From assembly GCA_027484145.1 (NCBI GenBank), contig JAIXUH010000025.1, positions 1 through 64,000 on the forward strand: DNA of 64,000 nucleotides, read 5' to 3'. This document shows positions 1 to 64,000 of this stretch, in pieces; the first letter of the stretch is position 1, and each line of letters opens with the position of its first letter. This stretch comes from Rhodobacter sp. Its GTDB lineage: Bacteria > Pseudomonadota > Alphaproteobacteria > Rhodobacterales > Rhodobacteraceae. Made by a program: the position numbers and the translations under genes. The notes beneath the pieces were generated by a model. That model did no database searches and had not been told where the DNA came from. It saw only the letters and a list, made by a program, of their open reading frames with translations.

Positions 1-2
1 CA

Positions 3-110
3 GTGGCAGGAATGCCCTTCAACAGCTTCCATAACCCACGCCGCCGGCACTCGGCATCGGGAGGCAAAAGCCCCTTGGCCTCCGACCGCCAAGGGGCCCA
101 ACCAGCACGC
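3..110 (+). pseudogene. IS3-family transposase OrfB, C-terminal remnant
   Basis: The plus-strand reading frame contains FNSFHNPRRRHSASGGKSPL, which matches the conserved C-terminal tail of IS3-family OrfB transposases (usually F/Y-NPRRRHSALGGKSP). The catalytic DDE part is not in the window, so the element is either truncated here or continues to the left. Past about residue 35 the translation no longer resembles a transposase. No terminal inverted repeat could be recognised. Confidence 0.6.
71..96 (-). terminator. Possible intrinsic terminator hairpin
   Basis: CCCCTTGG and CCAAGGGG form an 8-bp stem around a short loop. Read on the minus strand, the hairpin is followed by a short T-run (CTTTTGCC). 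It is about 400 bp downstream of the leftward phytase operon and overlaps the transposase remnant, so it could serve that operon or be a leftover of the IS. Weak support. Confidence 0.3.
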
Positions 111-503
111 GGAACGGCACAAGTAAGCGGCAAGACCAGTCGGACGGATCAAAAGGACAACGCCAGAGCCTTGAATTCCAACTGCTTGCGCGCCGCCCCA
201 CCGATCGCGCTTGCTTACCTCCCCGTACTTGACCGCAGCCGGCAGAAGCGCCTGTCGCTGAAACGGTGAGCAAAGTCGTCCGTCCCGTTGACTTAGTCGA
301 TATCCCTGCCCAAGGCCCAGCCTGTCAAGCGCCCGCACTCAGGGCTGAAAATGGGTAGCCCCGCGAGTCCACAGCAACAATGACCGCAACCGCCTGAGTC
401 TTCGGCATGCTTGGGGGCAAGGCTCGGCGGTCCCATATCCACCAAAACGTCAAAATGACAGCCGACACAGTCGCCGTTGACTGCGTCGGCGCCAGAGTTG
501 CGT
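111..503. other. Non-coding stretch, no gene recognised
   Basis: Between the transposase remnant and the end of the phytase gene I see no frame with a plausible start, ribosome binding site and recognisable protein. Short open frames here look random. It may be degraded mobile-element DNA. Confidence 0.4.
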
Positions 504-1565
504 TCATTTCAGACCAAGCGCCGCTTTCACATCTGCAAACGAAATGTATTTGAAGTTCGTCTGCAGGTCCTCATTCTGGTCATCCATCATGACCAGCATA
601 CCTTCGGGGTAATCCGGCCCAAGCGGAGTGGACACCACATCCAGACCATCGGTTTCAGACACGCCGTCAATCCCCGGGCCTGGCGCGATTTCGACGAGGC
701 CGGCACAAGCCGGCACCTCTTCCCCGTTCAGCGGGAAGATCGCGGCGCGGTGAATCCCTTGGGACGAGGCAACGAGATACCGCGCCCCGGCCCCTTCATA
801 GATTGCCAGCCCTTCGACATCATCCTTGGGAAAGCAATCAGATGGGATTGCAGCAATCTGAACGGCCTCATCGCCATTTTCCGGCAGCAAGGGGAAGCGC
901 CAGATGCCCACATCTTCCTCGCCCACATAGATATGACCCATCGTATCATCAGACACGATGCCTTCGGGCTGGGTGCCCACCTTGATCATGCGGGTGAATT
1001 CCAGCTTGATCTGGCCATTGTCGTCCAGCACTTCATACTGCACGATATGGCCGGTCTTGTAGTTGGTCAGTGTCCAGACCCGGCCCGTCGCATGATCACG
1101 CGCCATGGCATGGCCATAGATATTGCGCACTCGCTCGGTCGTTTCGGGCATGGCCGGAAAAGCATGCGGCGAGGCGCGATCCATTTTGCCATCGGCCTCG
1201 ATCACATAAAACACGATGTCTTCGTTATCGCGTTCGGTGGCCGATGCCAGCCAGACTGTGCGTCCCGCCAAAGTGAATTCGCGCAGGTCGACGTTGTTGA
1301 CCGATCCGTCATTGAAATAGGCCACGTCTTCACCTTGCAGGTTGAAGACGTGCATCCCGTTGTACTTGTCTGTGCCCAGCACAAGGCTGGCCGCAGGATC
1401 GATCGGATGAACCCAGATCGCCGGGTCATCGGCATCACCGATGATGGAGCTTGTTTCGGCAACCGCCGTGACCTGAACCTCTTTCACCTGCGCATGCAGC
1501 GCAGGTGAAACGCCCAGAACCGCCGCAAGACCAAGGCCCGCAGCCAGAAGGTGCTTAGTCTTCAA
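504..1565 (-). CDS. Secreted beta-propeller phytase (3-phytase family)
   Basis: A 353-residue protein with an N-terminal signal peptide (hydrophobic run to about residue 25, ending ALHAQ). Family features are DDPAIWVHP near residue 45, the NNVDLRE segment, the PEGIVSDD...IYVGEED motif in the middle, DDVEGLAIY, and ETDGLDV near the C-terminus. These acidic motifs bind Ca2+ and phosphate in beta-propeller phytases, which remove phosphate from myo-inositol hexakisphosphate outside the cytoplasm. Length fits the family. The start overlaps the upstream gene's end by 11 bp, so the two are cotranscribed leftward from the region near 2210. Divergent from a phosphate-ester-like ABC operon, which supports a role in organic phosphate use. 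Confidence 0.9.
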   Translation of the reverse strand: MKTKHLLAAGLGLAAVLGVSPALHAQVKEVQVTAVAETSSIIGDADDPAIWVHPIDPAASLVLGTDKYNGMHVFNLQGEDVAYFNDGSVNNVDLREFTLAGRTVWLASATERDNEDIVFYVIEADGKMDRASPHAFPAMPETTERVRNIYGHAMARDHATGRVWTLTNYKTGHIVQYEVLDDNGQIKLEFTRMIKVGTQPEGIVSDDTMGHIYVGEEDVGIWRFPLLPENGDEAVQIAAIPSDCFPKDDVEGLAIYEGAGARYLVASSQGIHRAAIFPLNGEEVPACAGLVEIAPGPGIDGVSETDGLDVVSTPLGPDYPEGMLVMMDDQNEDLQTNFKYISFADVKAALGLK

Positions 1566-2208
1566 CTTCGAACTCCGTCACAGGCAGGGTGAAGGAGATG
1601 GCATAAGCGCTGTCGCCCTTGGCCGCCGTGATAAAGGCGCCGATCATGCCATCACCATTGGGAGCTGCCGCCTGAAATGCGGTATCCATATGCAAGGTGG
1701 CGGTCCCGGCATAGTCGGGGCTTTCGGCATCGACGGTCACGCCGCCCGCTTCCCACTTGTATTCGAACTCGGTGAAAACCTTGTCGCCTTCGGGGTATTC
1801 CTCGGCCGATTGCAGGGTAAACGTCGCAGGCAAAGCGGCAAGCTTGTTGAAATCAGCATGAGTCAGCTTGCCCTCGATGGCTTTTGCGATGCCCTCGTGA
1901 ACGAACTCGATCGCGAAATCCATTTCCTGATAGGGGTTATAGTCGGTGTCGTTCAGCAGATACTCACGCTTGAGCGTGATGGCGCTGATATCGGCCGAGG
2001 TGATATCCATCACCTGAACGTCGAACAATTTGCCATCGACCGTCCCCATGATCACCAAATGCGGCTTGTCGCCCAGCCATTCGGTTGGGGCAGCAGTCAG
2101 GGTGTTGCCGGGGGTGACGGTCTGCATCATCGGGTCGGCCAGAACGACGGTGGGCATAGCAATCTGTGGGGCAAGAAGTGCCACCAGCATGGGCGCTGAC
2201 AAACGCAT
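1555..2208 (-). CDS. Secreted protein of unknown function
   Basis: A 217-residue protein whose first ~25 residues (MRLSAPMLVALLAPQIAMPT, then VVLA) form a signal peptide. The rest is acidic and beta-rich with no family I can name. It is the first gene of the leftward two-gene unit with the phytase and overlaps it by 11 bp, so a helper role in phytate use or phosphate starvation is inferred from context only. No membrane segment other than the signal. Start chosen at the only ATG before the signal peptide. Confidence 0.75.
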   Translation of the reverse strand: MRLSAPMLVALLAPQIAMPTVVLADPMMQTVTPGNTLTAAPTEWLGDKPHLVIMGTVDGKLFDVQVMDITSADISAITLKREYLLNDTDYNPYQEMDFAIEFVHEGIAKAIEGKLTHADFNKLAALPATFTLQSAEEYPEGDKVFTEFEYKWEAGGVTVDAESPDYAGTATLHMDTAFQAAAPNGDGMIGAFITAAKGDSAYAISFTLPVTEFEVED

Positions 2209-2479
2209 GAAGGCATCCTTTCAGGTCGGTTCGGTTGTTGACCCACCCAGAGCTAGAAGCGGCGTGTAACGGTTTTGCGTCAGGATTCCGCCCCCTGCGC
2301 CGCCGAAAGTGGAACAGCTTTGTCTTTCATGGGCTTAGGTGCAAGAAAAATTTCTTCTAGCCGTATAGCTTATGTTTTTAAACGATACTTTGAATGCACG
2401 TATGTGCAAATTTCACAGATCTGTCACAGAATCGAACTAGGTTGTAGATCGTGCGCAAAGGGGATTTGATGTCGGATCA
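2209..2479. promoter_or_regulatory. Divergent promoter region with Pho-box-like repeat
   Basis: This 271-bp gap separates the leftward phytase unit and the rightward transporter operon. At 2410-2427 it holds ATTTCAC-agat-CTGTCAC: two 7-bp half-sites separated by 4 bp, the layout of the PhoB box (CTGTCAT-N4-CTGTCAT). The half-sites match consensus at 5/7 and 6/7 positions if the last base is allowed as T or C. No third half-site was found. Control by PhoB would fit the gene content but is not proven. Confidence 0.45.
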
Positions 2480-4294
2480 GTGCAAGATCAGTGCCTTGGT
2501 GCAAGCTTGATCCGGCTAGTCCGCGCCAGGGGCTTTGGGTTGCGCATGGCGCATGACCCTGTGCTGGCGCTTGGCCTTGCCTTGCTGGTCGTCTTCCTGT
2601 GGTTGATCGCGCTGCCGATCGGCATGATCGTCGAAGACAGCTTCACCTCGCAACCCGGCGACAGCGCGCGCACGGGCGTCGCGGATGGCGCGATAACGGG
2701 CTACTACATGTCCCGGGCGCTGGCCTCTCGCATGTCAACGATCCTGTTCTACGCGCCGTTGTGGAACACGCTTCTGGTGGCGGTATGTGCTTCAGCCCTT
2801 GCGCTGGTTATCGGGGCGTTGCTGGCATGGGTACTTGTGCGCAGCGACGTGCCGTTGCGCGGGTGGTTCGCGGTGGCGCTGATCGTGCCGTACATGCTGC
2901 CGGTCTGGACCTTTGCGCTGGCCTGGGTCACCTTGTTCAAGAATTCCACACTGGGTGGTCAGCCTGGATGGGCGCAGGCGCTTGGAGCGCAACCGCCTGA
3001 CTGGCTGGCCTATGGCGCGGTTCCGACCATCGCGATCCTGACGCTGCACTATATTCCCTTTGCCATCCTGATCATCGGCGGCGCCTTGCGGCGGCTGGAT
3101 GGCCAGTTGGAAGAGGCGGCACAGATTCTGGGCGCGCGCCGTCAGATCATCCTTTGGCGCATCGTGATCCCCGCCTTGCGCCCTGCCGTGTTGTCCGCCG
3201 GCCTCTTGATGTTCGCCGATGCGATTGGCGAGTTTTCGGTGCCCTACATCCTTGGCCTTCCGGTCAAGTTCGAAACCCTGTCGGTGTCTTTGTTCCGCGC
3301 GATCAGCACGCAGCAGAATGGAATGGCGGCTGTCTATGCCGGGGCTGTGCTGCTGATCGGGGTGATCACGTTGGGCATTGACGCTTGGATGCTGCGCGAG
3401 GCGCGGCGGTTTACCACCGTCGGCGGTAAGGGCACCATCACCCGCACAAGCCCCCTGCATGCCGCGCGCTGGCCGGTTTTTGGCGGGATCATGCTGCTGT
3501 TTGTGGTCAGCGTGGTCGTGCCGCTGGTCACGCTGCTGCTGTCGACCCTGATGCATATTCCCGGCCGTTTTGATGCGGGGAACTTTACGCTGGATTACTG
3601 GATCGGGCGCGATTTGCCCACGGTTGCTTTGCCGAACGGAATCCTGTTCTCGTCCGAATTCTGGGCTGCGGCGTGGAACTCCGTGCGCATTGCTGGCATG
3701 GCCGCAGTGGCGGCAGCGGCCTTGGGTTTGCTGGTGGGATATGTCGTGGCGCACAGTTCTTGGCGCTGGCTGGCCAATGCCTTGCACGCGATCACCTTTT
3801 TCCCCTACCTTGTGCCGGGGATCGCCTTTGCTGCGGCCATCCTTGTGCTGTTCGCGGCACCACGCGGCCCGATCCCTGCGCTTTACGGCACGCCTTACAT
3901 TCTGCTTCTGGCACTGATTGCCGATCAGATGCCCTTTGCCAGCCGCGTCGGGATCTCGGCCATGGCGCAACTTGGCCCGGATATCGAGGATGCCGCCCGT
4001 ATCATGGGCGCAGGGATGATGCGCCGCTTGCGCGTCATTATCCTGCCTCTCATGAAGGGGGCGCTGGCAACGGCGGTCCTGTTGTCGTTCATTTCCGGCA
4101 TCAAGGGCGTCAGCCTTTTCATCCTGCTGGCCGTGCCATCAACCGATGTGCTGACAACCTTTTCGCTGCGCCTTGTGGACTATGGCTATGCGCAGGCCGC
4201 CAATGCCGTCGTGCTGGTCATCGCCTTGATCGCCCTGATCGGCAGCCTTGTCATGCATCGCGTGGCAGGCCCGGGGCTTGCCGCGGGGCTGTAG
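2480..4294 (+). CDS. Fused two-domain ABC permease (iron / sugar-phosphate type)
   Basis: A 604-residue inner-membrane protein with two tandem permease halves, each of about six membrane segments. Each half has the cytoplasmic EAA loop that docks the ATPase: EEAAQILGAR near residue 211 and EDAARIMGAG near residue 502. This FbpB/ThiP-like double-permease layout belongs to importers of ferric iron, thiamine and, in the AfuB branch, sugar phosphates. The GTG at 2480 is the longest start; the ATG at 2546 (MAHDP) is an alternative. It is followed after 6 bp by the ATPase gene. Context of phytase and phosphatases favours a phosphorylated organic solute over iron. Confidence 0.85.
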   Translation: MQDQCLGASLIRLVRARGFGLRMAHDPVLALGLALLVVFLWLIALPIGMIVEDSFTSQPGDSARTGVADGAITGYYMSRALASRMSTILFYAPLWNTLLVAVCASALALVIGALLAWVLVRSDVPLRGWFAVALIVPYMLPVWTFALAWVTLFKNSTLGGQPGWAQALGAQPPDWLAYGAVPTIAILTLHYIPFAILIIGGALRRLDGQLEEAAQILGARRQIILWRIVIPALRPAVLSAGLLMFADAIGEFSVPYILGLPVKFETLSVSLFRAISTQQNGMAAVYAGAVLLIGVITLGIDAWMLREARRFTTVGGKGTITRTSPLHAARWPVFGGIMLLFVVSVVVPLVTLLLSTLMHIPGRFDAGNFTLDYWIGRDLPTVALPNGILFSSEFWAAAWNSVRIAGMAAVAAAALGLLVGYVVAHSSWRWLANALHAITFFPYLVPGIAFAAAILVLFAAPRGPIPALYGTPYILLLALIADQMPFASRVGISAMAQLGPDIEDAARIMGAGMMRRLRVIILPLMKGALATAVLLSFISGIKGVSLFILLAVPSTDVLTTFSLRLVDYGYAQAANAVVLVIALIALIGSLVMHRVAGPGLAAGL

Positions 4295-4300
4295 CGCTAG

Positions 4301-5392
4301 ATGCCCGATATCGTGATCGAAAACCTGACCAAGACTTTTGGCAAAGGCCATGCCGTCAAGGATGTTTCGCTGACCATCCGGGATGGTTCATTCACCTGCA
4401 TCCTCGGCCCGTCAGGCTGCGGCAAGACCACGCTGTTGCGGATGATCGCGGGGCTTGAGAGGACAAGTGCCGGAAGGATCGGCATCGGGGCACGTGTTGT
4501 GGATGATGCGGCCCAAGGCACCTTTGTGCCCCCCGAACAGCGCGGCGTGGGGCTGGTGTTCCAGTCCTATGCGCTCTGGCCGCACATGACCGTTGCACAG
4601 AATGTGGCTTTCGGATTGCGCCTGCAGCGGGCAAATGCGACCGCCCGCCGCGCCCGCACCGATGCCATGCTGGACACCCTGCGCATCACCGATCTGGCCG
4701 ACCGTTATCCCGCACAGCTTTCTGGCGGCCAGCAACAGCGTGTGGCCCTTGCGCGCACCCTCGCGTTGGCACCGCAGGTTTTGTTGCTGGACGAGCCGCT
4801 GTCGAACCTTGACGCGGCCCTGCGCCTTGCCATGCGGGCCGAGCTTGCCCGCCTGCACCGCGAGTTTGGCACCACCATCGTCTTTGTCACCCATGATCAG
4901 TGGGAGGCGATGACCCTTGCCACCGATATCGCCGTTCTGGCCAAAGGCGAGGTGCAGCAAACCGGCAGCGCAAGTGCGATCTACGACCAGCCCGCCAGCC
5001 GCTTTGTGGCCGAGTTCATCGGCAACCCACCGATCAACATCTTCGCGGCGGGCAGCGATGCGGCACGGGCACTGATCCCTGCTGGGGTCGCCGACCCTGC
5101 CCGCGTGACCGTCGGCCTGCGGCCCGAAGCGATGCAGCTTTCCACCGTCAACAATGGCCAGTCGTTGGCGGCAACGGTGACAGCGCTTATTCCCACGGGC
5201 GGGTCATGGGTTGTGGAAATGGCGCTGCAGCGGGGCGGGACACCCGTTTTGCACACCACCCTTCAGCGCCCTGCCCTTGCCCCGATGCAACCCGTTTTCA
5301 TCACCCCTCAGAAGGAAGGCACGCATTTCTTTGCCCCTGACGGCCGCTGCCTGCCCGATCTTTCCCTGAGATCAAAGGAAACCTCCAGATGA
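4301..5392 (+). CDS. ABC transporter ATPase, Fe3+/sugar-phosphate importer type
   Basis: A 363-residue ATPase. Walker A GPSGCGKTT lies near residue 36, a Q-loop at VFQSYALWPH, the signature LSGGQQQR near residue 140, Walker B VLLLDEP near residue 163, and the switch His in FVTHDQ. The C-terminal ~120 residues are a TOBE-like regulatory part, as in PotA/FbpC/AfuC proteins. It would power the fused permease encoded just upstream. The stop codon overlaps the ATG of the binding-protein gene (ATGA), so translation is probably coupled. Confidence 0.9.
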   Translation: MPDIVIENLTKTFGKGHAVKDVSLTIRDGSFTCILGPSGCGKTTLLRMIAGLERTSAGRIGIGARVVDDAAQGTFVPPEQRGVGLVFQSYALWPHMTVAQNVAFGLRLQRANATARRARTDAMLDTLRITDLADRYPAQLSGGQQQRVALARTLALAPQVLLLDEPLSNLDAALRLAMRAELARLHREFGTTIVFVTHDQWEAMTLATDIAVLAKGEVQQTGSASAIYDQPASRFVAEFIGNPPINIFAAGSDAARALIPAGVADPARVTVGLRPEAMQLSTVNNGQSLAATVTALIPTGGSWVVEMALQRGGTPVLHTTLQRPALAPMQPVFITPQKEGTHFFAPDGRCLPDLSLRSKETSR

Positions 5393-6489
5393 CACACCTG
5401 CCTGCATTTTTGTTGCTTTCGACTGCCCTAGCCTGCCCTGCGCTGGCTGAAACCTTTGACGAAGCCACCCTTCTGGCCGCGGCGAAGGGCGAGCCCCCCT
5501 TGATGGTCATCGATTCCACCGGAAAAGTGCGCGAACAGGTTGCGGGCTTCAAAGCGAAGTATGGGCTTGAGGCCAATGGCACCAAGTCCGAAGCCCCCGG
5601 CACCATCCGCATGGTCATGGGCGAGGCTCAGGCCGGCAATGTGCAGGCCGATGTTTTGGTGATATCGGACACGCCCGCCGCCGTGGCCCAGCTTCTGACC
5701 CCCGGCCTTGCGGTCAGCTATCTGCCCTCGGATATGGTCGATGCCATCCCAGAGGGCGCGCGCGACCCTTTGGTCATCTCGAACTCCCCTGTCGTCTGGA
5801 CCTATAACACCGCCCTGCATGAAAGCTGCCCGGTCAGCAACATCTGGGCGCTGACCGATCCGGACTGGTCGGGGCGCGTGGCAATGCCCGATCCGTTGGG
5901 CAAGCCTGCCTATACCGACTGGTTCAACCAGTTTGCCGCGCATCATGACACGGCCTTTGCCGAGGCCTATGCCGCCCATTACGGCAAGCCTCTGGAAACC
6001 GATCTGAACAGCGCGGCCGAGGCGTGGGTCACGGCCCTTGCCGCCAATCAGCCGTTGCTGGTTGAATCCGACAGCGACTCGGCCGAGGCGGTGGGCGCCC
6101 CCGATGCCACCGAAAGCTTTATCGGCATCATGTCGACGGCCAAGTTCCGTGACAATGACGACGGAATGAAGCTGGGCATCTGCGCCAGTATGCAGCCATT
6201 TGTCGGCCTGATGACGCCGAAGTTCGCCCTGATCACAACAGCATCTGACAGCCCGAATGCCGCGCGGCTTTTCGTCCATTACCTTTTGACCCAAGAAGGC
6301 TGGGCCCCGCAGGCGATCGACGGGAAGATGGCGACCAACACCACCCATGCCCCGGTCGCCAATGAACCTTCGGGTGTGGCAGGGGTGATGGACCAGATGT
6401 GGTTCTATGACACCACAACATCGACAGATGACTGGAACACCCGGCAGGACTGGCAAGATATCTGGTCGCTTGCGCGCGACAGCCAATAG
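5389..6489 (+). CDS. Periplasmic binding protein, family 1 (AfuA/iron-binding-like)
   Basis: A 366-residue protein with a signal peptide cleaved after about residue 19 (ALACPALAE). The body is a family-1 extracellular solute-binding fold: an early APGTIRMVMGEAQ segment, VVWTYNTALH, the hinge region DPDWSGRVAMPDP, and a late ALITTASDSPNAARLFVHYL. This is the ferric/AfuA-like group, whose members bind either iron or phosphorylated sugars. The Tyr pairs typical of iron ligands are not obvious to me. Together with the fused permease and ATPase it forms a complete importer. Substrate is inferred, not shown. Confidence 0.85.
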   Translation: MTHLPAFLLLSTALACPALAETFDEATLLAAAKGEPPLMVIDSTGKVREQVAGFKAKYGLEANGTKSEAPGTIRMVMGEAQAGNVQADVLVISDTPAAVAQLLTPGLAVSYLPSDMVDAIPEGARDPLVISNSPVVWTYNTALHESCPVSNIWALTDPDWSGRVAMPDPLGKPAYTDWFNQFAAHHDTAFAEAYAAHYGKPLETDLNSAAEAWVTALAANQPLLVESDSDSAEAVGAPDATESFIGIMSTAKFRDNDDGMKLGICASMQPFVGLMTPKFALITTASDSPNAARLFVHYLLTQEGWAPQAIDGKMATNTTHAPVANEPSGVAGVMDQMWFYDTTTSTDDWNTRQDWQDIWSLARDSQ

Positions 6490-6546
6490 ATTCACCTTTA
6501 TGCCGCCATGGCTCTGGCCGCCGGCGGCACTGCTTTTGGGTAACGG

Positions 6547-7371
6547 ATGAAAATGCCCCTTGACCTTACCTCTCGCGCCGAATTCCTGCGCGGCCTTGCC
6601 CCTAAGGCAGGAGAGCTTGCACGTGCAGGCTTTAGTGCCCGTACAGCAGGCACCTTTACGCTTAAGGGTCCGCAGGATTTTTTAACGGAAACCGATCTTG
6701 CGGTGGAAACGTTCATTCGGGATCGGATTGGCGAAGCCTTTCCCGAAGACGGCATTCTAGGTGAAGAAGGGGGCGGCGATGCAACCCCGCATCTGTGGAT
6801 CATCGATCCGGTCGATGGCACGGCCAATTTCGCCCGCGGGGTCCCGCATTTTTGCGTTTGCATCTGCTTTTGTGAAGACGGTGCCCCCGTGCTGGGGGCG
6901 ATTTTCCATCCCATGACAGGCGAGTTCTGGTTTGCGCAAAGTGGAAAGGGCGCGCAAAAGAACGGCGCGCCCATCACGGTGACTGCCACCAGAAGCCCTG
7001 ACACGGCCTGCGTGGAAATGGGGTGGTCCCGTCGCCATGCCATTCAGGGCTATCTAGCTGCCCAAGGGCATATCCTGAACGGGGGCGCCAATATCCGTCG
7101 CGGCGGATCGGGCGCCTTGGCCTTGGCATGGGTGGCCGAGGGGCGGTCGGACGGTTACCTTGAGGCGGCGATGAACTGCTGGGATTGTCTTGCCGGTATG
7201 CTGATGGTGCAAGAGGCAGGCGGGTCCGTGCTTCCCTTCGGTGCACCAACAGATGATCGCCTCGCTGCATTGCAGGCCCTGTCTGAACCTCACCCGGTGC
7301 GCGCCTCGACACCGGCGCTGGCCGCACTTCTGGACGGTGCTCTGTCTTTTGCGGCAGAACCTAGCCCATGA
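6547..7371 (+). CDS. Inositol monophosphatase-family phosphatase
   Basis: A 274-residue Mg2+/Li+-type phosphatase. The metal ligands are all visible: GEEGGG near residue 72, the signature WIIDPVDGTANF near residues 84-95, and the C-terminal WDCLAG near residue 212. Family members hydrolyse myo-inositol phosphates, histidinol phosphate, fructose 1,6-bisphosphate or 3'-phosphoadenosine 5'-phosphate. No signal peptide, so it acts in the cytoplasm, after import. The gene starts 57 bp after the binding-protein gene and overlaps the next gene by 4 bp (ATGA). In this operon dephosphorylation of an imported inositol or sugar phosphate is the simplest reading. Confidence 0.85.
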   Translation: MKMPLDLTSRAEFLRGLAPKAGELARAGFSARTAGTFTLKGPQDFLTETDLAVETFIRDRIGEAFPEDGILGEEGGGDATPHLWIIDPVDGTANFARGVPHFCVCICFCEDGAPVLGAIFHPMTGEFWFAQSGKGAQKNGAPITVTATRSPDTACVEMGWSRRHAIQGYLAAQGHILNGGANIRRGGSGALALAWVAEGRSDGYLEAAMNCWDCLAGMLMVQEAGGSVLPFGAPTDDRLAALQALSEPHPVRASTPALAALLDGALSFAAEPSP

Positions 7372-8018
7372 GCGCAAACGATCCCAATCCCCTGCGCGAC
7401 TTGTTTGCTGCCGCAGATGCCCGCCGTGGCCCGATTCATCTGATTGACCGCGATTTCGACGGGGTTGACCTCTACGTCGGCAACCGTCAGGCAGCATCGG
7501 ACCCTGCCCTTTTGGCGCAGCACGGCATCAAGGCTGTTTTGAACTGCGCTTTGAACCTGGACGTGAACCTTGTCGCGACACCTGCGCCCGACAGCCGCAA
7601 TCAGGATTTCGGACGCGGCCCGATCCGGTATTACAAGCTGGGGCTGATCGACGGGCCGGGCAATCCGGCCGAAATGCTTCTGGCGGGATATTTGCAACTG
7701 CGCGGGCTGATGCGCCAGCAGATGCCTGACACGGCCAGCTATCCATGGCCCGGCAGCGGGCATGTTCTGGTGAATTGCCGTGGCGGGCGCAGCCGTTCGG
7801 TCATTCTGGTCAGCCTGTTCCTGCATTTGGAACGCCCCGAACGTTTTCCCACCCTTGCCGCCGCGATTGACCATGTCCGACAGATGCGTCAACTGGAGCC
7901 GATAGAGTGGCCAAGTGCACCCAAACCCGTTCTGATCGAAGCGGCCCTTTGGGCTGCACAGGTTGCTGAAAGCATTCGCGCACTTCACATGGCAAGACCA
8001 GAGGCAGACAGATCATGA
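7368..8018 (+). CDS. Dual-specificity / tyrosine phosphatase-like protein
   Basis: A 216-residue cytoplasmic protein with a Cys-phosphatase fold: VYLGN-like segment DLYVGNRQAAS, GIKAVLNCAL, then the P-loop VLVNCRGGRSRSV with Cys137 and Arg143 in the correct C-X5-R spacing. The residue before the catalytic Cys, normally His, is Asn136. There is no strong general-acid Asp loop that I can identify with confidence, though LGLIDGPGN is in the expected place. Cysteine phosphatases of this superfamily include phytate-degrading enzymes, so an inositol phosphate substrate is possible. It overlaps both neighbours by 4 bp. Confidence 0.75.
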   Translation: MSANDPNPLRDLFAAADARRGPIHLIDRDFDGVDLYVGNRQAASDPALLAQHGIKAVLNCALNLDVNLVATPAPDSRNQDFGRGPIRYYKLGLIDGPGNPAEMLLAGYLQLRGLMRQQMPDTASYPWPGSGHVLVNCRGGRSRSVILVSLFLHLERPERFPTLAAAIDHVRQMRQLEPIEWPSAPKPVLIEAALWAAQVAESIRALHMARPEADRS

Positions 8019-9094
8019 AGGCCAGCCCCCCCTTCGCCGATGGACAAGCAGCCTCTGCCGCCGATGTTGCACGGCGGGCCGGGGTGTCTCGGTCTGCCGT
8101 ATCACGTACCTTTACTGATGGGGCCTCGGTTTCACCCGAAACCCGCAAAAAGGTGCTGCGCGCGGCGGAAGAACTGCACTACCACGTCAATTTTCTGGCT
8201 CGTAGCCTGTCCAAAGAGGAAAGCCGCCCCGTCTGCGTTCTGGTGTCGAACCTGCACAAACCCTATCACGCGCAACTGCTGGATCACCTGACGACCGCAC
8301 TGCAAAGGGTCCAGCGGATTAGCATCATCATCAATGTCGGCGACGATCCCGCCGCTGCAGAACGCGCATTGGAACAAACGCTGAATTACCGCGCCGCTGC
8401 CACGCTTGTGTTGTCGGGTGCGCCGCCTGCGCCGATGGTCAGCCGCTGTGTTGAAGTTGGGCAGCGCGTGATCCTGATCAACCGCGCTGACGATCTGCCA
8501 GATGTGCAGCACATAAGAATTGACTATGAAACGGCGATGCAAACGGCCGTCCAGATGTTCCTCCGGGCGGGATGCCGCCGCATCGCCCTCGTCTCGCGGG
8601 CTTCACGCACGCCCAGTCTGCAGGCCCGTGAAGACCACTTCAGCCGCTTCCTGCAAGCTGAAGGGATCGAGCCGCTGGTCTGGCGCGGGCAATCGACCAC
8701 CTACCAGACAGGCCAGCAAGCGATGCGAGAATTGCTGGTGGGCCTTGATCCTCCAGATGGCGTGTTCTGCATCAATGATCTGATGGCTTGCGGCTGTATC
8801 GATGTGGCGCGTCACGATTTCGGGCTGCGCCTGCCGGACGATCTGTGCATTCTGGGCTTTGATGACATCGCACAAGCGGCTTGGGCAGGCTACGATCTGA
8901 CAACATTCGCCCAGCCCTACGCCGAGATTGCCCAGAGGGCGGTGGATATCTTGACCCATCCAGAGGCGACGTCAGACCAGCGCTTGATGTTGATGGCCCG
9001 GCCGATTTGGCGCAGAACAATGCGGGTTGGAAACGCCAAGTCAACAGATCGGCAAGGAGCACGGATCTGGGACACTGGCCCAAAAGACGATTGA
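8015..9094 (+). CDS. LacI-family transcriptional regulator (end of phosphate-ester operon)
   Basis: A 359-residue regulator. The N-terminal helix-turn-helix and hinge helix cover about residues 14-70 (SAADVARRAGVSRSAVSRTF, then SPETRKKVLRAA), followed by a periplasmic-binding-protein-like ligand domain (VCVLVSNL, GVFCINDLMACG, ILGFDDIAQA). It is translationally coupled to the phosphatase gene and ends the operon, so it likely senses the transported or dephosphorylated compound. No clear palindromic operator for it was found in 2209-2479. Confidence 0.85.
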   Translation: MKASPPFADGQAASAADVARRAGVSRSAVSRTFTDGASVSPETRKKVLRAAEELHYHVNFLARSLSKEESRPVCVLVSNLHKPYHAQLLDHLTTALQRVQRISIIINVGDDPAAAERALEQTLNYRAAATLVLSGAPPAPMVSRCVEVGQRVILINRADDLPDVQHIRIDYETAMQTAVQMFLRAGCRRIALVSRASRTPSLQAREDHFSRFLQAEGIEPLVWRGQSTTYQTGQQAMRELLVGLDPPDGVFCINDLMACGCIDVARHDFGLRLPDDLCILGFDDIAQAAWAGYDLTTFAQPYAEIAQRAVDILTHPEATSDQRLMLMARPIWRRTMRVGNAKSTDRQGARIWDTGPKDD

Positions 9095-9145
9095 TTGCAT
9101 TGAGTTTTCAGGCAGGCTAGGCTTTTGTGACGGGCCGTCAGCCCC

Positions 9146-10684
9146 CTATGGATGGCCGCTGCGGCGTAGTACGCGATCTTCGGTAATCTGGGCAATCCGG
9201 TAAAAGGCGACCGAAAGCAGGACGCTGACCACGGCCACGGTCCAGATCATGCTGAAGTCCATATAGCCGCGCGACTGGTTCATCAGGTTGCCCAAGCCGC
9301 GCCCGGTGGCCAGCCATTCGGCGATCATCACGCCCAGAAGGGCACGCGGAACCGTGGTGCGGATGGCTGCAAACACCCAAGGCAAAGACGCAGGGATGGC
9401 GACCAGCCGCAACTCTCGCCATACCGTGGCACCGTAAGCCCTTGGCAATTCCAGCACGGAGCGCGGCACCTGCGACAGGCCTTGCGTGATCATGACATAG
9501 GCCGGAAAGAAGGTGACAGAGATGGTGATCCACAGCGTCACCGCCGACCCCCGGCCAAGGATCAGCACCAGCAGCGGTGTCAATGCGACCAGCGGCATGG
9601 TTTGTGTGACCAGCGCCACGGGCAGAAATGCCCGCGTGAAAGACGGCGCAAGTTGCGATGTGACCGCCAAGCCAAATGCGAAAGCAAGACCCGCCACAAG
9701 CCCCAGTGCCGTGATTGGCAGGGTCTCGCCCAAGGCCAGCAACAGCTTGCCCTGCGCTGCGGCTGAACCCTCGGACAGGAACAGATAGGCAAAGACGTCG
9801 ACGGGGGTCTTCCCGATCATGCCCGGGACGTTCAGCGCCAGCAACAAGCCCCACCAAAGCGCGAAGGGCAACAGGAACGACACCACCCCGATCCAGACCC
9901 CGCCCCCGGCGGCAGGTGCAGGAGGGGCTGCGGGGTTCAGCGTCACGGAACGCGACGCCCCAAGCATCCGCGCCGACAGCGCCGCAAACAGGGCATAGGA
10001 CAGCCCGGCAATCAGTGTGGCCGTAAGGCCGATGCCCCATAGCCGGTCAGGCTCGCCCCGCCCCAGCGATCCCAGTAGATAGGCGCCAAGCCCCCAACGC
10101 CCGCCGCCGCCGAATTCGGCCAGAATGGCCCCGAGAACGGCATTCGGGGCCGCCACACGAAAGCCCGACAGGATGGCAGGAATGGCGCCCCGGATCTGCA
10201 CGAACCGCATCACCGCACGGCCCCCACCACCATAGGCGCGCACCAGATCAGCGGCGCGGCTGTCATACTGTGAAAGGCCGGTCACCGTGGCCTGCATGGT
10301 CACGAAATACACGCCCAAGGCCGCCAGTACGATGCGGGGTGTCATCCCCTCCAGCGTCAGCGCAAGGATCGGGGCGATGGCGATAGGCGGCAGGGCAAAG
10401 ATCGCGATGTTCAACCCACGCGCCATCCGCGCCGTGACGGGCAGCAGCACGAACAAGACCCCTGCCAGCACCGCAATGATATTGCCGATCACAAACCCCG
10501 CGCTTGATGCTTGCAGCGTGGCTAGCACATGGCGGGGGTAATCCGCCCGGTCCACCCAGAACCGCGCGATGATTTCCGACAGCGCAGGCAGCGCTCCGAC
10601 TGCCACAAGGTCCAGCCGCCCCACGACCTCCCACAGGATCAGCAGCGCCAGATAGGGCGCGATGGACCGTACCCTAAACGCCAT
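9146..10684 (-). CDS. Fused double ABC permease (SsuC/TauC/ThiX-like)
   Basis: A 512-residue inner-membrane protein made of two tandem SsuC-type permease halves, joined near residue 260 by an Ala/Pro-rich linker (NPAAPPAPAAGGG). Each half has the pattern of the nitrate/sulfonate/pyrimidine importer family, with EAA-like loops (ADLVRAYGGGGRAVMRFV and ELPRAYGATVWRELRLV). Most relatives are single-domain and form homodimers, so the fusion is notable. Start chosen at ATG 10684, which overlaps the ATPase stop by 11 bp; a longer open frame to 10852 would only read antisense-looking Pro/Cys-rich sequence inside the ATPase gene. It faces the LacI gene convergently. Confidence 0.85.
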   Translation of the reverse strand: MAFRVRSIAPYLALLILWEVVGRLDLVAVGALPALSEIIARFWVDRADYPRHVLATLQASSAGFVIGNIIAVLAGVLFVLLPVTARMARGLNIAIFALPPIAIAPILALTLEGMTPRIVLAALGVYFVTMQATVTGLSQYDSRAADLVRAYGGGGRAVMRFVQIRGAIPAILSGFRVAAPNAVLGAILAEFGGGGRWGLGAYLLGSLGRGEPDRLWGIGLTATLIAGLSYALFAALSARMLGASRSVTLNPAAPPAPAAGGGVWIGVVSFLLPFALWWGLLLALNVPGMIGKTPVDVFAYLFLSEGSAAAQGKLLLALGETLPITALGLVAGLAFAFGLAVTSQLAPSFTRAFLPVALVTQTMPLVALTPLLVLILGRGSAVTLWITISVTFFPAYVMITQGLSQVPRSVLELPRAYGATVWRELRLVAIPASLPWVFAAIRTTVPRALLGVMIAEWLATGRGLGNLMNQSRGYMDFSMIWTVAVVSVLLSVAFYRIAQITEDRVLRRSGHP

Positions 10685-11444
10685 GCAAAACCCCGGCGAT
10701 ATGGTCGCAGAGGTGGTGAAATTCGGGGGCCGCGAACAGCGATGGCAGCCGTGGACGGGCAAAGGGGCTGTCCAGCACCTCGACGATCCGGCCAGGCCCG
10801 GCCTGCATGATGGCAATCCGGTCGGCCAGAAACACCGCTTCATCAATGCCATGCGTCACCAGCAGCGTGGTCACCCCGGTTTCCAGCCAGATCCGCTGTA
10901 ATTCGACATTCATCTGACGGCGCAGGATCTGGTCCAGCGCACCAAAGGGTTCGTCCAGAAAAAGCACACGGGGTTCACTGACCAATGCCCGCGCAATGGC
11001 CACGCGTTGCCGCATGCCGCCCGACAATTCGCCGGGCAAGGCATCCTCGCGTCCTTTCAGGCCCACAAGTGCGATCAGGTCACGGATGCGCCCCTGCGCG
11101 GGGCCAAGACTGCGGCCCAGAACCTCCAGCGGCAGGGCAACGTTCTGCGCCACCGTCCGCCACGGCAGCAGCGCCGAGTCCTGAAACGCCACCCCGGTGA
11201 TGCCGGCACGCGTAGCAATCGCGGGCGCTTGCCCACCGATCAGCACGCTGCCCGCATCCAGCGGCTCCAGCCCCAGCGCGGCACGCAGGATCGTGGATTT
11301 GCCGCACCCTGACGGCCCGATAAGTGCCGTGAAACTGCCCGGCGGACAGTTCAGAGAAACATCCCGCAGGGCCTCTACCGACCCGCCCTGACCCGCAAAG
11401 GTCTTGCAAAGGCCGGTCAGCGTAATCCCTGCGGGTGCTGTCAT
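10674..11444 (-). CDS. ABC transporter ATPase (SsuB/TauB/ThiZ-like)
   Basis: A 256-residue ATPase with Walker A GPSGCGKST near residue 43, Q-loop FQDSALLPW, signature LSGGMRQR, Walker B VLFLDEP and switch region LVTHGIDEA. Length and motifs match the nitrate/sulfonate/taurine/pyrimidine branch. The ATG overlaps the stop of the binding-protein gene by one base (TGATG), and the downstream permease gene starts inside its last 11 bp, so the three transporter parts are coupled. Confidence 0.9.
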   Translation of the reverse strand: MTAPAGITLTGLCKTFAGQGGSVEALRDVSLNCPPGSFTALIGPSGCGKSTILRAALGLEPLDAGSVLIGGQAPAIATRAGITGVAFQDSALLPWRTVAQNVALPLEVLGRSLGPAQGRIRDLIALVGLKGREDALPGELSGGMRQRVAIARALVSEPRVLFLDEPFGALDQILRRQMNVELQRIWLETGVTTLLVTHGIDEAVFLADRIAIMQAGPGRIVEVLDSPFARPRLPSLFAAPEFHHLCDHIAGVLHGV

Positions 11445-12415
11445 CAGATTTCCTCAAGCAGCGTGGTGTCGAACATTTCGCGTGTGGCGGTGATACCCAC
11501 CTTGGACAGCGCCTCGATATTGGCGGCGATGCCCTCTTCGGTCATCGCAAATACTCCGGCCGGGTTGGCGATCAGTGGCAGTTGCGCGGTGTTGAAGAAC
11601 ACTTCGTTGTCGATGGTCCGGCCGGTTCCGGCGAAATGTGTCGTTTCCCATTTCGGCGGCCACAGGGTGGTGTCGACGTTGTTCTCATCCCAGCCTTTGC
11701 GCGACGCGCGCAGCCAGGCGACCAGTTCTTTGCGTTTGGCAGCCAAGGTTTCTTCGGTCACGACGACCGTGTCGTTGTAGATCGTATAGCCGAAATCATA
11801 GAGCAGGAACGACACCGCCTCTTCGCCCATGGTCTTGATCGTGTAGGGCACGTTGGTGGTGAAATCGAGGCTGGCGTCGATCTCGCCCTTGATCAGCGGG
11901 GTCGGGTCATAGGCATAGGGCACGATGTTGACCGAAGCCTTGTCGATCCCGTTCATCGCCAGCAAGGCCTCGACGCTGATCGTGTTGACCGGCGGCACGG
12001 CGATGGTTTTGCCCACCATGTCGGCTGGTGTCAGGATCGGGTTCTTGGCAAGGCTGACGATGCCAATCGGGTTCTTCTGATATTGCGCGCCGATGATCTT
12101 GAACTTGGCCCCCTGATCGACAATGGCCTTGATCGTGGTGTCGGGAGTCGTCAGCGCAAGATCGGCACGCCCGGCCACAATGGTGGCTTCGGGAATGACA
12201 TCCGGCCCGCCCGGCAGATAGGTCAGGTCAAGCCCTTCGGCCGTGTAATAGCCCTGATCCATCGCAAGGAAATAGCCCGCGAATTCAGCATCGTTGATCC
12301 AGGCCGCCTGCATGGCAAAGGGTGTGGCCGCATGGGCCATGCGGGGCATCAGGGGCAGCGTTGCGGCAGCAGCGCTGGCTGTCAGAAAAGAACGACGGTT
12401 CAGGGCAATCTTCAT
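11444..12415 (-). CDS. NMT1/THI5-like substrate-binding protein, Tat-exported
   Basis: A 323-residue periplasmic binding protein. It begins with a twin-arginine signal (NRRSFLTA, cleavage near residue 29, MAHAA). The mature part resembles the THI5/NMT1-like fold: WINDAEFAGYFLAMDQGYY, YLPGGPDVIPE, GRADLALTTPD, and IVSLAKNPILTPADMVGKT. Relatives bind pyrimidine precursors of thiamine, riboflavin, sulfonates or other aromatics. Start set at ATG 12415, directly before the Tat motif; an upstream in-frame extension is Pro/Arg-rich and is rejected. The substrate is unknown. Confidence 0.85.
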   Translation of the reverse strand: MKIALNRRSFLTASAAAATLPLMPRMAHAATPFAMQAAWINDAEFAGYFLAMDQGYYTAEGLDLTYLPGGPDVIPEATIVAGRADLALTTPDTTIKAIVDQGAKFKIIGAQYQKNPIGIVSLAKNPILTPADMVGKTIAVPPVNTISVEALLAMNGIDKASVNIVPYAYDPTPLIKGEIDASLDFTTNVPYTIKTMGEEAVSFLLYDFGYTIYNDTVVVTEETLAAKRKELVAWLRASRKGWDENNVDTTLWPPKWETTHFAGTGRTIDNEVFFNTAQLPLIANPAGVFAMTEEGIAANIEALSKVGITATREMFDTTLLEEI

Positions 12416-12459
12416 GTCATGGATCCTTTGGTTTGAGAGCGGAGGCGAACGGGCGCGGG

Positions 12460-13197
12460 TCAGGCAATCCCCTGTATGCGTTGCAATTCCTGCAATGGCG
12501 GGGTGTCGGCGATCTGTTTGGGTTCCAGCAGGTTCCACTTTACCCCGCGCGGGCGTTTCGCGCGGCGGGCAACATGGTGCATTCGGGTCGGCGTGGCGAT
12601 GTGGTCGACAAGGATGTCGGTTTCCGACGGTGTCAGATTTTCCTCGACGATCTGGCAATCATGGACAACGGCCACCACAGGCGTTTTCTCATCCGCAAGG
12701 CCAAGGTCGGTGAACATGCCCCATTCAAGGTCAAAGAACCCATGCCCCTTGCCGAACCGCACCCCATCGACCGAAACTGCCGAGGCGCCCGTCACCATGA
12801 AGTCAAAACTGCCTCGGCTGGCAATTTCGGCCAGACTGATCGGGCGGGCGAAATGCTCCATCCCGTCCAGCCAAGCGGCGTAAAGTTCGGCACCCTGCGG
12901 CACCATCCCCGGCTCCATCAGCAGAAAGCCGCGATAGATGCCGTAGGTCGACATGACAAAGGCCTTTCCATCGGCAATCATCTGCCGCCGCAGGTCGACA
13001 AGGCAGTTATCGGGTGTGATGAAAGCGAAGGTGCTGGAGGTATACTCCGGCATCGCCACCACCTTGGCTGTGGCCACCTCTGACCCTTGGAAATCGGGAA
13101 TGACTTCGGAAAAATTCAGGTGAAACCGCGTGTCGGGTTTCGCCACATCATACAGCCGCCCCCAAATCTGCTGGCGTATGATCTTGGATTTCGACAT
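12460..13197 (-). CDS. 5-formyltetrahydrofolate cyclo-ligase-family protein
   Basis: A 245-residue protein. It starts KSKIIRQQIWGRLYDV, and has the family's IPDFQGSE, RRQMIADGKAFVMSTYGI, a Gly/Asp/Phe-rich nucleotide loop (RFGKGHGFFDLEWG) and VVHDCQIVEE near the C-terminus. True cyclo-ligases convert 5-formyl-THF to 5,10-methenyl-THF with ATP and are about 180-200 residues, so this is a longer paralogue and its substrate may differ. First gene of the leftward transporter operon, 44 bp before the binding-protein gene. Start taken at 13197; an in-frame start 4 codons earlier exists. Confidence 0.75.
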   Translation of the reverse strand: MSKSKIIRQQIWGRLYDVAKPDTRFHLNFSEVIPDFQGSEVATAKVVAMPEYTSSTFAFITPDNCLVDLRRQMIADGKAFVMSTYGIYRGFLLMEPGMVPQGAELYAAWLDGMEHFARPISLAEIASRGSFDFMVTGASAVSVDGVRFGKGHGFFDLEWGMFTDLGLADEKTPVVAVVHDCQIVEENLTPSETDILVDHIATPTRMHHVARRAKRPRGVKWNLLEPKQIADTPPLQELQRIQGIA

Positions 13198-13213
13198 GCT
13201 CGGCCCCAACGTC

Positions 13214-13249
13214 GTTTCACTGTTTCACGAATATGAAACGCGTGTTTCA
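13214..13249. promoter_or_regulatory. Inverted-repeat operator between RpiR gene and ABC operon
   Basis: GTTTCA (13222-13227), TGAAAC (13234-13239) and GTTTCA (13244-13249) form two overlapping inverted repeats with 6-bp and 4-bp spacers; another GTTTCA is at 13214-13219. The site sits in the 88-bp gap between the divergent cyclo-ligase-like and RpiR genes. RpiR regulators commonly bind palindromes of this sort, so it is a likely autoregulatory and operon operator. Confidence 0.6.
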
Positions 13250-13285
13250 TCAAGGCAAGCGCATTGAACGGGTCTACAGCATCAA

Positions 13286-14134
13286 ATGGCAACACGCCTA
13301 ACCCTGAGACTTCAGGAAAGAATTTCTCGGCTCACCAAGGCCGAGCAAAAACTTGCGACACTGTTGCTTGAGAATCAGGCATTGATCGAAACCCATTCCG
13401 CGACCGAACTTTCAATTCTCGCGGGGGTGTCTAAGGCCACGACAGCGCGGTTCTTCCGCAACCTTGGCTATACAGATTTCGACGAAGCCCGCAGCCAGGC
13501 CCGCGAAGAACGCAACCGCACCCAGCCTTACGCCTATTCACAGGCGCAGCCCGAAAAGCCGGTGCTTGGCCGGTCGATCGGTGAGCATCTGGATCTGGAA
13601 CTCCTGAACCTGACCCGCACGTTCGAGGAGATGCGCCCCGATCTTTTGACCGAGGCTGCGCGACTGATTCAGGATGCGCCCCGCGTCTGGTGCATGGGCT
13701 TTGGTGCCGAAGAGGGTCTGGCGCAATTGGCGCGCCTGACCTTTGCCCGGTTGCGCCCAGACGTACACATTCTGGCCGCCCATCCCGGTGCCTGGGCCGA
13801 GGATCTGTCAATGACGGGCCCACGCGACGTCTTGATCCTGCTGACTCTGGAGCCGCGGCCAAAATTTCAGGCGGCCCTCACCTCTTATGCCCGGACGACC
13901 CGGATGAACGTGATCACCCTGACGGACCACCGCTTTCTCGCCGCCGCACAACGGTTTTCCCGGATTGTGATCGGCTGTCACGTCGCGACATTCGGGCGGC
14001 TGCCAAGCCATACCACACTGGCCTCGATGATCCGCATGCTGTCCATTGCGTTCATTGGACAAACGGGTGCCGCCGCCGAACAGAGACTGGCCGTGATCGA
14101 CGAAATCAACGAAGAGATTGACCTGTTCGAATAA
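13286..14134 (+). CDS. MurR/RpiR-family transcriptional regulator
   Basis: A 282-residue regulator with an N-terminal RpiR helix-turn-helix (residues ~1-80; LTKAEQKLATLLLENQ, ATELSILAGVSKATTARFFR) and a C-terminal SIS phosphosugar-binding domain (VWCMGFGAEEGLAQLAR, MTGPRDVLILLT, NVITLTDH). It is divergent from the transporter and cyclo-ligase operon, so it probably controls that operon through the repeats at 13214-13249. The SIS domain suggests a phosphorylated or carboxylated small ligand. Confidence 0.88.
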   Translation: MATRLTLRLQERISRLTKAEQKLATLLLENQALIETHSATELSILAGVSKATTARFFRNLGYTDFDEARSQAREERNRTQPYAYSQAQPEKPVLGRSIGEHLDLELLNLTRTFEEMRPDLLTEAARLIQDAPRVWCMGFGAEEGLAQLARLTFARLRPDVHILAAHPGAWAEDLSMTGPRDVLILLTLEPRPKFQAALTSYARTTRMNVITLTDHRFLAAAQRFSRIVIGCHVATFGRLPSHTTLASMIRMLSIAFIGQTGAAAEQRLAVIDEINEEIDLFE

Positions 14135-14294
14135 GGGGCAAGACGATCCGAACCTGATCTTCGTTTGCTTTTCAGTAGTGGAACGCTGTCCTTGCTGCCC
14201 TTCCGAAATGTGAACGCTCTATTGCGCTTCTGGGATCATGGTGTGGGGTAGGCACCATTTCAAACAGCTTTCGCCAAAGGCTGGAGGTTGAAAC

Positions 14295-14713
14295 TCAAGC
14301 CGGTTGGCCGGTCCGAGACACCCTGCCCCTTGGTTCTTCCTTGGTGGTGGCAACAACCAGACCCCGTTTCGTGCCCAACGCACCCGACATAGCCCCACGG
14401 GCGCTATGAGCCAGCCACCCCGTTGCGGCAGCAATCTCCGGAATCGTGGCTCCTTCGGCGCGCCGCAACATGGCGATCGGCAGCGCCTGCTTTGTTTGCG
14501 TCCACAGCGTAGGGTGTTTCATGTTTGCCTGAGCGGTTCATTAGGACGCAGATTGGCATCAAACGCTTGCAGCCAGCCGTGTTCGATCATCTTGGTGATG
14601 GCCATTTTCTCGGCCGTTCCGGCCAGCGCCTTGGGTGGCGGCAGGGCAATCGTGTCAGCGCGCTGTGACCCGGCGCTTAGCAGGATGGTCTGGGTTTCGG
14701 AAGGTTTCGCAAT
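14295..14713 (-). pseudogene. DUF3489-family gene, broken in the middle
   Basis: On the minus strand from 14713 the frame reads ETQTILLSAGSQRADTIALP, then PPPKALAGTAEKMAITKMIE and ANLRPNEPLRQT, which is the usual N-terminal half of DUF3489 proteins, and stops at 14519. From 14522 a second frame reads TKQALPIAMLRRAEGATIPE, then IAAATGWLAHSARGAMSGAL, the DUF3489 C-terminal domain. The linker present in intact relatives is missing. The expected ATG at 14713 is ATT. These three lesions point to a dead gene of mobile or accessory origin. Confidence 0.65.
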
Positions 14714-14722
14714 GGCGTTCCC

Positions 14723-14950
14723 CTATTTGTCTTGGGTGGCAACGAAGGCGTTGGTCCGCGACAGCAGGTCGTGGTGACCTTTGGCATAGGTGAGGATCAT
14801 CAGGTCACCGTCTTCGTCGCGCTCCATATCCGCGACCTCGCGCAGCAGCGCGATAGCCCTGTCGCAGGCGGAGAGACGTTCGGCCTCTCATGCTGCGGTG
14901 CTGGCATCCTGTTCGATCTTTTGGCGCTAGCTGGGATCAAGCGGCAAGTG
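14723..14950 (-). pseudogene. Unrecognised coding remnant with internal stops
   Basis: The minus-strand frame ending at the TAG at 14723-14725 reads EAERLSACDRAIALLREVAD, then MERDEDGDLMILTYAKGHHD and LLSRTNAFVATQDK. It looks like real protein sequence (charged amphipathic helices). Upstream in the same frame there is a TGA right before EAERL and a TAG 14 codons upstream of that TGA. It lies 10 bp upstream of the DUF3489 pseudogene and was probably cotranscribed with it. I do not recognise the family. Confidence 0.4.
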
Positions 14951-15524
14951 CGCCATTCTTGACAGCGCTAGTTGTGATCGGGCGTAGGAGGCTGGCGCTA
15001 TGTTTGCAGTGCCGACATCGCCCAGCTGGTCGAGTCTGGGTGGGTTTCGACGTAGTCATCGCTCAGGGACTTCAGCCGCTCCGGTATCGCGTCGCGCTGG
15101 AACCTGGTGGCATTGAAAGCCTACAAGGCGTTGGGGCTGTCGGTCGCGCGGCGGGTGGTTAGGGCGTGGTCTCTGGACGTAAATTGTTTCGTTTTGGCGC
15201 AATCACCGCTGCCCCAGAATGGCGGTTAATATTTTGAAATAATGATATAAATTAGTGCATTATTGGGCCACTATAGATCGGCGTTTCGCAACTGCTCCAC
15301 ATCTGGCATTGCCGATTACCAATCAGCGCAACTGCACTGCAGGCGGGAGTGACGACTGCTGGACAGCAGCACTGGGCGATCATGTTGGCCGAGCGTAACC
15401 GTGCCAAGACGGCAACACTCAAACCTCGGCAACGCAGTGGACATTTCGTCGGCGCGTGCATTAGTCGAGGGGGTGTCGGCTTGAAGGCCGCACGGCAACC
15501 AATCAACAGACGATAGAAGGAACA
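14951..15524. other. Intergenic stretch, no gene recognised
   Basis: No convincing coding frame on either strand. The part around 15215-15270 is clearly more AT-rich than its surroundings and could hold the promoter of the small gene at 15525. The rest is probably decayed coding DNA linked to the two pseudogenes to the left. Confidence 0.35.
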
Positions 15525-15866
15525 ATGCCGATGATAACCCGCTACGCCTTCTTTCAGGGCGATGTGAGCCCTGGAAAGCTGCAGGAATTCAAAACTGCTG
15601 TGATGGAAGAGTTGTTGCCGACCTGGTTGGTTTACCCGGGCGCAACGGCCGTCCGGGTGTCATTTGCCACCGAACGCGACGATCAGGCGCCGAATGTGCC
15701 GCTGATCTTGGCTGTGGATTTCGCGTCACGCGAAGGGCTTGATTTAGCACTGAACAGTCAAGAACGTCTGGACAGCCGTGCGGCCACCCAACGCGTTTTG
15801 CCCGGCTTGTTTACGGGCAACATCTTTCACTATGTGACTGAATCCACAGAACACCAGCCGGACTAA
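15525..15866 (+). CDS. Small protein, possible dimeric alpha/beta-barrel (EthD/Dabb-like)
   Basis: A 113-residue cytoplasmic protein with a purine-rich ribosome binding site (AGAAGGAAC) just before the ATG. It begins with a beta strand and helix typical of the ferredoxin-like dimeric barrel group (ITRYAFFQGDVSPGKLQEFK), and has a later strand-helix unit (AVDFASREGLDLALNSQERL). No catalytic residue can be named. It precedes the regulon that starts at 16077, with the operators in between, but is not clearly part of it. Confidence 0.6.
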   Translation: MPMITRYAFFQGDVSPGKLQEFKTAVMEELLPTWLVYPGATAVRVSFATERDDQAPNVPLILAVDFASREGLDLALNSQERLDSRAATQRVLPGLFTGNIFHYVTESTEHQPD

Positions 15867-15991
15867 GCGGTACTGACGCTGATTCTTGTGACCGGGGCCT
15901 CCCCTCCCCTTGCTCGCGCCTCCGGCAAACCTCATAAAAAATTCATGAATTCAATAGCCTAACCCTCTTCCGCGGCCGTCCCTGCCTGAAG

Positions 15992-16048
15992 TGGAACGTT
16001 CCCATTGACAGGATATGGATCGTTCCACTAAACAAATGGAACGATCCA
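15992..16048. promoter_or_regulatory. Three LacI-type operators upstream of catabolic operon
   Basis: Three near-palindromic 12-mers follow each other: TGGAACGTTCCC (15992-16003), TGGATCGTTCCA (16016-16027) and TGGAACGATCCA (16037-16048). Centre spacings are 24 and 21 bp, close to two helical turns, so dimers could bind on one face. They end 28 bp before the GTG start at 16077. The same site occurs twice at 36085-36118 before the facing operon. The regulator encoded at 30156 is the likely binder (inference). Confidence 0.75.
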
Positions 16049-16076
16049 TAAACGTGCTCAGGGGGAGGACGCAACT

Positions 16077-17081
16077 GTGAACTGGGCGTTCGTCGGGGCA
16101 AGCACGATTGCCGGTCAATACTTGGTCGGTGCAGTGCGCGCGCAAGCGGGCAGCAACGTTGTTTGGATCGTCAGCGGATCCGCCAATCGCGCGGCTTCCT
16201 TCGCGAAGGATCACAATATCGCCCAGTCTGGCACCGATTTGGCGGCAGCCTTGAGCGACCCTGCCATTGATGCGGTCTACATCTCGTCCACCAACGAAAA
16301 GCACCACGCGCAGGCCCTTGCGGCGATTGCGGCAGGCAAACATGTCTTGTGCGAAAAGCCTTTGGCGACCCGCGTCGCAGATGCTACCGATATGGTGCAA
16401 GCCGCTGAAAAGGCGGGCCTTGTCTTTGCGACCAATCACCATTTGCGCAGCGCGGGCAGCCTGCGCGCCATTCGTGATCTGCTAGACTCGGGCAAGGTTG
16501 GCCGGGTGCTGTCCTTGCGGGTGCTTCACGCCGTTGAACTGCCGGTCCACCTGCGCGGCTGGCGGCTGGACAATCCGAGCGCCGGTGGCGGGGTGATTGC
16601 GGACCTGACGGTTCACAACGCCGATTGCGTCCGCTTCCTGCTGGGCGAAGACCCGATTTCGGTTGTCGCACATATGGATACCACAGGCTTGGGCCAGGGC
16701 GTCGAAGACAGCGCCATGTCGGTGTGGGCGATGCCATCGGGTGCGATGGTGTTCAGCCACGAAAGCTTTACCCACCCCTTTGCCGCATCGGGGATCGAGG
16801 TGCATGGCACCAAAGGGTCCATTCTGGCGCGGGGCGTGCTGTCGCAAGAACCGGGCGGCGAGATTGATCTGATCACCGACCATGGCATCACCTGCGTCGA
16901 ATACGACCGCGCCGGGCTTTACGAAACTGTCGTGCGGGACTTTGCCGCAGCCGTGGCAGGCAGTGGCACGGCTGCGGCCTCGGGGCGCGACGGGGTGAAA
17001 TCGCTGCAAATCGCTGAAGCGGTCCGAGCGGCGGCCCTTTCGGGCCAGCGCCAGACCGTGAATTATGGAGAAGCCGCATGA
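16077..17081 (+). CDS. Gfo/Idh/MocA-family NAD(P)-dependent dehydrogenase
   Basis: A 334-residue oxidoreductase. The N-terminal Rossmann half starts at the first residues (WAFVGASTIAGQYLV), with AVYISSTNEKHHAQALAAI and the family signature CEKPLA near residue 96. The C-terminal half begins around residue 125 (RSAGSLRAIRDLLDSGKVG, then GGGVIADLTVHNADCVRFLL, which holds an expected Asp-x3-His). Such enzymes oxidise or reduce a ring or chain hydroxyl of sugars and inositols. GTG start with GGGGGAGGA upstream. First gene of the regulon; overlaps the next gene (ATGA). Confidence 0.85.
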   Translation: MNWAFVGASTIAGQYLVGAVRAQAGSNVVWIVSGSANRAASFAKDHNIAQSGTDLAAALSDPAIDAVYISSTNEKHHAQALAAIAAGKHVLCEKPLATRVADATDMVQAAEKAGLVFATNHHLRSAGSLRAIRDLLDSGKVGRVLSLRVLHAVELPVHLRGWRLDNPSAGGGVIADLTVHNADCVRFLLGEDPISVVAHMDTTGLGQGVEDSAMSVWAMPSGAMVFSHESFTHPFAASGIEVHGTKGSILARGVLSQEPGGEIDLITDHGITCVEYDRAGLYETVVRDFAAAVAGSGTAAASGRDGVKSLQIAEAVRAAALSGQRQTVNYGEAA

Positions 17082-18649
17082 GCAAGTTGACCAGCGCCGC
17101 CGATGCCGTCGCCCGCATTCCTGATGGGGCAGTCGTCACGGTGTCGTCGTCCTCTGCCTTGGGCTGCCCGGACCTTGTTCTGCAAGCCATCGGAGAGCGC
17201 TTTGATGCAACGGGCCATCCGCGCGGATTGACCACCATTCACCCGATCGCGGCAGGCGACATGTATGGCGTCAAGGGGGTTGATCACATCGCCAAAGACG
17301 GGCTTTTGTCGCGGATTCTGGGCGGCTCTTATCCGTCTGGTCCGTCTTCCAAACCGATGCCGGAAATCTGGAAGATGGTGGTCGAGAACAGGGTCGCGGC
17401 CTATAATGTGCCCTCGGGCATCCTGTTTGACATGAACCGCGATGCGGCGGCAAACCGCCCCGGCGTTCTGACCAAAGTGGGGATGGAGACTTTCGTGGAT
17501 CCGATCCGCGAAGGCTGTGCGATGAACGACGCAGGCGCGGCTCTGCCGATCGTGTCGCGGGTCGAATTCGGCGGTGAAATCTGGCTGCATTTCCCCAACA
17601 TCATCCCGAATGTGGCCATCATCCGCGCAACCACCGCGGACGAACACGGCAATCTGACCTATGAACACGAAGGCGCCTATCTGGGCGGGTTGGAGCAGGC
17701 GATCTGCGTGCGCAATCACGGCGGCTTGGTAATTGCGCAGGTTTCGCGCATGACCAAGCGCGGGTCTTTGCGGCCCCATGACGTACGGGTTCCGGGGCAT
17801 CTGGTTGATCTGGTGGTTGTGGACGCCGATCAAAAACAGACTTGCGAGACCCATTACGATCCAGCCATCTCGGGCCAGATCATGCGGCCTTGGGACAGCT
17901 TTACGTTGGCCGAACATGGCGTCGAAAAGATCATCGCGCGGCGCGCGGCGATGGAATTGCGTCCCGGCATGACCGCCAATCTGGGATTTGGCATCAGCGC
18001 CATCGTGCCGCGCATCCTGCTGGAGGAAGGTCACCCCGAGGCGGTGACTTGGGCCATCGAGCAAGGCGCTGTCGGTGGAATGCCGCTGACCGGATTTGCA
18101 TTTGGCTGCGCGTCAAATGCCGACGCCTTCGTGCCCTCACCTCAGCAATTCATCTATTTCCAAGGCGGCGGATTCGATTTGTCGTTCCTGTCCTTCATGG
18201 AAGTGGACCGCGACGGCAACGTAAACGTCTCAAAACTGGCGAAAAAACCATATCTGACAGCGGGTTGCGGTGGTTTTGTAGATATCACCTCGGGCGCGAA
18301 GAAGATCGTGTTCTCAGGGTGGTTCGAGGCAGGAGCACAGATTGACCTGACACCGGACGGCATCAAGGTCACCACCCCCGGCAAGTTCACCAAGATGGTC
18401 GAGGCGGTCGAGCACGTCACCTTCTCGGGCAAGCGCGCGCGCCAGTTGGGCCAAGAGGTGCTTTACATCACCGAGCGCTGCGTGATGCGCCTGACCGAGG
18501 CCGGTCTTGTTGCCACCGAGATTATGCCCGGTATCGACACCGCGCGCGATATCGTCGCGGCCTCTGGCGGGCGGGTGCAGATTGCGGCGGACGCGATCAC
18601 CCTACCGCTGTCGCTTCTGGCCGACGCGCCGATGGGGTGGGGCAAATGA
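17078..18649 (+). CDS. Acyl-CoA:acetate / 3-ketoacid CoA-transferase (family I, fused alpha-beta)
   Basis: A 523-residue protein with both CoA-transferase subunits in one chain. The alpha part (about 1-270) has ATTADEHGNLTYEHEGA; the beta part has MTANLGFGISAIVPRIL and AIEQGAVGGMP, where the Glu is the expected catalytic residue that forms the glutamyl-CoA thioester, then GGGFDLSFLSFMEVDRDGN. It would move CoA between a short organic acid and acetyl- or succinyl-CoA. It overlaps both neighbours by 4 bp. A CoA-transferase in a sugar-like operon is unusual and suggests an acid product or side chain. Confidence 0.88.
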   Translation: MSKLTSAADAVARIPDGAVVTVSSSSALGCPDLVLQAIGERFDATGHPRGLTTIHPIAAGDMYGVKGVDHIAKDGLLSRILGGSYPSGPSSKPMPEIWKMVVENRVAAYNVPSGILFDMNRDAAANRPGVLTKVGMETFVDPIREGCAMNDAGAALPIVSRVEFGGEIWLHFPNIIPNVAIIRATTADEHGNLTYEHEGAYLGGLEQAICVRNHGGLVIAQVSRMTKRGSLRPHDVRVPGHLVDLVVVDADQKQTCETHYDPAISGQIMRPWDSFTLAEHGVEKIIARRAAMELRPGMTANLGFGISAIVPRILLEEGHPEAVTWAIEQGAVGGMPLTGFAFGCASNADAFVPSPQQFIYFQGGGFDLSFLSFMEVDRDGNVNVSKLAKKPYLTAGCGGFVDITSGAKKIVFSGWFEAGAQIDLTPDGIKVTTPGKFTKMVEAVEHVTFSGKRARQLGQEVLYITERCVMRLTEAGLVATEIMPGIDTARDIVAASGGRVQIAADAITLPLSLLADAPMGWGK

Positions 18650-19413
18650 GCGCCGTTCATTTCACCCGTCTCGGCAAGATTGCCGAGCTATGCCTCGATA
18701 ACCCGGCCAAGATGAACGCCTTGACGGTGGAGATGCTGGGCCAACTCGCAGCACATCTCGAGGTGATCGATCACGACTCAAGCATTTCCGCCGTGATGCT
18801 GACCGCCACAGGCGAGCGTGCCTTTTGCACCGGGGCCGATATCAACGGTTGGGGCAATCTGAGCCCGGCCGAATTTGCCCGGCATTGGGTGCGCGACGGT
18901 CATCGGATTTTTGACCGGCTGGCACGCTTGGGCAAACCCACGCTGGCGGTTCTGAATGGCCACGCCTTCGGTGGCGGCCTTGAGCTTGCCGCTGCCTGCG
19001 ATCTGCGGGTGATGGCAACCGGCGCCAGTCTTGCCCTCCCTGAGGCTGGTGTCGGGATTGTGCCGGGTTGGTCAGGCACCCAGCGGCTGTTGCGGTTGAT
19101 GCCGGAACCGATGGTCAAGGAAATGGCGCTGTTCGGGAACCGCATCAAGGCCGACCGCGCGCTGGCTTGCGGCTTTGTCGCCGCCATTGGGGATGACCCG
19201 CGCGCATTGGCGATAACCTTGCTCGAGTGCGCGGTCAGCTTGTCGCCCCGCGCAGTCGAAATCTCCAAATCCATGATCCACGCCGCCAATGGAGAGGATC
19301 GCGCGGCCATGGTCGAGGCGCTTGGAAGTGCCGCCATTGCCGCCTCCGCTGACCGGGATGAAGGCGTGGCCGCATTCCGCGAAAAGCGCAAACCAGACTT
19401 TTCGGGAAAGTGA
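18646..19413 (+). CDS. Enoyl-CoA hydratase / crotonase-family protein
   Basis: A 255-residue crotonase. The oxyanion-hole segment is RAFCTGADINGWG near residue 60 and the second is GHAFGGGLELAAACD. Both catalytic Glu of hydratases are present, in GGGLE and, 20 residues later, in ALPEAGVGIVPGWSGTQ. It is therefore competent for syn-addition of water to an enoyl-CoA, or for a lyase variant. Start at ATG 18646, overlapping the CoA-transferase stop; an in-frame start three codons upstream is less likely. Probably acts on the CoA ester made by the preceding gene's product. Confidence 0.88.
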   Translation: MSAVHFTRLGKIAELCLDNPAKMNALTVEMLGQLAAHLEVIDHDSSISAVMLTATGERAFCTGADINGWGNLSPAEFARHWVRDGHRIFDRLARLGKPTLAVLNGHAFGGGLELAAACDLRVMATGASLALPEAGVGIVPGWSGTQRLLRLMPEPMVKEMALFGNRIKADRALACGFVAAIGDDPRALAITLLECAVSLSPRAVEISKSMIHAANGEDRAAMVEALGSAAIAASADRDEGVAAFREKRKPDFSGK

Positions 19414-19415
19414 CC

Positions 19416-20942
19416 ATGAAAGACCTGCATATCATTTCGGAACAGACCATCGCGCTGCCGAACACCCCCTATCAGGCGCGCCATTTCATCAATGGCGTGG
19501 CGCAAGACAGCGCCGATGGCCGCAAGTCTGACCGCATTTCGCCATCGCATGGCGTGGTGGTCAGCCAAGCCGCATTGGGTTCGCAAGTGGAAACCGAGGC
19601 CGCCATCAAGGCCGCTCGCGCGGCCTTTGAGGATGGACGTTGGAGTCGCTTGTCAGGCAAGGCCCGCGGCGCCGTGCTGAACAAAGTGGCTGACCTGATC
19701 GAGGCGAATGTCGAAAGGCTGGCGCTGATCGAGACGCTGGAAAGCGGCAAACCGATTTCGCAGGCGCGCGGCGAATGTGGTGGGGCTGCAGACCTGTGGC
19801 GCTATGCGGCCTCATTGGCGCGCACCAGCCATGGTGACAGCCACAACACGCTGGGCAGCGACATTCTGGCGGTTGTTCTGAAGGAACCGATCGGTGTGGT
19901 GTCGATCATCACGCCCTGGAACTTCCCCTTCTGGATCTTGTCGCAAAAGCTGCCCTTCGCCTTGGCCGCCGGCTGCACCTGCGTGGTCAAACCGTCTGAA
20001 ATGACGCCATCCACCACCGCGATGTTGGCCGAAATGCTGGTTGAAGCGGGGCTTCCGGCCGGCGTCTGCAACATCGTTCTGGGCTATGGCAACCCGGTAG
20101 GGGCCTTGATGTCCTCGCATCCCGAAGTGGACATGGTGACTTTTACTGGCTCCACCGCAGTAGGCAAGATGATTACCAAGACCGCTGGCGACACCCTGAA
20201 GAAGGTGGCGCTGGAACTGGGGGGCAAGAACCCGCAGGTGATCTTTCCGAACTGCGATCTGGAAGGCGCAGCCGATGCCGTGACCTTTGGCATCTGTTTC
20301 AACGTCGGCCAGTGCTGCAATTCCTCTAGCCGGATCATCGTGCATCAGGACATCGCCGATACCTTCATTGCCCGGGTTGTGGACCTGTCGCGAAAGGTGA
20401 CCTTTGGCAACCCGCTGCACCCCGATACACAAGTCGGCGCGATCGTCACACCCGAACATGCTGCAAAGATTGACGCCCATGTTCGCGCTGCCGTAGCCGC
20501 TGGGGCCGAGGTCTGCATTGGTGGTGCCGCAATGACTGTGCCCGGCGTGGGCACGCAGTTCTACCAGCCCACGGTCATCCGCAACGTCACCCCCGACATG
20601 GCGATTGCCCGCGAAGAGGTGTTCGGCCCGGTTCTGGCGGTGCTGACCTTTCGCACGCTGGAAGAGGCCATCCAGCTTACCAACGACGCCGCCTATGGCC
20701 TGTCGGCAGGCATCTGGTGCGACGACATCCACACATGTCTTGAGTTCAGCCGCCGCGCGCAGGCGGGCACGGTCTGGACCAATACCTGGATGGACGGATT
20801 CCCTGAAGTTGCCTTTGGCGGGGTCAAGCAATCCGGGCAGGGCCGCGAGATCGGCAGCTACGGCTTTGACGAATTCCTTGAGGTGAAATCGCTGGTCATG
20901 CGGATCGGCCGCACACGCGCGCCTTGGGTGAAAAAGGCCTGA
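19416..20942 (+). CDS. NAD(P)-dependent aldehyde dehydrogenase
   Basis: A 508-residue ALDH. It has TPWNFPFWILSQK and VKPSEMTPSTT in the coenzyme domain, FTGSTAVGKMI, the active-site Glu in LELGGKNP near residue 267, and the catalytic Cys in NVGQCCNSSSR near residue 300. The C-terminal EEVFGPVLAV and GGVKQSGQGREIG are standard. It oxidises an aldehyde to the acid. A GTG at 19410 overlapping the hydratase stop is an alternative start. A 12-bp palindrome (TCCCCGCGGGGA, 20944-20955) follows the stop. Confidence 0.92.
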   Translation: MKDLHIISEQTIALPNTPYQARHFINGVAQDSADGRKSDRISPSHGVVVSQAALGSQVETEAAIKAARAAFEDGRWSRLSGKARGAVLNKVADLIEANVERLALIETLESGKPISQARGECGGAADLWRYAASLARTSHGDSHNTLGSDILAVVLKEPIGVVSIITPWNFPFWILSQKLPFALAAGCTCVVKPSEMTPSTTAMLAEMLVEAGLPAGVCNIVLGYGNPVGALMSSHPEVDMVTFTGSTAVGKMITKTAGDTLKKVALELGGKNPQVIFPNCDLEGAADAVTFGICFNVGQCCNSSSRIIVHQDIADTFIARVVDLSRKVTFGNPLHPDTQVGAIVTPEHAAKIDAHVRAAVAAGAEVCIGGAAMTVPGVGTQFYQPTVIRNVTPDMAIAREEVFGPVLAVLTFRTLEEAIQLTNDAAYGLSAGIWCDDIHTCLEFSRRAQAGTVWTNTWMDGFPEVAFGGVKQSGQGREIGSYGFDEFLEVKSLVMRIGRTRAPWVKKA

Positions 20943-20989
20943 ATCCCCGCGGGGAAAGGGTGAAATGGACGCAACTGGAGGAGACCTAA

Positions 20990-22243
20990 ATGCGTGGCTA
21001 TTTTGGAAAGAAGATGACGTTTGTCGCTGCCCTGCTGGCAACCACCAGCATGGCCGTGGCCGAAGATGTGGAAGTGCTGCACTGGTGGACCTCGGGCGGA
21101 GAAGCAGCCGCGCTGAACGTCCTGAAAGACGATCTGGCCGCCAAGACCATTGGCTGGATCGATATGCCCGTGGCCGGTGGCGGCGGTGAGGCTGCCATGA
21201 CCACCCTGCGCGCCCGCGTCACCGCTGGCGATGCACCGACCGCTGTTCAGATGCTGGGTTTTGATATTCTGGACTGGGCTGCCGAAGGTAAGCTTGCAAA
21301 CCTCAACACCGTCGCTGCCGAAGAAGGCTGGGACGCAGTCGTTCCCGCCGCCTTGCAGGCTTTTGCGAAGGTCGACGGCAATTGGGTTTCCGCACCGGTG
21401 AACGTGCATTCGACCAACTGGGTCTGGGCGAACAAGTCGGTTCTGGTTGGCCTTGGCATAGCCCAGCCGAACAGCTGGGAAGAGTTCGTGGCGGCCATGC
21501 AGAAGGTCAAGGACAGCGGCAAGACGGCCCTCGCCCATGGCGGCCAGGCCTGGCAGGAAGCCACCATGTTCGATGGCATCGTGCTGTCGGTCGGCGGCGT
21601 CGAGTTCTACAAGAAAGCGTTCATCGACCTTGACCCGGAGGCCTTGGGATCCGAGCAGATGGTTGAAGTGTTCAACCGGATGGCCACGCTGCGCAGCTTT
21701 GTGGATGACAACTTCTCGGGGCGCGACTGGAACCTGGCCTCGGCCATGGTCATCAACAATGAAGCCGCCTTCCAGATCATGGGCGACTGGGCCAAGGGCG
21801 AGTTCCTGAAAGCTGGCAAGGTTCCGGGCACCGATTTCCTGTGCTTCCGCGTCCCGGGCAGCCAAGGCATGGTGGCCTTCAACTCGGACCAGTTCGCGAT
21901 GTTCGGGCAGACAGAAGAAGGTGCTCAGGCCGCTCAGGGCGAAATGGCCCGCGCGATTATGGCACCATCCTTCCAGTCGGCGTTCAACGTGGTGAAAGGT
22001 TCGGTTCCGGCACGGACGGACGTGCCGAATGATGCGTTTGACGATTGCGGCAAGCAAGGTATGGCCGAACTGGCAGAAGCTTCGGCCAATGGCACGCTGG
22101 TGGGGTCCATCGCTCATGGTCACGCCAACAAGGCCGCAGTAAAGAACGCGATCTATGACGTGGTGACCGCGCACTTCAACGGCGAATATGACGCCGCAAC
22201 CGCTGCAGCCAATCTGGTCAGCGCTGTCGAAGCGGCGCAGTAA
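20990..22243 (+). CDS. Sugar ABC importer binding protein, copy 1 (family 1)
   Basis: A 417-residue periplasmic binding protein with a signal peptide (about residues 1-24, ending SMAVAED) and a good ribosome binding site (GGAGACC). The mature part ([68 protein letters not shown]) is the glucose/mannose-type group of family-1 binding proteins. It is clearly paralogous to the protein at 24247, with which it shares the last three motifs almost exactly. Followed by a strong hairpin at 22256 that should lift its expression relative to the permeases. Confidence 0.9.
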
Positions 22244-22255
22244 CACCTGCTTTGG

Positions 22256-22281
22256 AAAGGGGGGGGAGTAAGCCCCCCTTT
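22256..22281 (+). terminator. Intra-operon hairpin after binding-protein gene
   Basis: AAAGGGGGG pairs with CCCCCCTTT across a short AGTAA loop, with no long T-run after it. It lies 12 bp after the binding-protein stop and 90 bp before the permease start. Hairpins here in sugar ABC operons partly terminate or protect mRNA so the binding protein is made in excess. Confidence 0.6.
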
Positions 22282-22370
22282 CCCACCGCTTCAGGCCGCC
22301 ATTTCGGCGCGCGACCCTTGCAATACCCAAAAATGCCAGCCGCAGGCGGTAGCGCGGCGAAGGAGGAGTC

Positions 22371-23267
22371 ATGGCTCATAGCGCGCCCAGTGTGGATTTC
22401 CGCACACGCTTGCAGGAGTGGATACCCAAACTGGTTCTGTCGCCGTCCTTGGCTGCCATGCTGATCTTTGTCTATGGGTTCATCGCCTTCACGATCTACC
22501 TCAGCTTCACTGATTCAAAGATGCTGCCCAGCTATGACTGGGTCGGGTTCGAGAATTTCGCCAAACTGTGGAACCTGTCGGCATGGTGGGTTGCAGTCGT
22601 CAACCTGATGATCTTTGCCTCACTTTACATCATCATTTGCACTGTGATCGGCCTGACGCTGGCCATTCTGCTGGATCAGAAAATCCGCGGCGAAGGCGTG
22701 TTGCGCCCGATCTACCTTTACCCGATGGCCCTTTCGTTCATCGTCACAGGAACCGCGTGGAAGTGGATCATGGACCCTGGAATTGGCATCGAAAACTCGA
22801 TGCATCTCTGGGGCTGGACCAGCTTTCAGTTCAACTGGATCAAGGATCGCGACATGGCGATCTATACCGTGGTGATTGCCGCCGTCTGGCAGACCTCGGG
22901 CTTTGTGATGGCGATGTTTCTGGCGGGCTTGCGTGGTATCGACAACGAGATTCTGAAGGCCGCCCAGATTGATGGCGCGTCCAACTTCAGCCTTTATCGC
23001 CGCATCGTCATTCCGTTGCTGCGTCCGGCGTTTCTGTCGGCCTTCGTCATTCTCGCACATCTGGCGGTCAAATCCTATGACCTGATCATAGCGCTGACCG
23101 GCGGCGGGCCGGGGCGGGCGACTGAACTGCCTGCGACCTTCATGTATTCCTACACATTCACCCGCAATTCGATGGGCATCGGGGCTGCCAGTGCGGTCAT
23201 CATGCTGATGACCATTGCCGCGATCATGACCCCCTACCTCTATGCCGAACTGAAGGAGAAGTCGTGA
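22371..23267 (+). CDS. Sugar ABC importer permease 1 (MalF-like)
   Basis: A 298-residue inner-membrane protein with six predicted membrane segments; the first follows a short N-terminal arm (LVLSPSLAAMLIFVYGFIAF). The EAA loop is EILKAAQIDGASNFSLYRRI near residue 205, followed by IVIPLLRPA. This is the first of a permease pair typical of carbohydrate importers. Its stop overlaps the next start (TGATG). Confidence 0.9.
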   Translation: MAHSAPSVDFRTRLQEWIPKLVLSPSLAAMLIFVYGFIAFTIYLSFTDSKMLPSYDWVGFENFAKLWNLSAWWVAVVNLMIFASLYIIICTVIGLTLAILLDQKIRGEGVLRPIYLYPMALSFIVTGTAWKWIMDPGIGIENSMHLWGWTSFQFNWIKDRDMAIYTVVIAAVWQTSGFVMAMFLAGLRGIDNEILKAAQIDGASNFSLYRRIVIPLLRPAFLSAFVILAHLAVKSYDLIIALTGGGPGRATELPATFMYSYTFTRNSMGIGAASAVIMLMTIAAIMTPYLYAELKEKS

Positions 23268-24145
23268 TGGCCGCGGTTGAACAAGATACCGCCGTCCGCA
23301 CCGGAGGCCTGACCCGTATCTTTATCTACGGCATCCTGCTGATCTTCATGCTGTTCTACATGATGCCGCTGTTCGTCATGGTGGCCAATTCGCTGAAGCC
23401 CCTGCCCGAAATCACGGGTGGCAACATGATGGCACTGCCGCAGGTCTGGACGCTGGAACCCTGGCGGCAGGCATGGTCGGCTGCCCAGATCGGAGTGGAG
23501 CCGACAGGTCTGAAACCCTACTTCCTGAACTCGATCCTGATGGTGGTGCCTGCCGTTCTGATCTCGACCATCCTTGGCGCGCTGAACGGCTATGTGCTGA
23601 CCAAGTGGAGCTTTCGTGGCGACAAGATCATCTTCGGGCTCTTGCTGTTCTCCTGCTTCATCCCGTTTCAGATCGTGCTGATCCCAATGGCAACCGTGCT
23701 GGGCAAGATCGGCCTGGCAGGATCGATCCCCGGGCTGGTGCTGGTGCATGTGGTCTATGGCATCGGCTTTTCGACGCTGTATTTCCGCAATTACTATTCT
23801 TCTTTCCCGACCGAGTTGGTGCGGGCGGCGATGATCGACGGCGCGGGGTTCTTCCGGATTTTCTGGCGTATCATGCTGCCGGTATCGGGGCCGATCATCG
23901 TCGTCACCGTGATCTGGCAGTTCACCAACATCTGGAACGACTTCCTGTTCGGCGCGTCCTTTGGCGGACAAAGCCAGCCGATGACAGTGGCCCTGAACAA
24001 CCTCGTGCAATCCTCGACGGGGGTGAAGGAATACAACGTCCATTTTGCAGGCGCGATCCTGGCCGCGCTGCCGACACTGATCGTCTACATCGTCGCGGGG
24101 CGCTTCTTCGTGCGCGGCCTGATGGCGGGATCGGTGAAAGGTTAG
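23267..24145 (+). CDS. Sugar ABC importer permease 2 (MalG-like)
   Basis: A 292-residue inner-membrane protein with six membrane segments, the first at about residues 18-38 (IFIYGILLIFMLFYMMPLFV). The EAA loop reads ELVRAAMIDGAGFFRIFWRI near residue 185. Pairs with the preceding permease. ATG at 23267 overlaps the upstream stop by one base; a GTG one codon earlier is possible. A clean 9-bp hairpin follows its stop. Confidence 0.9.
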   Translation: MAAVEQDTAVRTGGLTRIFIYGILLIFMLFYMMPLFVMVANSLKPLPEITGGNMMALPQVWTLEPWRQAWSAAQIGVEPTGLKPYFLNSILMVVPAVLISTILGALNGYVLTKWSFRGDKIIFGLLLFSCFIPFQIVLIPMATVLGKIGLAGSIPGLVLVHVVYGIGFSTLYFRNYYSSFPTELVRAAMIDGAGFFRIFWRIMLPVSGPIIVVTVIWQFTNIWNDFLFGASFGGQSQPMTVALNNLVQSSTGVKEYNVHFAGAILAALPTLIVYIVAGRFFVRGLMAGSVKG

Positions 24146-24152
24146 GTCAGGA

Positions 24153-24184
24153 GACCGCCGGATGGCTGCAACCACCCGGCGGTC
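24153..24184 (+). terminator. Hairpin between permease 2 and second binding protein
   Basis: GACCGCCGG (24153-24161) and CCGGCGGTC (24176-24184) form a perfect 9-bp stem with a 14-nt loop. There is no T-run. It may act as an mRNA processing or stability element setting expression of the second binding protein, as the hairpin after the first one likely does. Confidence 0.5.
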
Positions 24185-24246
24185 AAGTTCAACCCATGCC
24201 CAGCCTTGCAACGGAATACGGGCGAACATCAGGAAGGAATACGAAA

Positions 24247-25491
24247 ATGAGGTATCTTTCAATAACCACTTTGCTGTTGGCGACCGCAAGCCCCGTATTG
24301 GCGGAACCCTCTGTCGAAGTGATGCACTTCTGGACCTCGGGCGGAGAGGCGGCCGCCTTGGGCGCTGTCCGCGACAAGGTGGTCGCGGATGGCGTGGCTT
24401 GGGTCGATGCTCCTGTGGCGGGTGGCGGGGGCGATGCTGCCAAGACCGCGCTGCAAACCCGGATTGCCAGCGGCAACCCGCCAGCGGCCATGTTGATGCT
24501 GGGGCAGAACATCATCGACTGGGCGAATGAAGGGCTGCTTGGCAACGTCGACACCCTCGCCGCCGCGCAAGGCTGGGATGCGGCCCTTCCGCAAGCCGTG
24601 AAGGACTTTACCAAGATCGACGGGCACTATGTTTCGGTGCCCACGAACGTTCACCGCACCGACATGATCTGGGCCAGCAAGGCCGCCTTTGACAAGATCG
24701 GTGCAGCCTATCCGACCACATGGGAAGAGTTGAACGCACTGGCGCCCAAGTTCATCGAGGCCGGGATCATCCCCCTCGCTCATGGCGGTCAGGCGTGGCA
24801 GGAAGCCTATATGTTCGAGGCTGTCGCGGCAGGTGTGGGCGGCGCCGATTTCTATCGCAAGGCCTTGATCGAGCTGGACGACGCCACGCTACGCGGCCCA
24901 GACATGGTGGCGGTCTTTGACCAGATGGCGGCCCTGCGCGGTATGGTGGATGAGAACTTTTCGGGCCGCGACTGGAACCTGGCTTCGGCCATGGTGATCA
25001 AGGGCGAAGCCGCCATGCAGATCATGGGCGATTGGGCCAAGGGTGAGTTTATCAATGCGGGCAAACTGGCGGGCGCGGATTACGCTTGCATCCCGGTGCC
25101 CAAGGCCAAGGGCGACAGCTTTGTCTACCTTGTGAACTCGCTCTCCTTGTTCACGCAAACCGACCCTGACCTGATTGCCGCCCAAGAAGTGCTGGCTTCG
25201 GCCATCATGGACCCCGCGGTTCAAGTGGCGTTCAACCAGGCCAAGGGCGCAATCCCTGCCCGCACGGATATCGATGTGTCGATCATGGATGCCTGCGCGC
25301 AGGAAACCTCGGCGGCTTTGGGCAGCAATGATGCTGGTGGCACCGCCGTTCCGACCTTTGCAGGAACCCATGCGGCCAATGCGGCCGTTGTCGGGGCCGC
25401 AACCGATGCCATCACCGCCTTCTTCAATTCGGAAATGACAGCGGCCGAGGGGGCCACCTCCCTCGCCGATGCCATCGCGGCGGCCAGATAA
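24247..25491 (+). CDS. Sugar ABC importer binding protein, copy 2 (paralogue)
   Basis: A 414-residue binding protein with a signal peptide (MRYLSITTLLLATASPVLAE). The body ([69 protein letters not shown]) is paralogous to the protein at 20990. The two flank the one permease pair. Start set at 24247 before the signal peptide, with GGAAT upstream; the frame is open further left only because it runs antisense-free through the permease gene. Two receptors for one channel could widen the substrate range or affinity. Confidence 0.9.
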   Translation: MRYLSITTLLLATASPVLAEPSVEVMHFWTSGGEAAALGAVRDKVVADGVAWVDAPVAGGGGDAAKTALQTRIASGNPPAAMLMLGQNIIDWANEGLLGNVDTLAAAQGWDAALPQAVKDFTKIDGHYVSVPTNVHRTDMIWASKAAFDKIGAAYPTTWEELNALAPKFIEAGIIPLAHGGQAWQEAYMFEAVAAGVGGADFYRKALIELDDATLRGPDMVAVFDQMAALRGMVDENFSGRDWNLASAMVIKGEAAMQIMGDWAKGEFINAGKLAGADYACIPVPKAKGDSFVYLVNSLSLFTQTDPDLIAAQEVLASAIMDPAVQVAFNQAKGAIPARTDIDVSIMDACAQETSAALGSNDAGGTAVPTFAGTHAANAAVVGAATDAITAFFNSEMTAAEGATSLADAIAAAR

Positions 25492-25559
25492 TCCAACCGG
25501 TCGCGCGCAGGCCAGTTTTCGCGCGGCCACTTTCAGACCCTGATCACCGGAGCATCACC

Positions 25560-26672
25560 ATGGGCTTTCTTGATATCCGCAACGTCACAAAATCCTATGG
25601 AGCCGTCGAGGTGCTGCACCGTGTCGACATCTCGGTCGAGGAGGGCGAGTTTCTTGTTCTGGTCGGCCCATCAGGCTGTGGCAAATCCACCTTGTTGAAC
25701 ATGATTGCGGGGCTAGAGGCGATTTCTTCGGGCGATATCGCGATCAAGGGGCGTGTCGTGAACGGGGTGCACCCATCCAAGCGCAACATCGCGATGGTGT
25801 TCCAAAGCTATGCGCTTTACCCCAACATGACCGTCGGCCAGAACATGACCTTTGGTCTGGAAATGCACGGCGTCCCCAAGCCCGAACGCGATACGGCGTT
25901 GCGTGATGTTGCCAAGCTTTTACAGATCGAGAACCTCTTGGACCGCAAGCCCGGCCAATTGTCCGGCGGTCAGCGCCAGCGTGTGGCCATGGGTCGCGCG
26001 CTGGTGCGCAATCCGGATGTCTTTTTGTTCGACGAGCCTTTGTCGAACCTTGATGCCAAGTTGCGCGTCGACATGCGGACCGAAATCAAGAAGCTGCACG
26101 AAAAACTGAAGACCACCATCGTCTATGTCACCCACGACCAGATCGAGGCGATGACCCTTTCCACCCGGATTGCCGTTATGTATCAAGGCTATGTGCAGCA
26201 ACTTGGCACGCCGAAGGAAATCTACGACACGCCGGCCAACGTCTATGTGGCGACCTTCATGGGCAGCCCGGCGATGAACGTTATTCCGGCGAGGGTCGTG
26301 GTAAAGGACGCCGTTCCCCATGCCCAGATCAAGGACGCTCATGGGGTTGAGCAGACCTTGCGCTTCAGCCAACCCAATCTGGTGGAATGGAACGGTAAAG
26401 ATATCCTTCTGGGCATTCGCCCGGAATCGATCACAGACCCCGACGGCGCTGACCGCAATTCGAAGAACATTGTGCCGCTGCGCAATCTGGTCGGCATCAC
26501 CGAGCCTGCTGGTGCCGATACCTTTGTGGCAATGGAACTCGGCGGCAAGGATATCGTCGCACGGATGCGGGCCGACGCGAATGCGATGTCGGGCAGGGAC
26601 TTCGACTTTGCCATCAACATGGAAAAAGCCGTCGCCTTTGATCCCGCAACCGAAATGCGCATCAAGCCGTGA
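25560..26672 (+). CDS. Sugar ABC importer ATPase (UgpC/MsmK-like)
   Basis: A 370-residue ATPase: Walker A GPSGCGKST near residue 38, Q-loop FQSYALYPNM, signature LSGGQRQR, Walker B VFLFDEPLSNLD, switch YVTHDQIEA, and a C-terminal TOBE/OB part (ILLGIRPESI, GADTFVAMELGG). This is the carbohydrate-uptake type that serves MalFG-like permeases. Its stop overlaps the GTG of the following oxidoreductase gene (GTGA). Confidence 0.92.
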   Translation: MGFLDIRNVTKSYGAVEVLHRVDISVEEGEFLVLVGPSGCGKSTLLNMIAGLEAISSGDIAIKGRVVNGVHPSKRNIAMVFQSYALYPNMTVGQNMTFGLEMHGVPKPERDTALRDVAKLLQIENLLDRKPGQLSGGQRQRVAMGRALVRNPDVFLFDEPLSNLDAKLRVDMRTEIKKLHEKLKTTIVYVTHDQIEAMTLSTRIAVMYQGYVQQLGTPKEIYDTPANVYVATFMGSPAMNVIPARVVVKDAVPHAQIKDAHGVEQTLRFSQPNLVEWNGKDILLGIRPESITDPDGADRNSKNIVPLRNLVGITEPAGADTFVAMELGGKDIVARMRADANAMSGRDFDFAINMEKAVAFDPATEMRIKP

Positions 26673-28156
26673 CCAAGCCAGAGGTCATCATCATCGGCTC
26701 TGGCATCGGTGGCGCCACCATGGCCGCCGCCCTTGCGCCTGCGGGCAAGCAGATCCTGATCCTTGAACGCGGCGATCACCTGCGACCCTCGGCCCAAGAT
26801 CGAAACGACAAGGCGATTTTCGCCGATGGCTGTTTCCGCCCGGATGAGGAGTGGCTGGATGGCGCGGGCAAGCCATTCAACCCCGGCAACTACTACTATG
26901 TCGGCGGCAATTCAAAATTCTATGGCGCAGTGCTGATCCGCTATCGCCGCGAGGACTTTTCCCCATTGGCCCATATGGGCGGCACCACACCCGGCTGGCC
27001 GATGTCCTATGACGATCTTGAACCGTTTTACGGGCAAGCCGAGAAGTTGTACGCAGTGCGCGGTCATATCGGCCAAGACCCGACTGAACCGACCCATTCT
27101 ACTCCCTATTCCCATCCTCCCGTTCCGGACGAACCACCAATTGCCGCTCTGCGCAAGCGTCTGGAAAAGGTTGGTCTGCGCCCATCATCGTTGCCTTTGG
27201 GGGTTGATCTGACGCAATGGCTGGCCCGCGCCCGCACGCCATGGGACGCTTTCCCCGACACGACCGGGGGCAAGATGGATGCCGAAACCGCCGCACTGAA
27301 ATCGGCTTTGCAGCACAAGAATGTGCAGCTTCGCACAAAGGCCCTGGTCACGCGCCTGCAAACCGGCGCGGATGGAAGGATCACCGGGGTCGAGTTGGCC
27401 GGGGGGGAAGCATTGACCGCCCCTATTGTGGTTCTGGCTGCAGGCGCCATTCAAACCGCAGCGCTTTTGCTGGCGTCGGCAAATGAGGCCCATCCGAACG
27501 GGCTTGCCAACAGTTCCGATCAGGTCGGGCGCAATTTCATGAACCATAACTGCTCCGCCGTGCTGGCGCTGCATCCGTTCTGGAAGAATGACAGCGTTTA
27601 TCAGAAAACGCTAATGGTGAACGACTACTATCTGACCGGCGGCCCAAGGGGCGAACCGTTGGGCAACATCCAGCTTCTGGGCAAAATCAGCGGCACCATC
27701 CTGCGTGCTTCGACCACCCTGCCCGGCTTTGTCGCCAATTGGGTCGCCCGCCATTCGGTGGATCTTTATGCGATGTCCGAAGACCTGCCCAACCGCGAGA
27801 GCCGCGTCACGCTGAAAGATGGCCAGATCGTGCTGGACTGGAAGCGGTCAAACTGGGAGGCACACTTGGCGCTGGTGGCCAAGCTGAAGGCCAAACTGCG
27901 CCGCGCGGGTTATCCCATCGTGCTGTCGCGCCCCTTTGACCGGCGCACGCCGTCGCATCAATGCGGCACGGCGCGGATGGGCAATGACCCGAAAACCAGC
28001 GTAGTGGACACCTTTTGCCGCGCGCATGACCACGCAAACCTGTTCATCACCGACGCCTCTGTCTTGCCCACCTCGGCGGCAGTCAACCCGGCGCTCACGG
28101 TGGCGGCACTCGCAATCCGGGCAGCCGGGCACATTACTCAGACAAAGCTCGCCTGA
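26669..28156 (+). CDS. GMC-family FAD-dependent oxidoreductase (sugar dehydrogenase-like)
   Basis: A 495-residue flavoprotein. It has the N-terminal dinucleotide motif VIIIGSGIGGATMAAALA, GGNSKFYGAVLIRYR, and the C-terminal GMC block HQCGTARMGNDPKTSVVD with the catalytic His, then LFITDASVLPTSAAVNPALT. This subgroup is nearer to glucoside 3-, fructose- and gluconate-dehydrogenase flavoproteins than to choline dehydrogenase. No signal peptide, so cytoplasmic unless exported with a partner. GTG start overlapping the ATPase stop. Confidence 0.85.
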   Translation: MTKPEVIIIGSGIGGATMAAALAPAGKQILILERGDHLRPSAQDRNDKAIFADGCFRPDEEWLDGAGKPFNPGNYYYVGGNSKFYGAVLIRYRREDFSPLAHMGGTTPGWPMSYDDLEPFYGQAEKLYAVRGHIGQDPTEPTHSTPYSHPPVPDEPPIAALRKRLEKVGLRPSSLPLGVDLTQWLARARTPWDAFPDTTGGKMDAETAALKSALQHKNVQLRTKALVTRLQTGADGRITGVELAGGEALTAPIVVLAAGAIQTAALLLASANEAHPNGLANSSDQVGRNFMNHNCSAVLALHPFWKNDSVYQKTLMVNDYYLTGGPRGEPLGNIQLLGKISGTILRASTTLPGFVANWVARHSVDLYAMSEDLPNRESRVTLKDGQIVLDWKRSNWEAHLALVAKLKAKLRRAGYPIVLSRPFDRRTPSHQCGTARMGNDPKTSVVDTFCRAHDHANLFITDASVLPTSAAVNPALTVAALAIRAAGHITQTKLA

Positions 28157-28177
28157 AGCGCGAGGCAGGAGGGCCAG

Positions 28178-29773
28178 ATGGCCAACGGATACGACTTCAT
28201 CATCATCGGCGGCGGTTCGGCCGGTTCGGTTCTGGCTGGTCGGCTGTCGGAAGATCCCACAGCGCAGGTGCTGTTGCTGGAAGCGGGCGGAAGCGACCGC
28301 CACCCCTTCTATCACCTGCCTGCAGGCTTTGCCAAAATGACCAAGGGGATTGGCTCGTGGGGCTGGGACACCGTTCCGCAAAAGCACATGCAGAACAAGG
28401 TGTTCCGCTATACTCAAGCCAAGGTGATTGGCGGTGGGTCGGCGATCAACGCGCAAATCTACACGCGCGGCGCGGCGCAGGATTATGACGACTGGCGGCA
28501 GGCAGGTTGCGCAGGCTGGGGCTATGACGATGTGCTGCCCTATTTCCGCAAGGCCGAAGACAACGAGACCTATGACAATAAATACCATGGCAAGGGGGGC
28601 CCCTTGGGCGTGTCCGAACCCCGCGCGCCCCTGCCGATCTGCGAGGCCTATTTCGAGGCCGCTGCCGAACTTGGCATTCCGCGCAACATGGATATCAACG
28701 CCGAGAAACAGGACGGGGTCTGTTATTACCAACTGACCCAACGCAATGTGCGCCGGTCTTCGGCGGCCATGGCCTATGTCGCGCCGAACCGTCACCGCAA
28801 GAACCTGACTGTGCGTTTGGGCGCACAAGTGCGGCGGCTGATCGTGGACGCTGGCCGTGCCAACGGGGTTGAACTGGTCGACGGCACCCGCCTGACGGCG
28901 AAGTCCGAAGTCATTCTTGCCGCGGGTGCCATCGGATCGCCGCGCTTGTTGCAACTGTCTGGAATTGGCCCGGCGGATCACCTTTCAGGGCTTGGGATCA
29001 AGGTTGTCTATGATCAACCGCAGATCGGCGCGAACTTGCAAGACCATCTGGACCTGTATTGCATCGCCGAACTCAAAGGCCCTTACAGCTATGACCGCTA
29101 TGCCAAACCGCATTTGGCCGCGATTGCGGGGCTGCAATACATCTTTGGGCGCAAGGGGCCCGTCGCCTCATCCCTGTTTGAAACTGGCGGCTTCTGGTAT
29201 GCAGACCCAGATGCGCGGTCGCCCGACATCCAGTTCCACCTTGGCCTTGGCACCGGGATTGAGCATGGCGTTGTCTCGATGCCACAAGGCGGGATCACGC
29301 TGAACTCGTGCCACCTTCGCCCCCGCTCGCGCGGCACGGTCCGGCTGCAAAGTGCCGATCCGGCCAAGGCCCCGCTGATCGACCCGAACTATCTGGCCGA
29401 CCCGATCGATCGCGAACGCACCATTCGCGGGCTGAAATTGACGCAAGAGATTCTGGCCCAGTCACCCATGAAGAAATACATTCTGGCAGAGCGTTTGCCC
29501 GGCCCAGACGTTCGCACAGATGAGGAGTATTTCAACTTCATCTGCCAGCATTCCAAAACCTCACACCACTGCGCGGGCACCTGCCGGATGGGCGCGGATG
29601 ATGGAGCGGTGGTGGATATCCGGCTGCGGTTCAACGGCATCGCAGGATTGCGCATCGTCGACAACTCGATCATGCCATCCGTCATTTCTTCCAACACCAA
29701 CGCCGCCGCCATCATGATTGGCGAAAAGGCTGCAGACATGATCAAGGCAGACAACAGAATGGAAACCGCATGA
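28178..29773 (+). CDS. GMC-family oxidoreductase (choline/alcohol dehydrogenase-like)
   Basis: A 531-residue flavoprotein with the FAD motif FIIIGGGSAGSVLAGRLSED, the GMC signature VIGGGSAINAQIYTRG near residue 85, a second signature GAIGSPRLLQLSGIGP near residue 250, and the catalytic region SKTSHHCAGTCRMGADDGAV followed by NTNAAAIMIGEKAADMI. It oxidises an alcohol, passing electrons to O2 or a quinone. It starts 22 bp after the first GMC gene but is from a different subgroup, so the two likely act on different hydroxyls or steps. Overlaps the next gene by 4 bp. Confidence 0.88.
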   Translation: MANGYDFIIIGGGSAGSVLAGRLSEDPTAQVLLLEAGGSDRHPFYHLPAGFAKMTKGIGSWGWDTVPQKHMQNKVFRYTQAKVIGGGSAINAQIYTRGAAQDYDDWRQAGCAGWGYDDVLPYFRKAEDNETYDNKYHGKGGPLGVSEPRAPLPICEAYFEAAAELGIPRNMDINAEKQDGVCYYQLTQRNVRRSSAAMAYVAPNRHRKNLTVRLGAQVRRLIVDAGRANGVELVDGTRLTAKSEVILAAGAIGSPRLLQLSGIGPADHLSGLGIKVVYDQPQIGANLQDHLDLYCIAELKGPYSYDRYAKPHLAAIAGLQYIFGRKGPVASSLFETGGFWYADPDARSPDIQFHLGLGTGIEHGVVSMPQGGITLNSCHLRPRSRGTVRLQSADPAKAPLIDPNYLADPIDRERTIRGLKLTQEILAQSPMKKYILAERLPGPDVRTDEEYFNFICQHSKTSHHCAGTCRMGADDGAVVDIRLRFNGIAGLRIVDNSIMPSVISSNTNAAAIMIGEKAADMIKADNRMETA

Positions 29774-30096
29774 TCCGCCATATCGTCCTTCTCCGCTTTC
29801 AGTCTGCAGTGTCCGAAGACCAGATTGCTGACCTTTTTGCCGAGCTTCACCAGATTGACGGCAAGGTTCCCGGCCTGCTGGCGATCACGTCAGGAAAAAG
29901 CGAAAGCCCCGAACAGATGGAGCGCGGCTACTTGCACGGCTTTGTTGTCGACTTTGCGGATTGGGCGGCGTTGCAGGCCTATCAGGATCACCCTGACCAC
30001 AAAGCACTGGGTGCAGGGCTGGTGGCCGCCGCCGAAGGTGGCATTGGCGGCATTCTGGTTTTTGATCTGCCGGTGGCGACCGCGCAGGGGACCTAA
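29770..30096 (+). CDS. Dabb-family (stress-responsive A/B barrel) protein
   Basis: A 108-residue dimeric alpha/beta-barrel protein: IRHIVLLRFQSAVSEDQI, the central GYLHGFVVDFADWAALQAYQ and DHKALGAGLV are hallmark segments. Dabb proteins occur beside sugar and polyketide enzymes; some are catalytic, many have no known activity. It is translationally coupled to the GMC oxidoreductase, so a role in the same step (for example isomerisation or protection of a reactive keto product) is possible. Confidence 0.8.
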   Translation: MIRHIVLLRFQSAVSEDQIADLFAELHQIDGKVPGLLAITSGKSESPEQMERGYLHGFVVDFADWAALQAYQDHPDHKALGAGLVAAAEGGIGGILVFDLPVATAQGT

Positions 30097-30155
30097 GTGC
30101 AAAGACCTCTGGCCTAATCAGGGCACATGCGGCAAAACTCGATGAAAACAAGGCA

Positions 30156-31199
30156 ATGGGTTTGGGCAGCATGAACGGCAATCGCAGACCGACAATCATT
30201 GATGTGGCAAAGCATGCCGGTATCTCGAAGTCGACGGTCAGCCTTGTTCTGCAAAACAGCCCTTCAGTGCGCGAGGAAACTCGCGTGCTGGTGCGGCAGG
30301 CGATGGCCGAGCTTGGCTATGTCTACAACCGCGCCGCGGCGAATATGCGGATGTCGAACGGAGGGCTGATCGGCCTTGTGATCAACGATCTGCGCAACCC
30401 GTTCTTCACCGAGTTTGCCACGTCCCTGCAAATGGCTCTGGCCGAACGCGGCTATTCCACCGTGATCGCCAACACCGATGAAAGCCCCAAATTGCAAGAT
30501 CAGGTGGTGGGCTCGATGATCGAACACGGCGTTTCGGCGTTGATCCTCTGCCCGGCATATGGAGATACGGCTGCCACTTTCGATGCCATCGCACGCGCCG
30601 GTATTCCCACCATGCAGATGCTTCGCTGCGTCGATCCAAGGCTGGACGTGTTCCCGCTGATCGCACCGGATTACCTGACAGGCAGCCGCGAGGCGACACA
30701 ACATCTGATCGCCGCAGGCGCGCGTCGCATCGCTTTTGTCGGGGGCCTTGTCGGCCGCGCCGTCACCGAGGAGCGCAAAGCCGGGTATCTGGAGGCGTTG
30801 GCACAGGAAAGTTTGCAGCCAATGATCGTGACCGGCAAGGCCAGCCGCGAGTTTGGCCGCAACGCCGCACGCCAGCTTCATGCGGACAGCGGAGCCGTCG
30901 ATGCGGCGATCTGTTTCAACGACCTTGTGGCCTTGGGCATGCTGTCAGGTTGCCACGAGGTTGGCTGGCGCGTGGGGGAAGATGTTCTCATCATGGGGTT
31001 TGACGACATCGAAGAGGCCGCGCACGCCTATCCGGCACTTTCGTCGGTGCGCTGTGACATTGCCGGGATCGGCGAGAAGGCCGCGCAGAGCGTTGTTAAA
31101 TGGCTGGAAGATGGCATTTCCCCCCCGCCCGAAACCCGCACTGCGGTAAACCTATCCATCCGCCAATCCAGCGGCCAGAATGTCGGAAGTTTGGCGTGA
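30156..31199 (+). CDS. LacI-family regulator, probable repressor of the 16-36 kb regulon
   Basis: A 347-residue LacI protein. The helix-turn-helix is RPTIIDVAKHAGISKSTVSL with hinge segment LGYVYNRAAANMR, then the sugar-binding-like domain (IGLVINDLRNPFFTEFAT, AICFNDLVALGML, VLIMGFDDIEEAA). Start at ATG 30156 or, equally possible, ATG 30171 (MNGNRRP). It lies inside the operon and its stop overlaps the aldolase GTG. As the only LacI gene in the cluster it is the best candidate to bind TGGAACGTTCCA sites at both ends. Confidence 0.88.
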   Translation: MGLGSMNGNRRPTIIDVAKHAGISKSTVSLVLQNSPSVREETRVLVRQAMAELGYVYNRAAANMRMSNGGLIGLVINDLRNPFFTEFATSLQMALAERGYSTVIANTDESPKLQDQVVGSMIEHGVSALILCPAYGDTAATFDAIARAGIPTMQMLRCVDPRLDVFPLIAPDYLTGSREATQHLIAAGARRIAFVGGLVGRAVTEERKAGYLEALAQESLQPMIVTGKASREFGRNAARQLHADSGAVDAAICFNDLVALGMLSGCHEVGWRVGEDVLIMGFDDIEEAAHAYPALSSVRCDIAGIGEKAAQSVVKWLEDGISPPPETRTAVNLSIRQSSGQNVGSLA

Positions 31200-31837
31200 G
31201 TCCTTTCGATCAAATCGCCGCCATCGGCGTGGTTCCGGTGATCGCACTGGATGATGCCCGCCATGCGCTGCCCTTGGCCGATGCGCTTGCCGAAGGTGGT
31301 CTTGGAGTGATCGAGGTGACCCTGCGCACCGCGGCCGCACTTGAAACCCTCCGCCAGATTGCCCACTTCCGCCCGAACATGCTGGTCGGCGCTGGTACCG
31401 TTCTGAACGAAGAACAGGCTGATGCCGCAAAGGCCGCAGGCGCAAGATTTGCCCTGTCGCCCGGCATTGACCGCGCGGTTTTGGATCATGCGGCGCAGAT
31501 CGGTCTGCCCTTTGCGCCGGGTATCATGACGCCTTCGGATCTGCAGATCGCTTTGCGGGCCAATTGCAAGCTGGTGAAGTTCTTTCCAGCCATAGCTGCG
31601 GGCGGGTTGAACATGCTGAAAAACATCGCCGGGCCCTATCTGCACACCGGCATCGGCTTTAATCCCACCGGCGGAGTGACACCGGACAATCTGGCCGACT
31701 GGCTGGGCTATGGCCCGGTGCGTGCCGTGGGCGGCACATGGATTGCCACCAGCGCCGATATCGCTGCGGAAAACTGGGACAAAATCCGCCAGAACGCAGC
31801 CGAGGCTGCGGCCCTTGTGCGCCAGCTGCGCGGCTAA
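31196..31837 (+). CDS. KDPG/KHG-type aldolase (Eda family)
   Basis: A 213-residue class I aldolase. EVTLRTAAALETLRQI has the catalytic Glu, GAGTVLNEEQADAAKAAGA follows, and the Schiff-base Lys is in KLVKFFPA near residue 125; FNPTGGVTPDNLADWL binds phosphate. It splits 2-keto-3-deoxy-6-phosphogluconate (or -galactonate) into pyruvate and glyceraldehyde 3-phosphate. GTG start overlaps the LacI stop. Its stop overlaps that of the convergent kinase gene. A longer in-frame extension through the LacI gene is rejected. Confidence 0.92.
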   Translation: MSPFDQIAAIGVVPVIALDDARHALPLADALAEGGLGVIEVTLRTAAALETLRQIAHFRPNMLVGAGTVLNEEQADAAKAAGARFALSPGIDRAVLDHAAQIGLPFAPGIMTPSDLQIALRANCKLVKFFPAIAAGGLNMLKNIAGPYLHTGIGFNPTGGVTPDNLADWLGYGPVRAVGGTWIATSADIAAENWDKIRQNAAEAAALVRQLRG

Positions 31838-32766
31838 ACCTGCAGCAACGGAACCGCCGCTTTTGGCAGACGCGCGCCGAAGTGCCGGATCACTTGGCCC
31901 GAGAACCTTTGCCCGGCGGCGACAGCGTTTTCAGGCGTTTGCCCCAAGAGCCGGGCCGACAGATATCCCGCGTTAAAGCTGTCGCCCGCGCCCGTGGTAT
32001 CGACGATGCCCTGAACTGTCGGGGTGAAAAGGGTCTGTATTACCCCGCCTGAATACAACGTCACTGGCCCTGCCCCATCCTTGACCGCCACCTCTAGAAC
32101 ACCCGCCATCACTATCCGGGCGATGGTTGCTTGTGGGTCCGTATCACCCCAGACAGCAACCTCATCATCAAAACTGGGCAAGGCGATGTCGGTCAAGGCC
32201 AACGCCTGTGGGATCACATGCCGCACCTCGTCCATCGAGGCCCACAGGCGTGGGCGGATGTTCGGATCGAACGACACCCGCGCGCCATTGGCCCGCGCTG
32301 ATGCCAGTGTTGCGAACAGCCTTTCACGGTCAGCGGCAGGCAGAATCGCGAGGGTGATCCCTGACAGGTGGATCAGCCCCGCCCCGGCAAACGCCCGCGA
32401 CAAGGTATCCCCATCAGCCGCCAGCCCCCGCGCCGCCGAAGTGTCGCGCCAGTAGTGAAAGCTTCGCTCAACCCCGTCGAGTTGGATCATGTAAAGCCCC
32501 ATGCCCCGCACCGGATCGCGCCCGATGACAGAAACATCAAGACCATCCGCAGCCAGTTCCGCCACAAAGGCATCGGAAATCCGGTCTTGCCCGACCCTTG
32601 TGGCAAAGCCGACAGAAGCGCGGCCCCGCAAGGCCTGCGCCATGTGCCAGGCGGTGTTGAAGGTGTCGCCCGCGAAACCACGGCGATAAGTCCCTTCGCC
32701 AACCGAGGCCAGCTCTACCATCGCTTCGCCCACCGAAATCGTATTCAGGCTTTTGAAATCAAGCAT
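31834..32766 (-). CDS. 2-keto-3-deoxygluconate kinase (PfkB family)
   Basis: A 310-residue sugar kinase with GEAMVELASVGEGTYRRGFA, the substrate-side GFAGDTFNTAWHMA, FDPNIRPRLW and the ATP/catalytic block TTGAGDSFNAGYLSA, whose Asp is the base. This pattern fits KdgK, which makes 2-keto-3-deoxy-6-phosphogluconate, the substrate of the aldolase encoded head-on next to it. Start at ATG 32766, overlapping the stop of the upstream flavoprotein gene by 8 bp. Last gene of the leftward operon. Confidence 0.88.
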   Translation of the reverse strand: MLDFKSLNTISVGEAMVELASVGEGTYRRGFAGDTFNTAWHMAQALRGRASVGFATRVGQDRISDAFVAELAADGLDVSVIGRDPVRGMGLYMIQLDGVERSFHYWRDTSAARGLAADGDTLSRAFAGAGLIHLSGITLAILPAADRERLFATLASARANGARVSFDPNIRPRLWASMDEVRHVIPQALALTDIALPSFDDEVAVWGDTDPQATIARIVMAGVLEVAVKDGAGPVTLYSGGVIQTLFTPTVQGIVDTTGAGDSFNAGYLSARLLGQTPENAVAAGQRFSGQVIRHFGARLPKAAVPLLQV

Positions 32767-34837
32767 CTTGTCCCCGCCCGGGATCAAACACTGCGCCGGT
32801 CAGCCATGCAGGCCAGTCGCGTTCAAAGAACGGCTTGGCAGATTCATCAAAGCTGCGGTTCGGGCGCGAAGTGATTTGCAGTTCCTCGCCCACCAACCGG
32901 ACCATTATCTGCTCGCGCTTATCCTGCTCGCGCTCCTGACGAAATCTCACGTCCTGCAAAGGGCCGGATTTGGCCATCGGCGTCGCCTCCCCATTCGGTT
33001 CACAGATCGCCCGCGCCCCCCGACTGCCACCCCCATGGGAAATGTAATGATGAAGCGCGGCCAGAACCGCCTGCGAGGCCAGCGCCAGTTGCTGCCATTG
33101 CAGCACGCGGGCAATCTCGCCCCCACGCATAAAGGATATGCCGTTGTCGCGGATCGTCTGGTTTAGTCTGGCCGCCACATGCAGGGCCGAAGCGACGTTT
33201 TCCGGTGTGCAGAGAATGCCCGCATGGTCGCTCATCCGGGCCTGAACCTCGTCCTTGACCGCGCGCACGTCCAAGGGGCTGCCCGGCCGCAAGACCTGTT
33301 CGATCTGTGCCAGCGCATGTTCCACCTGTGCAACCATCGCGCCCTCGGGTGCGGTCTGCGCCACACCGCTGGCCGCGATATGTTCAGCCACGCGGGTTCC
33401 CAGCACTTGCCCCGCATTCAGCGCGGCGCCTCCGGGGCGTGTCACACCATGCGTCCCCGCCGCCTCGCCAATGGCGTAAAGCCCGGGCAAAGTGCTGCGG
33501 CCCCATGTGTCAACCGCAATACCGCCGTTCATGTGCTGGTTGTTGACGGCAAACTCCAAAGGATCGCGCCGGATATCGACCTTGTAGCGCAGGTAAAGCT
33601 CGATGGAGAGCGGGTTCATATGCCGCAGCCGGTCAATCGGCAGGGTTTGCATGGCCCCGGCACGGCCCAGATAAGCCGCCACATCCGCATCCAGCCGATC
33701 AAGGCTGAAGGGTTGATCGCCGGGCACCGCTTCGGGATTGCGGTTGAAATCCATGAACACCCGCCGTCCCGCCTGATTTTCGCGGGTGATGGCCAGATCC
33801 ACAAGGCTGGACCCGAAGTTCAGCATGCGGGTGGCGTGGAACGGCCACTGATAGCCCTTGCGAAAGATGTTCGACGCCAGTTCCTGCGTGGTGCGGTAGT
33901 AATCGGCAAGGAAGTTGTGCTCACCGCCAGCCGCATCCACCGAATAGACGTAGGGCATCGCTTGCACATAGGTGCCCGAAAGGTTCCACGGAAATCCCTC
34001 GCGCCGGGTGCCAATACCGAACTGGCTTTCGGTCAGGTTGACCAAGGCCACCCCAGCCTCCAGCGCCAGACCCAAAGATCCGAAACAGCCGTTCGGAAAG
34101 ACGGAGTCGCGATAAAGCTCGCCCGGCCCACCTGCCGCGATGACCAGAGCGGAACACCGAAACAGCGTCAAGCCATAGGGGTTGTCGGGCGTTTGGGCCT
34201 TTGGACGCACGGCAAGGATGCCAGCGATACGGCCAGCCTCCACCAGAATTTTCACGCCGGTGGTCTGGTTGAAGAATGCAATCCCCAGCCGAACCGCTTC
34301 GGTCGCCAGCACCTTGACCATCAGGCGCGAAGTGCGCGGCCCACAGCTGGTGGCCCGCCCCACATCGTCATGGTCAGTCTGATAGCGCAGCGTGCCACCG
34401 AAATCATCCTGCGGCAGCGGCAGCCCCAGAAACTGCAGCGACGCCATCGCACGCACCGAGCCTACCGCCTCGACGTAAGCCGTGTCTTCGTCCATCGCCC
34501 CGCCGGCGCGGATCGCCCGGGCCATATCCTTGAAATTGTCACCCCGGTCCGAAGTATTGGCTGTATGCAGCGTCTGCTTGTCCGACCCCGAACAGGCCGA
34601 GGTGCCGCCCCACGCGCTTTGGCTGATGATCGCGACATCTGTGCCGCGCCTTTTCAATTCAACGGCTGCACGCAATCCAGCAGCACCACTGCCCATGATG
34701 ACTGTGCCGCAGGAATAAACCGGCACGCGGTGGCCTGGCACCATCACTGAGACTGCAATTTCAGGTTCTGCTTCCAAGCGAGGCATAGCCACATCGGTCA
34801 GCGCGTTCAGAATGTCTTGCGGGATGGACTGGGTCAT
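32759..34837 (-). CDS. Fumarate-reductase/aspartate-oxidase-like flavoprotein
   Basis: A 692-residue FAD protein. GTVIMGSGAAGLRAAVELKR is the dinucleotide fold near residue 42; SQSAWGGTSACSGSDKQTLH is the conserved flavin-binding Ser/Thr-rich loop, and GLYAIGEAAGTHGVTRPGG plus ALNAGQVLGTRVAEHIA close the FAD domain. The C-terminal helical domain is of the succinate dehydrogenase type. No iron-sulfur or membrane subunit is next to it, so it may be a soluble dehydrogenase or oxidase for a ring or chain carbon. It follows the dehydrogenase gene by 8 bp. Confidence 0.85.
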   Translation of the reverse strand: MTQSIPQDILNALTDVAMPRLEAEPEIAVSVMVPGHRVPVYSCGTVIMGSGAAGLRAAVELKRRGTDVAIISQSAWGGTSACSGSDKQTLHTANTSDRGDNFKDMARAIRAGGAMDEDTAYVEAVGSVRAMASLQFLGLPLPQDDFGGTLRYQTDHDDVGRATSCGPRTSRLMVKVLATEAVRLGIAFFNQTTGVKILVEAGRIAGILAVRPKAQTPDNPYGLTLFRCSALVIAAGGPGELYRDSVFPNGCFGSLGLALEAGVALVNLTESQFGIGTRREGFPWNLSGTYVQAMPYVYSVDAAGGEHNFLADYYRTTQELASNIFRKGYQWPFHATRMLNFGSSLVDLAITRENQAGRRVFMDFNRNPEAVPGDQPFSLDRLDADVAAYLGRAGAMQTLPIDRLRHMNPLSIELYLRYKVDIRRDPLEFAVNNQHMNGGIAVDTWGRSTLPGLYAIGEAAGTHGVTRPGGAALNAGQVLGTRVAEHIAASGVAQTAPEGAMVAQVEHALAQIEQVLRPGSPLDVRAVKDEVQARMSDHAGILCTPENVASALHVAARLNQTIRDNGISFMRGGEIARVLQWQQLALASQAVLAALHHYISHGGGSRGARAICEPNGEATPMAKSGPLQDVRFRQEREQDKREQIMVRLVGEELQITSRPNRSFDESAKPFFERDWPAWLTGAVFDPGRGQDA

Positions 34838-34845
34838 GGTGATCC

Positions 34846-36009
34846 TCAGGCAATAGAAACCCAGGCGCCAAGGCGCGAGGATTCCATGCAGGCGTCAACG
34901 ATCTGGCAGATGTGATGCCCGGCCTCGAAGGTCGGCCACAGTGCCTGACCCGTGGTGATTGACCGGATCACCTCTGCCGCCTCAATGATCTTGGATTCGT
35001 TGTAGCCCAGCGCAAAATTCGGCAAAGGCAAGAAAGCCCGAAAGGTTTCATTTTCCGGACCCACGTCAATCTCGCGAAAGCCCCGGCGACCGACGGCATC
35101 TTCATTGGTATAGAGGCGCAGGCGGTTCACTTCGTCATAGGTGTAGGACAAACTGCCTTTGGTGCCGTAAACCTCATAGGTCTGCAGGAACTTGCGCCCC
35201 GTCGCGACGCGGCTGAAGTCGATCAGCCCCCGCGCCCCGTTGACGAACTTGCACAGGATATTGCTGCCGTCGGGGTTGGTCACGTCAGACCAGGTCTCGG
35301 TGCCGGTCAGCACCGCCTGTTCGCCATAGCCGAGACCCGTAACCACCGGTCGGCGGTGCGTGACGATGAAATTGTCAGCGATCAACGAGGATACCCGCCC
35401 CACCAGAAAGTCCATGAAACTGAACACATGCGTGCCGGTGTCGCCGACAATGCCGGTGGGGGCCAGATTGGCATCGGCACGCCACATATAGGGGGCCAAG
35501 GGGTCGCCATACATGTCGACGTGCTGGCACGCCTTGAACAGTTTGATCTGGCCAATCTCGCCCGCTGCGATGATCTCGCGCGCAAGATCATGCACCGGAT
35601 TGCGTGGAAAGGCGTGGCCAACGCGCGTGATCAGACCTCTGGCCTTGGCGATATCTGCCAATTCACGCGCTTGGGCCGCCGTATCGGCCAAGGGCTTTTC
35701 GCAATAGACATGCTTGCCCGCCAAGAGCGCCGCCTTAGTCACCTCATAATGCAGGTTGTCGGGCAGGCAGATGTCGATCAGATCAATGTCAGGATCGTTC
35801 ACTGCATCTTGCCAAGCGTTCAGGATCTTCGCCCCCGGCGCTCGAAACGCCAAATCGGCGGCAGCGTTCGGGTTGGATTCGACCAGGGCCACAACGCGGG
35901 CGGTACCGCCAGAGGTGCCAAGAAAATGCGGAAAGGTCTGATAGGCCATGGTATGAACTTTGCCCATCCATCCCGAACCGCCAAGAACCGCGACCCTGAC
36001 CTCTGCCAT
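34846..36009 (-). CDS. Gfo/Idh/MocA-family dehydrogenase, second copy
   Basis: A 387-residue enzyme. Rossmann start VRVAVLGGSGWMGKVHTMAY, IDLIDICLPDNLHYEVTKAA, signature YCEKPLADTAAQARELADIA, and the middle GIVGDTGTHVFSFMDFLVG with the expected Asp and His. Related in family to the enzyme at 16077 but longer and not a close copy. Start at ATG 36009 with GGAGAAACGA in front; an upstream in-frame extension to 36078 is rejected. First gene of the leftward operon, with two operators 76-109 bp upstream. Confidence 0.88.
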   Translation of the reverse strand: MAEVRVAVLGGSGWMGKVHTMAYQTFPHFLGTSGGTARVVALVESNPNAAADLAFRAPGAKILNAWQDAVNDPDIDLIDICLPDNLHYEVTKAALLAGKHVYCEKPLADTAAQARELADIAKARGLITRVGHAFPRNPVHDLAREIIAAGEIGQIKLFKACQHVDMYGDPLAPYMWRADANLAPTGIVGDTGTHVFSFMDFLVGRVSSLIADNFIVTHRRPVVTGLGYGEQAVLTGTETWSDVTNPDGSNILCKFVNGARGLIDFSRVATGRKFLQTYEVYGTKGSLSYTYDEVNRLRLYTNEDAVGRRGFREIDVGPENETFRAFLPLPNFALGYNESKIIEAAEVIRSITTGQALWPTFEAGHHICQIVDACMESSRLGAWVSIA

Positions 36010-36084
36010 TTCGTTTCTCCAACATGAAATGCGCCCCATGTGACTCGCCCTTGCCTGTTGTCGAATCAAGCGAGCCATGAATCA

Positions 36085-36118
36085 TGGAACGTTCCAAATT
36101 TGGTATTGTAACGTTCCA
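36085..36118. promoter_or_regulatory. Two LacI-type operators upstream of leftward operon
   Basis: TGGAACGTTCCA (36085-36096) is a perfect 12-bp palindrome and TGTAACGTTCCA (36107-36118) is one base off. Centres are 22 bp apart. They match the three sites at 15992-16048 and precede the leftward dehydrogenase operon, so both operons likely answer to the same repressor. Confidence 0.75.
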
Positions 36119-36259
36119 CAGTTGTCAATCTGCCGACTCTCACTGGAGGCGGATCAGACAAACCGGATTCTTGACTTCTACTTGGAAGTGCCCCGGCTGC
36201 TTCATCGAGAATTGCGCCCCTGAAGGTTATGTTCTGCGGGCTATTCCGGGGGTAAAACA

Positions 36260-36407
36260 GGTCCATCCACCCATATTTGGCCTTCAGCTACTAGATCGTC
36301 GCGGGACTCAAACCATGCTTGCGGCACAGCTCAACCGTCGGCAAACCCGCCTCCTGTTCCTTGATCATCCTGACAATCTGCGCCTCGGTGAAACGGCGTT
36401 TGCTCAT
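36260..36407 (-). pseudogene. IS3-family OrfA remnant
   Basis: From ATG 36407 leftward the frame reads MSKRRFTEAQIVRMIKEQEA, GLPTVELCRKHGLSPATI, then TAG at 36291. This is the helix-turn-helix part of IS3-group OrfA. Beyond the stop, in another frame, LKAKYGWMDL resembles the usual WKAKYGGMDV. So OrfA is cut by a stop and a frame change, and OrfB is missing on either side. Confidence 0.75.
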
Positions 36408-37012
36408 TCGTCTGCTCCGTCTCAGGCTGGGCACAGTCTACATCACAACAAGGGAACATCCGGGGGGCAGGTCACTGGGCGCACGGCAGGTCCAGCACCG
36501 GGTCGGCAACGACTGCCCGGTGGCCTGCCAGCGTCTCGACGACCGCGAGGCCGCAGAAGGGAACAATCGCCTCGGCATAGCCGCCTTTGTACACTTAGTG
36601 AATGCGCCTGCTGCACAGCTCAACCTGACGATAAGGCTGGTACCAGGCTTTTGATCGAGAACGCCTCCCTGGATCTACATCGGATCGGCCTTCTTGACGG
36701 TCCGTCAACTCGAACCAAAAAGGTTCGAAACCTGGCCCCACAGCGCTCAGACAAACCCTCTGTAAAGTCAAAATCACGGCCCGATCACGATACTGGGGTC
36801 TTCTGCCGAATATCAAATCGGATCAAAAGAATCGCTATCGAGAGACTGGCAAGAAATAGGCGGGAGTAGCCTTAATTTTTCAGGCGCATTAGCAAAGACG
36901 ATTTTAAACTACCAGCCGAGATTGATCATGGCACAGGCCACAATTGAGGAACTTCACGAATGCTTCCGAGCCCCACTATGAAGCACTGTGCTCCAAAGGA
37001 CGGAGAAGTCCC
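36408..37012. other. Intergenic stretch, no gene recognised
   Basis: About 600 bp between the IS3 remnant and the DUF1127 gene. I see short frames only. 36840-36950 is notably AT-richer and probably holds the promoter for the gene at 37013. The left part may be further decayed mobile DNA. Confidence 0.35.
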
Positions 37013-37300
37013 ATGAATACAGACACACTCGACGTCGCGTATCAAAGAGCAGACGAGGCCGACAGCTATACGATTTCAGCCATGATCAGTGCAGATTTTC
37101 TGATAACCAGAATATCCGAATTCCGGAAAAGGCGAGCGCATGAACGTACCCTCCATTCGTTTAGGCGGAACATCGCTGCGATTCCGACGCATCTGCTCGA
37201 CGATATCGGTATCGATGAATACCAAGTGGCGGAAATCCTCGTGATAGCAACAAGATCCAAGCGAATTTGGACTCACCGCTTCCTTCAACGAAAGGGGTAG
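37013..37300 (+). CDS. DUF1127-like small protein
   Basis: A 95-residue basic protein. FRKRRAHERTLHSFRRNIAA followed by IPTHLLDDIGIDEYQV is the DUF1127 (YjiS-like) motif of a short Arg-rich helix plus L-x-D-IG. In alphaproteobacteria, DUF1127 proteins can affect RNA metabolism and stress gene expression; this one has an unusually long N-terminal part. Start at ATG 37013 with GGACGGAGAAG upstream. Confidence 0.7.
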   Translation: MNTDTLDVAYQRADEADSYTISAMISADFLITRISEFRKRRAHERTLHSFRRNIAAIPTHLLDDIGIDEYQVAEILVIATRSKRIWTHRFLQRKG

Positions 37301-37301
37301 C

Positions 37302-37433
37302 GTGAGCACACTCCGGAATATGGTCATGGCGGGAAATTCGATTGTTCGACGTTCAGAGAAGAAAGTCGGGCGGGTCCAATTTCGGACAATTCCTGGCACA
37401 AAGGAAACTCTCAAGCTCAGCCAGAAACGCTAG
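37302..37433 (+). CDS. Possible 43-residue basic peptide
   Basis: A GTG at 37302, 1 bp after the DUF1127 stop and preceded by AAAGGGGTA, opens a 43-residue frame rich in Arg and Lys (SIVRRSEKKVGRVQFRTI). No family known. Position and ribosome binding site are the only support; it could be untranslated spacer. Confidence 0.25.
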   Translation: MSTLRNMVMAGNSIVRRSEKKVGRVQFRTIPGTKETLKLSQKR

Positions 37434-37450
37434 CTGCAAGGAATATCGCA

Positions 37451-38272
37451 ATGAAGGTCTTTAAAATGTTTAGCCCTAGCACAGCTTTGACAAGACAATC
37501 CGGCGTTTTTAAACACCGCGCCTCTATTGCTTCAACCTGTCGGGTATTTCTGGGTTTGTTTCTCGCGGCTTCGGTGCAATATTGTGGGACAGAAGCTAAG
37601 TCTGGAGAGTGCGCCGATCTTGCTCTCGTTCTGGCAATTGATGGCTCAGGCAGCATAGACATGGCCGAATACAATACCCAGATTGACGGGTATCGGGCGG
37701 CGCTCGTTTCTCCGGCCGTCCGACATGCGCTTGCAAGAGCGGGGCGAGTCGAGATTGGCGCGGTCCTCTGGGGCGATGATGCCAAACAGAGCGTCATCTT
37801 GCCGCTTAGGAACGTCGATCACACGGAAGCCCTCGACAAGCTTGCCGAGGAGCTTCGTCTGGTTGGACGGCGCACCTCGGGCAATACTGGGATCGGCACG
37901 GCGATCGCATTGTCGCTCGGGCTGTTGGCGGAACCTGGGCACTGCGCCGTACGGCAAGTCATCAACGTCTCTGGGGACGGACGCGGTTCGCGCAGCCCGG
38001 TGGGTCCGCGAAGCACAAATGCCAACGCCTACCTGCCGCCCGAAGCCGCGCGCGCGCTTGCAGCGGAAGCAGGCGTAACGGTGAATGGACTGGCCATACT
38101 GAACGAAGATCCGGGGCTCGCCGACTACTACCTCAGCACCGTGATCACCGGTCCGGGTGCCTTCGTGATGACGGTCGAGGGGTTTGAGTCATTCGAGGAC
38201 GGCCTTGTCCGCAAACTCGTTCGCGAGATCGAGCCGATGAGTCTGTCCGCACTTTCTGAAGGCTCGCACTAG
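37451..38272 (+). CDS. DUF1194 / von Willebrand A-like secreted protein
   Basis: A 273-residue protein with an N-terminal hydrophobic segment (VFLGLFLAASVQYC, about residues 31-45) suggesting export, perhaps as a lipoprotein. The VWA-like part has a metal-ion site DGSGSID near residue 68 and GNTGIGTAIALSLGLL and VINVSGDGRGSRS further on, matching DUF1194. A role in binding partner proteins outside the cytoplasmic membrane is the family expectation. Ribosome binding site AAGGA at good distance. Confidence 0.75.
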   Translation: MKVFKMFSPSTALTRQSGVFKHRASIASTCRVFLGLFLAASVQYCGTEAKSGECADLALVLAIDGSGSIDMAEYNTQIDGYRAALVSPAVRHALARAGRVEIGAVLWGDDAKQSVILPLRNVDHTEALDKLAEELRLVGRRTSGNTGIGTAIALSLGLLAEPGHCAVRQVINVSGDGRGSRSPVGPRSTNANAYLPPEAARALAAEAGVTVNGLAILNEDPGLADYYLSTVITGPGAFVMTVEGFESFEDGLVRKLVREIEPMSLSALSEGSH

Positions 38273-38419
38273 CCCGGCGGGAGTGCGTTCCGCGCTCTGA
38301 TCACTGCGATCCAAATCCCTCAAGGCGAGGGCACGACCGTGCCGGTGGCGAAGATCATCGGCGCGATGGCACAGACATCGGTCAAGCAACTGAAGATCAT
38401 CATGAAAGGGAGGCCCGTC

Positions 38420-39766
38420 ATGGGACCCAGACCTACAGTCCATGAGCGCAAAGGCGTTCTGTACCAGACGGTGTTCGACAAAGATCGGGGGCAGTTCGTG
38501 GAACGCGCGCTGCCGCGCCCGGGGGCGTTGACCCGCCACTCTGCGACCGCAGCACTGAACGGCAGTGCGGGGGCAGTGTCGCTGGCGCCGGTCGATCTGT
38601 CGCGCGTGACGAGGGTGCTGGAGGATACGGAAGTGCGCCTTCGCGCGGCCCATGCCACGCATCTCGGCTATCCGTACAATCTGGTGGGAAAGGCTTCGGT
38701 CCCCGCCTCGTTCGACGATCTTCTGATCAACAACCTCGGCGACCCCTATGTCGGCTCGCACTACGGCACCGAGGTCTGCGCGCTCGAGCGTGAGGCCGTC
38801 CGGTGGCTGATGGATCTGTGGGACTGCGACGATCCTGAGGCACACTGGGGATCGATCGGGGCAAGCGGCACCGAGGGGAACTTCTGGGCGCTTTACCTCG
38901 CACGCGAGGCGCTGCCTGAAGCGCGCCTGATCTACAGCAAGGAAGCGCATTACTCGATCCCGAAGGCCGCCAAGATCCTCCGGATGGAGGCCGTGTGCGT
39001 TTCTGCGGGCGCCGATGGTGCGATTGACCTTACTGCGTTGGAGCACGCACTGACAGAGCGGGACCGGAAGAACGGCATCATCGTCGCGCTGACCTGCGGC
39101 ACGACTGTCAAGGGTGCGCATGACGACATCGGCGGGGCTGTCCGTCTGCTTGAAGACCGTGGCTTCGCGCCGGACCGGCGCTTCGTCCATGTGGACGGCG
39201 CCCTTAATGCCATGGTGCTGCCATTTCTGGAGGGACCGCCCTCCGGTATCCTGCCCAGCTTCCGCCACGGGATCGACAGCCTGTCCACCTCGGGGCACAA
39301 GATGATTGGAACGCCGATGCCCTGTGGTGTGCTGATCTCGCGGCGCTCCCATCTGGAGCGTGTGGCAACGGCCATCGCCTATCTGCGGTCAAACGACACC
39401 ACGCTGATGGGGTCCCGAAACGGGCATGCCGTGCTGGCGATCTGGGCAAGGCTGCTTGGTCACGGTTTCGAAGGCTATCGTCGCGACGCTGCGGGCAGTT
39501 ATGTGCGCGCGCAGCAGCTTGCCGCCACCCTGCGCAGCCAGGGCATACCTGTGCTGCATAACCCATACTCCCTGACCGTGGTGTTTCCGGAACCTTCGGA
39601 CGAGATCGTGCGGCTTTACCAGTTGGCCTGCAATGTGGGCGAGGCGCATGCCGTGATCATGCCGAACATCGGGGATGCACAGCTCGCGCAATTCGAGAAG
39701 CACTATCGCGGTTGGTGGGAAGCGCATCGTGAGGCGCGCAGCAGACCGGAAGCGGTACGGAACTGA
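38420..39766 (+). CDS. PLP-dependent decarboxylase (histidine decarboxylase-like, group II)
   Basis: A 448-residue fold-type I PLP enzyme. IGASGTEGNFWALYLAREAL, YSKEAHYSIPKAAKIL, FVHVDGALNAMVLPF and the cofactor Lys in STSGHKMIGTPMPCG near residue 293 are all typical of the Morganella-type histidine and the plant-type serine decarboxylases. It would convert an amino acid to an amine and CO2. Start at ATG 38420 with GGGAGG in front; 38402 and GTG 38339 are alternatives. Followed by a LysE exporter gene 1 bp after its stop. Confidence 0.82.
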   Translation: MGPRPTVHERKGVLYQTVFDKDRGQFVERALPRPGALTRHSATAALNGSAGAVSLAPVDLSRVTRVLEDTEVRLRAAHATHLGYPYNLVGKASVPASFDDLLINNLGDPYVGSHYGTEVCALEREAVRWLMDLWDCDDPEAHWGSIGASGTEGNFWALYLAREALPEARLIYSKEAHYSIPKAAKILRMEAVCVSAGADGAIDLTALEHALTERDRKNGIIVALTCGTTVKGAHDDIGGAVRLLEDRGFAPDRRFVHVDGALNAMVLPFLEGPPSGILPSFRHGIDSLSTSGHKMIGTPMPCGVLISRRSHLERVATAIAYLRSNDTTLMGSRNGHAVLAIWARLLGHGFEGYRRDAAGSYVRAQQLAATLRSQGIPVLHNPYSLTVVFPEPSDEIVRLYQLACNVGEAHAVIMPNIGDAQLAQFEKHYRGWWEAHREARSRPEAVRN

Positions 39767-39767
39767 C

Positions 39768-40499
39768 ATGGAAAGCGCTGCATTACTCTCCGTGATGTCG
39801 GCCACGGCGATCAATTCCGCGATGCCGGGTCCGTGTATGGTCCTGATCGCAACGCGCGCAGCCTTGTCGGGTCGACCGGCAGGGCTGCGGGTAAGCCTGG
39901 GCGTCGCCGCAGCACAACTGATTTATGTCTTCGTGGCACTTGGCATGCTTGTCATGGCCTGGGCCATTTCCGAAACGGCACATGCGGCAATGCGTGTCGT
40001 CGGGGCGACCGTTCTTGTTGTGCTGGGTGTCCAGATGTTTCGTCAGTCAGCCTTCACCGGCGACGCACAAAGCATGCTACCGTCTCGGCCGGGGGGTGAC
40101 TTCCTCGTCGGCCTTTGCGTCGGCCTGTCCAGCCCGTTCAATCTGATATTCATGTTCGCTATCCTGCCGCAGTTCATAGCGCCTGAGGCCCTGCTTGGTC
40201 CTGACCTTGGCATCCTGATTGCGGGGATCTTCGTGGCGACGATGGTGCCGATGGTTGCAACCGCATGGCTAGGAGCCGGGACCCGGACTCTCGGGCAGAG
40301 ATACCTCCCACTGCTGACCCGGATCGCTGCCTCAGGGTTGATTCTGTTTGCCGGACTGACAGTCGCCTCTATGGCCCAGAAGGATTTGAACTCGGAGTCC
40401 GGTGCCGTGACATTGTCCTCCCCCGTGCTGACCGAAGCGGCTGCACATGTGCCGCAGACGGTAGGTGAAACGAAGGTGGCGAACGCGAGCAGGCCATGA
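39768..40499 (+). CDS. LysE/RhtB-family exporter
   Basis: A 243-residue inner-membrane protein with about six membrane segments. The N-terminal AINSAMPGPCMVLIATRAAL, with PGP, and the middle GLSSPFNLIFMFAILPQFI are diagnostic of the LysE superfamily of amino acid and amine exporters. The last 40 residues form a hydrophilic tail that is longer than usual. Placed immediately after the decarboxylase gene, so it may export the amine product or the amino acid. Confidence 0.85.
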   Translation: MESAALLSVMSATAINSAMPGPCMVLIATRAALSGRPAGLRVSLGVAAAQLIYVFVALGMLVMAWAISETAHAAMRVVGATVLVVLGVQMFRQSAFTGDAQSMLPSRPGGDFLVGLCVGLSSPFNLIFMFAILPQFIAPEALLGPDLGILIAGIFVATMVPMVATAWLGAGTRTLGQRYLPLLTRIAASGLILFAGLTVASMAQKDLNSESGAVTLSSPVLTEAAAHVPQTVGETKVANASRP

Positions 40500-40588
40500 T
40501 CGCCGTAGCTAAGCAGAAACAACCATCCATCTGGAAACCGAAGCAGGATTGACCCACAGTGCGGGCAAGGACGTGCTAACAAGGGCGC

Positions 40589-42478
40589 GTGCTTTTCAGG
40601 TGCCCGTGCATGGATTATGCAACTTCTGTTCTGGACTCGTTTGGCTTGCTGAAGCTGCGCAAGGCGCGTGCGCTTCTCCTGTTTCTGGTCGTCGAGTTCC
40701 CGCAAAGCCATCGGACGGAAAAGATGTTCGACCTGTTGTGGCAAGAGGTCGACGGTGAAAAGGCATCGGCCTCCTTTCGGCAGGTAGTGCGGCACATTCG
40801 GGTGGCGCTAGACCCGATACCGGAGATCCGGGTTGAAACCGGCAGCGGCGGCATCGCACTGCGTCTGCCCCAGAAGTTCACCCTGCAGCATGTCCTGACG
40901 GCGAGCCTCGATCAACCTGATTGGGACGAAGCCACGACCGGTCGCATCCGCCAGATCGTCAGCATGACTGAGGTCCTGCAAGGGATCAGCGGCTCGTTCG
41001 ACAGTTGGCTTGCCATCACAAGGTCGATGCTGCTGTCCGCCGTGCGCCAGGCACTTGATGCGAAGGTTTCCGCGCCGGGGAACACGGCCTGGGCGCGCGC
41101 GGCGGCAGAGTTCGCGCTGGAGATGGAACCTGCCAACGAAGCAGCCGTGCGTTTTCTCATGCTGCGCGACTGGCGCGAGGGACGCGCGACACGTGCGATC
41201 GAACGCTACAACACCCTCTATGCCCATCTGGATGAGGCCTTCGACCAGGAACCGGAGCCTGAAACCGTCGCGCTTCTGGCGGCCATCAAGCTTGATCCGG
41301 CAGGCGGCGGCCAGGCGCAGCAGGAAAAGCGCCCGCAGGTCAGCCTTTCGGTTGCACTGTTACCGCATCCCTTTATCGGACGCGAACTTGCCAGCTTTGC
41401 CGGGGTGCTTTTCGCCGATCTGCGCATGCGGTTGGTCCGGTTCCGCGAGTGGCGCGTGGTGGACGAGCGCGCCCTCGAGATGCCGCAGGTGCAGGTCCTC
41501 TTGCGCCCCGTTTCGGCACCCGACGTGTTTTCCCTGTTTGTCGAAGTGCAGCAGGGCGCGGATGGTCATGTCCTCTGGTCGGATGTGGTCGAGAACCCCA
41601 GTCGGGATTGGGAGGCCAAGGTGCGGGTGCTTCTGGCCGGAATCGCGAACGCCCTGTCGATCGTGGTCGCGGAACGGTCGCTGTCGGATTCCTCGGCGGC
41701 GGTCTATGACCGCTGGCTCAAGTCGCAGGCACTGCTGGATGCGTGGTCGCCGGACACCGAAGGCGAGGCACTGGACATGCTGCGTGACATCACGCGGCAG
41801 GCCCCGCGTTTCGGCCCGGCCCATGCCGAACTGGCGGGCGCGCTGAACGTTCGCCATGTCCTTTTGCCGGGAACGCGACAGACCGAGGATATCAAGGAAA
41901 GCGCGCTGCACCACGCAATCGAAGCCGTGTCGATCGACCCGCTGGACACGCGCGCGCACCGCGTTCTGGCATGGTGCTATTGTCACAAGGCCGAGTTCGA
42001 ACTGGCAGAGTTCCACTTTGATCAGGCGCTTGCATTGAACCGGCTCAATCCGCTTACGCTTGCCTCTTGCGCACTGGGGTTCGCCTTCACCCACAACCTT
42101 GACCGGGCGGTGCAGCTGACTGCCGAAACACGGCAGCATTCAGCCTCGATGCAGCCTTTTCACCTGATCTACCTCGCCGCTGCTGACTATCTGTGCGGCG
42201 ATTTTGCCAGCTCTGCCCGGGATTGCGCCTTGGGCGCGGGGTTGATGACAACGGTGGGCGGCTGGCACAGCATGGCCCTGTGGAAGTCTGGGCAGGCCGA
42301 CAGTGCCATCAGCCAGTATCGCAACTGGATCAGGCAGATCGGCACCCAGTGGCACGGGCCGGGCCCGGCCACCGGAGACGACATCGTCAGTTGGTTCGCG
42401 TCGATCTTTCCGCTGCGGCAGGAAGACGTCCGCAGCGGATTGCGTCGCACATTGGCCGAGATCGCCGCACAGGCCTAG
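40589..42478 (+). CDS. BTAD/TPR regulatory protein (SARP-like layout)
   Basis: A 629-residue soluble protein. The N-terminal part resembles the winged-helix half of SARP/AfsR-type regulators (KARALLLFLVVEFPQSHRTE, then FRQVVRHIRVAL), next comes a BTAD-like helical region (AAEFALEMEPANEAAVRFLM) and then TPR-like helices (EFELAEFHFDQALALNRLNP). There is no sensor or kinase domain. GTG 40589 is the longest start; ATG 40610 is equally possible, with no strong ribosome binding site for either. Its stop overlaps that of the unknown protein on the other strand. Likely regulator of the neighbouring accessory genes. Confidence 0.65.
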   Translation: MLFRCPCMDYATSVLDSFGLLKLRKARALLLFLVVEFPQSHRTEKMFDLLWQEVDGEKASASFRQVVRHIRVALDPIPEIRVETGSGGIALRLPQKFTLQHVLTASLDQPDWDEATTGRIRQIVSMTEVLQGISGSFDSWLAITRSMLLSAVRQALDAKVSAPGNTAWARAAAEFALEMEPANEAAVRFLMLRDWREGRATRAIERYNTLYAHLDEAFDQEPEPETVALLAAIKLDPAGGGQAQQEKRPQVSLSVALLPHPFIGRELASFAGVLFADLRMRLVRFREWRVVDERALEMPQVQVLLRPVSAPDVFSLFVEVQQGADGHVLWSDVVENPSRDWEAKVRVLLAGIANALSIVVAERSLSDSSAAVYDRWLKSQALLDAWSPDTEGEALDMLRDITRQAPRFGPAHAELAGALNVRHVLLPGTRQTEDIKESALHHAIEAVSIDPLDTRAHRVLAWCYCHKAEFELAEFHFDQALALNRLNPLTLASCALGFAFTHNLDRAVQLTAETRQHSASMQPFHLIYLAAADYLCGDFASSARDCALGAGLMTTVGGWHSMALWKSGQADSAISQYRNWIRQIGTQWHGPGPATGDDIVSWFASIFPLRQEDVRSGLRRTLAEIAAQA

Positions 42479-43188
42479 CGGCACATGTTCGTGGCATAAA
42501 TGCCGACCGACCGATGGAATGCGCGGACCGGGCTGTTCATGATCTGGTTAAGCACACTGTCCGCCGGGGCCCCTGCACCATCCAGAACCGTGGTGCGACG
42601 CTTGATTTCTGCGGCCACATGCGCCTTGAAGGCCGCCTTTACCTCTGGCGTCAGGGCCGGCTGCGGCGCAAAAGCATCAAAGATTTCAACGATTGTTCCG
42701 GCAAGACTGGCCAGCATCAGCTTGCGGTCAAGGTCATAGGACAACGGCGGATCGAACCCGGCGCCGCCGTTTTCGGCCAGGAGTTCCGCCTCCTTGAGTT
42801 TCAGCGTATCATCCGATGGGACAACAAGGATGCGCTTGTTCTGGTCTGTCGCGCCCGGTGTCTTGCTGCGGCTTTCGAATTCGATCGATACAGTGGTCTT
42901 GTCGAGGATTGCCTGTTCTTCGACAGGGGTCAGTTGCGGGCTGCCCGGGCCGCCAAGAGCCTTGACCCGCAGCGCATTTTTTACCTGCGCCTCATATCGA
43001 GCCAGATCTGCCGCCGGTACCGCCGCCTGGCCCAACTGGGACAGCTTGACCATGAGTGCCCCGATGAATTCGACGTTCAGCGGGACATGCCCCGGCCCGG
43101 AGGTGGCGGTGACCGTGCCGTCCGGCCTGACATATTGTTTTGCCTCGTCGACCTCTGCTCCGACGATCACATAATTGACGTTGGCCAT
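42475..43188 (-). CDS. Unknown 237-residue protein linked to heme peroxidase
   Basis: No signal peptide or membrane segment, and no family recognised. It begins MANVNYVIVGAEVDEAKQYV, is rich in Ala, Pro and Val, and ends with a conserved-looking FHRSVGIYATNMCR carrying one Cys near the C-terminus. It overlaps the peroxidase gene by 22 bp and has a clear ribosome binding site (AGGAGAA), so it is expressed with it. It could be a partner subunit or a substrate of the peroxidase or YcaO protein. Confidence 0.7.
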   Translation of the reverse strand: MANVNYVIVGAEVDEAKQYVRPDGTVTATSGPGHVPLNVEFIGALMVKLSQLGQAAVPAADLARYEAQVKNALRVKALGGPGSPQLTPVEEQAILDKTTVSIEFESRSKTPGATDQNKRILVVPSDDTLKLKEAELLAENGGAGFDPPLSYDLDRKLMLASLAGTIVEIFDAFAPQPALTPEVKAAFKAHVAAEIKRRTTVLDGAGAPADSVLNQIMNSPVRAFHRSVGIYATNMCR

Positions 43189-44597
43189 TCTGTTGTTCTC
43201 CTGACAAGGTTGATCAGATCAATCATCGTGTTTGGTGTTTCAAATTCTGCGAGGTCCGGATGGGCCCCGGCGTTCTTCACGCGCTTTATCGAACCCGCGA
43301 CAGACGCCCGCAGCAGCGCGCTGCCCAAGGGACCAAAACCACCCTTTTCCCCGTGGCACTGCGCCTCGATCATCAGGAACTGATAAAGCGGCCCTGTGGC
43401 GAGAACCGTGGCATTCGGCAGGTCGGGCGCTTTGGAATGTGCGGCCTCGAAATCCTGCGCCAGTTGTTCGGCCGCAATCTTTTGCGGCCATCGCGCCGGC
43501 AACGCGCCGATCATGTCTATAACCTTTTGTTGATAGACCTTCAGCGGAACGACTTCTTTCGCCGAAGCAAGATCCATCATGGCAACCAGCTTTGCGCCCG
43601 TCTGCAGTTGGGCGGCAATGCTGGCCGAGATGCCGGTGCGCGGGCCACCGGGAACGGCACCGAGGAACTGGTCCCAAGTGACCTTCCACGATCTTTCGGC
43701 ACGGCTGGGCAAGTAGCCGGACGTCATCAAGTCCACCAGATTGTGCGTCTCGACTTCCGAAAACCGATAGGCCGCCAGCGGCAGTGCATGGAATGCACGA
43801 AACAAACCGACAAGCAGCGTGGGTTCGTCGAGCATCCAAACGGTCGAAAGAGCGTCTTCTCGGATGCAGGCAATCACCGGGTGCAAAAGGCGCGGCAGCA
43901 GATCGTTCCGAAGAATACTGTGCCAAACGTGCACAACATGGGCGCGCGCCTCGGCATAGGCCTGCATCGGCGGGCGCGCCTTTGCCTTTTGCAACCGGCG
44001 AACGCACAGGTTGTGGTACTGCATCCAGGCCACGGTCAGTTCGTGCAGCATCAAGGTGTCGCGATTACGTTCGTCATATAGCGCGCGCACCGGCATGGCT
44101 TTGGAAGACCCGTCGGCGGCAGGCTGGAGCCAAAGCACGGACGCCTGAATTGCCCGCGGGGAAAGGCGGAAGTGCAACTCTTGCGGGTCATAAAGATGCG
44201 AGAGCAGGACGGGGCCAGCACCGTAAATTGTCTCGAGCGTCAGCGGATTCCGGATCAGATTGTAGCGCCGGGCCGGACGCAAGGTGGCGAAAGGGTCATC
44301 TGGAGCGACGGCATCATACTCGACATGGGGCACGCTGCCGATGGGAACGCTGCATCCCATGTCATGGCCCATCAGTTGGGCAAGATAGGTGTAGCCCGCT
44401 GGAATGTGGCCGACCTTTTTCAGGCATTCGCTTCGCCAGTCCAGATCGGGGATCGTAAGAATGTCAGCCGACTTTTTCGGTACGGCTTCGCCATCAGCGG
44501 GCGGGAACAGCGCTTCCACGGTGGCTATGGCGCCTGCGGCGGGGATTACCCCACAGCTTAGCCCGGTCAGAGCTTCACTCGGTTCACCTGGCGGCAT
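43167..44597 (-). CDS. Animal heme peroxidase-like protein
   Basis: A 476-residue protein. YLAQLMGHDMGCSVPIG near residue 75 resembles the distal-heme region QFLDHD of the animal-type peroxidase superfamily, with the Asp that links covalently to heme. DERNRDTLMLHELTVAWMQY near residue 195 matches the DERNN...LHTLFLREHN block with its catalytic Arg. YRFSEVETHNLVDLM follows. No signal peptide, so it is cytoplasmic unlike most relatives. Start chosen at ATG 44597; a TTG at 44627 is possible. Such enzymes oxidise phenolics, fatty acids or peptides with peroxide or O2. Confidence 0.75.
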   Translation of the reverse strand: MPPGEPSEALTGLSCGVIPAAGAIATVEALFPPADGEAVPKKSADILTIPDLDWRSECLKKVGHIPAGYTYLAQLMGHDMGCSVPIGSVPHVEYDAVAPDDPFATLRPARRYNLIRNPLTLETIYGAGPVLLSHLYDPQELHFRLSPRAIQASVLWLQPAADGSSKAMPVRALYDERNRDTLMLHELTVAWMQYHNLCVRRLQKAKARPPMQAYAEARAHVVHVWHSILRNDLLPRLLHPVIACIREDALSTVWMLDEPTLLVGLFRAFHALPLAAYRFSEVETHNLVDLMTSGYLPSRAERSWKVTWDQFLGAVPGGPRTGISASIAAQLQTGAKLVAMMDLASAKEVVPLKVYQQKVIDMIGALPARWPQKIAAEQLAQDFEAAHSKAPDLPNATVLATGPLYQFLMIEAQCHGEKGGFGPLGSALLRASVAGSIKRVKNAGAHPDLAEFETPNTMIDLINLVRRTTEWPTSIM

Positions 44598-44630
44598 TTC
44601 GGCACCTCGGTTTCTCGGAAAGGTCAATTC

Positions 44631-45524
44631 TCACAGGAAGGGCGAATCCGTTGCGTCAGGCAAGAGGGGATTCGGGATCTCAGGTCGGCAGAGCCACACA
44701 ACGACGGGGTCGCCACGCGGGGTAATTTCCCGCAATTCAACCTTTGCGCCAAACCACGCCTCGGCGACCGTCGAAGTGAGGAAAACTTCTTCAGGGTCGG
44801 GAACGACCGGCGGTGTTGTTGGCAAAAGCGACGGGCAGCGACGCGCAAACAGTTCGATGCTGTGGCGAATCGCGTTCAGTCTGGGGGACAAGGTGGCGGA
44901 ACCTGCGGCCAGAAGCTCCATCAGGTTCATTTCCATCAGCAACATCTCGCGCAGCGCCTTTTTCGCAGCTTCAGGGGCAGTCAGATCACAGCCGTACCCT
45001 AGCACCGGCTGTTGCCCGCCAAGACTGGTGCTACGGCAGACGATGACACAGGGCGCCCCGGCTGCACGGATCAGCCACATGCCGGTAAGTCGCTTTTGCG
45101 CCGCCCCTATGCGTGAAGCCGCAAGTTCAGCGGCAATGCCGTGTTGTTCCAACCAGTGTGCTGCGACCGGATTTGCAGGCAGACGGCCTTGCCACCATCC
45201 GATGACGACAGACCGCTCGCAAGCTTCCAGAAGGGCTGCCTTTCGCGCAGTGTCGCCGTCCGGATGGGCCGCAATCCCGTCGCACCAAGGCGAAAACCCC
45301 GGATGAAGACCGTCGCCCGCCACGTCCAAGGCACGCCATTCCGCAGTCTCGCCAAGACACCGACCCAAGGCCGTTTCGCGCCCGCGACCCGCGCCACTGG
45401 CAGTGCTGCCGTCGGGCAGCAAAGCCTGAATGATCGCAAGGCCCGGCGCAAACATGCTGTCGCGCCAGTCATACCGTTGCCAGATTGCCGCCAGATCGAC
45501 GGCAGTACGCTTTTCGGGCTTCAT
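44631..45524 (-). CDS. YcaO-like domain protein
   Basis: A 297-residue protein, shorter than most YcaO proteins (about 400 or more). Recognisable blocks are GRGRETALGRCLGETAEW (nucleotide-binding GxG...ExxE), KAALLEACERSVVIGWWQG (LLE..ER..WW) and YGCDLTAPEAAKKALREML. YcaO enzymes use ATP to make azolines or thioamides in peptides, or thiomethylate ribosomal protein S12. The C-terminal Pro-rich tail of cyclodehydratases is not present. First gene of the leftward trio. Assignment is from motif pattern only. Confidence 0.6.
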   Translation of the reverse strand: MKPEKRTAVDLAAIWQRYDWRDSMFAPGLAIIQALLPDGSTASGAGRGRETALGRCLGETAEWRALDVAGDGLHPGFSPWCDGIAAHPDGDTARKAALLEACERSVVIGWWQGRLPANPVAAHWLEQHGIAAELAASRIGAAQKRLTGMWLIRAAGAPCVIVCRSTSLGGQQPVLGYGCDLTAPEAAKKALREMLLMEMNLMELLAAGSATLSPRLNAIRHSIELFARRCPSLLPTTPPVVPDPEEVFLTSTVAEAWFGAKVELREITPRGDPVVVWLCRPEIPNPLLPDATDSPFL

Positions 45525-45806
45525 CCGGCCACCATCGGGTTCAGAAATCTTCGATCGCCACGAGGCCCGACACTGCCCATGTCCCTGTGATCCGGTTGTG
45601 ATTTCTTGTAATGCTGACGTTCGGATGAAATCGTCAGTTCATTCCCTTGAAATCCAAGAACGGGGGCCTTCGGTCTAGTGGCTGACCCACTCGCCGCGAA
45701 GGTGCTAAACGCTCTGAAGGCAGCTCAGTTCGCTGGTCCAACAATAACCGAGCACTGATTTGTGGGCAATTGGATTTGCGGCCTAGGGTCCAGACTGTGT
45801 TTCGGC
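45525..45806. promoter_or_regulatory. Upstream region of the YcaO operon
   Basis: This gap must hold the promoter of the leftward YcaO-peroxidase operon. No recognisable precursor-peptide frame with a ribosome binding site was found on either strand here. No clear operator palindrome was seen. Confidence 0.3.
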
Positions 45807-45860
45807 GTGCAACTTTGACCCCCTAGGTGGGGTGATCGGCTTCCAATTTTGCCCCCCCTG
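45807..45860. repeat. Multiple terminal-repeat remnant of an IS21-like element
   Basis: GTGCAACTTTGACCCCCTA (45807-45825) and TTCCAATTTTGCCCCCCCTG (45841-45860) are two copies of the CAA(C/T)TTTGACCCCC-type repeat that lies at the ends of IS21-group elements. No transposase of that family is nearby, so only an end remains. Confidence 0.5.
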
Positions 45861-46015
45861 TTGATCTGGCAGACCGTTCGTTGCGGGGCAGCGGACGGAG
45901 GGGGAGTTGAAGCGAGTGGATAGTGCGCCTTGTCGCGCCATCGATCCGAGCGACAATGACGCACACGCGGGTCCGGCGGGCCTTTCTGGACTTGCCCGAC
46001 TTTTGTGGAGAGCGC

Positions 46016-46300
46016 TTAGCTCACTTTCCGGGCCTTTCGCTCGATGGCAATGGGGCTCTGGAAGCCGAGCGATGAGTGCCTTCTGACGGGGTTACAGAAC
46101 CAATCGATCTATCTGGCGACGGCATTTTCGGCTTGGGCGCGGGTCTGCCATGCGACCGGCCAGATCTGCTCCGACTTGATGGTATTGATGAACGTGAGGA
46201 TGATCAAAAAGCAGTCCAGTGGACTGTTTTCCCGACGTAAAACCATCGAGTTGTCGTAGCAGTGTCCTCGCCCGCTCATCGAGATCAGGATGCCGGACCC
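46016..46300 (-). pseudogene. IS3-family OrfB C-terminal fragment, interrupted
   Basis: Leftward from about 46300 the frame reads ILISMSGRGHCYDNSMV, then a foreign insert (LRRENSPLDCFLII), then INTIKSEQIWPVAWQTRAQA, an in-frame TAG at 46109-46111, and IDWFCNPVRRHSSLGFQSPI, to TAA at 46016-46018. This is the DDE and tail region of IS3 OrfB. It is dead for three reasons: missing N-terminus, the stop, and the ~42-bp insert that holds the palindrome at 46202-46235. Confidence 0.75.
46202..46235. repeat. Palindromic ~34-bp element, copy 1 (inside IS3 OrfB)
   Basis: The core is AAAGCAGTCC, a 3-nt loop, then GGACTGTTTT: an inverted repeat able to form a long hairpin. It matches the sequence at 62969-63002 at 29 of 34 positions, with three of the five differences in the loop. 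It splits the conserved IS3 OrfB sequence and is read through in frame, so it was inserted rather than inherited with the IS. Confidence 0.6.
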
Positions 46301-46609
46301 AAGGGCAAAGAGGTCACTTCGCAAGACTACATCTTCTTCCTGCTGTTCGAGCAGCGCCAGATCAGCCTTGCCTCCTGGGCGGTGGTGGCAGGAGTGATCT
46401 ATGGCCTAACCCTCGGGCTGGAGGCGCGTGCCCCCCTCCACCTGATGTTCGGCGTGTCGTCGGTCCTGTCTGCGCTGGTGAACTTCAACCACGTCGGCAT
46501 CACGGGCATTGGCGAGCACCCCCGGGTCTCTCGCAACGTCGGAATCGCGTTCGGGCCGGTCTGGACGGCTGCCGCCCTATTCAACTTCTGGGCCTCTGTG
46601 GGCGCGTAA
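46262..46609 (+). CDS. Membrane protein, probably 5'-truncated by the IS3 fragment
   Basis: A 115-residue frame whose first ~18 residues (from ATG 46262) overlap the IS3 fragment and look foreign. From about residue 20 it is a plausible inner-membrane protein (SQDYIFFLLFEQRQISLASW, with membrane segments at WAVVAGVIYGLTLGL, LMFGVSSVLSALVNF and AFGPVWTAAALFNFW). No family recognised. The neighbour at 46653 is also a membrane protein and is frameshifted, so this locus seems to be decaying. Confidence 0.5.
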   Translation: MSSPAHRDQDAGPKGKEVTSQDYIFFLLFEQRQISLASWAVVAGVIYGLTLGLEARAPLHLMFGVSSVLSALVNFNHVGITGIGEHPRVSRNVGIAFGPVWTAAALFNFWASVGA

Positions 46610-46652
46610 TGCAACTGCGGGTCTTTGGTCCCGCAAAGGAAAGAATCTGAAC

Positions 46653-47172
46653 ATGACGGATCAATTCCTTTTCATGGGCAGCCTGGTCATGGTCTTTGTG
46701 ATCTGGCTGACCCTCAAGTTCCAGACCCGTGGCTACCAGGAAGAGGTCGAGGTCACGCGACCCTTCCGCATCGCGATGTATGCCGTTGGCGGCTACTTCG
46801 TGCTGGCAGGCTTCCTCGTCGACTTTCTGGATCTGGTCTTCCCGCCCTGGGTCACGCCGGTTCCGATCACCAACACCGAGAACTGGATCTGGGCCAAGCT
46901 GATCGCCACGAACTTCACCTTTACCCTAGGCCTGATGTTCCTTGCTATGGGGTGGCTTGAAGAAGATCAACACCGTCTGGCTGACGGCGATCCTCTTCAT
47001 GTTCCTCTACAATGTCCGCAACAGCTTCATCAATTTCTTCCAGATCGGGGTGCCCGAACCCAAGGGCGGCCATGGCTGGCTGGCTGTCCTTGACGGGTCG
47101 ATCATCTGGCCCGCGACCGCCGCCGTTCTTTACCAGCTCGCCAAGGCCCGCCCCCGGAGCCGGACGCTTTGA
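46653..47172 (+). pseudogene. Membrane protein gene with +1 frameshift in a G-run
   Basis: The first frame (MTDQFLFMGSLVMVFVIWLT, RIAMYAVGGYFVLAGFLVDF, LIATNFTFTLGLMFLAMG) continues sensibly only in a second frame (GLKKINTVWLTAILFMFLYN, INFFQIGVPEPKGGHGWLAV). The change is at ATGGGGTGG near 46950: removing one G gives ATGGGTGGC and joins the two. The intact product would be about 172 residues with five membrane segments. Either a real mutation or a homopolymer sequencing error. No family recognised. Confidence 0.65.
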
Positions 47173-47234
47173 CCAAGCCGCGTTCAACGTCACGAACCAC
47201 AGACAGCCCCCCACAAACCCAAAGGACCATTCCG

Positions 47235-48097
47235 ATGCAAAAGACCCTGCTTGCTGCCGCGGCGGCCACTCTCCTCACAACCACCGCCTATGCCGAAAGC
47301 CATGGTGATGCGAAAGCGACCGAGTTGGCGGCCTTCCAGGCGCTGTTCACCGACTTCAGCGAAGAGGGCGTGCGCGCCACGATCGCTGAGGACTTCACCC
47401 AGCACAATCCCATGGTGTCGGACGGTCGCGATGCCCTGATCGGGTTGCTGCCCGGGCTGCAGGCCTCGGGGATCGCTTAGACCAATCACCGCATCCTGCA
47501 GGATGGCGACTTTGTCGTGCTGCACAACTCCTTCACCAATGCCCAGGCCTTTGGTGAGCCCGAGACCGTCACTTTCGACATCTACCGCATGGAAGACGGC
47601 ATGGTGGCCGCGCATTGGGACGCCATTCAGCCCTTGGTTGCCGATACGGCCAGCGGTCGCAGCATGGTCGATGGCCCGACCGAGATCACCGATCTGGACA
47701 AGACCGATGCGAACAAGGCCCTAGCCGTGGCGCGGATCGAAGACGTGCTGATGTGCAAGAACCCGGCCCGGATCACTGACTACATCAGCGCCGAAAGCTA
47801 TGCCCAGCACAACCCGATGATCGCAGACGGGCTGAGCGGGATCGTCGCAGCAGTCGAGGCGCTGACGGCCGCGAACAACATGTTCGTCTACAAGGAAATC
47901 CATGCGGTGCAGGGCGAAGGCAACTTTGCCCTGACCGTAAGCGAAGGCGAATGGGGCGGGCAGGCGCATGCCTTCCACGACCTGTTCCGCATGGAAGGCG
48001 GCAAGATCGTCAAACACATTGGGAGGTGATCCAGCCCGTCCCGACCGAGGGCCTTGCCAACCCCAACGGCATGTTCACGGGTCTTGACGCCAACTGA
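47235..48097 (+). pseudogene. SnoaL-like secreted protein gene with amber stop and 3' frameshift
   Basis: A signal peptide (MQKTLLAAAAATLLTTTAYA) is followed by two SnoaL-like repeats (FTQHNPMVSDGRDALIGLLP and SYAQHNPMIADGLSGIVAAV). The frame is cut by TAG at 47478-47480 and continues in the same frame (TNHRILQDGDFVVLHNSFTN). Near 48018 the usual HWEVIQPV tail is recovered only by removing two bases (CACATTGGG to CACTGGG), ending at TGA 48097. Three consecutive damaged genes here argue for true decay. Confidence 0.7.
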
Positions 48098-48652
48098 GCG
48101 GGCCAAGGTCGGTTTGAACGATCGACCTGTCTGTCAACACCACCCAACCCGGCAGGCGGACAGGTTCCCTTCCGCCTGCATCGGTCCGCTTTCCGCCCCA
48201 TGCGACGACTGGACCCGACCTCGACTTGCCCGGCCCACTGCGGCCTGTCAGCAAGCGCCTAGGGTGCGAGCGAGCCCTACTGTAATCGGCCTTTTGACGA
48301 TTGCGCTCCCGTCCAATACCAAGTCTTGCAGACCTCTGGCCGGTTCAGCGGATTGGCCGGGCCTAGAAACTGGAAAGTCGCTTGTTGACCTCGCCTCGGT
48401 CGCCTCGCCCAATCGGGCGCTGCCTTCCTTACATGAGGACCGTTTTCTGATCCCCTTCAGTCCATTGGCCCTTAGCTTCAACTTCGTGCCGGCGCTTTAC
48501 GCTTTACGTCAGAAGGAGCGAAGAGCCGCCTAAATCACGAAAACGGGGTTTTGAAGGCTTTAGCATCTGGCCGACCGCAAGATCCTTGCAGCCAGCCAAA
48601 TCGACTTTGTTTTCGGATTGCCCCTTATCGGCGCCCTTTCGCGACAGAGGCC
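48098..48652. other. Intergenic stretch, no gene recognised
   Basis: No convincing coding frame, repeat or RNA gene. It separates the decayed locus from the leftward secreted-protein gene and may be decayed DNA too. Confidence 0.35.
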
Positions 48653-49219
48653 TCAGCCCGGAGTATAGGGCAGCGAGGAATGGTGAACCACGATGCGCAG
48701 CTTGCCCTCGTCATCCTTCACAAAAGTCCAGGTCTTGTCGACCGTGGTAACAGAGCCATCCTTGTTGGTGATGTTCACATTGCCCATCGTCGAAGCGGAA
48801 TCCCCGGCAATGAAGATGGCCGAGTTGGCGATCTCGCACTTGGTCCAACCCTTCAACGCAAACCCGGTGTCCAGCGGAAAGGCATCATCCCCGCCGACGA
48901 AATAGGCCAGCGCGCCTTCACGGGTGGTGCGGAAGGTCTGCGGGGCCACGGTCAAGGTCGGCTTGAACAGCACGACACCCATCTGATAGCCATAAGCCGC
49001 GTCAATCACCTCACCTGCCAGTTTTTTGGCTGCGTCCTTGCCGCCTTCGGCATAGGTGGTGCTGATGCCTACAAGTGCTCCGCACCAAGCCTGCTGAGCG
49101 GCCAGAACTTCGGCCTCGGTCACGCCTTGATTGACGATGGTGGCCTCGGCCTGGGCAGACCCTGCTGACAGGGCAAGGGCCATTGCGGCTGCGGTCATTG
49201 TGGATGTGCGAATTGACAT
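48653..49219 (-). CDS. Secreted SnoaL/DUF4440-like protein
   Basis: A 188-residue protein with a signal peptide (STMTAAAMALALSAGSAQAE). The body has the cone-shaped SnoaL-like pattern: VTEAEVLAAQQAWCGALVGI at the start and VDKTWTFVKDDEGKLRIVVH, HSSLPYTP at the end. Two Cys could form a disulfide. Start at 49219 just before the signal peptide; a longer in-frame start at 49246 is possible. It is divergent from the histidine kinase gene, so the two-component system may regulate it. Function unknown. Confidence 0.7.
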   Translation of the reverse strand: MSIRTSTMTAAAMALALSAGSAQAEATIVNQGVTEAEVLAAQQAWCGALVGISTTYAEGGKDAAKKLAGEVIDAAYGYQMGVVLFKPTLTVAPQTFRTTREGALAYFVGGDDAFPLDTGFALKGWTKCEIANSAIFIAGDSASTMGNVNITNKDGSVTTVDKTWTFVKDDEGKLRIVVHHSSLPYTPG

Positions 49220-49352
49220 ATGGTCTCCTGATGGTGGTTGTGTCACGGGCGCGCCTTTGGTCTTGTTTTGGGCGCAACATGTAAGTGGGCAGCCTGTCTG
49301 ACGGCGGCCTGAATGTCGGATGAGCGGGCAATGAAGGTTGCATGAACAGAAA

Positions 49353-50987
49353 ATGACAAACCATACCGCCCCCCCTTTGCGCCCAAGCTATGAATTCCGT
49401 CGCCGCGTCTCATTGGCCATCGGTGCGCTTGCCGTGATTGCGGTGCTGCAAGGCGCCTTTGCGCTGTGGGCGGTCAGTCTGGCCGAGCATCATCTCCTGC
49501 GCGGCCGCGTGGCGGCAGATATCAAGCAGGGCTTCACCGAATTGAAGTTTGAAAAGCAGCAGTTGCGCAATTGGCTGGCGCAACGCCAGTTCGGGGCCAA
49601 TGTTCAGGATGTTGACCGCGATCTGCTGCTTGAGCGGATGCGTGCCATTCTGAGCCGGCTGCATGCCCTTGCCGACCTGGCCGAAGAGTTGGATGACGGC
49701 CCAGCATCGCGGGCAAGGCAGGCTGACCGGCAGATTGATTTGCAGGTTCTGGATACGAGCATTGCGCAACTGGCGCGGGGCCTTGCCGATCTGAACCCGC
49801 CCCCGGTTCTGGCCGACACAACCGAGGCCTGGCGGCTGGCCAATGACCTATTTGACCGCGCCGAAGGCCGCGATTTGCGGCAATTACTGGAGCAAAGCCT
49901 CGAACGCGAAGACATCGCCCTGCGGGAAAAGCGCGCCGATACCGACAACAGCCTAGGCTGGCTGCGCCGCCTCTGGATCGGATCGACGCTGGTCTTTGTG
50001 CTTGCGGCGGTTTTTCTGGCTGCTGGGTTTACCCAAGCCCTGCGCAAGCCTCTGCGCCGTCTGGCCGAAGGCGCCGAGGCGCTGCGGGCGGGCGATCTGT
50101 CGCACCGCATCGATCTTGACCGCCCAGTGGAATTTGCCGTGGTCGCCCGCAGCATGAATGACATGGCCAAAGAGCTGTCCGATCACCGCCGCCGCGAAAT
50201 CGAGGCGCGGCAGGCGCTGGAGGAACAGGTGGCCGCGCAAACGGCCGAATTGCGCGCCGCCTTGACTCTTCAGCAAGAGACTGAAATCCGCCGCCGCCAG
50301 CTTTTTGCCGAGATCAGTCACGAATTGCGCACCCCCACCACCGCCATTCGCGGCGAGGCGCAGGTCACCCTGCGCGGCGGCCCCAAACCGGTGGCCGAGT
50401 ATGAAGGCTCGCTGCGTCGGATCGAGGATGCCTCGCGCCAACTGGCCCTGACAATCGACGACCTTCTGACAATGGCGCGCAGCGATATCGATGTCTTGTC
50501 CTTGCGCCATGTGCCGCTGGATTTCCACGAGGTGCTGAATGACGTGCTGTCACATGGGCAGGCCATGGCCCGGGCCGGGCAGATCAGGCTTGACCACGAT
50601 CCCTGGCCCGATGCCTTGCACATGAAAGGCGATGCTACCCGGCTGCGGCAACTCTTGCTTGCCGTGCTGGACAATGCCATCCGCTATTCACACCCCGGCG
50701 GTTCGGTGCATCTGTCCGCCCGGCGCGACCCCGATGGCGGGCCGGGCCTGCAGGTGGACATCCGCGATCAGGGCATCGGCATCAGCGCCGAGGATCTGTC
50801 CCAAGTCTTTGACCGCACCTTTCGCGGCGGCAATGCCGCAAGGTTCAAATCCGACGGCAGCGGATTGGGCCTGTCCATCGCGCGGGCGCTGGCGCGGGGG
50901 CATGGTGGCGATATAGAACTGGTCAGCAGCCCTGAAACGGGAACCACCGCGCGGGTCCGGCTGCCATTGCTTGGGGCTCAAGGATGA
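49353..50987 (+). CDS. Sensor histidine kinase
   Basis: A 544-residue inner-membrane kinase. First membrane segment near residues 18-40 (SLAIGALAVIAVLQGAFALW), a ~160-residue periplasmic domain rich in helices, second segment near 205-225 (LWIGSTLVFVLAAVFLAAGF), HAMP linker, HisKA with the phosphorylated His in ISHELRTP, and HATPase with DIRDQGIGIS and GSGLGLSIARALA. ATG 49353 preferred; a start five codons earlier exists. Overlaps the response regulator gene by 4 bp. Confidence 0.92.
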   Translation: MTNHTAPPLRPSYEFRRRVSLAIGALAVIAVLQGAFALWAVSLAEHHLLRGRVAADIKQGFTELKFEKQQLRNWLAQRQFGANVQDVDRDLLLERMRAILSRLHALADLAEELDDGPASRARQADRQIDLQVLDTSIAQLARGLADLNPPPVLADTTEAWRLANDLFDRAEGRDLRQLLEQSLEREDIALREKRADTDNSLGWLRRLWIGSTLVFVLAAVFLAAGFTQALRKPLRRLAEGAEALRAGDLSHRIDLDRPVEFAVVARSMNDMAKELSDHRRREIEARQALEEQVAAQTAELRAALTLQQETEIRRRQLFAEISHELRTPTTAIRGEAQVTLRGGPKPVAEYEGSLRRIEDASRQLALTIDDLLTMARSDIDVLSLRHVPLDFHEVLNDVLSHGQAMARAGQIRLDHDPWPDALHMKGDATRLRQLLLAVLDNAIRYSHPGGSVHLSARRDPDGGPGLQVDIRDQGIGISAEDLSQVFDRTFRGGNAARFKSDGSGLGLSIARALARGHGGDIELVSSPETGTTARVRLPLLGAQG

Positions 50988-51697
50988 ATGTGCTGTTGAT
51001 TGAGGATGACGCCCGGATCGCCGATTTCCTGCAACGCGGCTTGCGCGCCGAAGGCATGCGTGTCCAGGTCGCGCGCAATGGCAAGGATGGGCTGGATCTG
51101 GCCCGCGTCGCCTGGAAAGATTGCCGCGACGGCGGCGAGACGACCTTGGTGATCCTGGACCTGATGCTGCCCGACATGTCGGGTACAGACCTGTGCCAGA
51201 CCCTGCGCGCAGCGCGCGTGCAATTGCCGATCTTGATGCTGACTGCCCTCTCCACAGTCGAAGACCGGATCGCGGGCCTGCGGCTTGGGGCAGATGACTA
51301 TATGTGCAAACCCTTCGATTTCGATGAATTGCTTGCTCGGATCGAGGCACTGGGCCGCCGCAGCCGCGACATGGGGGCTGCCCCCTCGCCCGTGCTGAAG
51401 GTGGCCGACCTGGAGCTTGACCGCTCTACCATGACCGCCACGCGCGGCGGTCGGGTGCTGACGCTGACCGGGCGGGAACTGGCGCTTCTGGAACTGCTGA
51501 TGAGCGCACCGGGCCGCCTGTTCAGCCGAGAGCGTATTCTGGCCAATGTCTGGGGCATGACCGAAGACCCGCTGACCAATATCGTTGATGTCTATATCGG
51601 GCGGCTGCGCAGCAAGGTTGATGCCGGACAGGCCGCACCCCTGATCCGCACCCAACGCGGCCTAGGCTATCAACTGATCGCGCCACAAGGTCATTGA
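50984..51697 (+). CDS. OmpR-family response regulator
   Basis: A 237-residue regulator. Receiver domain: LLIEDDARIADFLQRGL, the phosphorylated Asp in LVILDLMLPDMSG near residue 59, and LGADDYMCKPFDFDELLARI. The DNA-binding winged helix is C-terminal (LTLTGRELALLELLMSAPGR, NIVDVYIGRLRSKVD, RGLGYQL). It forms a pair with the preceding kinase. Likely target includes the divergent secreted protein gene at 48653. Confidence 0.93.
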   Translation: MNVLLIEDDARIADFLQRGLRAEGMRVQVARNGKDGLDLARVAWKDCRDGGETTLVILDLMLPDMSGTDLCQTLRAARVQLPILMLTALSTVEDRIAGLRLGADDYMCKPFDFDELLARIEALGRRSRDMGAAPSPVLKVADLELDRSTMTATRGGRVLTLTGRELALLELLMSAPGRLFSRERILANVWGMTEDPLTNIVDVYIGRLRSKVDAGQAAPLIRTQRGLGYQLIAPQGH

Positions 51698-52351
51698 CCC
51701 AACAGACGCCGCCTTGCCCAAGCCGCTAGCGCGGATCGCCTGCTGTCGGAATCAGATTGAAGGCGATGCATGACGGGCAAGCCTTTGGTTACTCCCCCGA
51801 CCTTAACCGACTGCTTTCCGCCCGTTGCCACCTGTCGGTTGCGGATAGGACTGGCGCTGCCAATTCACGACCGCTTCGCCGATGAGGGCAATAAGCGAAC
51901 GTTTTCGCGTGCGGCGACGATCTACCCAAGGTAGGGCCGTCGCCTAGCAAGACCGGCCCACTCTGGCCACTCATGTTGATGACCATAGCCGCGCCTCAGC
52001 TTCCCCGAACCGGCCAACCATGCAAGCCGACGCATCACGGGAAGGCCAAGTGTCAGCTACTGGCGCCGACAGCGATCTTGTGGGGCCGACTTTAGATCCA
52101 GGTTGGCGTCGCGACCGGATGGACGCGGGCTTGCGGCGCGGCGGCCCGATCATTCCTTTACGCTGATCGAAGATACCAAGGTCCGCCCCTAACCCGAGCG
52201 ACCCGTGTCGGTCATCATCTTTTTCCGCGCCAACATCTCAGGCCTGTCGAAATGCGCCAGCCCCACCGCACATTGAGATGAGCGGGTACGATCACGCTCA
52301 TCCATCAACAGGCCGTCGACCGACAGTCTCCTGAGAAGAAGGGCGATACCG
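51698..52351. other. Intergenic stretch, no gene recognised
   Basis: About 650 bp without a convincing frame. The right end (from about 52300) is part of the unit that is repeated before the second YciI gene: CATCAACAGG at 52304-52313 recurs at 52812. Promoter for the first YciI gene is presumably here. Confidence 0.4.
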
Positions 52352-52711
52352 ATGCAATACATGCTGCAATTCTACGAAAACCCCGAGGAACGGGGAAAGC
52401 ACAAGGATCCCGCGCAGGTCGAGGCCTATTTCGCTGGCTGGACCGCCTTCATCGGCATGCTCGCGCAATCCGGGGCCATGGTCAGCGGCAACGGGCTCTT
52501 GCCGCCCGACACCGCCACGACGCTGCGCGTCAAGAACGGCACACGACAGGTCGTCGATGGCCCCTTCGCTGACAATAGGGAGATTCTGGGCGGCTATGTC
52601 ATCCTTGACGTGCCCGATCTTGACGCAGCCCTTAACTGGGCCGCGCGGGTTCCTTGCGTGACGGCCGGGTCGGTCGAAATCCGCCCGATCCTGCCACCGC
52701 CCGACGCTTGA
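52352..52711 (+). CDS. YciI/DGPF-domain protein, copy 1
   Basis: A 119-residue protein with YMLQFYENPEERGKHKDPAQ and the hallmark VVDGPFADNREILGGYVILD. This dimeric ferredoxin-like protein is commonly encoded beside ECF sigma factors of the ECF42 type and is thought to form a functional pair with them. Unlike copy 2, its downstream sigma factor start is only a stub (52711-52776). The start ATG is preceded by AAGGGCG. Confidence 0.85.
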   Translation: MQYMLQFYENPEERGKHKDPAQVEAYFAGWTAFIGMLAQSGAMVSGNGLLPPDTATTLRVKNGTRQVVDGPFADNREILGGYVILDVPDLDAALNWAARVPCVTAGSVEIRPILPPPDA

Positions 52712-52776
52712 TGAGCGACGCGCGCCGTGATGCCGCCGCGAGAGGTGGTGCTCGCGGCGCGCGGGTCCTGCAGTAA
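52711..52776 (+). pseudogene. Stub of ECF sigma factor start after YciI copy 1
   Basis: ATG 52711 overlaps the YciI stop exactly as the real sigma gene does at 53221. It reads MSDARRDAAARGGARGARVL then stops; the real gene begins MDDARRDTAAQATLAAREAY. DNA similarity continues through about 52780. It is a truncated duplicate of the sigma factor 5' end. Confidence 0.65.
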
Positions 52777-52861
52777 ACTGCGCGCGATTCTCGCCGCGCG
52801 CACACTCTCCCATCAACAGGTCGTCTGCTGACGGTCATCCACAAAAGCAAGGCTATTCCAA

Positions 52862-53221
52862 ATGCAATACATGCTACAGTTCCGCGAAAACCCGGACGAA
52901 CGGGCCAAACCCAAAGATCCCGCACAGGCCGGGGCCTATTGGGGGGGTTGGCAGGCCTATATGGGCGCGCTTGCGCAATCCGGGGTTATGATCGGCGGCA
53001 ATGTGCTGCGCCCACCCGAGACCGCGACGACGCTGCGGGTCGAGAACGGCACCCGGCACGTCGTCGATGGCCCCTTTGCCGACACCAAGGAGCAACTGGC
53101 CGGGTTCATCATCCTTGACGTCCCCGATCTGGACACAGCCCTCGAATGGGCCTCGCGGGCACCTTGCGCCTCGGGCGGGTCGGTCGAGGTTCGCCCGGTC
53201 CTGCCGCCGCCCGGCGCCTGA
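52862..53221 (+). CDS. YciI/DGPF-domain protein, copy 2
   Basis: A 119-residue protein, same length as copy 1 and highly alike (YMLQFRENPDERAKPKDPAQ, VVDGPFADTKEQLAGFIILD). Its stop overlaps the ATG of the ECF sigma factor gene (TGATG), the usual arrangement for the ECF42/DGPF pair. Copy 1 and copy 2 plus upstream and downstream flanks form a tandem duplication of about 510 bp. Confidence 0.88.
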   Translation: MQYMLQFRENPDERAKPKDPAQAGAYWGGWQAYMGALAQSGVMIGGNVLRPPETATTLRVENGTRHVVDGPFADTKEQLAGFIILDVPDLDTALEWASRAPCASGGSVEVRPVLPPPGA

Positions 53222-54459
53222 TGGACGACGCGCGCCGCGATACCGCCGCGCAGGCGACGCTTGCGGCGCGCGAGGCCTACGGGAAGCTGATTGCGATCCT
53301 TGCGGCACGCACAGGCGATGTGGCCGGGGCTGAGGATGCGCTGGCCGACGCCTTCGCCGCGGCGTTGGCGCAATGGCCGCAGAGCTGCGTGCCAGTCAAC
53401 CCGGTCGGCTGGCTTTTGGCTGTTGCGCGGCGCAGTGCGGGCCATGCTGCGGCACGTCGCCAGACCGCCGACCGCAGCCTTGCGATGGTGCAGATGCTGG
53501 AAGATGAACGTAACGACCCAGCGTCGGACGGCTTTGGCGACGACCGACTGAAGCTGATGTTCGCCTGCACGCATTCAGCGATTGCGGCGGATGCGCAGGC
53601 TCCGTTGATGCTCCAAACGGTCCTGGGCATCGATGCCGCACGGATCGCTGCGAGCTTTCTGGTCGCGCCCGCCTCGATGGGCCAGCGGCTGGTGCGCGCC
53701 AAGCGGCGGATCCGCGACGCAGGCATCGCTTTTGCGATTCCCGAGGCTGAAGACATTCCCGAGCGGTTGTCAGCAGTGCTATCTGCGATTTACGCGGCCT
53801 ACGGCACGGCCTGGGACGACGTGTCAGGCGCTGACCCGCGGCTGGCAGGCCTTGCGGATGAGGCCATCTGGCTTGCGCGGCTGACGGTGCAACTCGCGCC
53901 CGACCAGCCCGAGGCGCTCGGCCTCCTTGCCTTGATGCTTCACTGCGAAGCGCGGCGGGCGGCTCGGCGCGGGCCGGATGGTGCCTTCATCCCGCTGCGC
54001 GACCAGGACGTGGCGTTATGGTCGCGGGCCATGATGGCCGAGGCCGAAGCCGCCCTGCGCGCCGCCGCACGCGCGGCAAGGCCAGGGCGGTTCCAGACCG
54101 AGGCCGCGATTCAGTCACTTCATGCGCAGAGCCGCATGGCCGGCGAACGCCTGCATGGCCCACTCGTGCAGCTTTACGACGCGCTGGCACGGTTCGCGCC
54201 TACCACCGGCGTGCTGGTAGCACGCGCCGTCGCGCTCGCGGAAAATGGCGAGGCGGATGCCGCGCTGTCCCAACTCGACGCGATCACGGGTGCAGAGAGC
54301 TATCAGCCGTGGTGGGCGGCGCGCGCCCGCATCCTCTGGCTATGCGGTCAGGAGGCCGCCGCCCGCGAGGCCGCATCCCGCGCGGCCGGTCTGAGCAGCG
54401 ATCCAAGCATCCGGCGCTTCCTGCTCGCGCGCGTGTATCAGGACGGCTCGCGACAGTAG
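53221..54459 (+). CDS. ECF sigma factor with C-terminal TPR-like extension (ECF42-like)
   Basis: A 412-residue protein. Region 2 is near residues 10-90 (GDVAGAEDALADAFAAALAQ, NPVGWLLAVARRSA), region 4 is near 100-180 (LKLMFACTHSAIAADAQAPL, LVAPASMGQRLVRAKRRIRD), and the long C-terminal domain is helical (LARLTVQLAPDQPEALGLLA, AENGEADAALSQLDAI). This matches ECF42 sigma factors, which use the C-terminal TPR-like part instead of a classical anti-sigma factor, and pair with DGPF proteins. ATG 53221 chosen because of the overlap with YciI. Confidence 0.88.
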   Translation: MDDARRDTAAQATLAAREAYGKLIAILAARTGDVAGAEDALADAFAAALAQWPQSCVPVNPVGWLLAVARRSAGHAAARRQTADRSLAMVQMLEDERNDPASDGFGDDRLKLMFACTHSAIAADAQAPLMLQTVLGIDAARIAASFLVAPASMGQRLVRAKRRIRDAGIAFAIPEAEDIPERLSAVLSAIYAAYGTAWDDVSGADPRLAGLADEAIWLARLTVQLAPDQPEALGLLALMLHCEARRAARRGPDGAFIPLRDQDVALWSRAMMAEAEAALRAAARAARPGRFQTEAAIQSLHAQSRMAGERLHGPLVQLYDALARFAPTTGVLVARAVALAENGEADAALSQLDAITGAESYQPWWAARARILWLCGQEAAAREAASRAAGLSSDPSIRRFLLARVYQDGSRQ

Positions 54460-54757
54460 CATCGCCATCGGCGTTCCCGGCTGTCGAGATGGCCTGCGCC
54501 CGCCGCTAAGAATAGGCTAGAAGTGGTATCAAATCAGCGCAGCGTGAAACCCGCAGGCCTTTTGAGATGAAGGGCAGCTGTTGGTCTAGCGGCTGGAACG
54601 GCTCGCGCCTATGGCTAAAGTCCGCGTTCCGCCCCTCATGAATGGGACAACATGATCGGCCCATTCCGGTCATTTGCATTTGGTTTTGCAACAAACCGGG
54701 CCAGGTCAGCTCCCCCGTTGTTGTCCGAGCATCACTGCGTACGAGAGGATTCACGGG

Positions 54758-56218
54758 TCAATCTGCGCCTTGCACCGACGGCAATGTACCGGCCCCGAGG
54801 ATCTCCCCCGCCGCGCGAAGCCCTGACTGGACGGCACCATCCATGAATGAGCGCCAGCGGTTCGCGGTCTCGGTTCCGGCGAAGTGCAGTTGCCCGTGCG
54901 GCGCGAAGAGGTCGGGCGCGGCGGCCCATCCGCCGATGCCCCTGCGGCTGGCATAGCCGCCAAGACTGAAGGGATCGGCCGACCAGTCGATCGAGCGCGC
55001 CTCAATGGGCTCAGGAATACCTGTGCCATGCGCATGGCGCAACCAGCGCATCGCTGCGGCAACGCGAGCCTTCTCGTCCGGAAGCCGCGAGAGCGCCTGC
55101 GCGCCCTGCGCGGTCGAAAAGACGATCAGGATACCACGACCATCCTCGGGCGACGCATCGAGGGCGGCGCCAAACACGCCGCCGGGATTGACGATCATTC
55201 CGGACAATCCCGCCCGCCGCCACCAAGGTTCTTTGAACACGAGGATCGTCTTGACCACGGACCCAAGCCGCCACCCGCCAAGAGCCGCCTGCCACGAAGG
55301 CGGGAGTTCCTGCAGAACGCCGATTGTGCCGTAGAACTGCGGCGGGACAGCTACGATGGCGCGGTCTGCGCGATAGGTGCCCGTCGCCGCAGTCACGGTC
55401 ACGGCGCCTGCCTCCTGAGCGACCCGGGACACAGGCGCGTTCAGGATGAGAGATCCGCCCACCGCATCGGCGAGGTACCGCGTCATGCCTTCTGCACCAT
55501 CCGCAAGGAACCACTGTATCGACGAGCCTTCCCCGGAAAAACCGCCGATGGATGCGCCCTGTTCAAGCGCCTCATAGGCCGACACATCGGCCAGCGCCGT
55601 GCACATCTCGCCTTCCACATAGCCGCCGATCGCCCGATAGGCGGGGTCGAGGAAGGTCTTGTCGCGAAGGAAGGTGGCTGCGTCGATCCGGTCGAGCCGC
55701 GCAAGATCTTCCCCGCTGAATGACGCCACGGAACGCTCAATGCGCCAGAGGGCCTGCAAGGCATCAAGCCGATCAATCATCGGCAGCGGTAGCGCTTCGG
55801 GAGATCCGCGCAGAGGCGCTGCATCTTCTGACGACATATGGAGGAGGTCGCCCGGCACGGCCGCCGAGATGCGGCGCAATCCGGCTTCGGCGGCGAGTGC
55901 AGCCACGTGTGTGTGCGCATCACCTATGAACTGCGCGCCAAGGTCGATCATTTGGCCGCCATCCAGCCGCTGGGAATGGACGCGACCACCGGCTCTGCCA
56001 CGCGCCTCCAGAACAATAACCGAGGAACCCTGCGCCTGTAGGTGGCGGGCTGCAGACAGTCCGGCGAGACCTGCGCCGATCACGATGACATCGGCCGAAC
56101 CATCTGTCGCGGGGCCGGCATACTCCGGTGCGCCCAGAGCACGGTGTGCGGGCAGAGCCATCCCGGCGATTGCTGCCCCTGCGAGAACCGTTCGACGCGA
56201 CAATGCAGTTTCGATCAT
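54758..56218 (-). CDS. Flavin amine oxidase, Tat-exported
   Basis: A 486-residue flavoprotein. Twin-arginine signal SRRTVLAGAAIAGMALPAH, then the FAD motif DVIVIGAGLAGLSAARHLQA, GRAGGRVHSQRLDGG, GAQFIGDAHTH, and the C-terminal LHFAGTETANRWRSFMDGAV. It oxidatively deaminates an amine in the periplasm, giving aldehyde, NH3 and H2O2. It is divergent from a TetR gene, with two operator-like palindromes between them. Confidence 0.88.
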   Translation of the reverse strand: MIETALSRRTVLAGAAIAGMALPAHRALGAPEYAGPATDGSADVIVIGAGLAGLSAARHLQAQGSSVIVLEARGRAGGRVHSQRLDGGQMIDLGAQFIGDAHTHVAALAAEAGLRRISAAVPGDLLHMSSEDAAPLRGSPEALPLPMIDRLDALQALWRIERSVASFSGEDLARLDRIDAATFLRDKTFLDPAYRAIGGYVEGEMCTALADVSAYEALEQGASIGGFSGEGSSIQWFLADGAEGMTRYLADAVGGSLILNAPVSRVAQEAGAVTVTAATGTYRADRAIVAVPPQFYGTIGVLQELPPSWQAALGGWRLGSVVKTILVFKEPWWRRAGLSGMIVNPGGVFGAALDASPEDGRGILIVFSTAQGAQALSRLPDEKARVAAAMRWLRHAHGTGIPEPIEARSIDWSADPFSLGGYASRRGIGGWAAAPDLFAPHGQLHFAGTETANRWRSFMDGAVQSGLRAAGEILGAGTLPSVQGAD

Positions 56219-56233
56219 GAGTTACCTCCATTA

Positions 56234-56287
56234 CCTGTCAGTTGACAGGCGAGATAGAGATTGACCCTATACCTGTCAAGTGACAAG
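56234..56287. promoter_or_regulatory. Two palindromic operators between amine oxidase and TetR genes
   Basis: CCTGTCAGTTGACAGG (56234-56249) is a near-perfect palindrome, and CCTGTCAAGTGACAAG (56272-56287) is a second, less perfect copy. Centres are 38 bp apart. They lie in the 105-bp gap between the divergent genes and are the expected binding sites of the TetR protein, repressing both. Confidence 0.7.
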
Positions 56288-56323
56288 CTGACGATGAAGC
56301 GAAAGGCTGCATGAGGGGCGTGC

Positions 56324-56944
56324 GTGGATACGGGACACAGCGGCGGAAATCGGCAGCCAGACACGGCAGGGCGCGTCATGACTCTGATGGCCGAGATCGC
56401 CCTGGAGAAAGGTCTCGATGCACTGTCGATGCGAGATGTCGCGAAGCGGGCTGGCATCTCCCTCGCCGCGCTGCAGTACCACTTTCCCAGCAAGGACGCG
56501 CTGATCGCCGCCTTCGTGGACGCAATGCTGAATGGATATCGCAAGGAAGTCGGCGCGATCCGCGGCGCCTCCGATCAGGCGTCGGAACTGAGAAACCTTG
56601 TGGTCTTTGCCGCCCGCCAAACACTCGACGATCGGACGGGAGATATCTTTGCGATGCTGGAGGCAAGGGCGATACACGACCCATCGACCGCTCTGGCGCT
56701 TGACGACTTCATGCGGTCCTATCTTGAAATAGTCTGCGACGCCCTGCTACGACGCCACCCCCTCCTTGCCGTGAAGGACGCGCAACTCGCCGCCACAAGG
56801 ATTGTCGCGATGATCGAAGGCCTGTCCTCAGTCCGCTCGGCGGCGCAAGCCATCGGCTTGAGCAGGGAAGATTTATGCGAAGCCGTCGCGACGATGGCTG
56901 AATCCGCGACTGCGGCGCATAAGCCGCTCCTGACTTCAGACTAG
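56324..56944 (+). CDS. TetR-family regulator of the amine oxidase
   Basis: A 206-residue regulator. Helix-turn-helix RDVAKRAGISLAALQYHFPS near residues 38-57, then SKDALIAAFVDAML; the C-terminal half is the ligand-binding helical domain (EARAIHDPSTALALDDFMRS). GTG 56324 is the longest start; ATG 56378 (MTLMAEIALEKG) would still give an intact DNA-binding domain. Divergent from the amine oxidase gene, so ligand is plausibly an amine or aldehyde. Confidence 0.88.
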   Translation: MDTGHSGGNRQPDTAGRVMTLMAEIALEKGLDALSMRDVAKRAGISLAALQYHFPSKDALIAAFVDAMLNGYRKEVGAIRGASDQASELRNLVVFAARQTLDDRTGDIFAMLEARAIHDPSTALALDDFMRSYLEIVCDALLRRHPLLAVKDAQLAATRIVAMIEGLSSVRSAAQAIGLSREDLCEAVATMAESATAAHKPLLTSD

Positions 56945-57334
56945 ACCGTCGAGAACCACCACCAATCTGGGCCATCGGGTGCGTTTTGCAGAGAAGGTCC
57001 GACCAACGCCGCGTTCCGCCCACAGAATGGCGGCTCTTGAGGAGCCCGGATATAATCCAAAGTTACGCCAAATGACCGCTTTCCGCTCTTTCCTGCCAAT
57101 CGACCGGATCGGACCTTGCAACAACCCTTTGTTCGACCACGGTCGCATCACAAGCAAACGAGCCTCCGATCCAACTCCGATCCAGCACTCAGGAAATACT
57201 TTTATTTTCATTGCCTTACAAGCTGAACACCAAAACCGCGCAGTCAACAGCTTCATAGAATACCAGCCCTGAGAGACCGCTTTTCGGCCAGTAAGCAGCG
57301 AGGGCAGTGCTCAGCCCATCCCCTATAACCCCCG
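56945..57334. other. Intergenic stretch, no gene recognised
   Basis: No convincing gene on either strand. Convergent ends of the TetR gene and the long RTX gene lie on either side, with the RTX terminator just to the right. Confidence 0.4.
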
Positions 57335-57366
57335 AAAAGAACAAGAAAATCCGGCCGAAGCCGGAT
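57335..57366 (-). terminator. Intrinsic terminator for the RTX gene
   Basis: Read leftward, ATCCGGC-TTCG-GCCGGAT forms a 7-bp stem with a stable tetraloop, followed by TTTTCTTGTTCTTTT. This is a standard Rho-independent terminator. It lies about 400 bp downstream of the RTX stop at 57767; nothing in between looks coding. Confidence 0.65.
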
Positions 57367-57766
57367 CGGGAGAATGCTTTCGCGGGGGCAATTGGCGGAA
57401 GGAAAGGGACTGCGGGCGAACCCTCTCCAATCTAACCAATTGATTTTTCTTAAACAAAAAAATTGCCCACTAAAAGCAAACGCCTCTTGTCGCATTACCG
57501 TGCATCCGGGTCATTTTCTCGCAGATCGACCTACTTGACTGAGTGTTGTTTTCTGCTGGCCCTTTCCCCGAGCTCCTGCTTTGAAACCATAACGTCAGCG
57601 CAGCCAGAAGCAGTCAATGGCGATCCCCTTCCACTCGATCTCTGGGCCGGTCTGTGTGAAGAAAGGAGGAACAAACGGTTCGGTCCTACGACGGACGGAT
57701 GAGACTACCAAGAAATCGAGGTTGCTCAGCGCCAAACCGGCATCCACCACAGCGAACTGCATAAGG

Positions 57767-60700
57767 TTAAATGATCCCAAAATCTCCGACTGTCAGAGCC
57801 AGCCCGGTTTGCAACGTCGCGAATTGCGTGGCGCCCCCGGCCGCGTTGCCGTTGCTGTCATAGGTCAGCGCGCCTGTGGCGGAGTCGTACAGGATGAAGT
57901 CGTTGGCATCGACCGCAGCCCCGATACGGAATTCGTCAGCCGTCAGGCTTACGCCGATGGCGCTGAACACCGATGACAGCAGCACGATGTCATCGACCCC
58001 CACCGCAAAATCCGTGATCCGGTCCAGGTTCCCCGCCCCGAGCGCTGTCGAGAACACAAAATCATCCGCCCCCGCCCCGCCCGTGATCGTGTCATTGCCG
58101 CCTTTGCCATCCAGCACGTTGACGCCTGCATTGCCAGTGATGGTCTGGGCCACCTCATTGCCGGTCAGGTTCAGGTTGGCGCTGCCGGCGGTGGAGTCGG
58201 TGGTGAAGGTTTCGATGCTGATGCCAGCCGCCAACGTGTAGTTGACCACCGTGACCACACGGTCGGCGCCGTTGCCTGCCGCCTCCGCCACCACATCGCC
58301 GGTGTTGAACACCCGATAAGTGTCGTCACCTGCCAGCCCACGCATGGTATCCGGCGCACCGGTGCCAGAACGGAGCACATTGTTCCCGGCGTTGCCCGTG
58401 ATGGTCTGCGCCAGCGCGTTGCCGGTGAGGCTCAGGTTGGTCATGCCGGTGGTGGAGTCCGTCGTGAAGGTCTCGATGCTGATGCCAGCCGCCAAGGTGT
58501 AGTTGACCACCGTGACCACGCGGTCGGTGCCATTGCCAGCAACCTCCTCCACCACATCACCGGTGTTGAACACCCGATAGGTGTCGTCACCTGCCAGCCC
58601 ACGCAGGGTATCCGGCGCACCGGTGCCAGAACGGAGCACATTGTTCCCGGCGTTGCCCGTGATGGTCTGCGCCAAGGCGTTGCCGGTCAGGCTGAGGTTG
58701 GTGGTGCCAGTGGTCGAATCCGTTGTAAAGTTCTCGATGCTGATCCCGGCGGCGAGGGTGTAGTTCACCACCGTGACCACGCGGTCGGTGCCGTTACCTG
58801 CCGCTTCCTCCACCACATCGCCGATGTTGAAGACCCGATAGACGTCATCCCCCGCTAGCCCACGCAGGGTGTCGGACGCACCGGTGCCCGAGCGCAGGAC
58901 GTTGTTGCCCGCATTGCCAGTGATCGTCTGAGCAAGCGCGTTGCCGGTCAGGCTCAGGTTCGTCGTGCCGCCGCTTGAGGTTGTGGTGAACACTTCAATG
59001 TCATCATCAGCAGCCAGCGTGAAACTGACATTGGTCGCCACCCGATCTGCGGTGCCCTCGCCTGCCAGTTCGAAGATCAGATCGCCCGCTGAGTCCACGA
59101 AATAGATATCGTTGCCGATGCCACCGTGCAACTGGTCGTCGCCGGTGCCGCCGTTGAGTTGGTCATTGTCCGCACCGCCAAACAACTGGTCGGCGTTGGC
59201 CCCGCCGAACAGGCTGTCATTGCCAATCCCGCCCGAGATTTCGTTGAACCCGTTGCCGGTGCGGATCACGTTCGCTGCGTCATTGCCAACGACAACGGCA
59301 GCGTCGGCAGCACTGGTGCTGGGGCTTATCTCGGTGAACGCGATCACCCCGGGCGCCAACGTATACCGCACCGCGAAGGGCGTGCCCGAGATCACCGTCA
59401 GATCCTCGGTCGTCACGGTCAGGTTCTGGGCGGTATTGCCAAACGCCGCAGGGTTGGACACCCGGATCACCTGGCCGGTTGCCGCTGCTGCGTCGGCGGG
59501 CGCGAAAATCTGGCTTTCGGACAACACGACCGTGCTGGTGGCATCGGCGAACACGGCGAAAAATCCGTCATCCGACAAGATGGTTCCGGTGACGCTGGAT
59601 GTGCCAAGCCCCTGAATCGCCCCGTCGGGCGAGTCGATCAGGTTCGACAGGGTGATGGTAAAGGTCTCGTCAAACTCGGCCAGGGCATCGGCCTGCACGG
59701 TAAAGGTTACCTGATGCGTCACCTCGGTGCCGGCAAAGGTCACAACGCCCGACGGCAAGACCCCGCCGAAATCTGCCGCCGACACTCCGCCACTGCCGGT
59801 GATCGCCCAGGATACCTGAGTACCTTCGGTCAGATCGCCCATCCTGTTGATGTTGAAGGTAAAGGCCGTTGTTCCGCCGCCATCGCCCTCGGCGATGACA
59901 AGGTCGGAGTCATGCAGGTAGATAATGCTGTCGGCCACCGTGCCACCGGTTGGCGCGTTCGCAAGGACACCTGGCCTGCCAAAACCACTCTGACCGGCGG
60001 CCCCTTGCGGGTTGTTCGTGCTCGATGCCCCGGGTGATCCGCCCGGTCCGCTGGTGGCCCCCCCGAACAAGGGGGCCCCAAGCCCCCCCGCACCACCCGG
60101 GGCCGAGGTGACGGGGTTGTATCCGCCAATTCCGGCATCGCCCGAGAAGCCTTCATTGCCCCCCCCGAATTCGTCGACCGCGGCGCCCGAAGCGATGATG
60201 ACCGTGCCCCGGTTGAAGATGGCCCCCGCCGCCGATCCGGCATTGCCACCACCGCCATTCTGGCCGAACTGCCCCGCATCGCCGCCATCACCGCCGGGGA
60301 AAAATTCAGAAGCGGATTCGCCACCTGCGCCACCCGCACCGCCGGTCCCGCCCTGCCCGCCGCTGGCGCCAGTGCCGCCGCGGCCCGTGTTGAAACCGTG
60401 ATCGGTCGCGACCCCGTCGGTCGCCACGATGTTGCCAAAGCCGGTGTCCTGCAGGGTCAGCGTGGCCCCATAGGCATTGAAGATCGCCCCGGCCGCATAT
60501 CCGCCGCTGCCGCCCGTGCCGCCATTGCCGCCGTTGCCGCCGTCGCCGCCAAGGGAGCCGCCCTGGAAGCCTGATTGAGGGGTATTTCGACCGTCGCCGC
60601 CGTCGCCGCCGTTGCCGCCCGTGCCACCATCGCCGGCATAGCCCGTGTTGCCGGCCAGCCCGACCCGGATCAACGTCAGGTTGCCCGCATTGAAGATCGC

Positions 60701-61153
60701 CCCCGCCACGTCAGCACCGTTTGTCCCATTTGTTCCGACGGTTCCGCTGCCACCGGCGGGGGGGCTGTAAATGGTTCCGTCCGCGCCGTTAGTCCCGTTG
60801 GCCCCGTTCGTGCCGTCGGCCCCATTGTCGGCGCCATCCACGAGGTTGACCGATTGCAGCGTGGCAACCGCCCCTGACCCGACGTTCAGGATACGGGTGA
60901 CACCGCCGCCCGAAATCGAAACATCAGCGATGCCGTCGCCGTTGCGGTCGCCATCGATGGTCACGCCAGCGCCGCTGCTGATCACCAGAGGGCCACCCCC
61001 CGATGCCAGGGTGACAAGGCTTACTGCGGCATCGAACACGATGGTATCCGCCCCGGCCGAAGCTTCGGCCAAGATCAGTGCCTCGCGCAGGCTGAGCGTG
61101 CTGTTGGATGTGTCGGTGTCTTCCGAACCGGTGTTTACGACGAACACTGCCAT
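57767..61153 (-). CDS. Large secreted RTX protein with CSLREA-like, glycine-rich, Calx-beta and tandem repeats
   Basis: A 1128-residue acidic protein without an N-terminal signal peptide. Residues 1-40 carry a CSLREA-like start (NTGSEDTDTSNSTLSLREAL); about 130-370 are Gly-Gly-X-rich (GGTGGNGGDGGDGRN); then a Calx-beta domain (HDSDLVIAEGDGGGTTAF to TGTILSDD); RTX nonapeptides (GNDSLFGGANADQLFGGADN, LNGGTGDDQLHGG) at about 635-690; a block of three-plus 87-residue repeats; and a serralysin-like end (GGNDTITGGAGADDFVFSTA). RTX repeats bind Ca2+ and the C-terminus is the usual type I secretion signal. Probably an adhesin or surface protein. No type I exporter genes are in the window. Confidence 0.85.
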   Translation of the reverse strand: MAVFVVNTGSEDTDTSNSTLSLREALILAEASAGADTIVFDAAVSLVTLASGGGPLVISSGAGVTIDGDRNGDGIADVSISGGGVTRILNVGSGAVATLQSVNLVDGADNGADGTNGANGTNGADGTIYSPPAGGSGTVGTNGTNGADVAGAIFNAGNLTLIRVGLAGNTGYAGDGGTGGNGGDGGDGRNTPQSGFQGGSLGGDGGNGGNGGTGGSGGYAAGAIFNAYGATLTLQDTGFGNIVATDGVATDHGFNTGRGGTGASGGQGGTGGAGGAGGESASEFFPGGDGGDAGQFGQNGGGGNAGSAAGAIFNRGTVIIASGAAVDEFGGGNEGFSGDAGIGGYNPVTSAPGGAGGLGAPLFGGATSGPGGSPGASSTNNPQGAAGQSGFGRPGVLANAPTGGTVADSIIYLHDSDLVIAEGDGGGTTAFTFNINRMGDLTEGTQVSWAITGSGGVSAADFGGVLPSGVVTFAGTEVTHQVTFTVQADALAEFDETFTITLSNLIDSPDGAIQGLGTSSVTGTILSDDGFFAVFADATSTVVLSESQIFAPADAAAATGQVIRVSNPAAFGNTAQNLTVTTEDLTVISGTPFAVRYTLAPGVIAFTEISPSTSAADAAVVVGNDAANVIRTGNGFNEISGGIGNDSLFGGANADQLFGGADNDQLNGGTGDDQLHGGIGNDIYFVDSAGDLIFELAGEGTADRVATNVSFTLAADDDIEVFTTTSSGGTTNLSLTGNALAQTITGNAGNNVLRSGTGASDTLRGLAGDDVYRVFNIGDVVEEAAGNGTDRVVTVVNYTLAAGISIENFTTDSTTGTTNLSLTGNALAQTITGNAGNNVLRSGTGAPDTLRGLAGDDTYRVFNTGDVVEEVAGNGTDRVVTVVNYTLAAGISIETFTTDSTTGMTNLSLTGNALAQTITGNAGNNVLRSGTGAPDTMRGLAGDDTYRVFNTGDVVAEAAGNGADRVVTVVNYTLAAGISIETFTTDSTAGSANLNLTGNEVAQTITGNAGVNVLDGKGGNDTITGGAGADDFVFSTALGAGNLDRITDFAVGVDDIVLLSSVFSAIGVSLTADEFRIGAAVDANDFILYDSATGALTYDSNGNAAGGATQFATLQTGLALTVGDFGII
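58157..58970 (-). repeat. Tandem 261-bp (87-residue) repeats in the RTX gene
   Basis: Units of 261 bp recur at a fixed offset (for example near 58157, 58417, 58678 and 58938). Each encodes a block like TNLSLTGNALAQTITGNAGN, then LRGLAGDDTYRVFN and VVNYTLAAGISIE. The middle units are nearly identical in DNA, the outer ones more divergent, as expected of recent unit duplication or conversion. Copy number may vary between strains. Confidence 0.85.
60050..60780 (-). repeat. Glycine-rich low-complexity coding region
   Basis: About 240 codons of mostly Gly-Gly-Asx/Thr/Ala triplets in the RTX protein, with GC-rich GGCGGC(N)-type codons. It resembles PE_PGRS or collagen-like glycine stretches more than RTX nonapeptides, and could form a polyglycine-type fold. 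Confidence 0.75.
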
Positions 61154-61552
61154 TTCCGAAACCAGTCCCTCTCAAGATGCGTATCGAATGGTATGTGGCG
61201 AAAACCACATTAGGTCAGAATGTTGACGGCGTATGCAATGCCGCTTTCCTGTCGATGATGACAGGCCGTCCGAATCTTGGAAACCTTCTTCATTTTCATC
61301 ACTTGCGCAAGACACCCGATGGCACCGCGACAGCAGGCGGCAAGGTCGGGTTCGGCGGAACGCCCGAAACAACTGCACACGCCCTGCCACGATAGGACCC
61401 ACCGCGTCGGCGTTTGCCGTCGCTTGGCGTGGGCCGGTAAAGGCGGGCTGCCGTCATGTTGAAGGGCCCGTCTGTGAGGAGAGCTTTGCCTGTCAGACAT
61501 CGCGGAAGGCAGGTGTTTTCCCATAGGTTCCCAAGCGGGTGACGTATTCCAA
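61154..61552. promoter_or_regulatory. Upstream region of the RTX gene
   Basis: This gap of ~400 bp holds the RTX promoter (the sequence just before 61153 is AT-richer) and no clear gene. The sulfotransferase gene ends at its right edge and is transcribed in the same leftward direction, so cotranscription over 400 bp is unlikely. Confidence 0.35.
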
Positions 61553-62392
61553 TCAGGCCGGGTCCACCGGCGGTTGCGGTTTTTGCAGAATCATATGGGC
61601 CTTGGTGCGCTGACCGTCGCGCCAGAAGGCCTGCCCTGCGAGATGCTTGAACAGTTCGGGCGGCAGGATCGTCTCGCGCGGCTCCCAGGTGACCTTGCGG
61701 CGCACGGAATGCAGCCCCGGCGTGTTCAGTTTCAGGTCAAAGGCCTCGGCCTCATAGCTGACAGCGTCAAAGTCATGCTCGAACCACGGCTCGTCCAGAA
61801 ACTGGTAGATCAGGCGCATCGTTTCTGCCGGGCGCTGACACAGGATGTCGTATTCGACCAACAGCAGGCGCGACGCCTCGGCCCCGTAATAAGCTTGCCT
61901 GAGAGCATTCAGCGCAGCCCCCACCAATCGGTCCGGGCGCAGGATCGCGTCGCTGCGCGTGAACACCGTCGCCGACTCGTTGTCATGGCCGAACATGCGC
62001 GACCGTTGCAGCGGGTTGCGGCGCACCAGTTGTTCGACGGAGTCCACAATCCATGCCGGGTTGCGCACGCAAGCGATCATCTTGTGATCGGGCATGAGTT
62101 TGGTCAGCAGCGGCATTTCGGCGGTCCAGATGCGATTGGTGTCAAAGACCACCTCGGCGACGCCGGCATCGTCGTAATAGGCGTCAAAGATCCCTCGCAC
62201 CAGCCGGGCACATTTCTCTTCGGTCATGCTGACCGAAAGTTCAAAACCCGATGATGTGCGGATTGCTGCCTGAACCAGCGCGTGGACCGGGCTGGTCATC
62301 CCGGCATGAAAGCGCGGATTTTGCAGCAGAATACCGCTGAGCATGGTTGAACCGGACCGTGGCAGGCCGGAAATGAAATGATACCTGCGCAA
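61553..62392 (-). CDS. Sulfotransferase-family protein
   Basis: A 279-residue protein. The 5'-phosphosulfate loop ISGLPRSGSTMLSGIL near residue 7 and the 3'-phosphate segment KMIACVRNPAWIVDSVEQLV near residue 105 are the PAPS-binding motifs. LLVEYDILCQRPAETMRLIY and LDEPWFEHDF follow, as in bacterial sulfotransferases acting on glycans, lipids or peptide tyrosines. Cytoplasmic, no signal. Lies next to the RTX gene, but the acceptor is unknown. Confidence 0.82.
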   Translation of the reverse strand: MRRYHFISGLPRSGSTMLSGILLQNPRFHAGMTSPVHALVQAAIRTSSGFELSVSMTEEKCARLVRGIFDAYYDDAGVAEVVFDTNRIWTAEMPLLTKLMPDHKMIACVRNPAWIVDSVEQLVRRNPLQRSRMFGHDNESATVFTRSDAILRPDRLVGAALNALRQAYYGAEASRLLLVEYDILCQRPAETMRLIYQFLDEPWFEHDFDAVSYEAEAFDLKLNTPGLHSVRRKVTWEPRETILPPELFKHLAGQAFWRDGQRTKAHMILQKPQPPVDPA

Positions 62393-62895
62393 AATCCGGC
62401 TCCGCCCCTGCCTACCATTCGTCGTTTCACACTGGAGAGGTGTTCGCGCTTTGGCAACAACACAGGCACCGGGTCACGCCTGCCATGTGGGGCGCCTGGC
62501 CTGCCAATCCTCCGCGACCGGATGCACACTTGACGCCGCGTGGCGGCGGGCGGATCGACGCGGGTCGCTTGCGCCCAGCCTGCGCCGCTGCCGGTGGGCA
62601 GCGATTATGCCACTTGAAGGACTTGTTGACACAAGCGGATATTGTGATGTTATGCGGCTGAATACAGCAATCTTCAGCCGGAAAGTTCTGGTCGGCGGGA
62701 ACCTGACACGGCACGAATTGACGCTTCTGCTTGGCTTTTCGGTTTCAACTTTGGCACCACTTCGGCCTCTCTGCCCGATCTTTCGGTGGCCATCATCCTG
62801 CCCTGAGCCAGCAGCACGTTCTATTCGTGGCTAGGGTCAGGACCCATTGATCTTGCTGACGCGGCCTGATTCAAGCTCTGCGAGGAGAATGGATC
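62393..62895. other. Intergenic stretch, no gene recognised
   Basis: No convincing gene. It contains the presumed promoter of the leftward sulfotransferase and the left end of the IS5 remnant. Confidence 0.35.
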
Positions 62896-63413
62896 ATGAA
62901 CAACCTTTTCCGGCTGACCGACGCGCAGATGCCCCGTTTGCAGCCGTTCTTTCCCAAGAGTATCTGAAGATCAGAAAGCAGTCCGAGGGACTGTTTTCCT
63001 GAGGATGGGTAAGCCGCGCGTCGATGACAGGCGTGTGCTGAGCGGCATAATCTTCATAAATCGCAATGGGTTGCGCTGGTTCGATGCGCCGAAAGAATAC
63101 GGCCTGCCGAAGCCACCGCTCCAAAGACGGTGATGATCGATGTGAGGGGCCATGCGCTATTGGTTCAAGCATGCCCCCGCAAGTATCTCAAGGCGCACCG
63201 CACAGCCACCAGCCTGCGGTCGAAAAAGGGGGGCCCGACGGTCAACGGGGCCGCCTTATTGGACGAACCAAGGGCGGCATGAACACCAAACTGCATGCCG
63301 TCACGGATGCCGATGGTCGCCCGATCCGCTTCTTCATGACCGCAGGCCCTCCGCTGGGCGGTGCAGGACATCGCCTGCCGGGCAACGGGTCAGTGCCTAT
63401 ATCAGAGCAGTGA
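62896..63413 (+). pseudogene. IS5-family (IS427-group) transposase, dead
   Basis: From ATG 62896 the frame reads NNLFRLTDAQMPRLQPFFPK, then is cut at 62960-63003 by the palindromic insert. It resumes in another frame as KPRVDDRRVLSGIIFINRNG, LRWFDAPKEYGLPK, then after another gap VMIDVRGHALLVQA, AHRTATSLRSKKG and TKGGMNTKLHAVTDADGRPI, RFFMTAGPP. This is the IS427-type transposase with several frameshifts and deletions. Confidence 0.8.
62969..63002. repeat. Palindromic ~34-bp element, copy 2 (inside IS5 transposase)
   Basis: Inverted repeat with core AAAGCAGTCC, loop GAG, GGACTGTTTT; 29 of 34 positions equal the copy at 46202-46235. It sits between FFPKS and the GKPRVDD continuation of the transposase, so it is an insertion there and adds stop codons (TGA at both sides). 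Confidence 0.6.
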
Positions 63414-63444
63414 GCCGACGCGAGTGCGCCTGCACGCCTTAGCG

Positions 63445-64000
63445 TTACAGGATGAAGTCGTCGATGCCGATTTGCTGAATGCAGCTCATTGCAAAGCTAA
63501 GGTCCGCGCGTCCATCGCCGTCAAGGTCAGCGAAAATGCGAACCTCACCGTTGTTTTGCACATAGCGCAATTCGCCAACTTGGCCTGAGAAGTTGTCTGC
63601 GGCGAGCCAGGTGAAGTCTGCACCCGGTCCTCCCAGATCAATTCCGGACAGGTCTATACGATCCTCTCCGCTTTCGAAGTCAACAATCCGGTCCGCTTTC
63701 CGGCTATTCGGACTGTCGGCGGCTGCACGAAAGACAAAGACATCAGCCCCTTCACCCCCCATCAGGGTATCCTGTCCCCTGCCGCCAACCAAGGTATCGT
63801 CCCCTAGACCGCCCAGCAGCCTGTCATTGCCATTGCCGCCGTCCAACCAGTCATTGCCGCCCCGCCCCTTCAGTTGATCCGTTCCGTGGCCACCCTCGAT
63901 CCGGTCGTTTCCGGCGCCACCGAACAGCCTGTCGTCGCCGCCAAGCCCAAGCAGAAGGTTGTCCTTAAGGTTCGCCGCCGCAAAATCGCGCGCAATGTCG
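63445..64000 (-). CDS. RTX calcium-binding protein, 3' end (partial)
   Basis: The frame is open from the window's right edge and ends at 63445, so the 5' part is missing. It has four or more RTX nonapeptide units (LGGDDRLFGGAGNDRIEGG, GNDRLLGGLGDDTLVGG, GRGQDTLMGGEGADVF), then a serralysin-type C-terminal domain (RIVDFESGEDRIDLSG, LDGDGRADLSFAM) that carries the secretion signal for type I export. It probably belongs to a protease, lipase or surface protein whose catalytic part lies outside. Confidence 0.85.
   Translation of the reverse strand, partial: DIARDFAAANLKDNLLLGLGGDDRLFGGAGNDRIEGGHGTDQLKGRGGNDWLDGGNGNDRLLGGLGDDTLVGGRGQDTLMGGEGADVFVFRAAADSPNSRKADRIVDFESGEDRIDLSGIDLGGPGADFTWLAADNFSGQVGELRYVQNNGEVRIFADLDGDGRADLSFAMSCIQQIGIDDFIL

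Follow-up and report, generated by a model that had tools for sequence, protein, structure and literature searches.

In soil and sediment, much organic phosphorus is stored as phytate, and the usual view is that bacteria release the phosphate extracellularly and then import Pi. In the literature searched, no inositol-phosphate importer was described, nor was a dedicated one found beside the Bacillus 3-phytase (3amr) or the Bacteroides-type MINPP (4fdt); both enzymes belong to the same families as the phytases at the loci analyzed here. The AfuABC hexose/heptose-phosphate importer is like the importer of the window (the whole stretch of 64,000 nucleotides of Rhodobacter sp. DNA analyzed here) in being an ABC system dependent on a substrate-binding protein (SBP), in carrying an iron-transporter label and in taking up an intact phosphorylated ring (PMC4546632). 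In AfuA, His205, Asp206, and Glu229 hold the sugar and Ser/Thr the phosphate, whereas the SBP family of the window has six conserved basic residues (PMC4546632). Unlike AfuABC, the window importer is accompanied by an inositol-monophosphatase-family phosphatase (IMPase), a CX5R phosphatase, and a LacI regulator, and in some loci by a phytase gene or iol genes. In the main text of the AfuA paper, the term phosphatase is absent (PMC4546632). The vitamin-B6-phosphate importer P5PAB is likewise AfuA-related and takes a phosphorylated ring but is reported only in Pasteurellaceae and without an ATPase gene downstream of p5pAB (PMC8427247). Its match to the window SBP profile was marginal (E 0.086). 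The glycerol-phosphate importers GpxB and UgpB of marine Rhodobacterales take up a phosphate ester, as proposed here, but their descriptions (PhnT family and CUT1, respectively) set them apart from the window SBP family (PMC12718374).

All genes that an earlier note had placed in the phytase gene block of the window were recovered in the same positions from the open reading frame (ORF) list and Pfam/NCBIfam profile scans, together with one overlooked gene, hyp217. The features are as follows.

504 to 1565, minus strand: beta-propeller phytase (PF02333, E 1.6e-67; signal peptide by eye)
1555 to 2208, minus strand: hyp217, a family-less protein of 217 aa (signal peptide by eye; overlaps the phytase start by 11 bp)
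2394 to 2409, no strand assigned: operator-like palindrome ATGCAC-GTAT-GTGCAA between both divergent units (11 of 12 matches to TTGCAC-N4-GTGCAA)
2410 to 2427, plus strand: PhoB-type box ATTTCAC-AGAT-CTGTCAC (score 11.0 of 13), immediately 3' of the palindrome, with the permease start 70 bp further
2480 to 4294, plus strand: fused ABC permease (PF00528, two stretches)
4301 to 5392, plus strand: ABC ATPase with a TOBE_2 domain (PF00005, PF08402)
5389 to 6489, plus strand: periplasmic SBP, predicted inositol-phosphate receptor (PF13531)
6547 to 7371, plus strand: IMPase (PF00459, E 1.1e-55; translation with the motifs GEE, DPVDGT, and WD)
7368 to 8018, plus strand: CX5R phosphatase, dual-specificity type (PF00782, 31.4 bits, below the cut-off of 33.5)
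8015 to 9094, plus strand: LacI-family regulator at the end of the plausible operon (PF00356, PF13377)

The genes from the permease through lacI (2480 to 9094) plausibly form one operon, because successive genes are separated by 6 bp, overlap by 4 bp, are separated by 57 bp, and then twice overlap by 4 bp. The IMPase, Cys-phosphatase-like, and LacI genes were found coupled behind the importer as claimed, with the 57-bp gap before the IMPase. The divergent orientation of phytase and importer was borne out by the ORFs and by PF02333, but the divergent unit is hyp217-phytase, since hyp217 overlaps the phytase start, and not the phytase alone. The identical eight-gene block and layout recurs in Donghicola mangrovi (G039, on the contig that also carries locus L048), so the arrangement in the window is not due to chance.

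The window phytase passed the PF02333 cut-off (228.6 versus 21 bits) and shared 116 of 321 aligned residues with the Bacillus 3-phytase (3amr). In this alignment, it kept 10/10 active-site residues of the Bacillus phytase. No Pfam or NCBIfam match was obtained for hyp217, which is present at 7/82 loci, all within the clade around the window, and whose poor AlphaFold model (pLDDT 47) gave no fold lead. The IMPase was well over the PF00459 cut-off (189.4 versus 27 bits) and reached no NCBIfam equivalog cut-off, so its family is silent on the substrate. In the CX5R phosphatase, residues C137, R143, and D95 were invariant in 23 homologues; the profile search matched DUSP3/VHR (E 5.9e-11), and no relative was found in viral contigs. 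The two phosphatases are fused at 7/82 loci. Both families are active on many phosphate esters.

At the fold level, the importer is of the AfuABC/FbpABC class, as had been proposed, with a type II SBP fold, a two-domain permease, and a TOBE-bearing ATPase all present. An assignment as 2-aminoethylphosphonate importer (PhnT2/PhnU2) was rejected, because the ATPase scored 328 bits against the PhnT2 equivalog cut-off of 458 and the permease, with PhnU2 as its best NCBIfam match, 144 bits against 593. The AlphaFold model of the SBP (pLDDT 93.2) had as closest solved folds the metal-citrate binding protein MctA (7f6e and mutants), followed by FutA/FbpA-type and other proteins, and MctA was also the best profile match. 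These neighbors, among them the Mg-citrate protein and iron proteins, would fit a ferric-iron or metal-chelate importer for which the phytase merely frees phytate-held iron, as would a second SBP gene, FbpA-like by eye, that lies nearby in 9 loci, mostly of Aminobacter. The pocket argues otherwise, although it was read not from coordinates but from an alignment with MctA that is weak, at about 20% identity. MctA residues Y221 and D28 align with T250 and G45 of the window SBP, and the position of the metal-site Tyr (Y221) is occupied by Thr, Ser, Ala, Val, or Ile in 119/119 close SBPs (that of locus L031 included) but by Tyr in 5/5 outgroup SBPs. In its place, six basic residues (K46, K66, K172, K252, R254, and K313) are all kept in 118/119 close SBPs, three of them being acidic or Ala in the outgroup. 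An iron-type pocket, which the earlier note had named as evidence against its reading, was thus looked for and found absent. With phosphatase genes as constant partners and PhoB-type boxes in the family, iron is very unlikely as the SBP substrate, iron import was rejected, the label of iron importer is probably wrong, as suspected, and the iron-freeing scheme as a whole is barely credible.

The conserved basic residues suggest a ligand with several phosphates, and inositol phosphate is the best candidate substrate. An AfuABC-kind importer of hexose or another sugar phosphate, working with a general sugar phosphatase, could also be envisaged: the SBP profile matched AfuA (4r72) at E 1.4e-8, above most FbpA-type iron proteins, AfuA imports hexose phosphates (PMC4546632), and carbohydrates are the usual effectors of LacI regulators (PMC4052901). 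MctA is nevertheless nearer than AfuA by sequence, AfuA was not among the 50 fold matches listed for the SBP, and the linkage to phytase and iol genes makes uptake of sugar phosphate quite unlikely.

Gene linkage was analyzed in related loci, the named ones being the best 80 of 207 and the closest members of the family, with genes called by a custom script. Gene counts refer to 82 loci without L028, L029, and L030 (duplicates of L048, L102, and L088) and without L031 (a second, phosphatase-free locus of G152). The complete set of six core genes (fused permease, ATPase, SBP, IMPase, CX5R phosphatase, and LacI) was present in 72/82 loci of Alpha- and Gammaproteobacteria; singly, the permease and the ATPase were each found at 81, the IMPase at 77, the CX5R phosphatase at 78, and LacI at 77. 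In the outgroup loci L033 to L039, matches to IMPase, CX5R phosphatase, LacI, or phytase were found in 0/7. An absence of linkage to the phosphatase and phytase genes, the other finding that would have spoken against the earlier note, was not seen.

Phytases of two unrelated families are present at 12/82 loci, 8 with beta-propeller phytase and 4 with MINPP; no phytase was found in the stretch examined around the other 70. The MINPP of L078 matched a solved structure (E 2.2e-49) and has the RHG and HAE motifs. In the locus tree, which has several long branches and is unsure in parts, the beta-propeller phytase loci lie in one well-supported clade of 14 rows (6/14) and separately in Devosia and Wenxinia, and the MINPP loci in a single Halomonas/Vreelandella clade. 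A search for the PF02333 family gave a match in 11 of 33 carrier genomes and none in 22; in 8 of the 11 it lies at the locus, a proportion that is not random, because the 33 genomes, chosen from the 80, include every locus at which a beta-propeller phytase was found. In a family sample of 198 genomes, PF02333 was found in 6, a close SBP in 5, and both in 3 (P 1.5e-4), which leaves 3 of the 6 phytase genomes without a close SBP. The phytase may have been part of the ancestral system, though most loci have none. Genes of inositol catabolism adjoin the locus in Marinomonas alcarazii (iolG, iolB, iolE, iolD, and the MMSDH gene, all over cut-off) and in Devosia (iolC and iolD). IolD was missing from 14 of 50 carrier genomes selected from the 80, including Donghicola mangrovi with its whole block.

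As phytase and iol genes each occur at a minority of loci, they might be incidental neighbors of an importer for some other phosphate ester; this is highly improbable, since the phytases belong to two unrelated families, iol genes adjoin the locus in two separate cases, and one operator-like palindrome is common to the phytase unit and the importer. The importer might instead take glycerophosphoinositol or another inositol phosphodiester derived from phosphatidylinositol, to be split by the metallophosphoesterase of relatives and finished by the IMPase. A calcineurin-like metallophosphoesterase gene does occur at 29/82 loci (one identified by family scan, the others by homology), and a phytase is missing at most. 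The enzyme is missing, however, from the window and from 53/82 loci, a glycerophosphodiesterase family match was found in 0/30 scanned neighbor proteins (part of the neighbors), phytases of two unrelated families are present at 12 loci, and the six basic residues suggest a ligand with several phosphates, so that import of a diester is unlikely.

The motif TTGCAC-N4-GTGCAA was derived from an alignment of intergenic regions. For the palindrome and PhoB counts, related loci were counted separately, L031 was included, L045 (no permease in the available stretch) was left out, and score cut-offs were fixed after a first look and then run against shuffles. The palindrome (11 or 12 of 12) was present upstream of the permease in 66/82 loci versus 1/1640 shuffles. 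In the window alone, one palindrome at one mismatch is not rare (25/100 shuffles); the TA-centred palindrome WTGCACNTANGTGCAW has its single occurrence in the window's genome (4.97 Mb) between phytase and importer. In Tritonibacter, the TTGCAC-N4-GTGCAA palindrome also precedes a porin gene upstream of hyp217-phytase and lies at the hyp217 start, and in relatives it is found upstream of lacI, IMPase, CX5R, or Na/Pi genes. No palindrome with central CG was common to the loci. The site at 2394 to 2409 is probably the LacI site. PhoB-type boxes were found upstream of 28 of the 53 loci without the metallophosphoesterase gene versus 1 of the 29 with it, a score of at least 11 occurring in 9/1060 shuffles of the relatives' regions. 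The spot aligned to the window box is weaker in the four nearest aligned relatives (L041, 8.0; L042, 9.0; L043 and L048, 10.0). The MINPP genes have neither a PhoB box (8.5 to 9.5) nor a palindrome (7 to 8 of 12) of their own.

The scavenging of phytate-derived inositol phosphates proposed by the earlier note, with the ligand itself presumed, was supported by the absence of an iron-type pocket and the kept gene linkage, and gains further support because of the shared palindrome, PhoB-type boxes, adjacent iol genes, and IMPase-CX5R fusion. The locus is probably a phytate/inositol-phosphate acquisition system. Its phytase, clear as to family, would cut some phosphates off phytate outside the cytoplasm, as the signal peptide suggests. 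The lower inositol phosphates so formed would be captured by the SBP in a cleft rich in conserved Lys/Arg and imported whole by the permease-ATPase pair. Judging from their families, constant linkage, and fusion, the two phosphatases (CX5R and IMPase) would then strip the remaining phosphates in the cytoplasm to yield Pi and myo-inositol. LacI probably controls both the phytase and the importer units, because one operator-like palindrome lies between them, and would answer to an inositol compound; PhoB probably adds phosphate-shortage control through the box, weak in the nearest kin.

The relatives suggest a second mode with tandem SBPs, metallophosphoesterase, and HAD phosphatase or a Na/Pi-type transporter, which could export surplus Pi. 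At these loci, the PhoB box is mostly missing, and the inositol ring is probably burnt as carbon. There is about an even chance that the family constitutes an undescribed, widely spread class of ABC importers dedicated to inositol phosphates under one LacI-type operator. One mode would be PhoB-linked, single-receptor phosphorus scavenging as in the window; in the other, with two or three receptors in tandem, additional phosphatases, and a Na/Pi-type transporter, phytate-derived inositol would be burnt as carbon and its phosphate discarded. Each tandem receptor may then be tuned to an inositol-phosphate isomer of its own. If the dedicated importer is real, the ring would be imported whole with its remaining phosphates, and the phosphate so acquired would not be shared with neighbors; the iron-importer label would then be corrected for a family found in Alpha- and Gammaproteobacteria.

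The window belongs to contig C19 of a 4.97-Mb genome, and the genes of its phytase/importer locus are arranged in two divergent units. The gene coordinates in the earlier note were confirmed, and the listed genes lay at the places given, although hyp217 had been overlooked. The features are as follows.

1555-2208 (-), hyp217, a 217-aa protein of no known family
Left of 2209-2479, left unit: hyp217 and the beta-propeller phytase
2209-2479, 271-bp region common to the two divergent units
2394-2409, palindrome
2410-2427, PhoB-type box, directly beside the palindrome
Right of 2209-2479, right unit: fused permease, ATPase, periplasmic substrate-binding protein (SBP), inositol-monophosphatase (IMPase)-family phosphatase, CX5R phosphatase, and LacI regulator, with ends overlapping or close

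The window phytase keeps 10 of 10 active-site residues of the Bacillus phytase. In the clade around the window, hyp217 adjoins the phytase; at locus L049, its end fails to align and no phytase remains beside it. A second ABC transporter at 9146-12658 (-), whose permease is fused and whose SBP is NMT1/THI5-like, adjoins a 5-FTHF cyclo-ligase-like gene (12460-13209) and resembles an importer of pyrimidines or thiamine precursors. Genes at 13286-22243 (+) for an RpiR-type regulator, Gfo/Idh oxidoreductase, CoA transferase, aldehyde dehydrogenase, and sugar-type SBP form a catabolic cluster separate from the phytase/importer locus.

Searching named genomes with a profile built from nine SBPs retrieved 207 relatives. 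Of these, the best 80 were taken with up to 10 kb per side, and 82 loci were scored with duplicates removed. Among these best 80, the closest orthologues were those of Pseudorhodobacter antarcticus assemblies (84-85% identity). Linkage to phosphatase genes was conserved (IMPase in 77/82 loci, CX5R phosphatase in 78), alongside permease (81), ATPase (81), and LacI (77), and the six-gene core was complete in 72/82. In seven Enterobacterales (L091, L099, L105, L110, L111, L113, and L118) the two phosphatases are fused into a single protein of 478-519 aa, an argument for their having a common substrate. At seven outgroup loci (SBP identity 28-33%), matches were confined to SBP, permease, and ATPase. 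The loci came from Rhodobacterales, Rhizobiales, Marinomonas, Halomonas/Vreelandella, and Enterobacterales; because five Marinomonas rows fall beside Tritonibacter within a Rhodobacterales clade of the SBP tree, the locus seems to have been passed from one lineage to another. An SBP of at least 44% identity occurred in just 5/198 genomes of the window's family, so the system is accessory. Several operons (L029, L087, L092, L115, L120, and others) carry two or three tandem SBP genes whose products are about 46-55% identical to the window's SBP, which suggests receptors for different isomers. At nine loci, mostly Aminobacter, an FbpA-like SBP gene, named by eye, lies beyond lacI (L086, 19177-20202, and eight others).

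The AlphaFold model of the SBP was good (pLDDT 93.2), and its nearest solved structures in Foldseek were the metal-citrate binder MctA, then FutA, FbpA, and others; SBP profile matches included AfuA (1.4e-8) and P5PA (0.086). By alignment, MctA residues S26, D28, and Y221 (PDB numbering taken as chain index minus two, as the D28A and Y221A entries imply) correspond to S43, G45, and T250. Tyr was found at 250 in 0/119 close SBPs, so the metal-site Tyr of an iron-type pocket is not present. K66, R254, and K313 are invariant in the 119, K46 and K172 are each Lys in 118 and Arg in one, and K252 is Lys in 118 and Ile in one; from their alignment positions, these six residues would line the cleft. 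Five outgroup SBPs have R46, D66, R172, D or A252, R254, D313, and Y250. The Ile252 SBP belongs to L031, a locus without phosphatase or LacI genes. This divergent importer member (G152:C13, 9525-13645) neighbors genes named by eye as a RuBisCO-like protein and a four-carbon-acid sugar kinase. The doubt cast earlier on the iron-importer label is supported, and the importer very probably takes a phosphate ester rather than iron.

Linkage to phytase held in part of the relatives: a beta-propeller phytase is present at 8/82 loci and a phytase of another family at 4/82, and none was found at the other loci within the up to 10 kb per side covered. Six of the eight lie in one clade around the window. 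That of Devosia sp. Root635 shares the window's divergent orientation relative to the permease but is only 30% identical, and that of Wenxinia marina gave two short matches within a 254-aa frame, which suggests an internally shortened gene. In four Halomonas/Vreelandella loci, a histidine phosphatase (PF00328; three of the four family-scanned) follows lacI in place of the beta-propeller phytase; the L078 protein has RHG and HAE motifs and best solved-structure matches to MINPP (E 2.2e-49). That phytases of two unrelated families occur at the same type of locus is strong evidence on the substrate. PF02333 matched in 6/198 family-sample genomes, three of which carry a close SBP no more than 10 kb away on that contig and three of which lack one (co-occurrence P 1.5e-4, window's own genome included), and in 11/33 carrier genomes scanned, at the importer locus in 8. 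Porin_4 genes adjoin phytases in L078 (15242-16282, next after the histidine phosphatase) and Tritonibacter L047 (3875-4909, upstream of hyp217 and phytase, which precede the importer in the same direction). Because of this adjacency, and a perfect palindrome at the Tritonibacter porin start, the system may include an outer-membrane pore.

The palindrome, TTGCAC-N4-GTGCAA, was discovered by aligning intergenic regions of five phytase-bearing loci. With at least 11/12 matches it lies upstream of the permease in 66/82 loci (47/53 without a metallophosphoesterase, 19/29 with it), compared to 1/1640 dinucleotide shuffles and 18/652 upstream regions of other genes in these loci, several overlapping the permease's region. 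Across 1.72 Mb of loci, 83 sites were by the permease and 46 elsewhere, 32 of the latter within 400 bp of lacI, IMPase, CX5R phosphatase, Na/Pi, or Tritonibacter porin starts (own gene starts) and one further at the hyp217 start in Tritonibacter. The form WTGCACNTANGTGCAW occurs once in the window's genome, at 2394-2409. LacI likely owns the palindrome, since it is the sole regulator within the core.

The PhoB-type box, two CTGTCAY halves 11 bp apart, was called at a score of at least 10.5 of 13 against this consensus; 16/1060 shuffles reached it. It was found upstream of the permease in 28/53 loci without metallophosphoesterase versus 1/29 with it (Fisher P 2.5e-6, loci treated as independent, many in fact related), and, in a slightly wider stretch, in 33/82 loci versus 19/652 other upstream regions. 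The plus strand holds 27 sites, 21 of them 58-87 bp upstream of the permease start and four at +7 or +8; for these four the start was probably called too early. The window's site scores 11.0 and the aligned spots in L041, L042, L043, and L048 score 8.0, 9.0, 10.0, and 10.0, so that PhoB control is less sure for the window itself than for the family. The 29 metallophosphoesterase loci contain all 13 HAD-phosphatase and all 14 Na/Pi-transporter loci (one of each, two for HAD, called by family scan, others by homology). The Na/Pi-family protein YjbB of E. coli is a phosphate exporter. In our interpretation, these loci serve carbon use, with phosphate in surplus.

Inositol-catabolism genes adjoin some loci. 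In Marinomonas alcarazii (L065), iolG, iolB, an iolA-type methylmalonate-semialdehyde dehydrogenase, iolE, and iolD, each above its own cut-off, begin about 0.6 kb past lacI on the opposite strand, and in Devosia the genes after the phytase are iolC and iolD. IolD exceeded its cut-off in 36/50 carrier genomes versus 101/198 family-sample genomes, which are other lineages, the comparison not being strict. In 4/36 it lay no more than 35 kb from a close SBP (P 0.002 assuming uniform placement), in Paracoccus litorisediminis near a second SBP copy; it also lay about 28 kb away in genome G050 and 17 kb away in G152. In the window's genome IolD is on a different contig. Counting against the inositol link, 14/50 carrier genomes, including Donghicola mangrovi with a complete block, had no IolD above cut-off.

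Phytate-derived inositol phosphate is probably the main substrate. The nearest described systems include the hexose-phosphate importer AfuABC (PMC4546632), the vitamin-B6-phosphate importer P5PAB (PMC8427247), and the glycerol-phosphate importers GpxB/UgpB (PMC12718374). The nearest prior work also includes a Thermotoga regulon study and a study of LacI regulons (PMC4052901) that has no mention of phytase in its main text. In the accessible open-licence literature on inositol phosphate/phytate uptake and genes, no bacterial inositol-phosphate importer was found described. The importer is of a kind already known, and its probable substrate is one for which no bacterial importer was found described in that literature.
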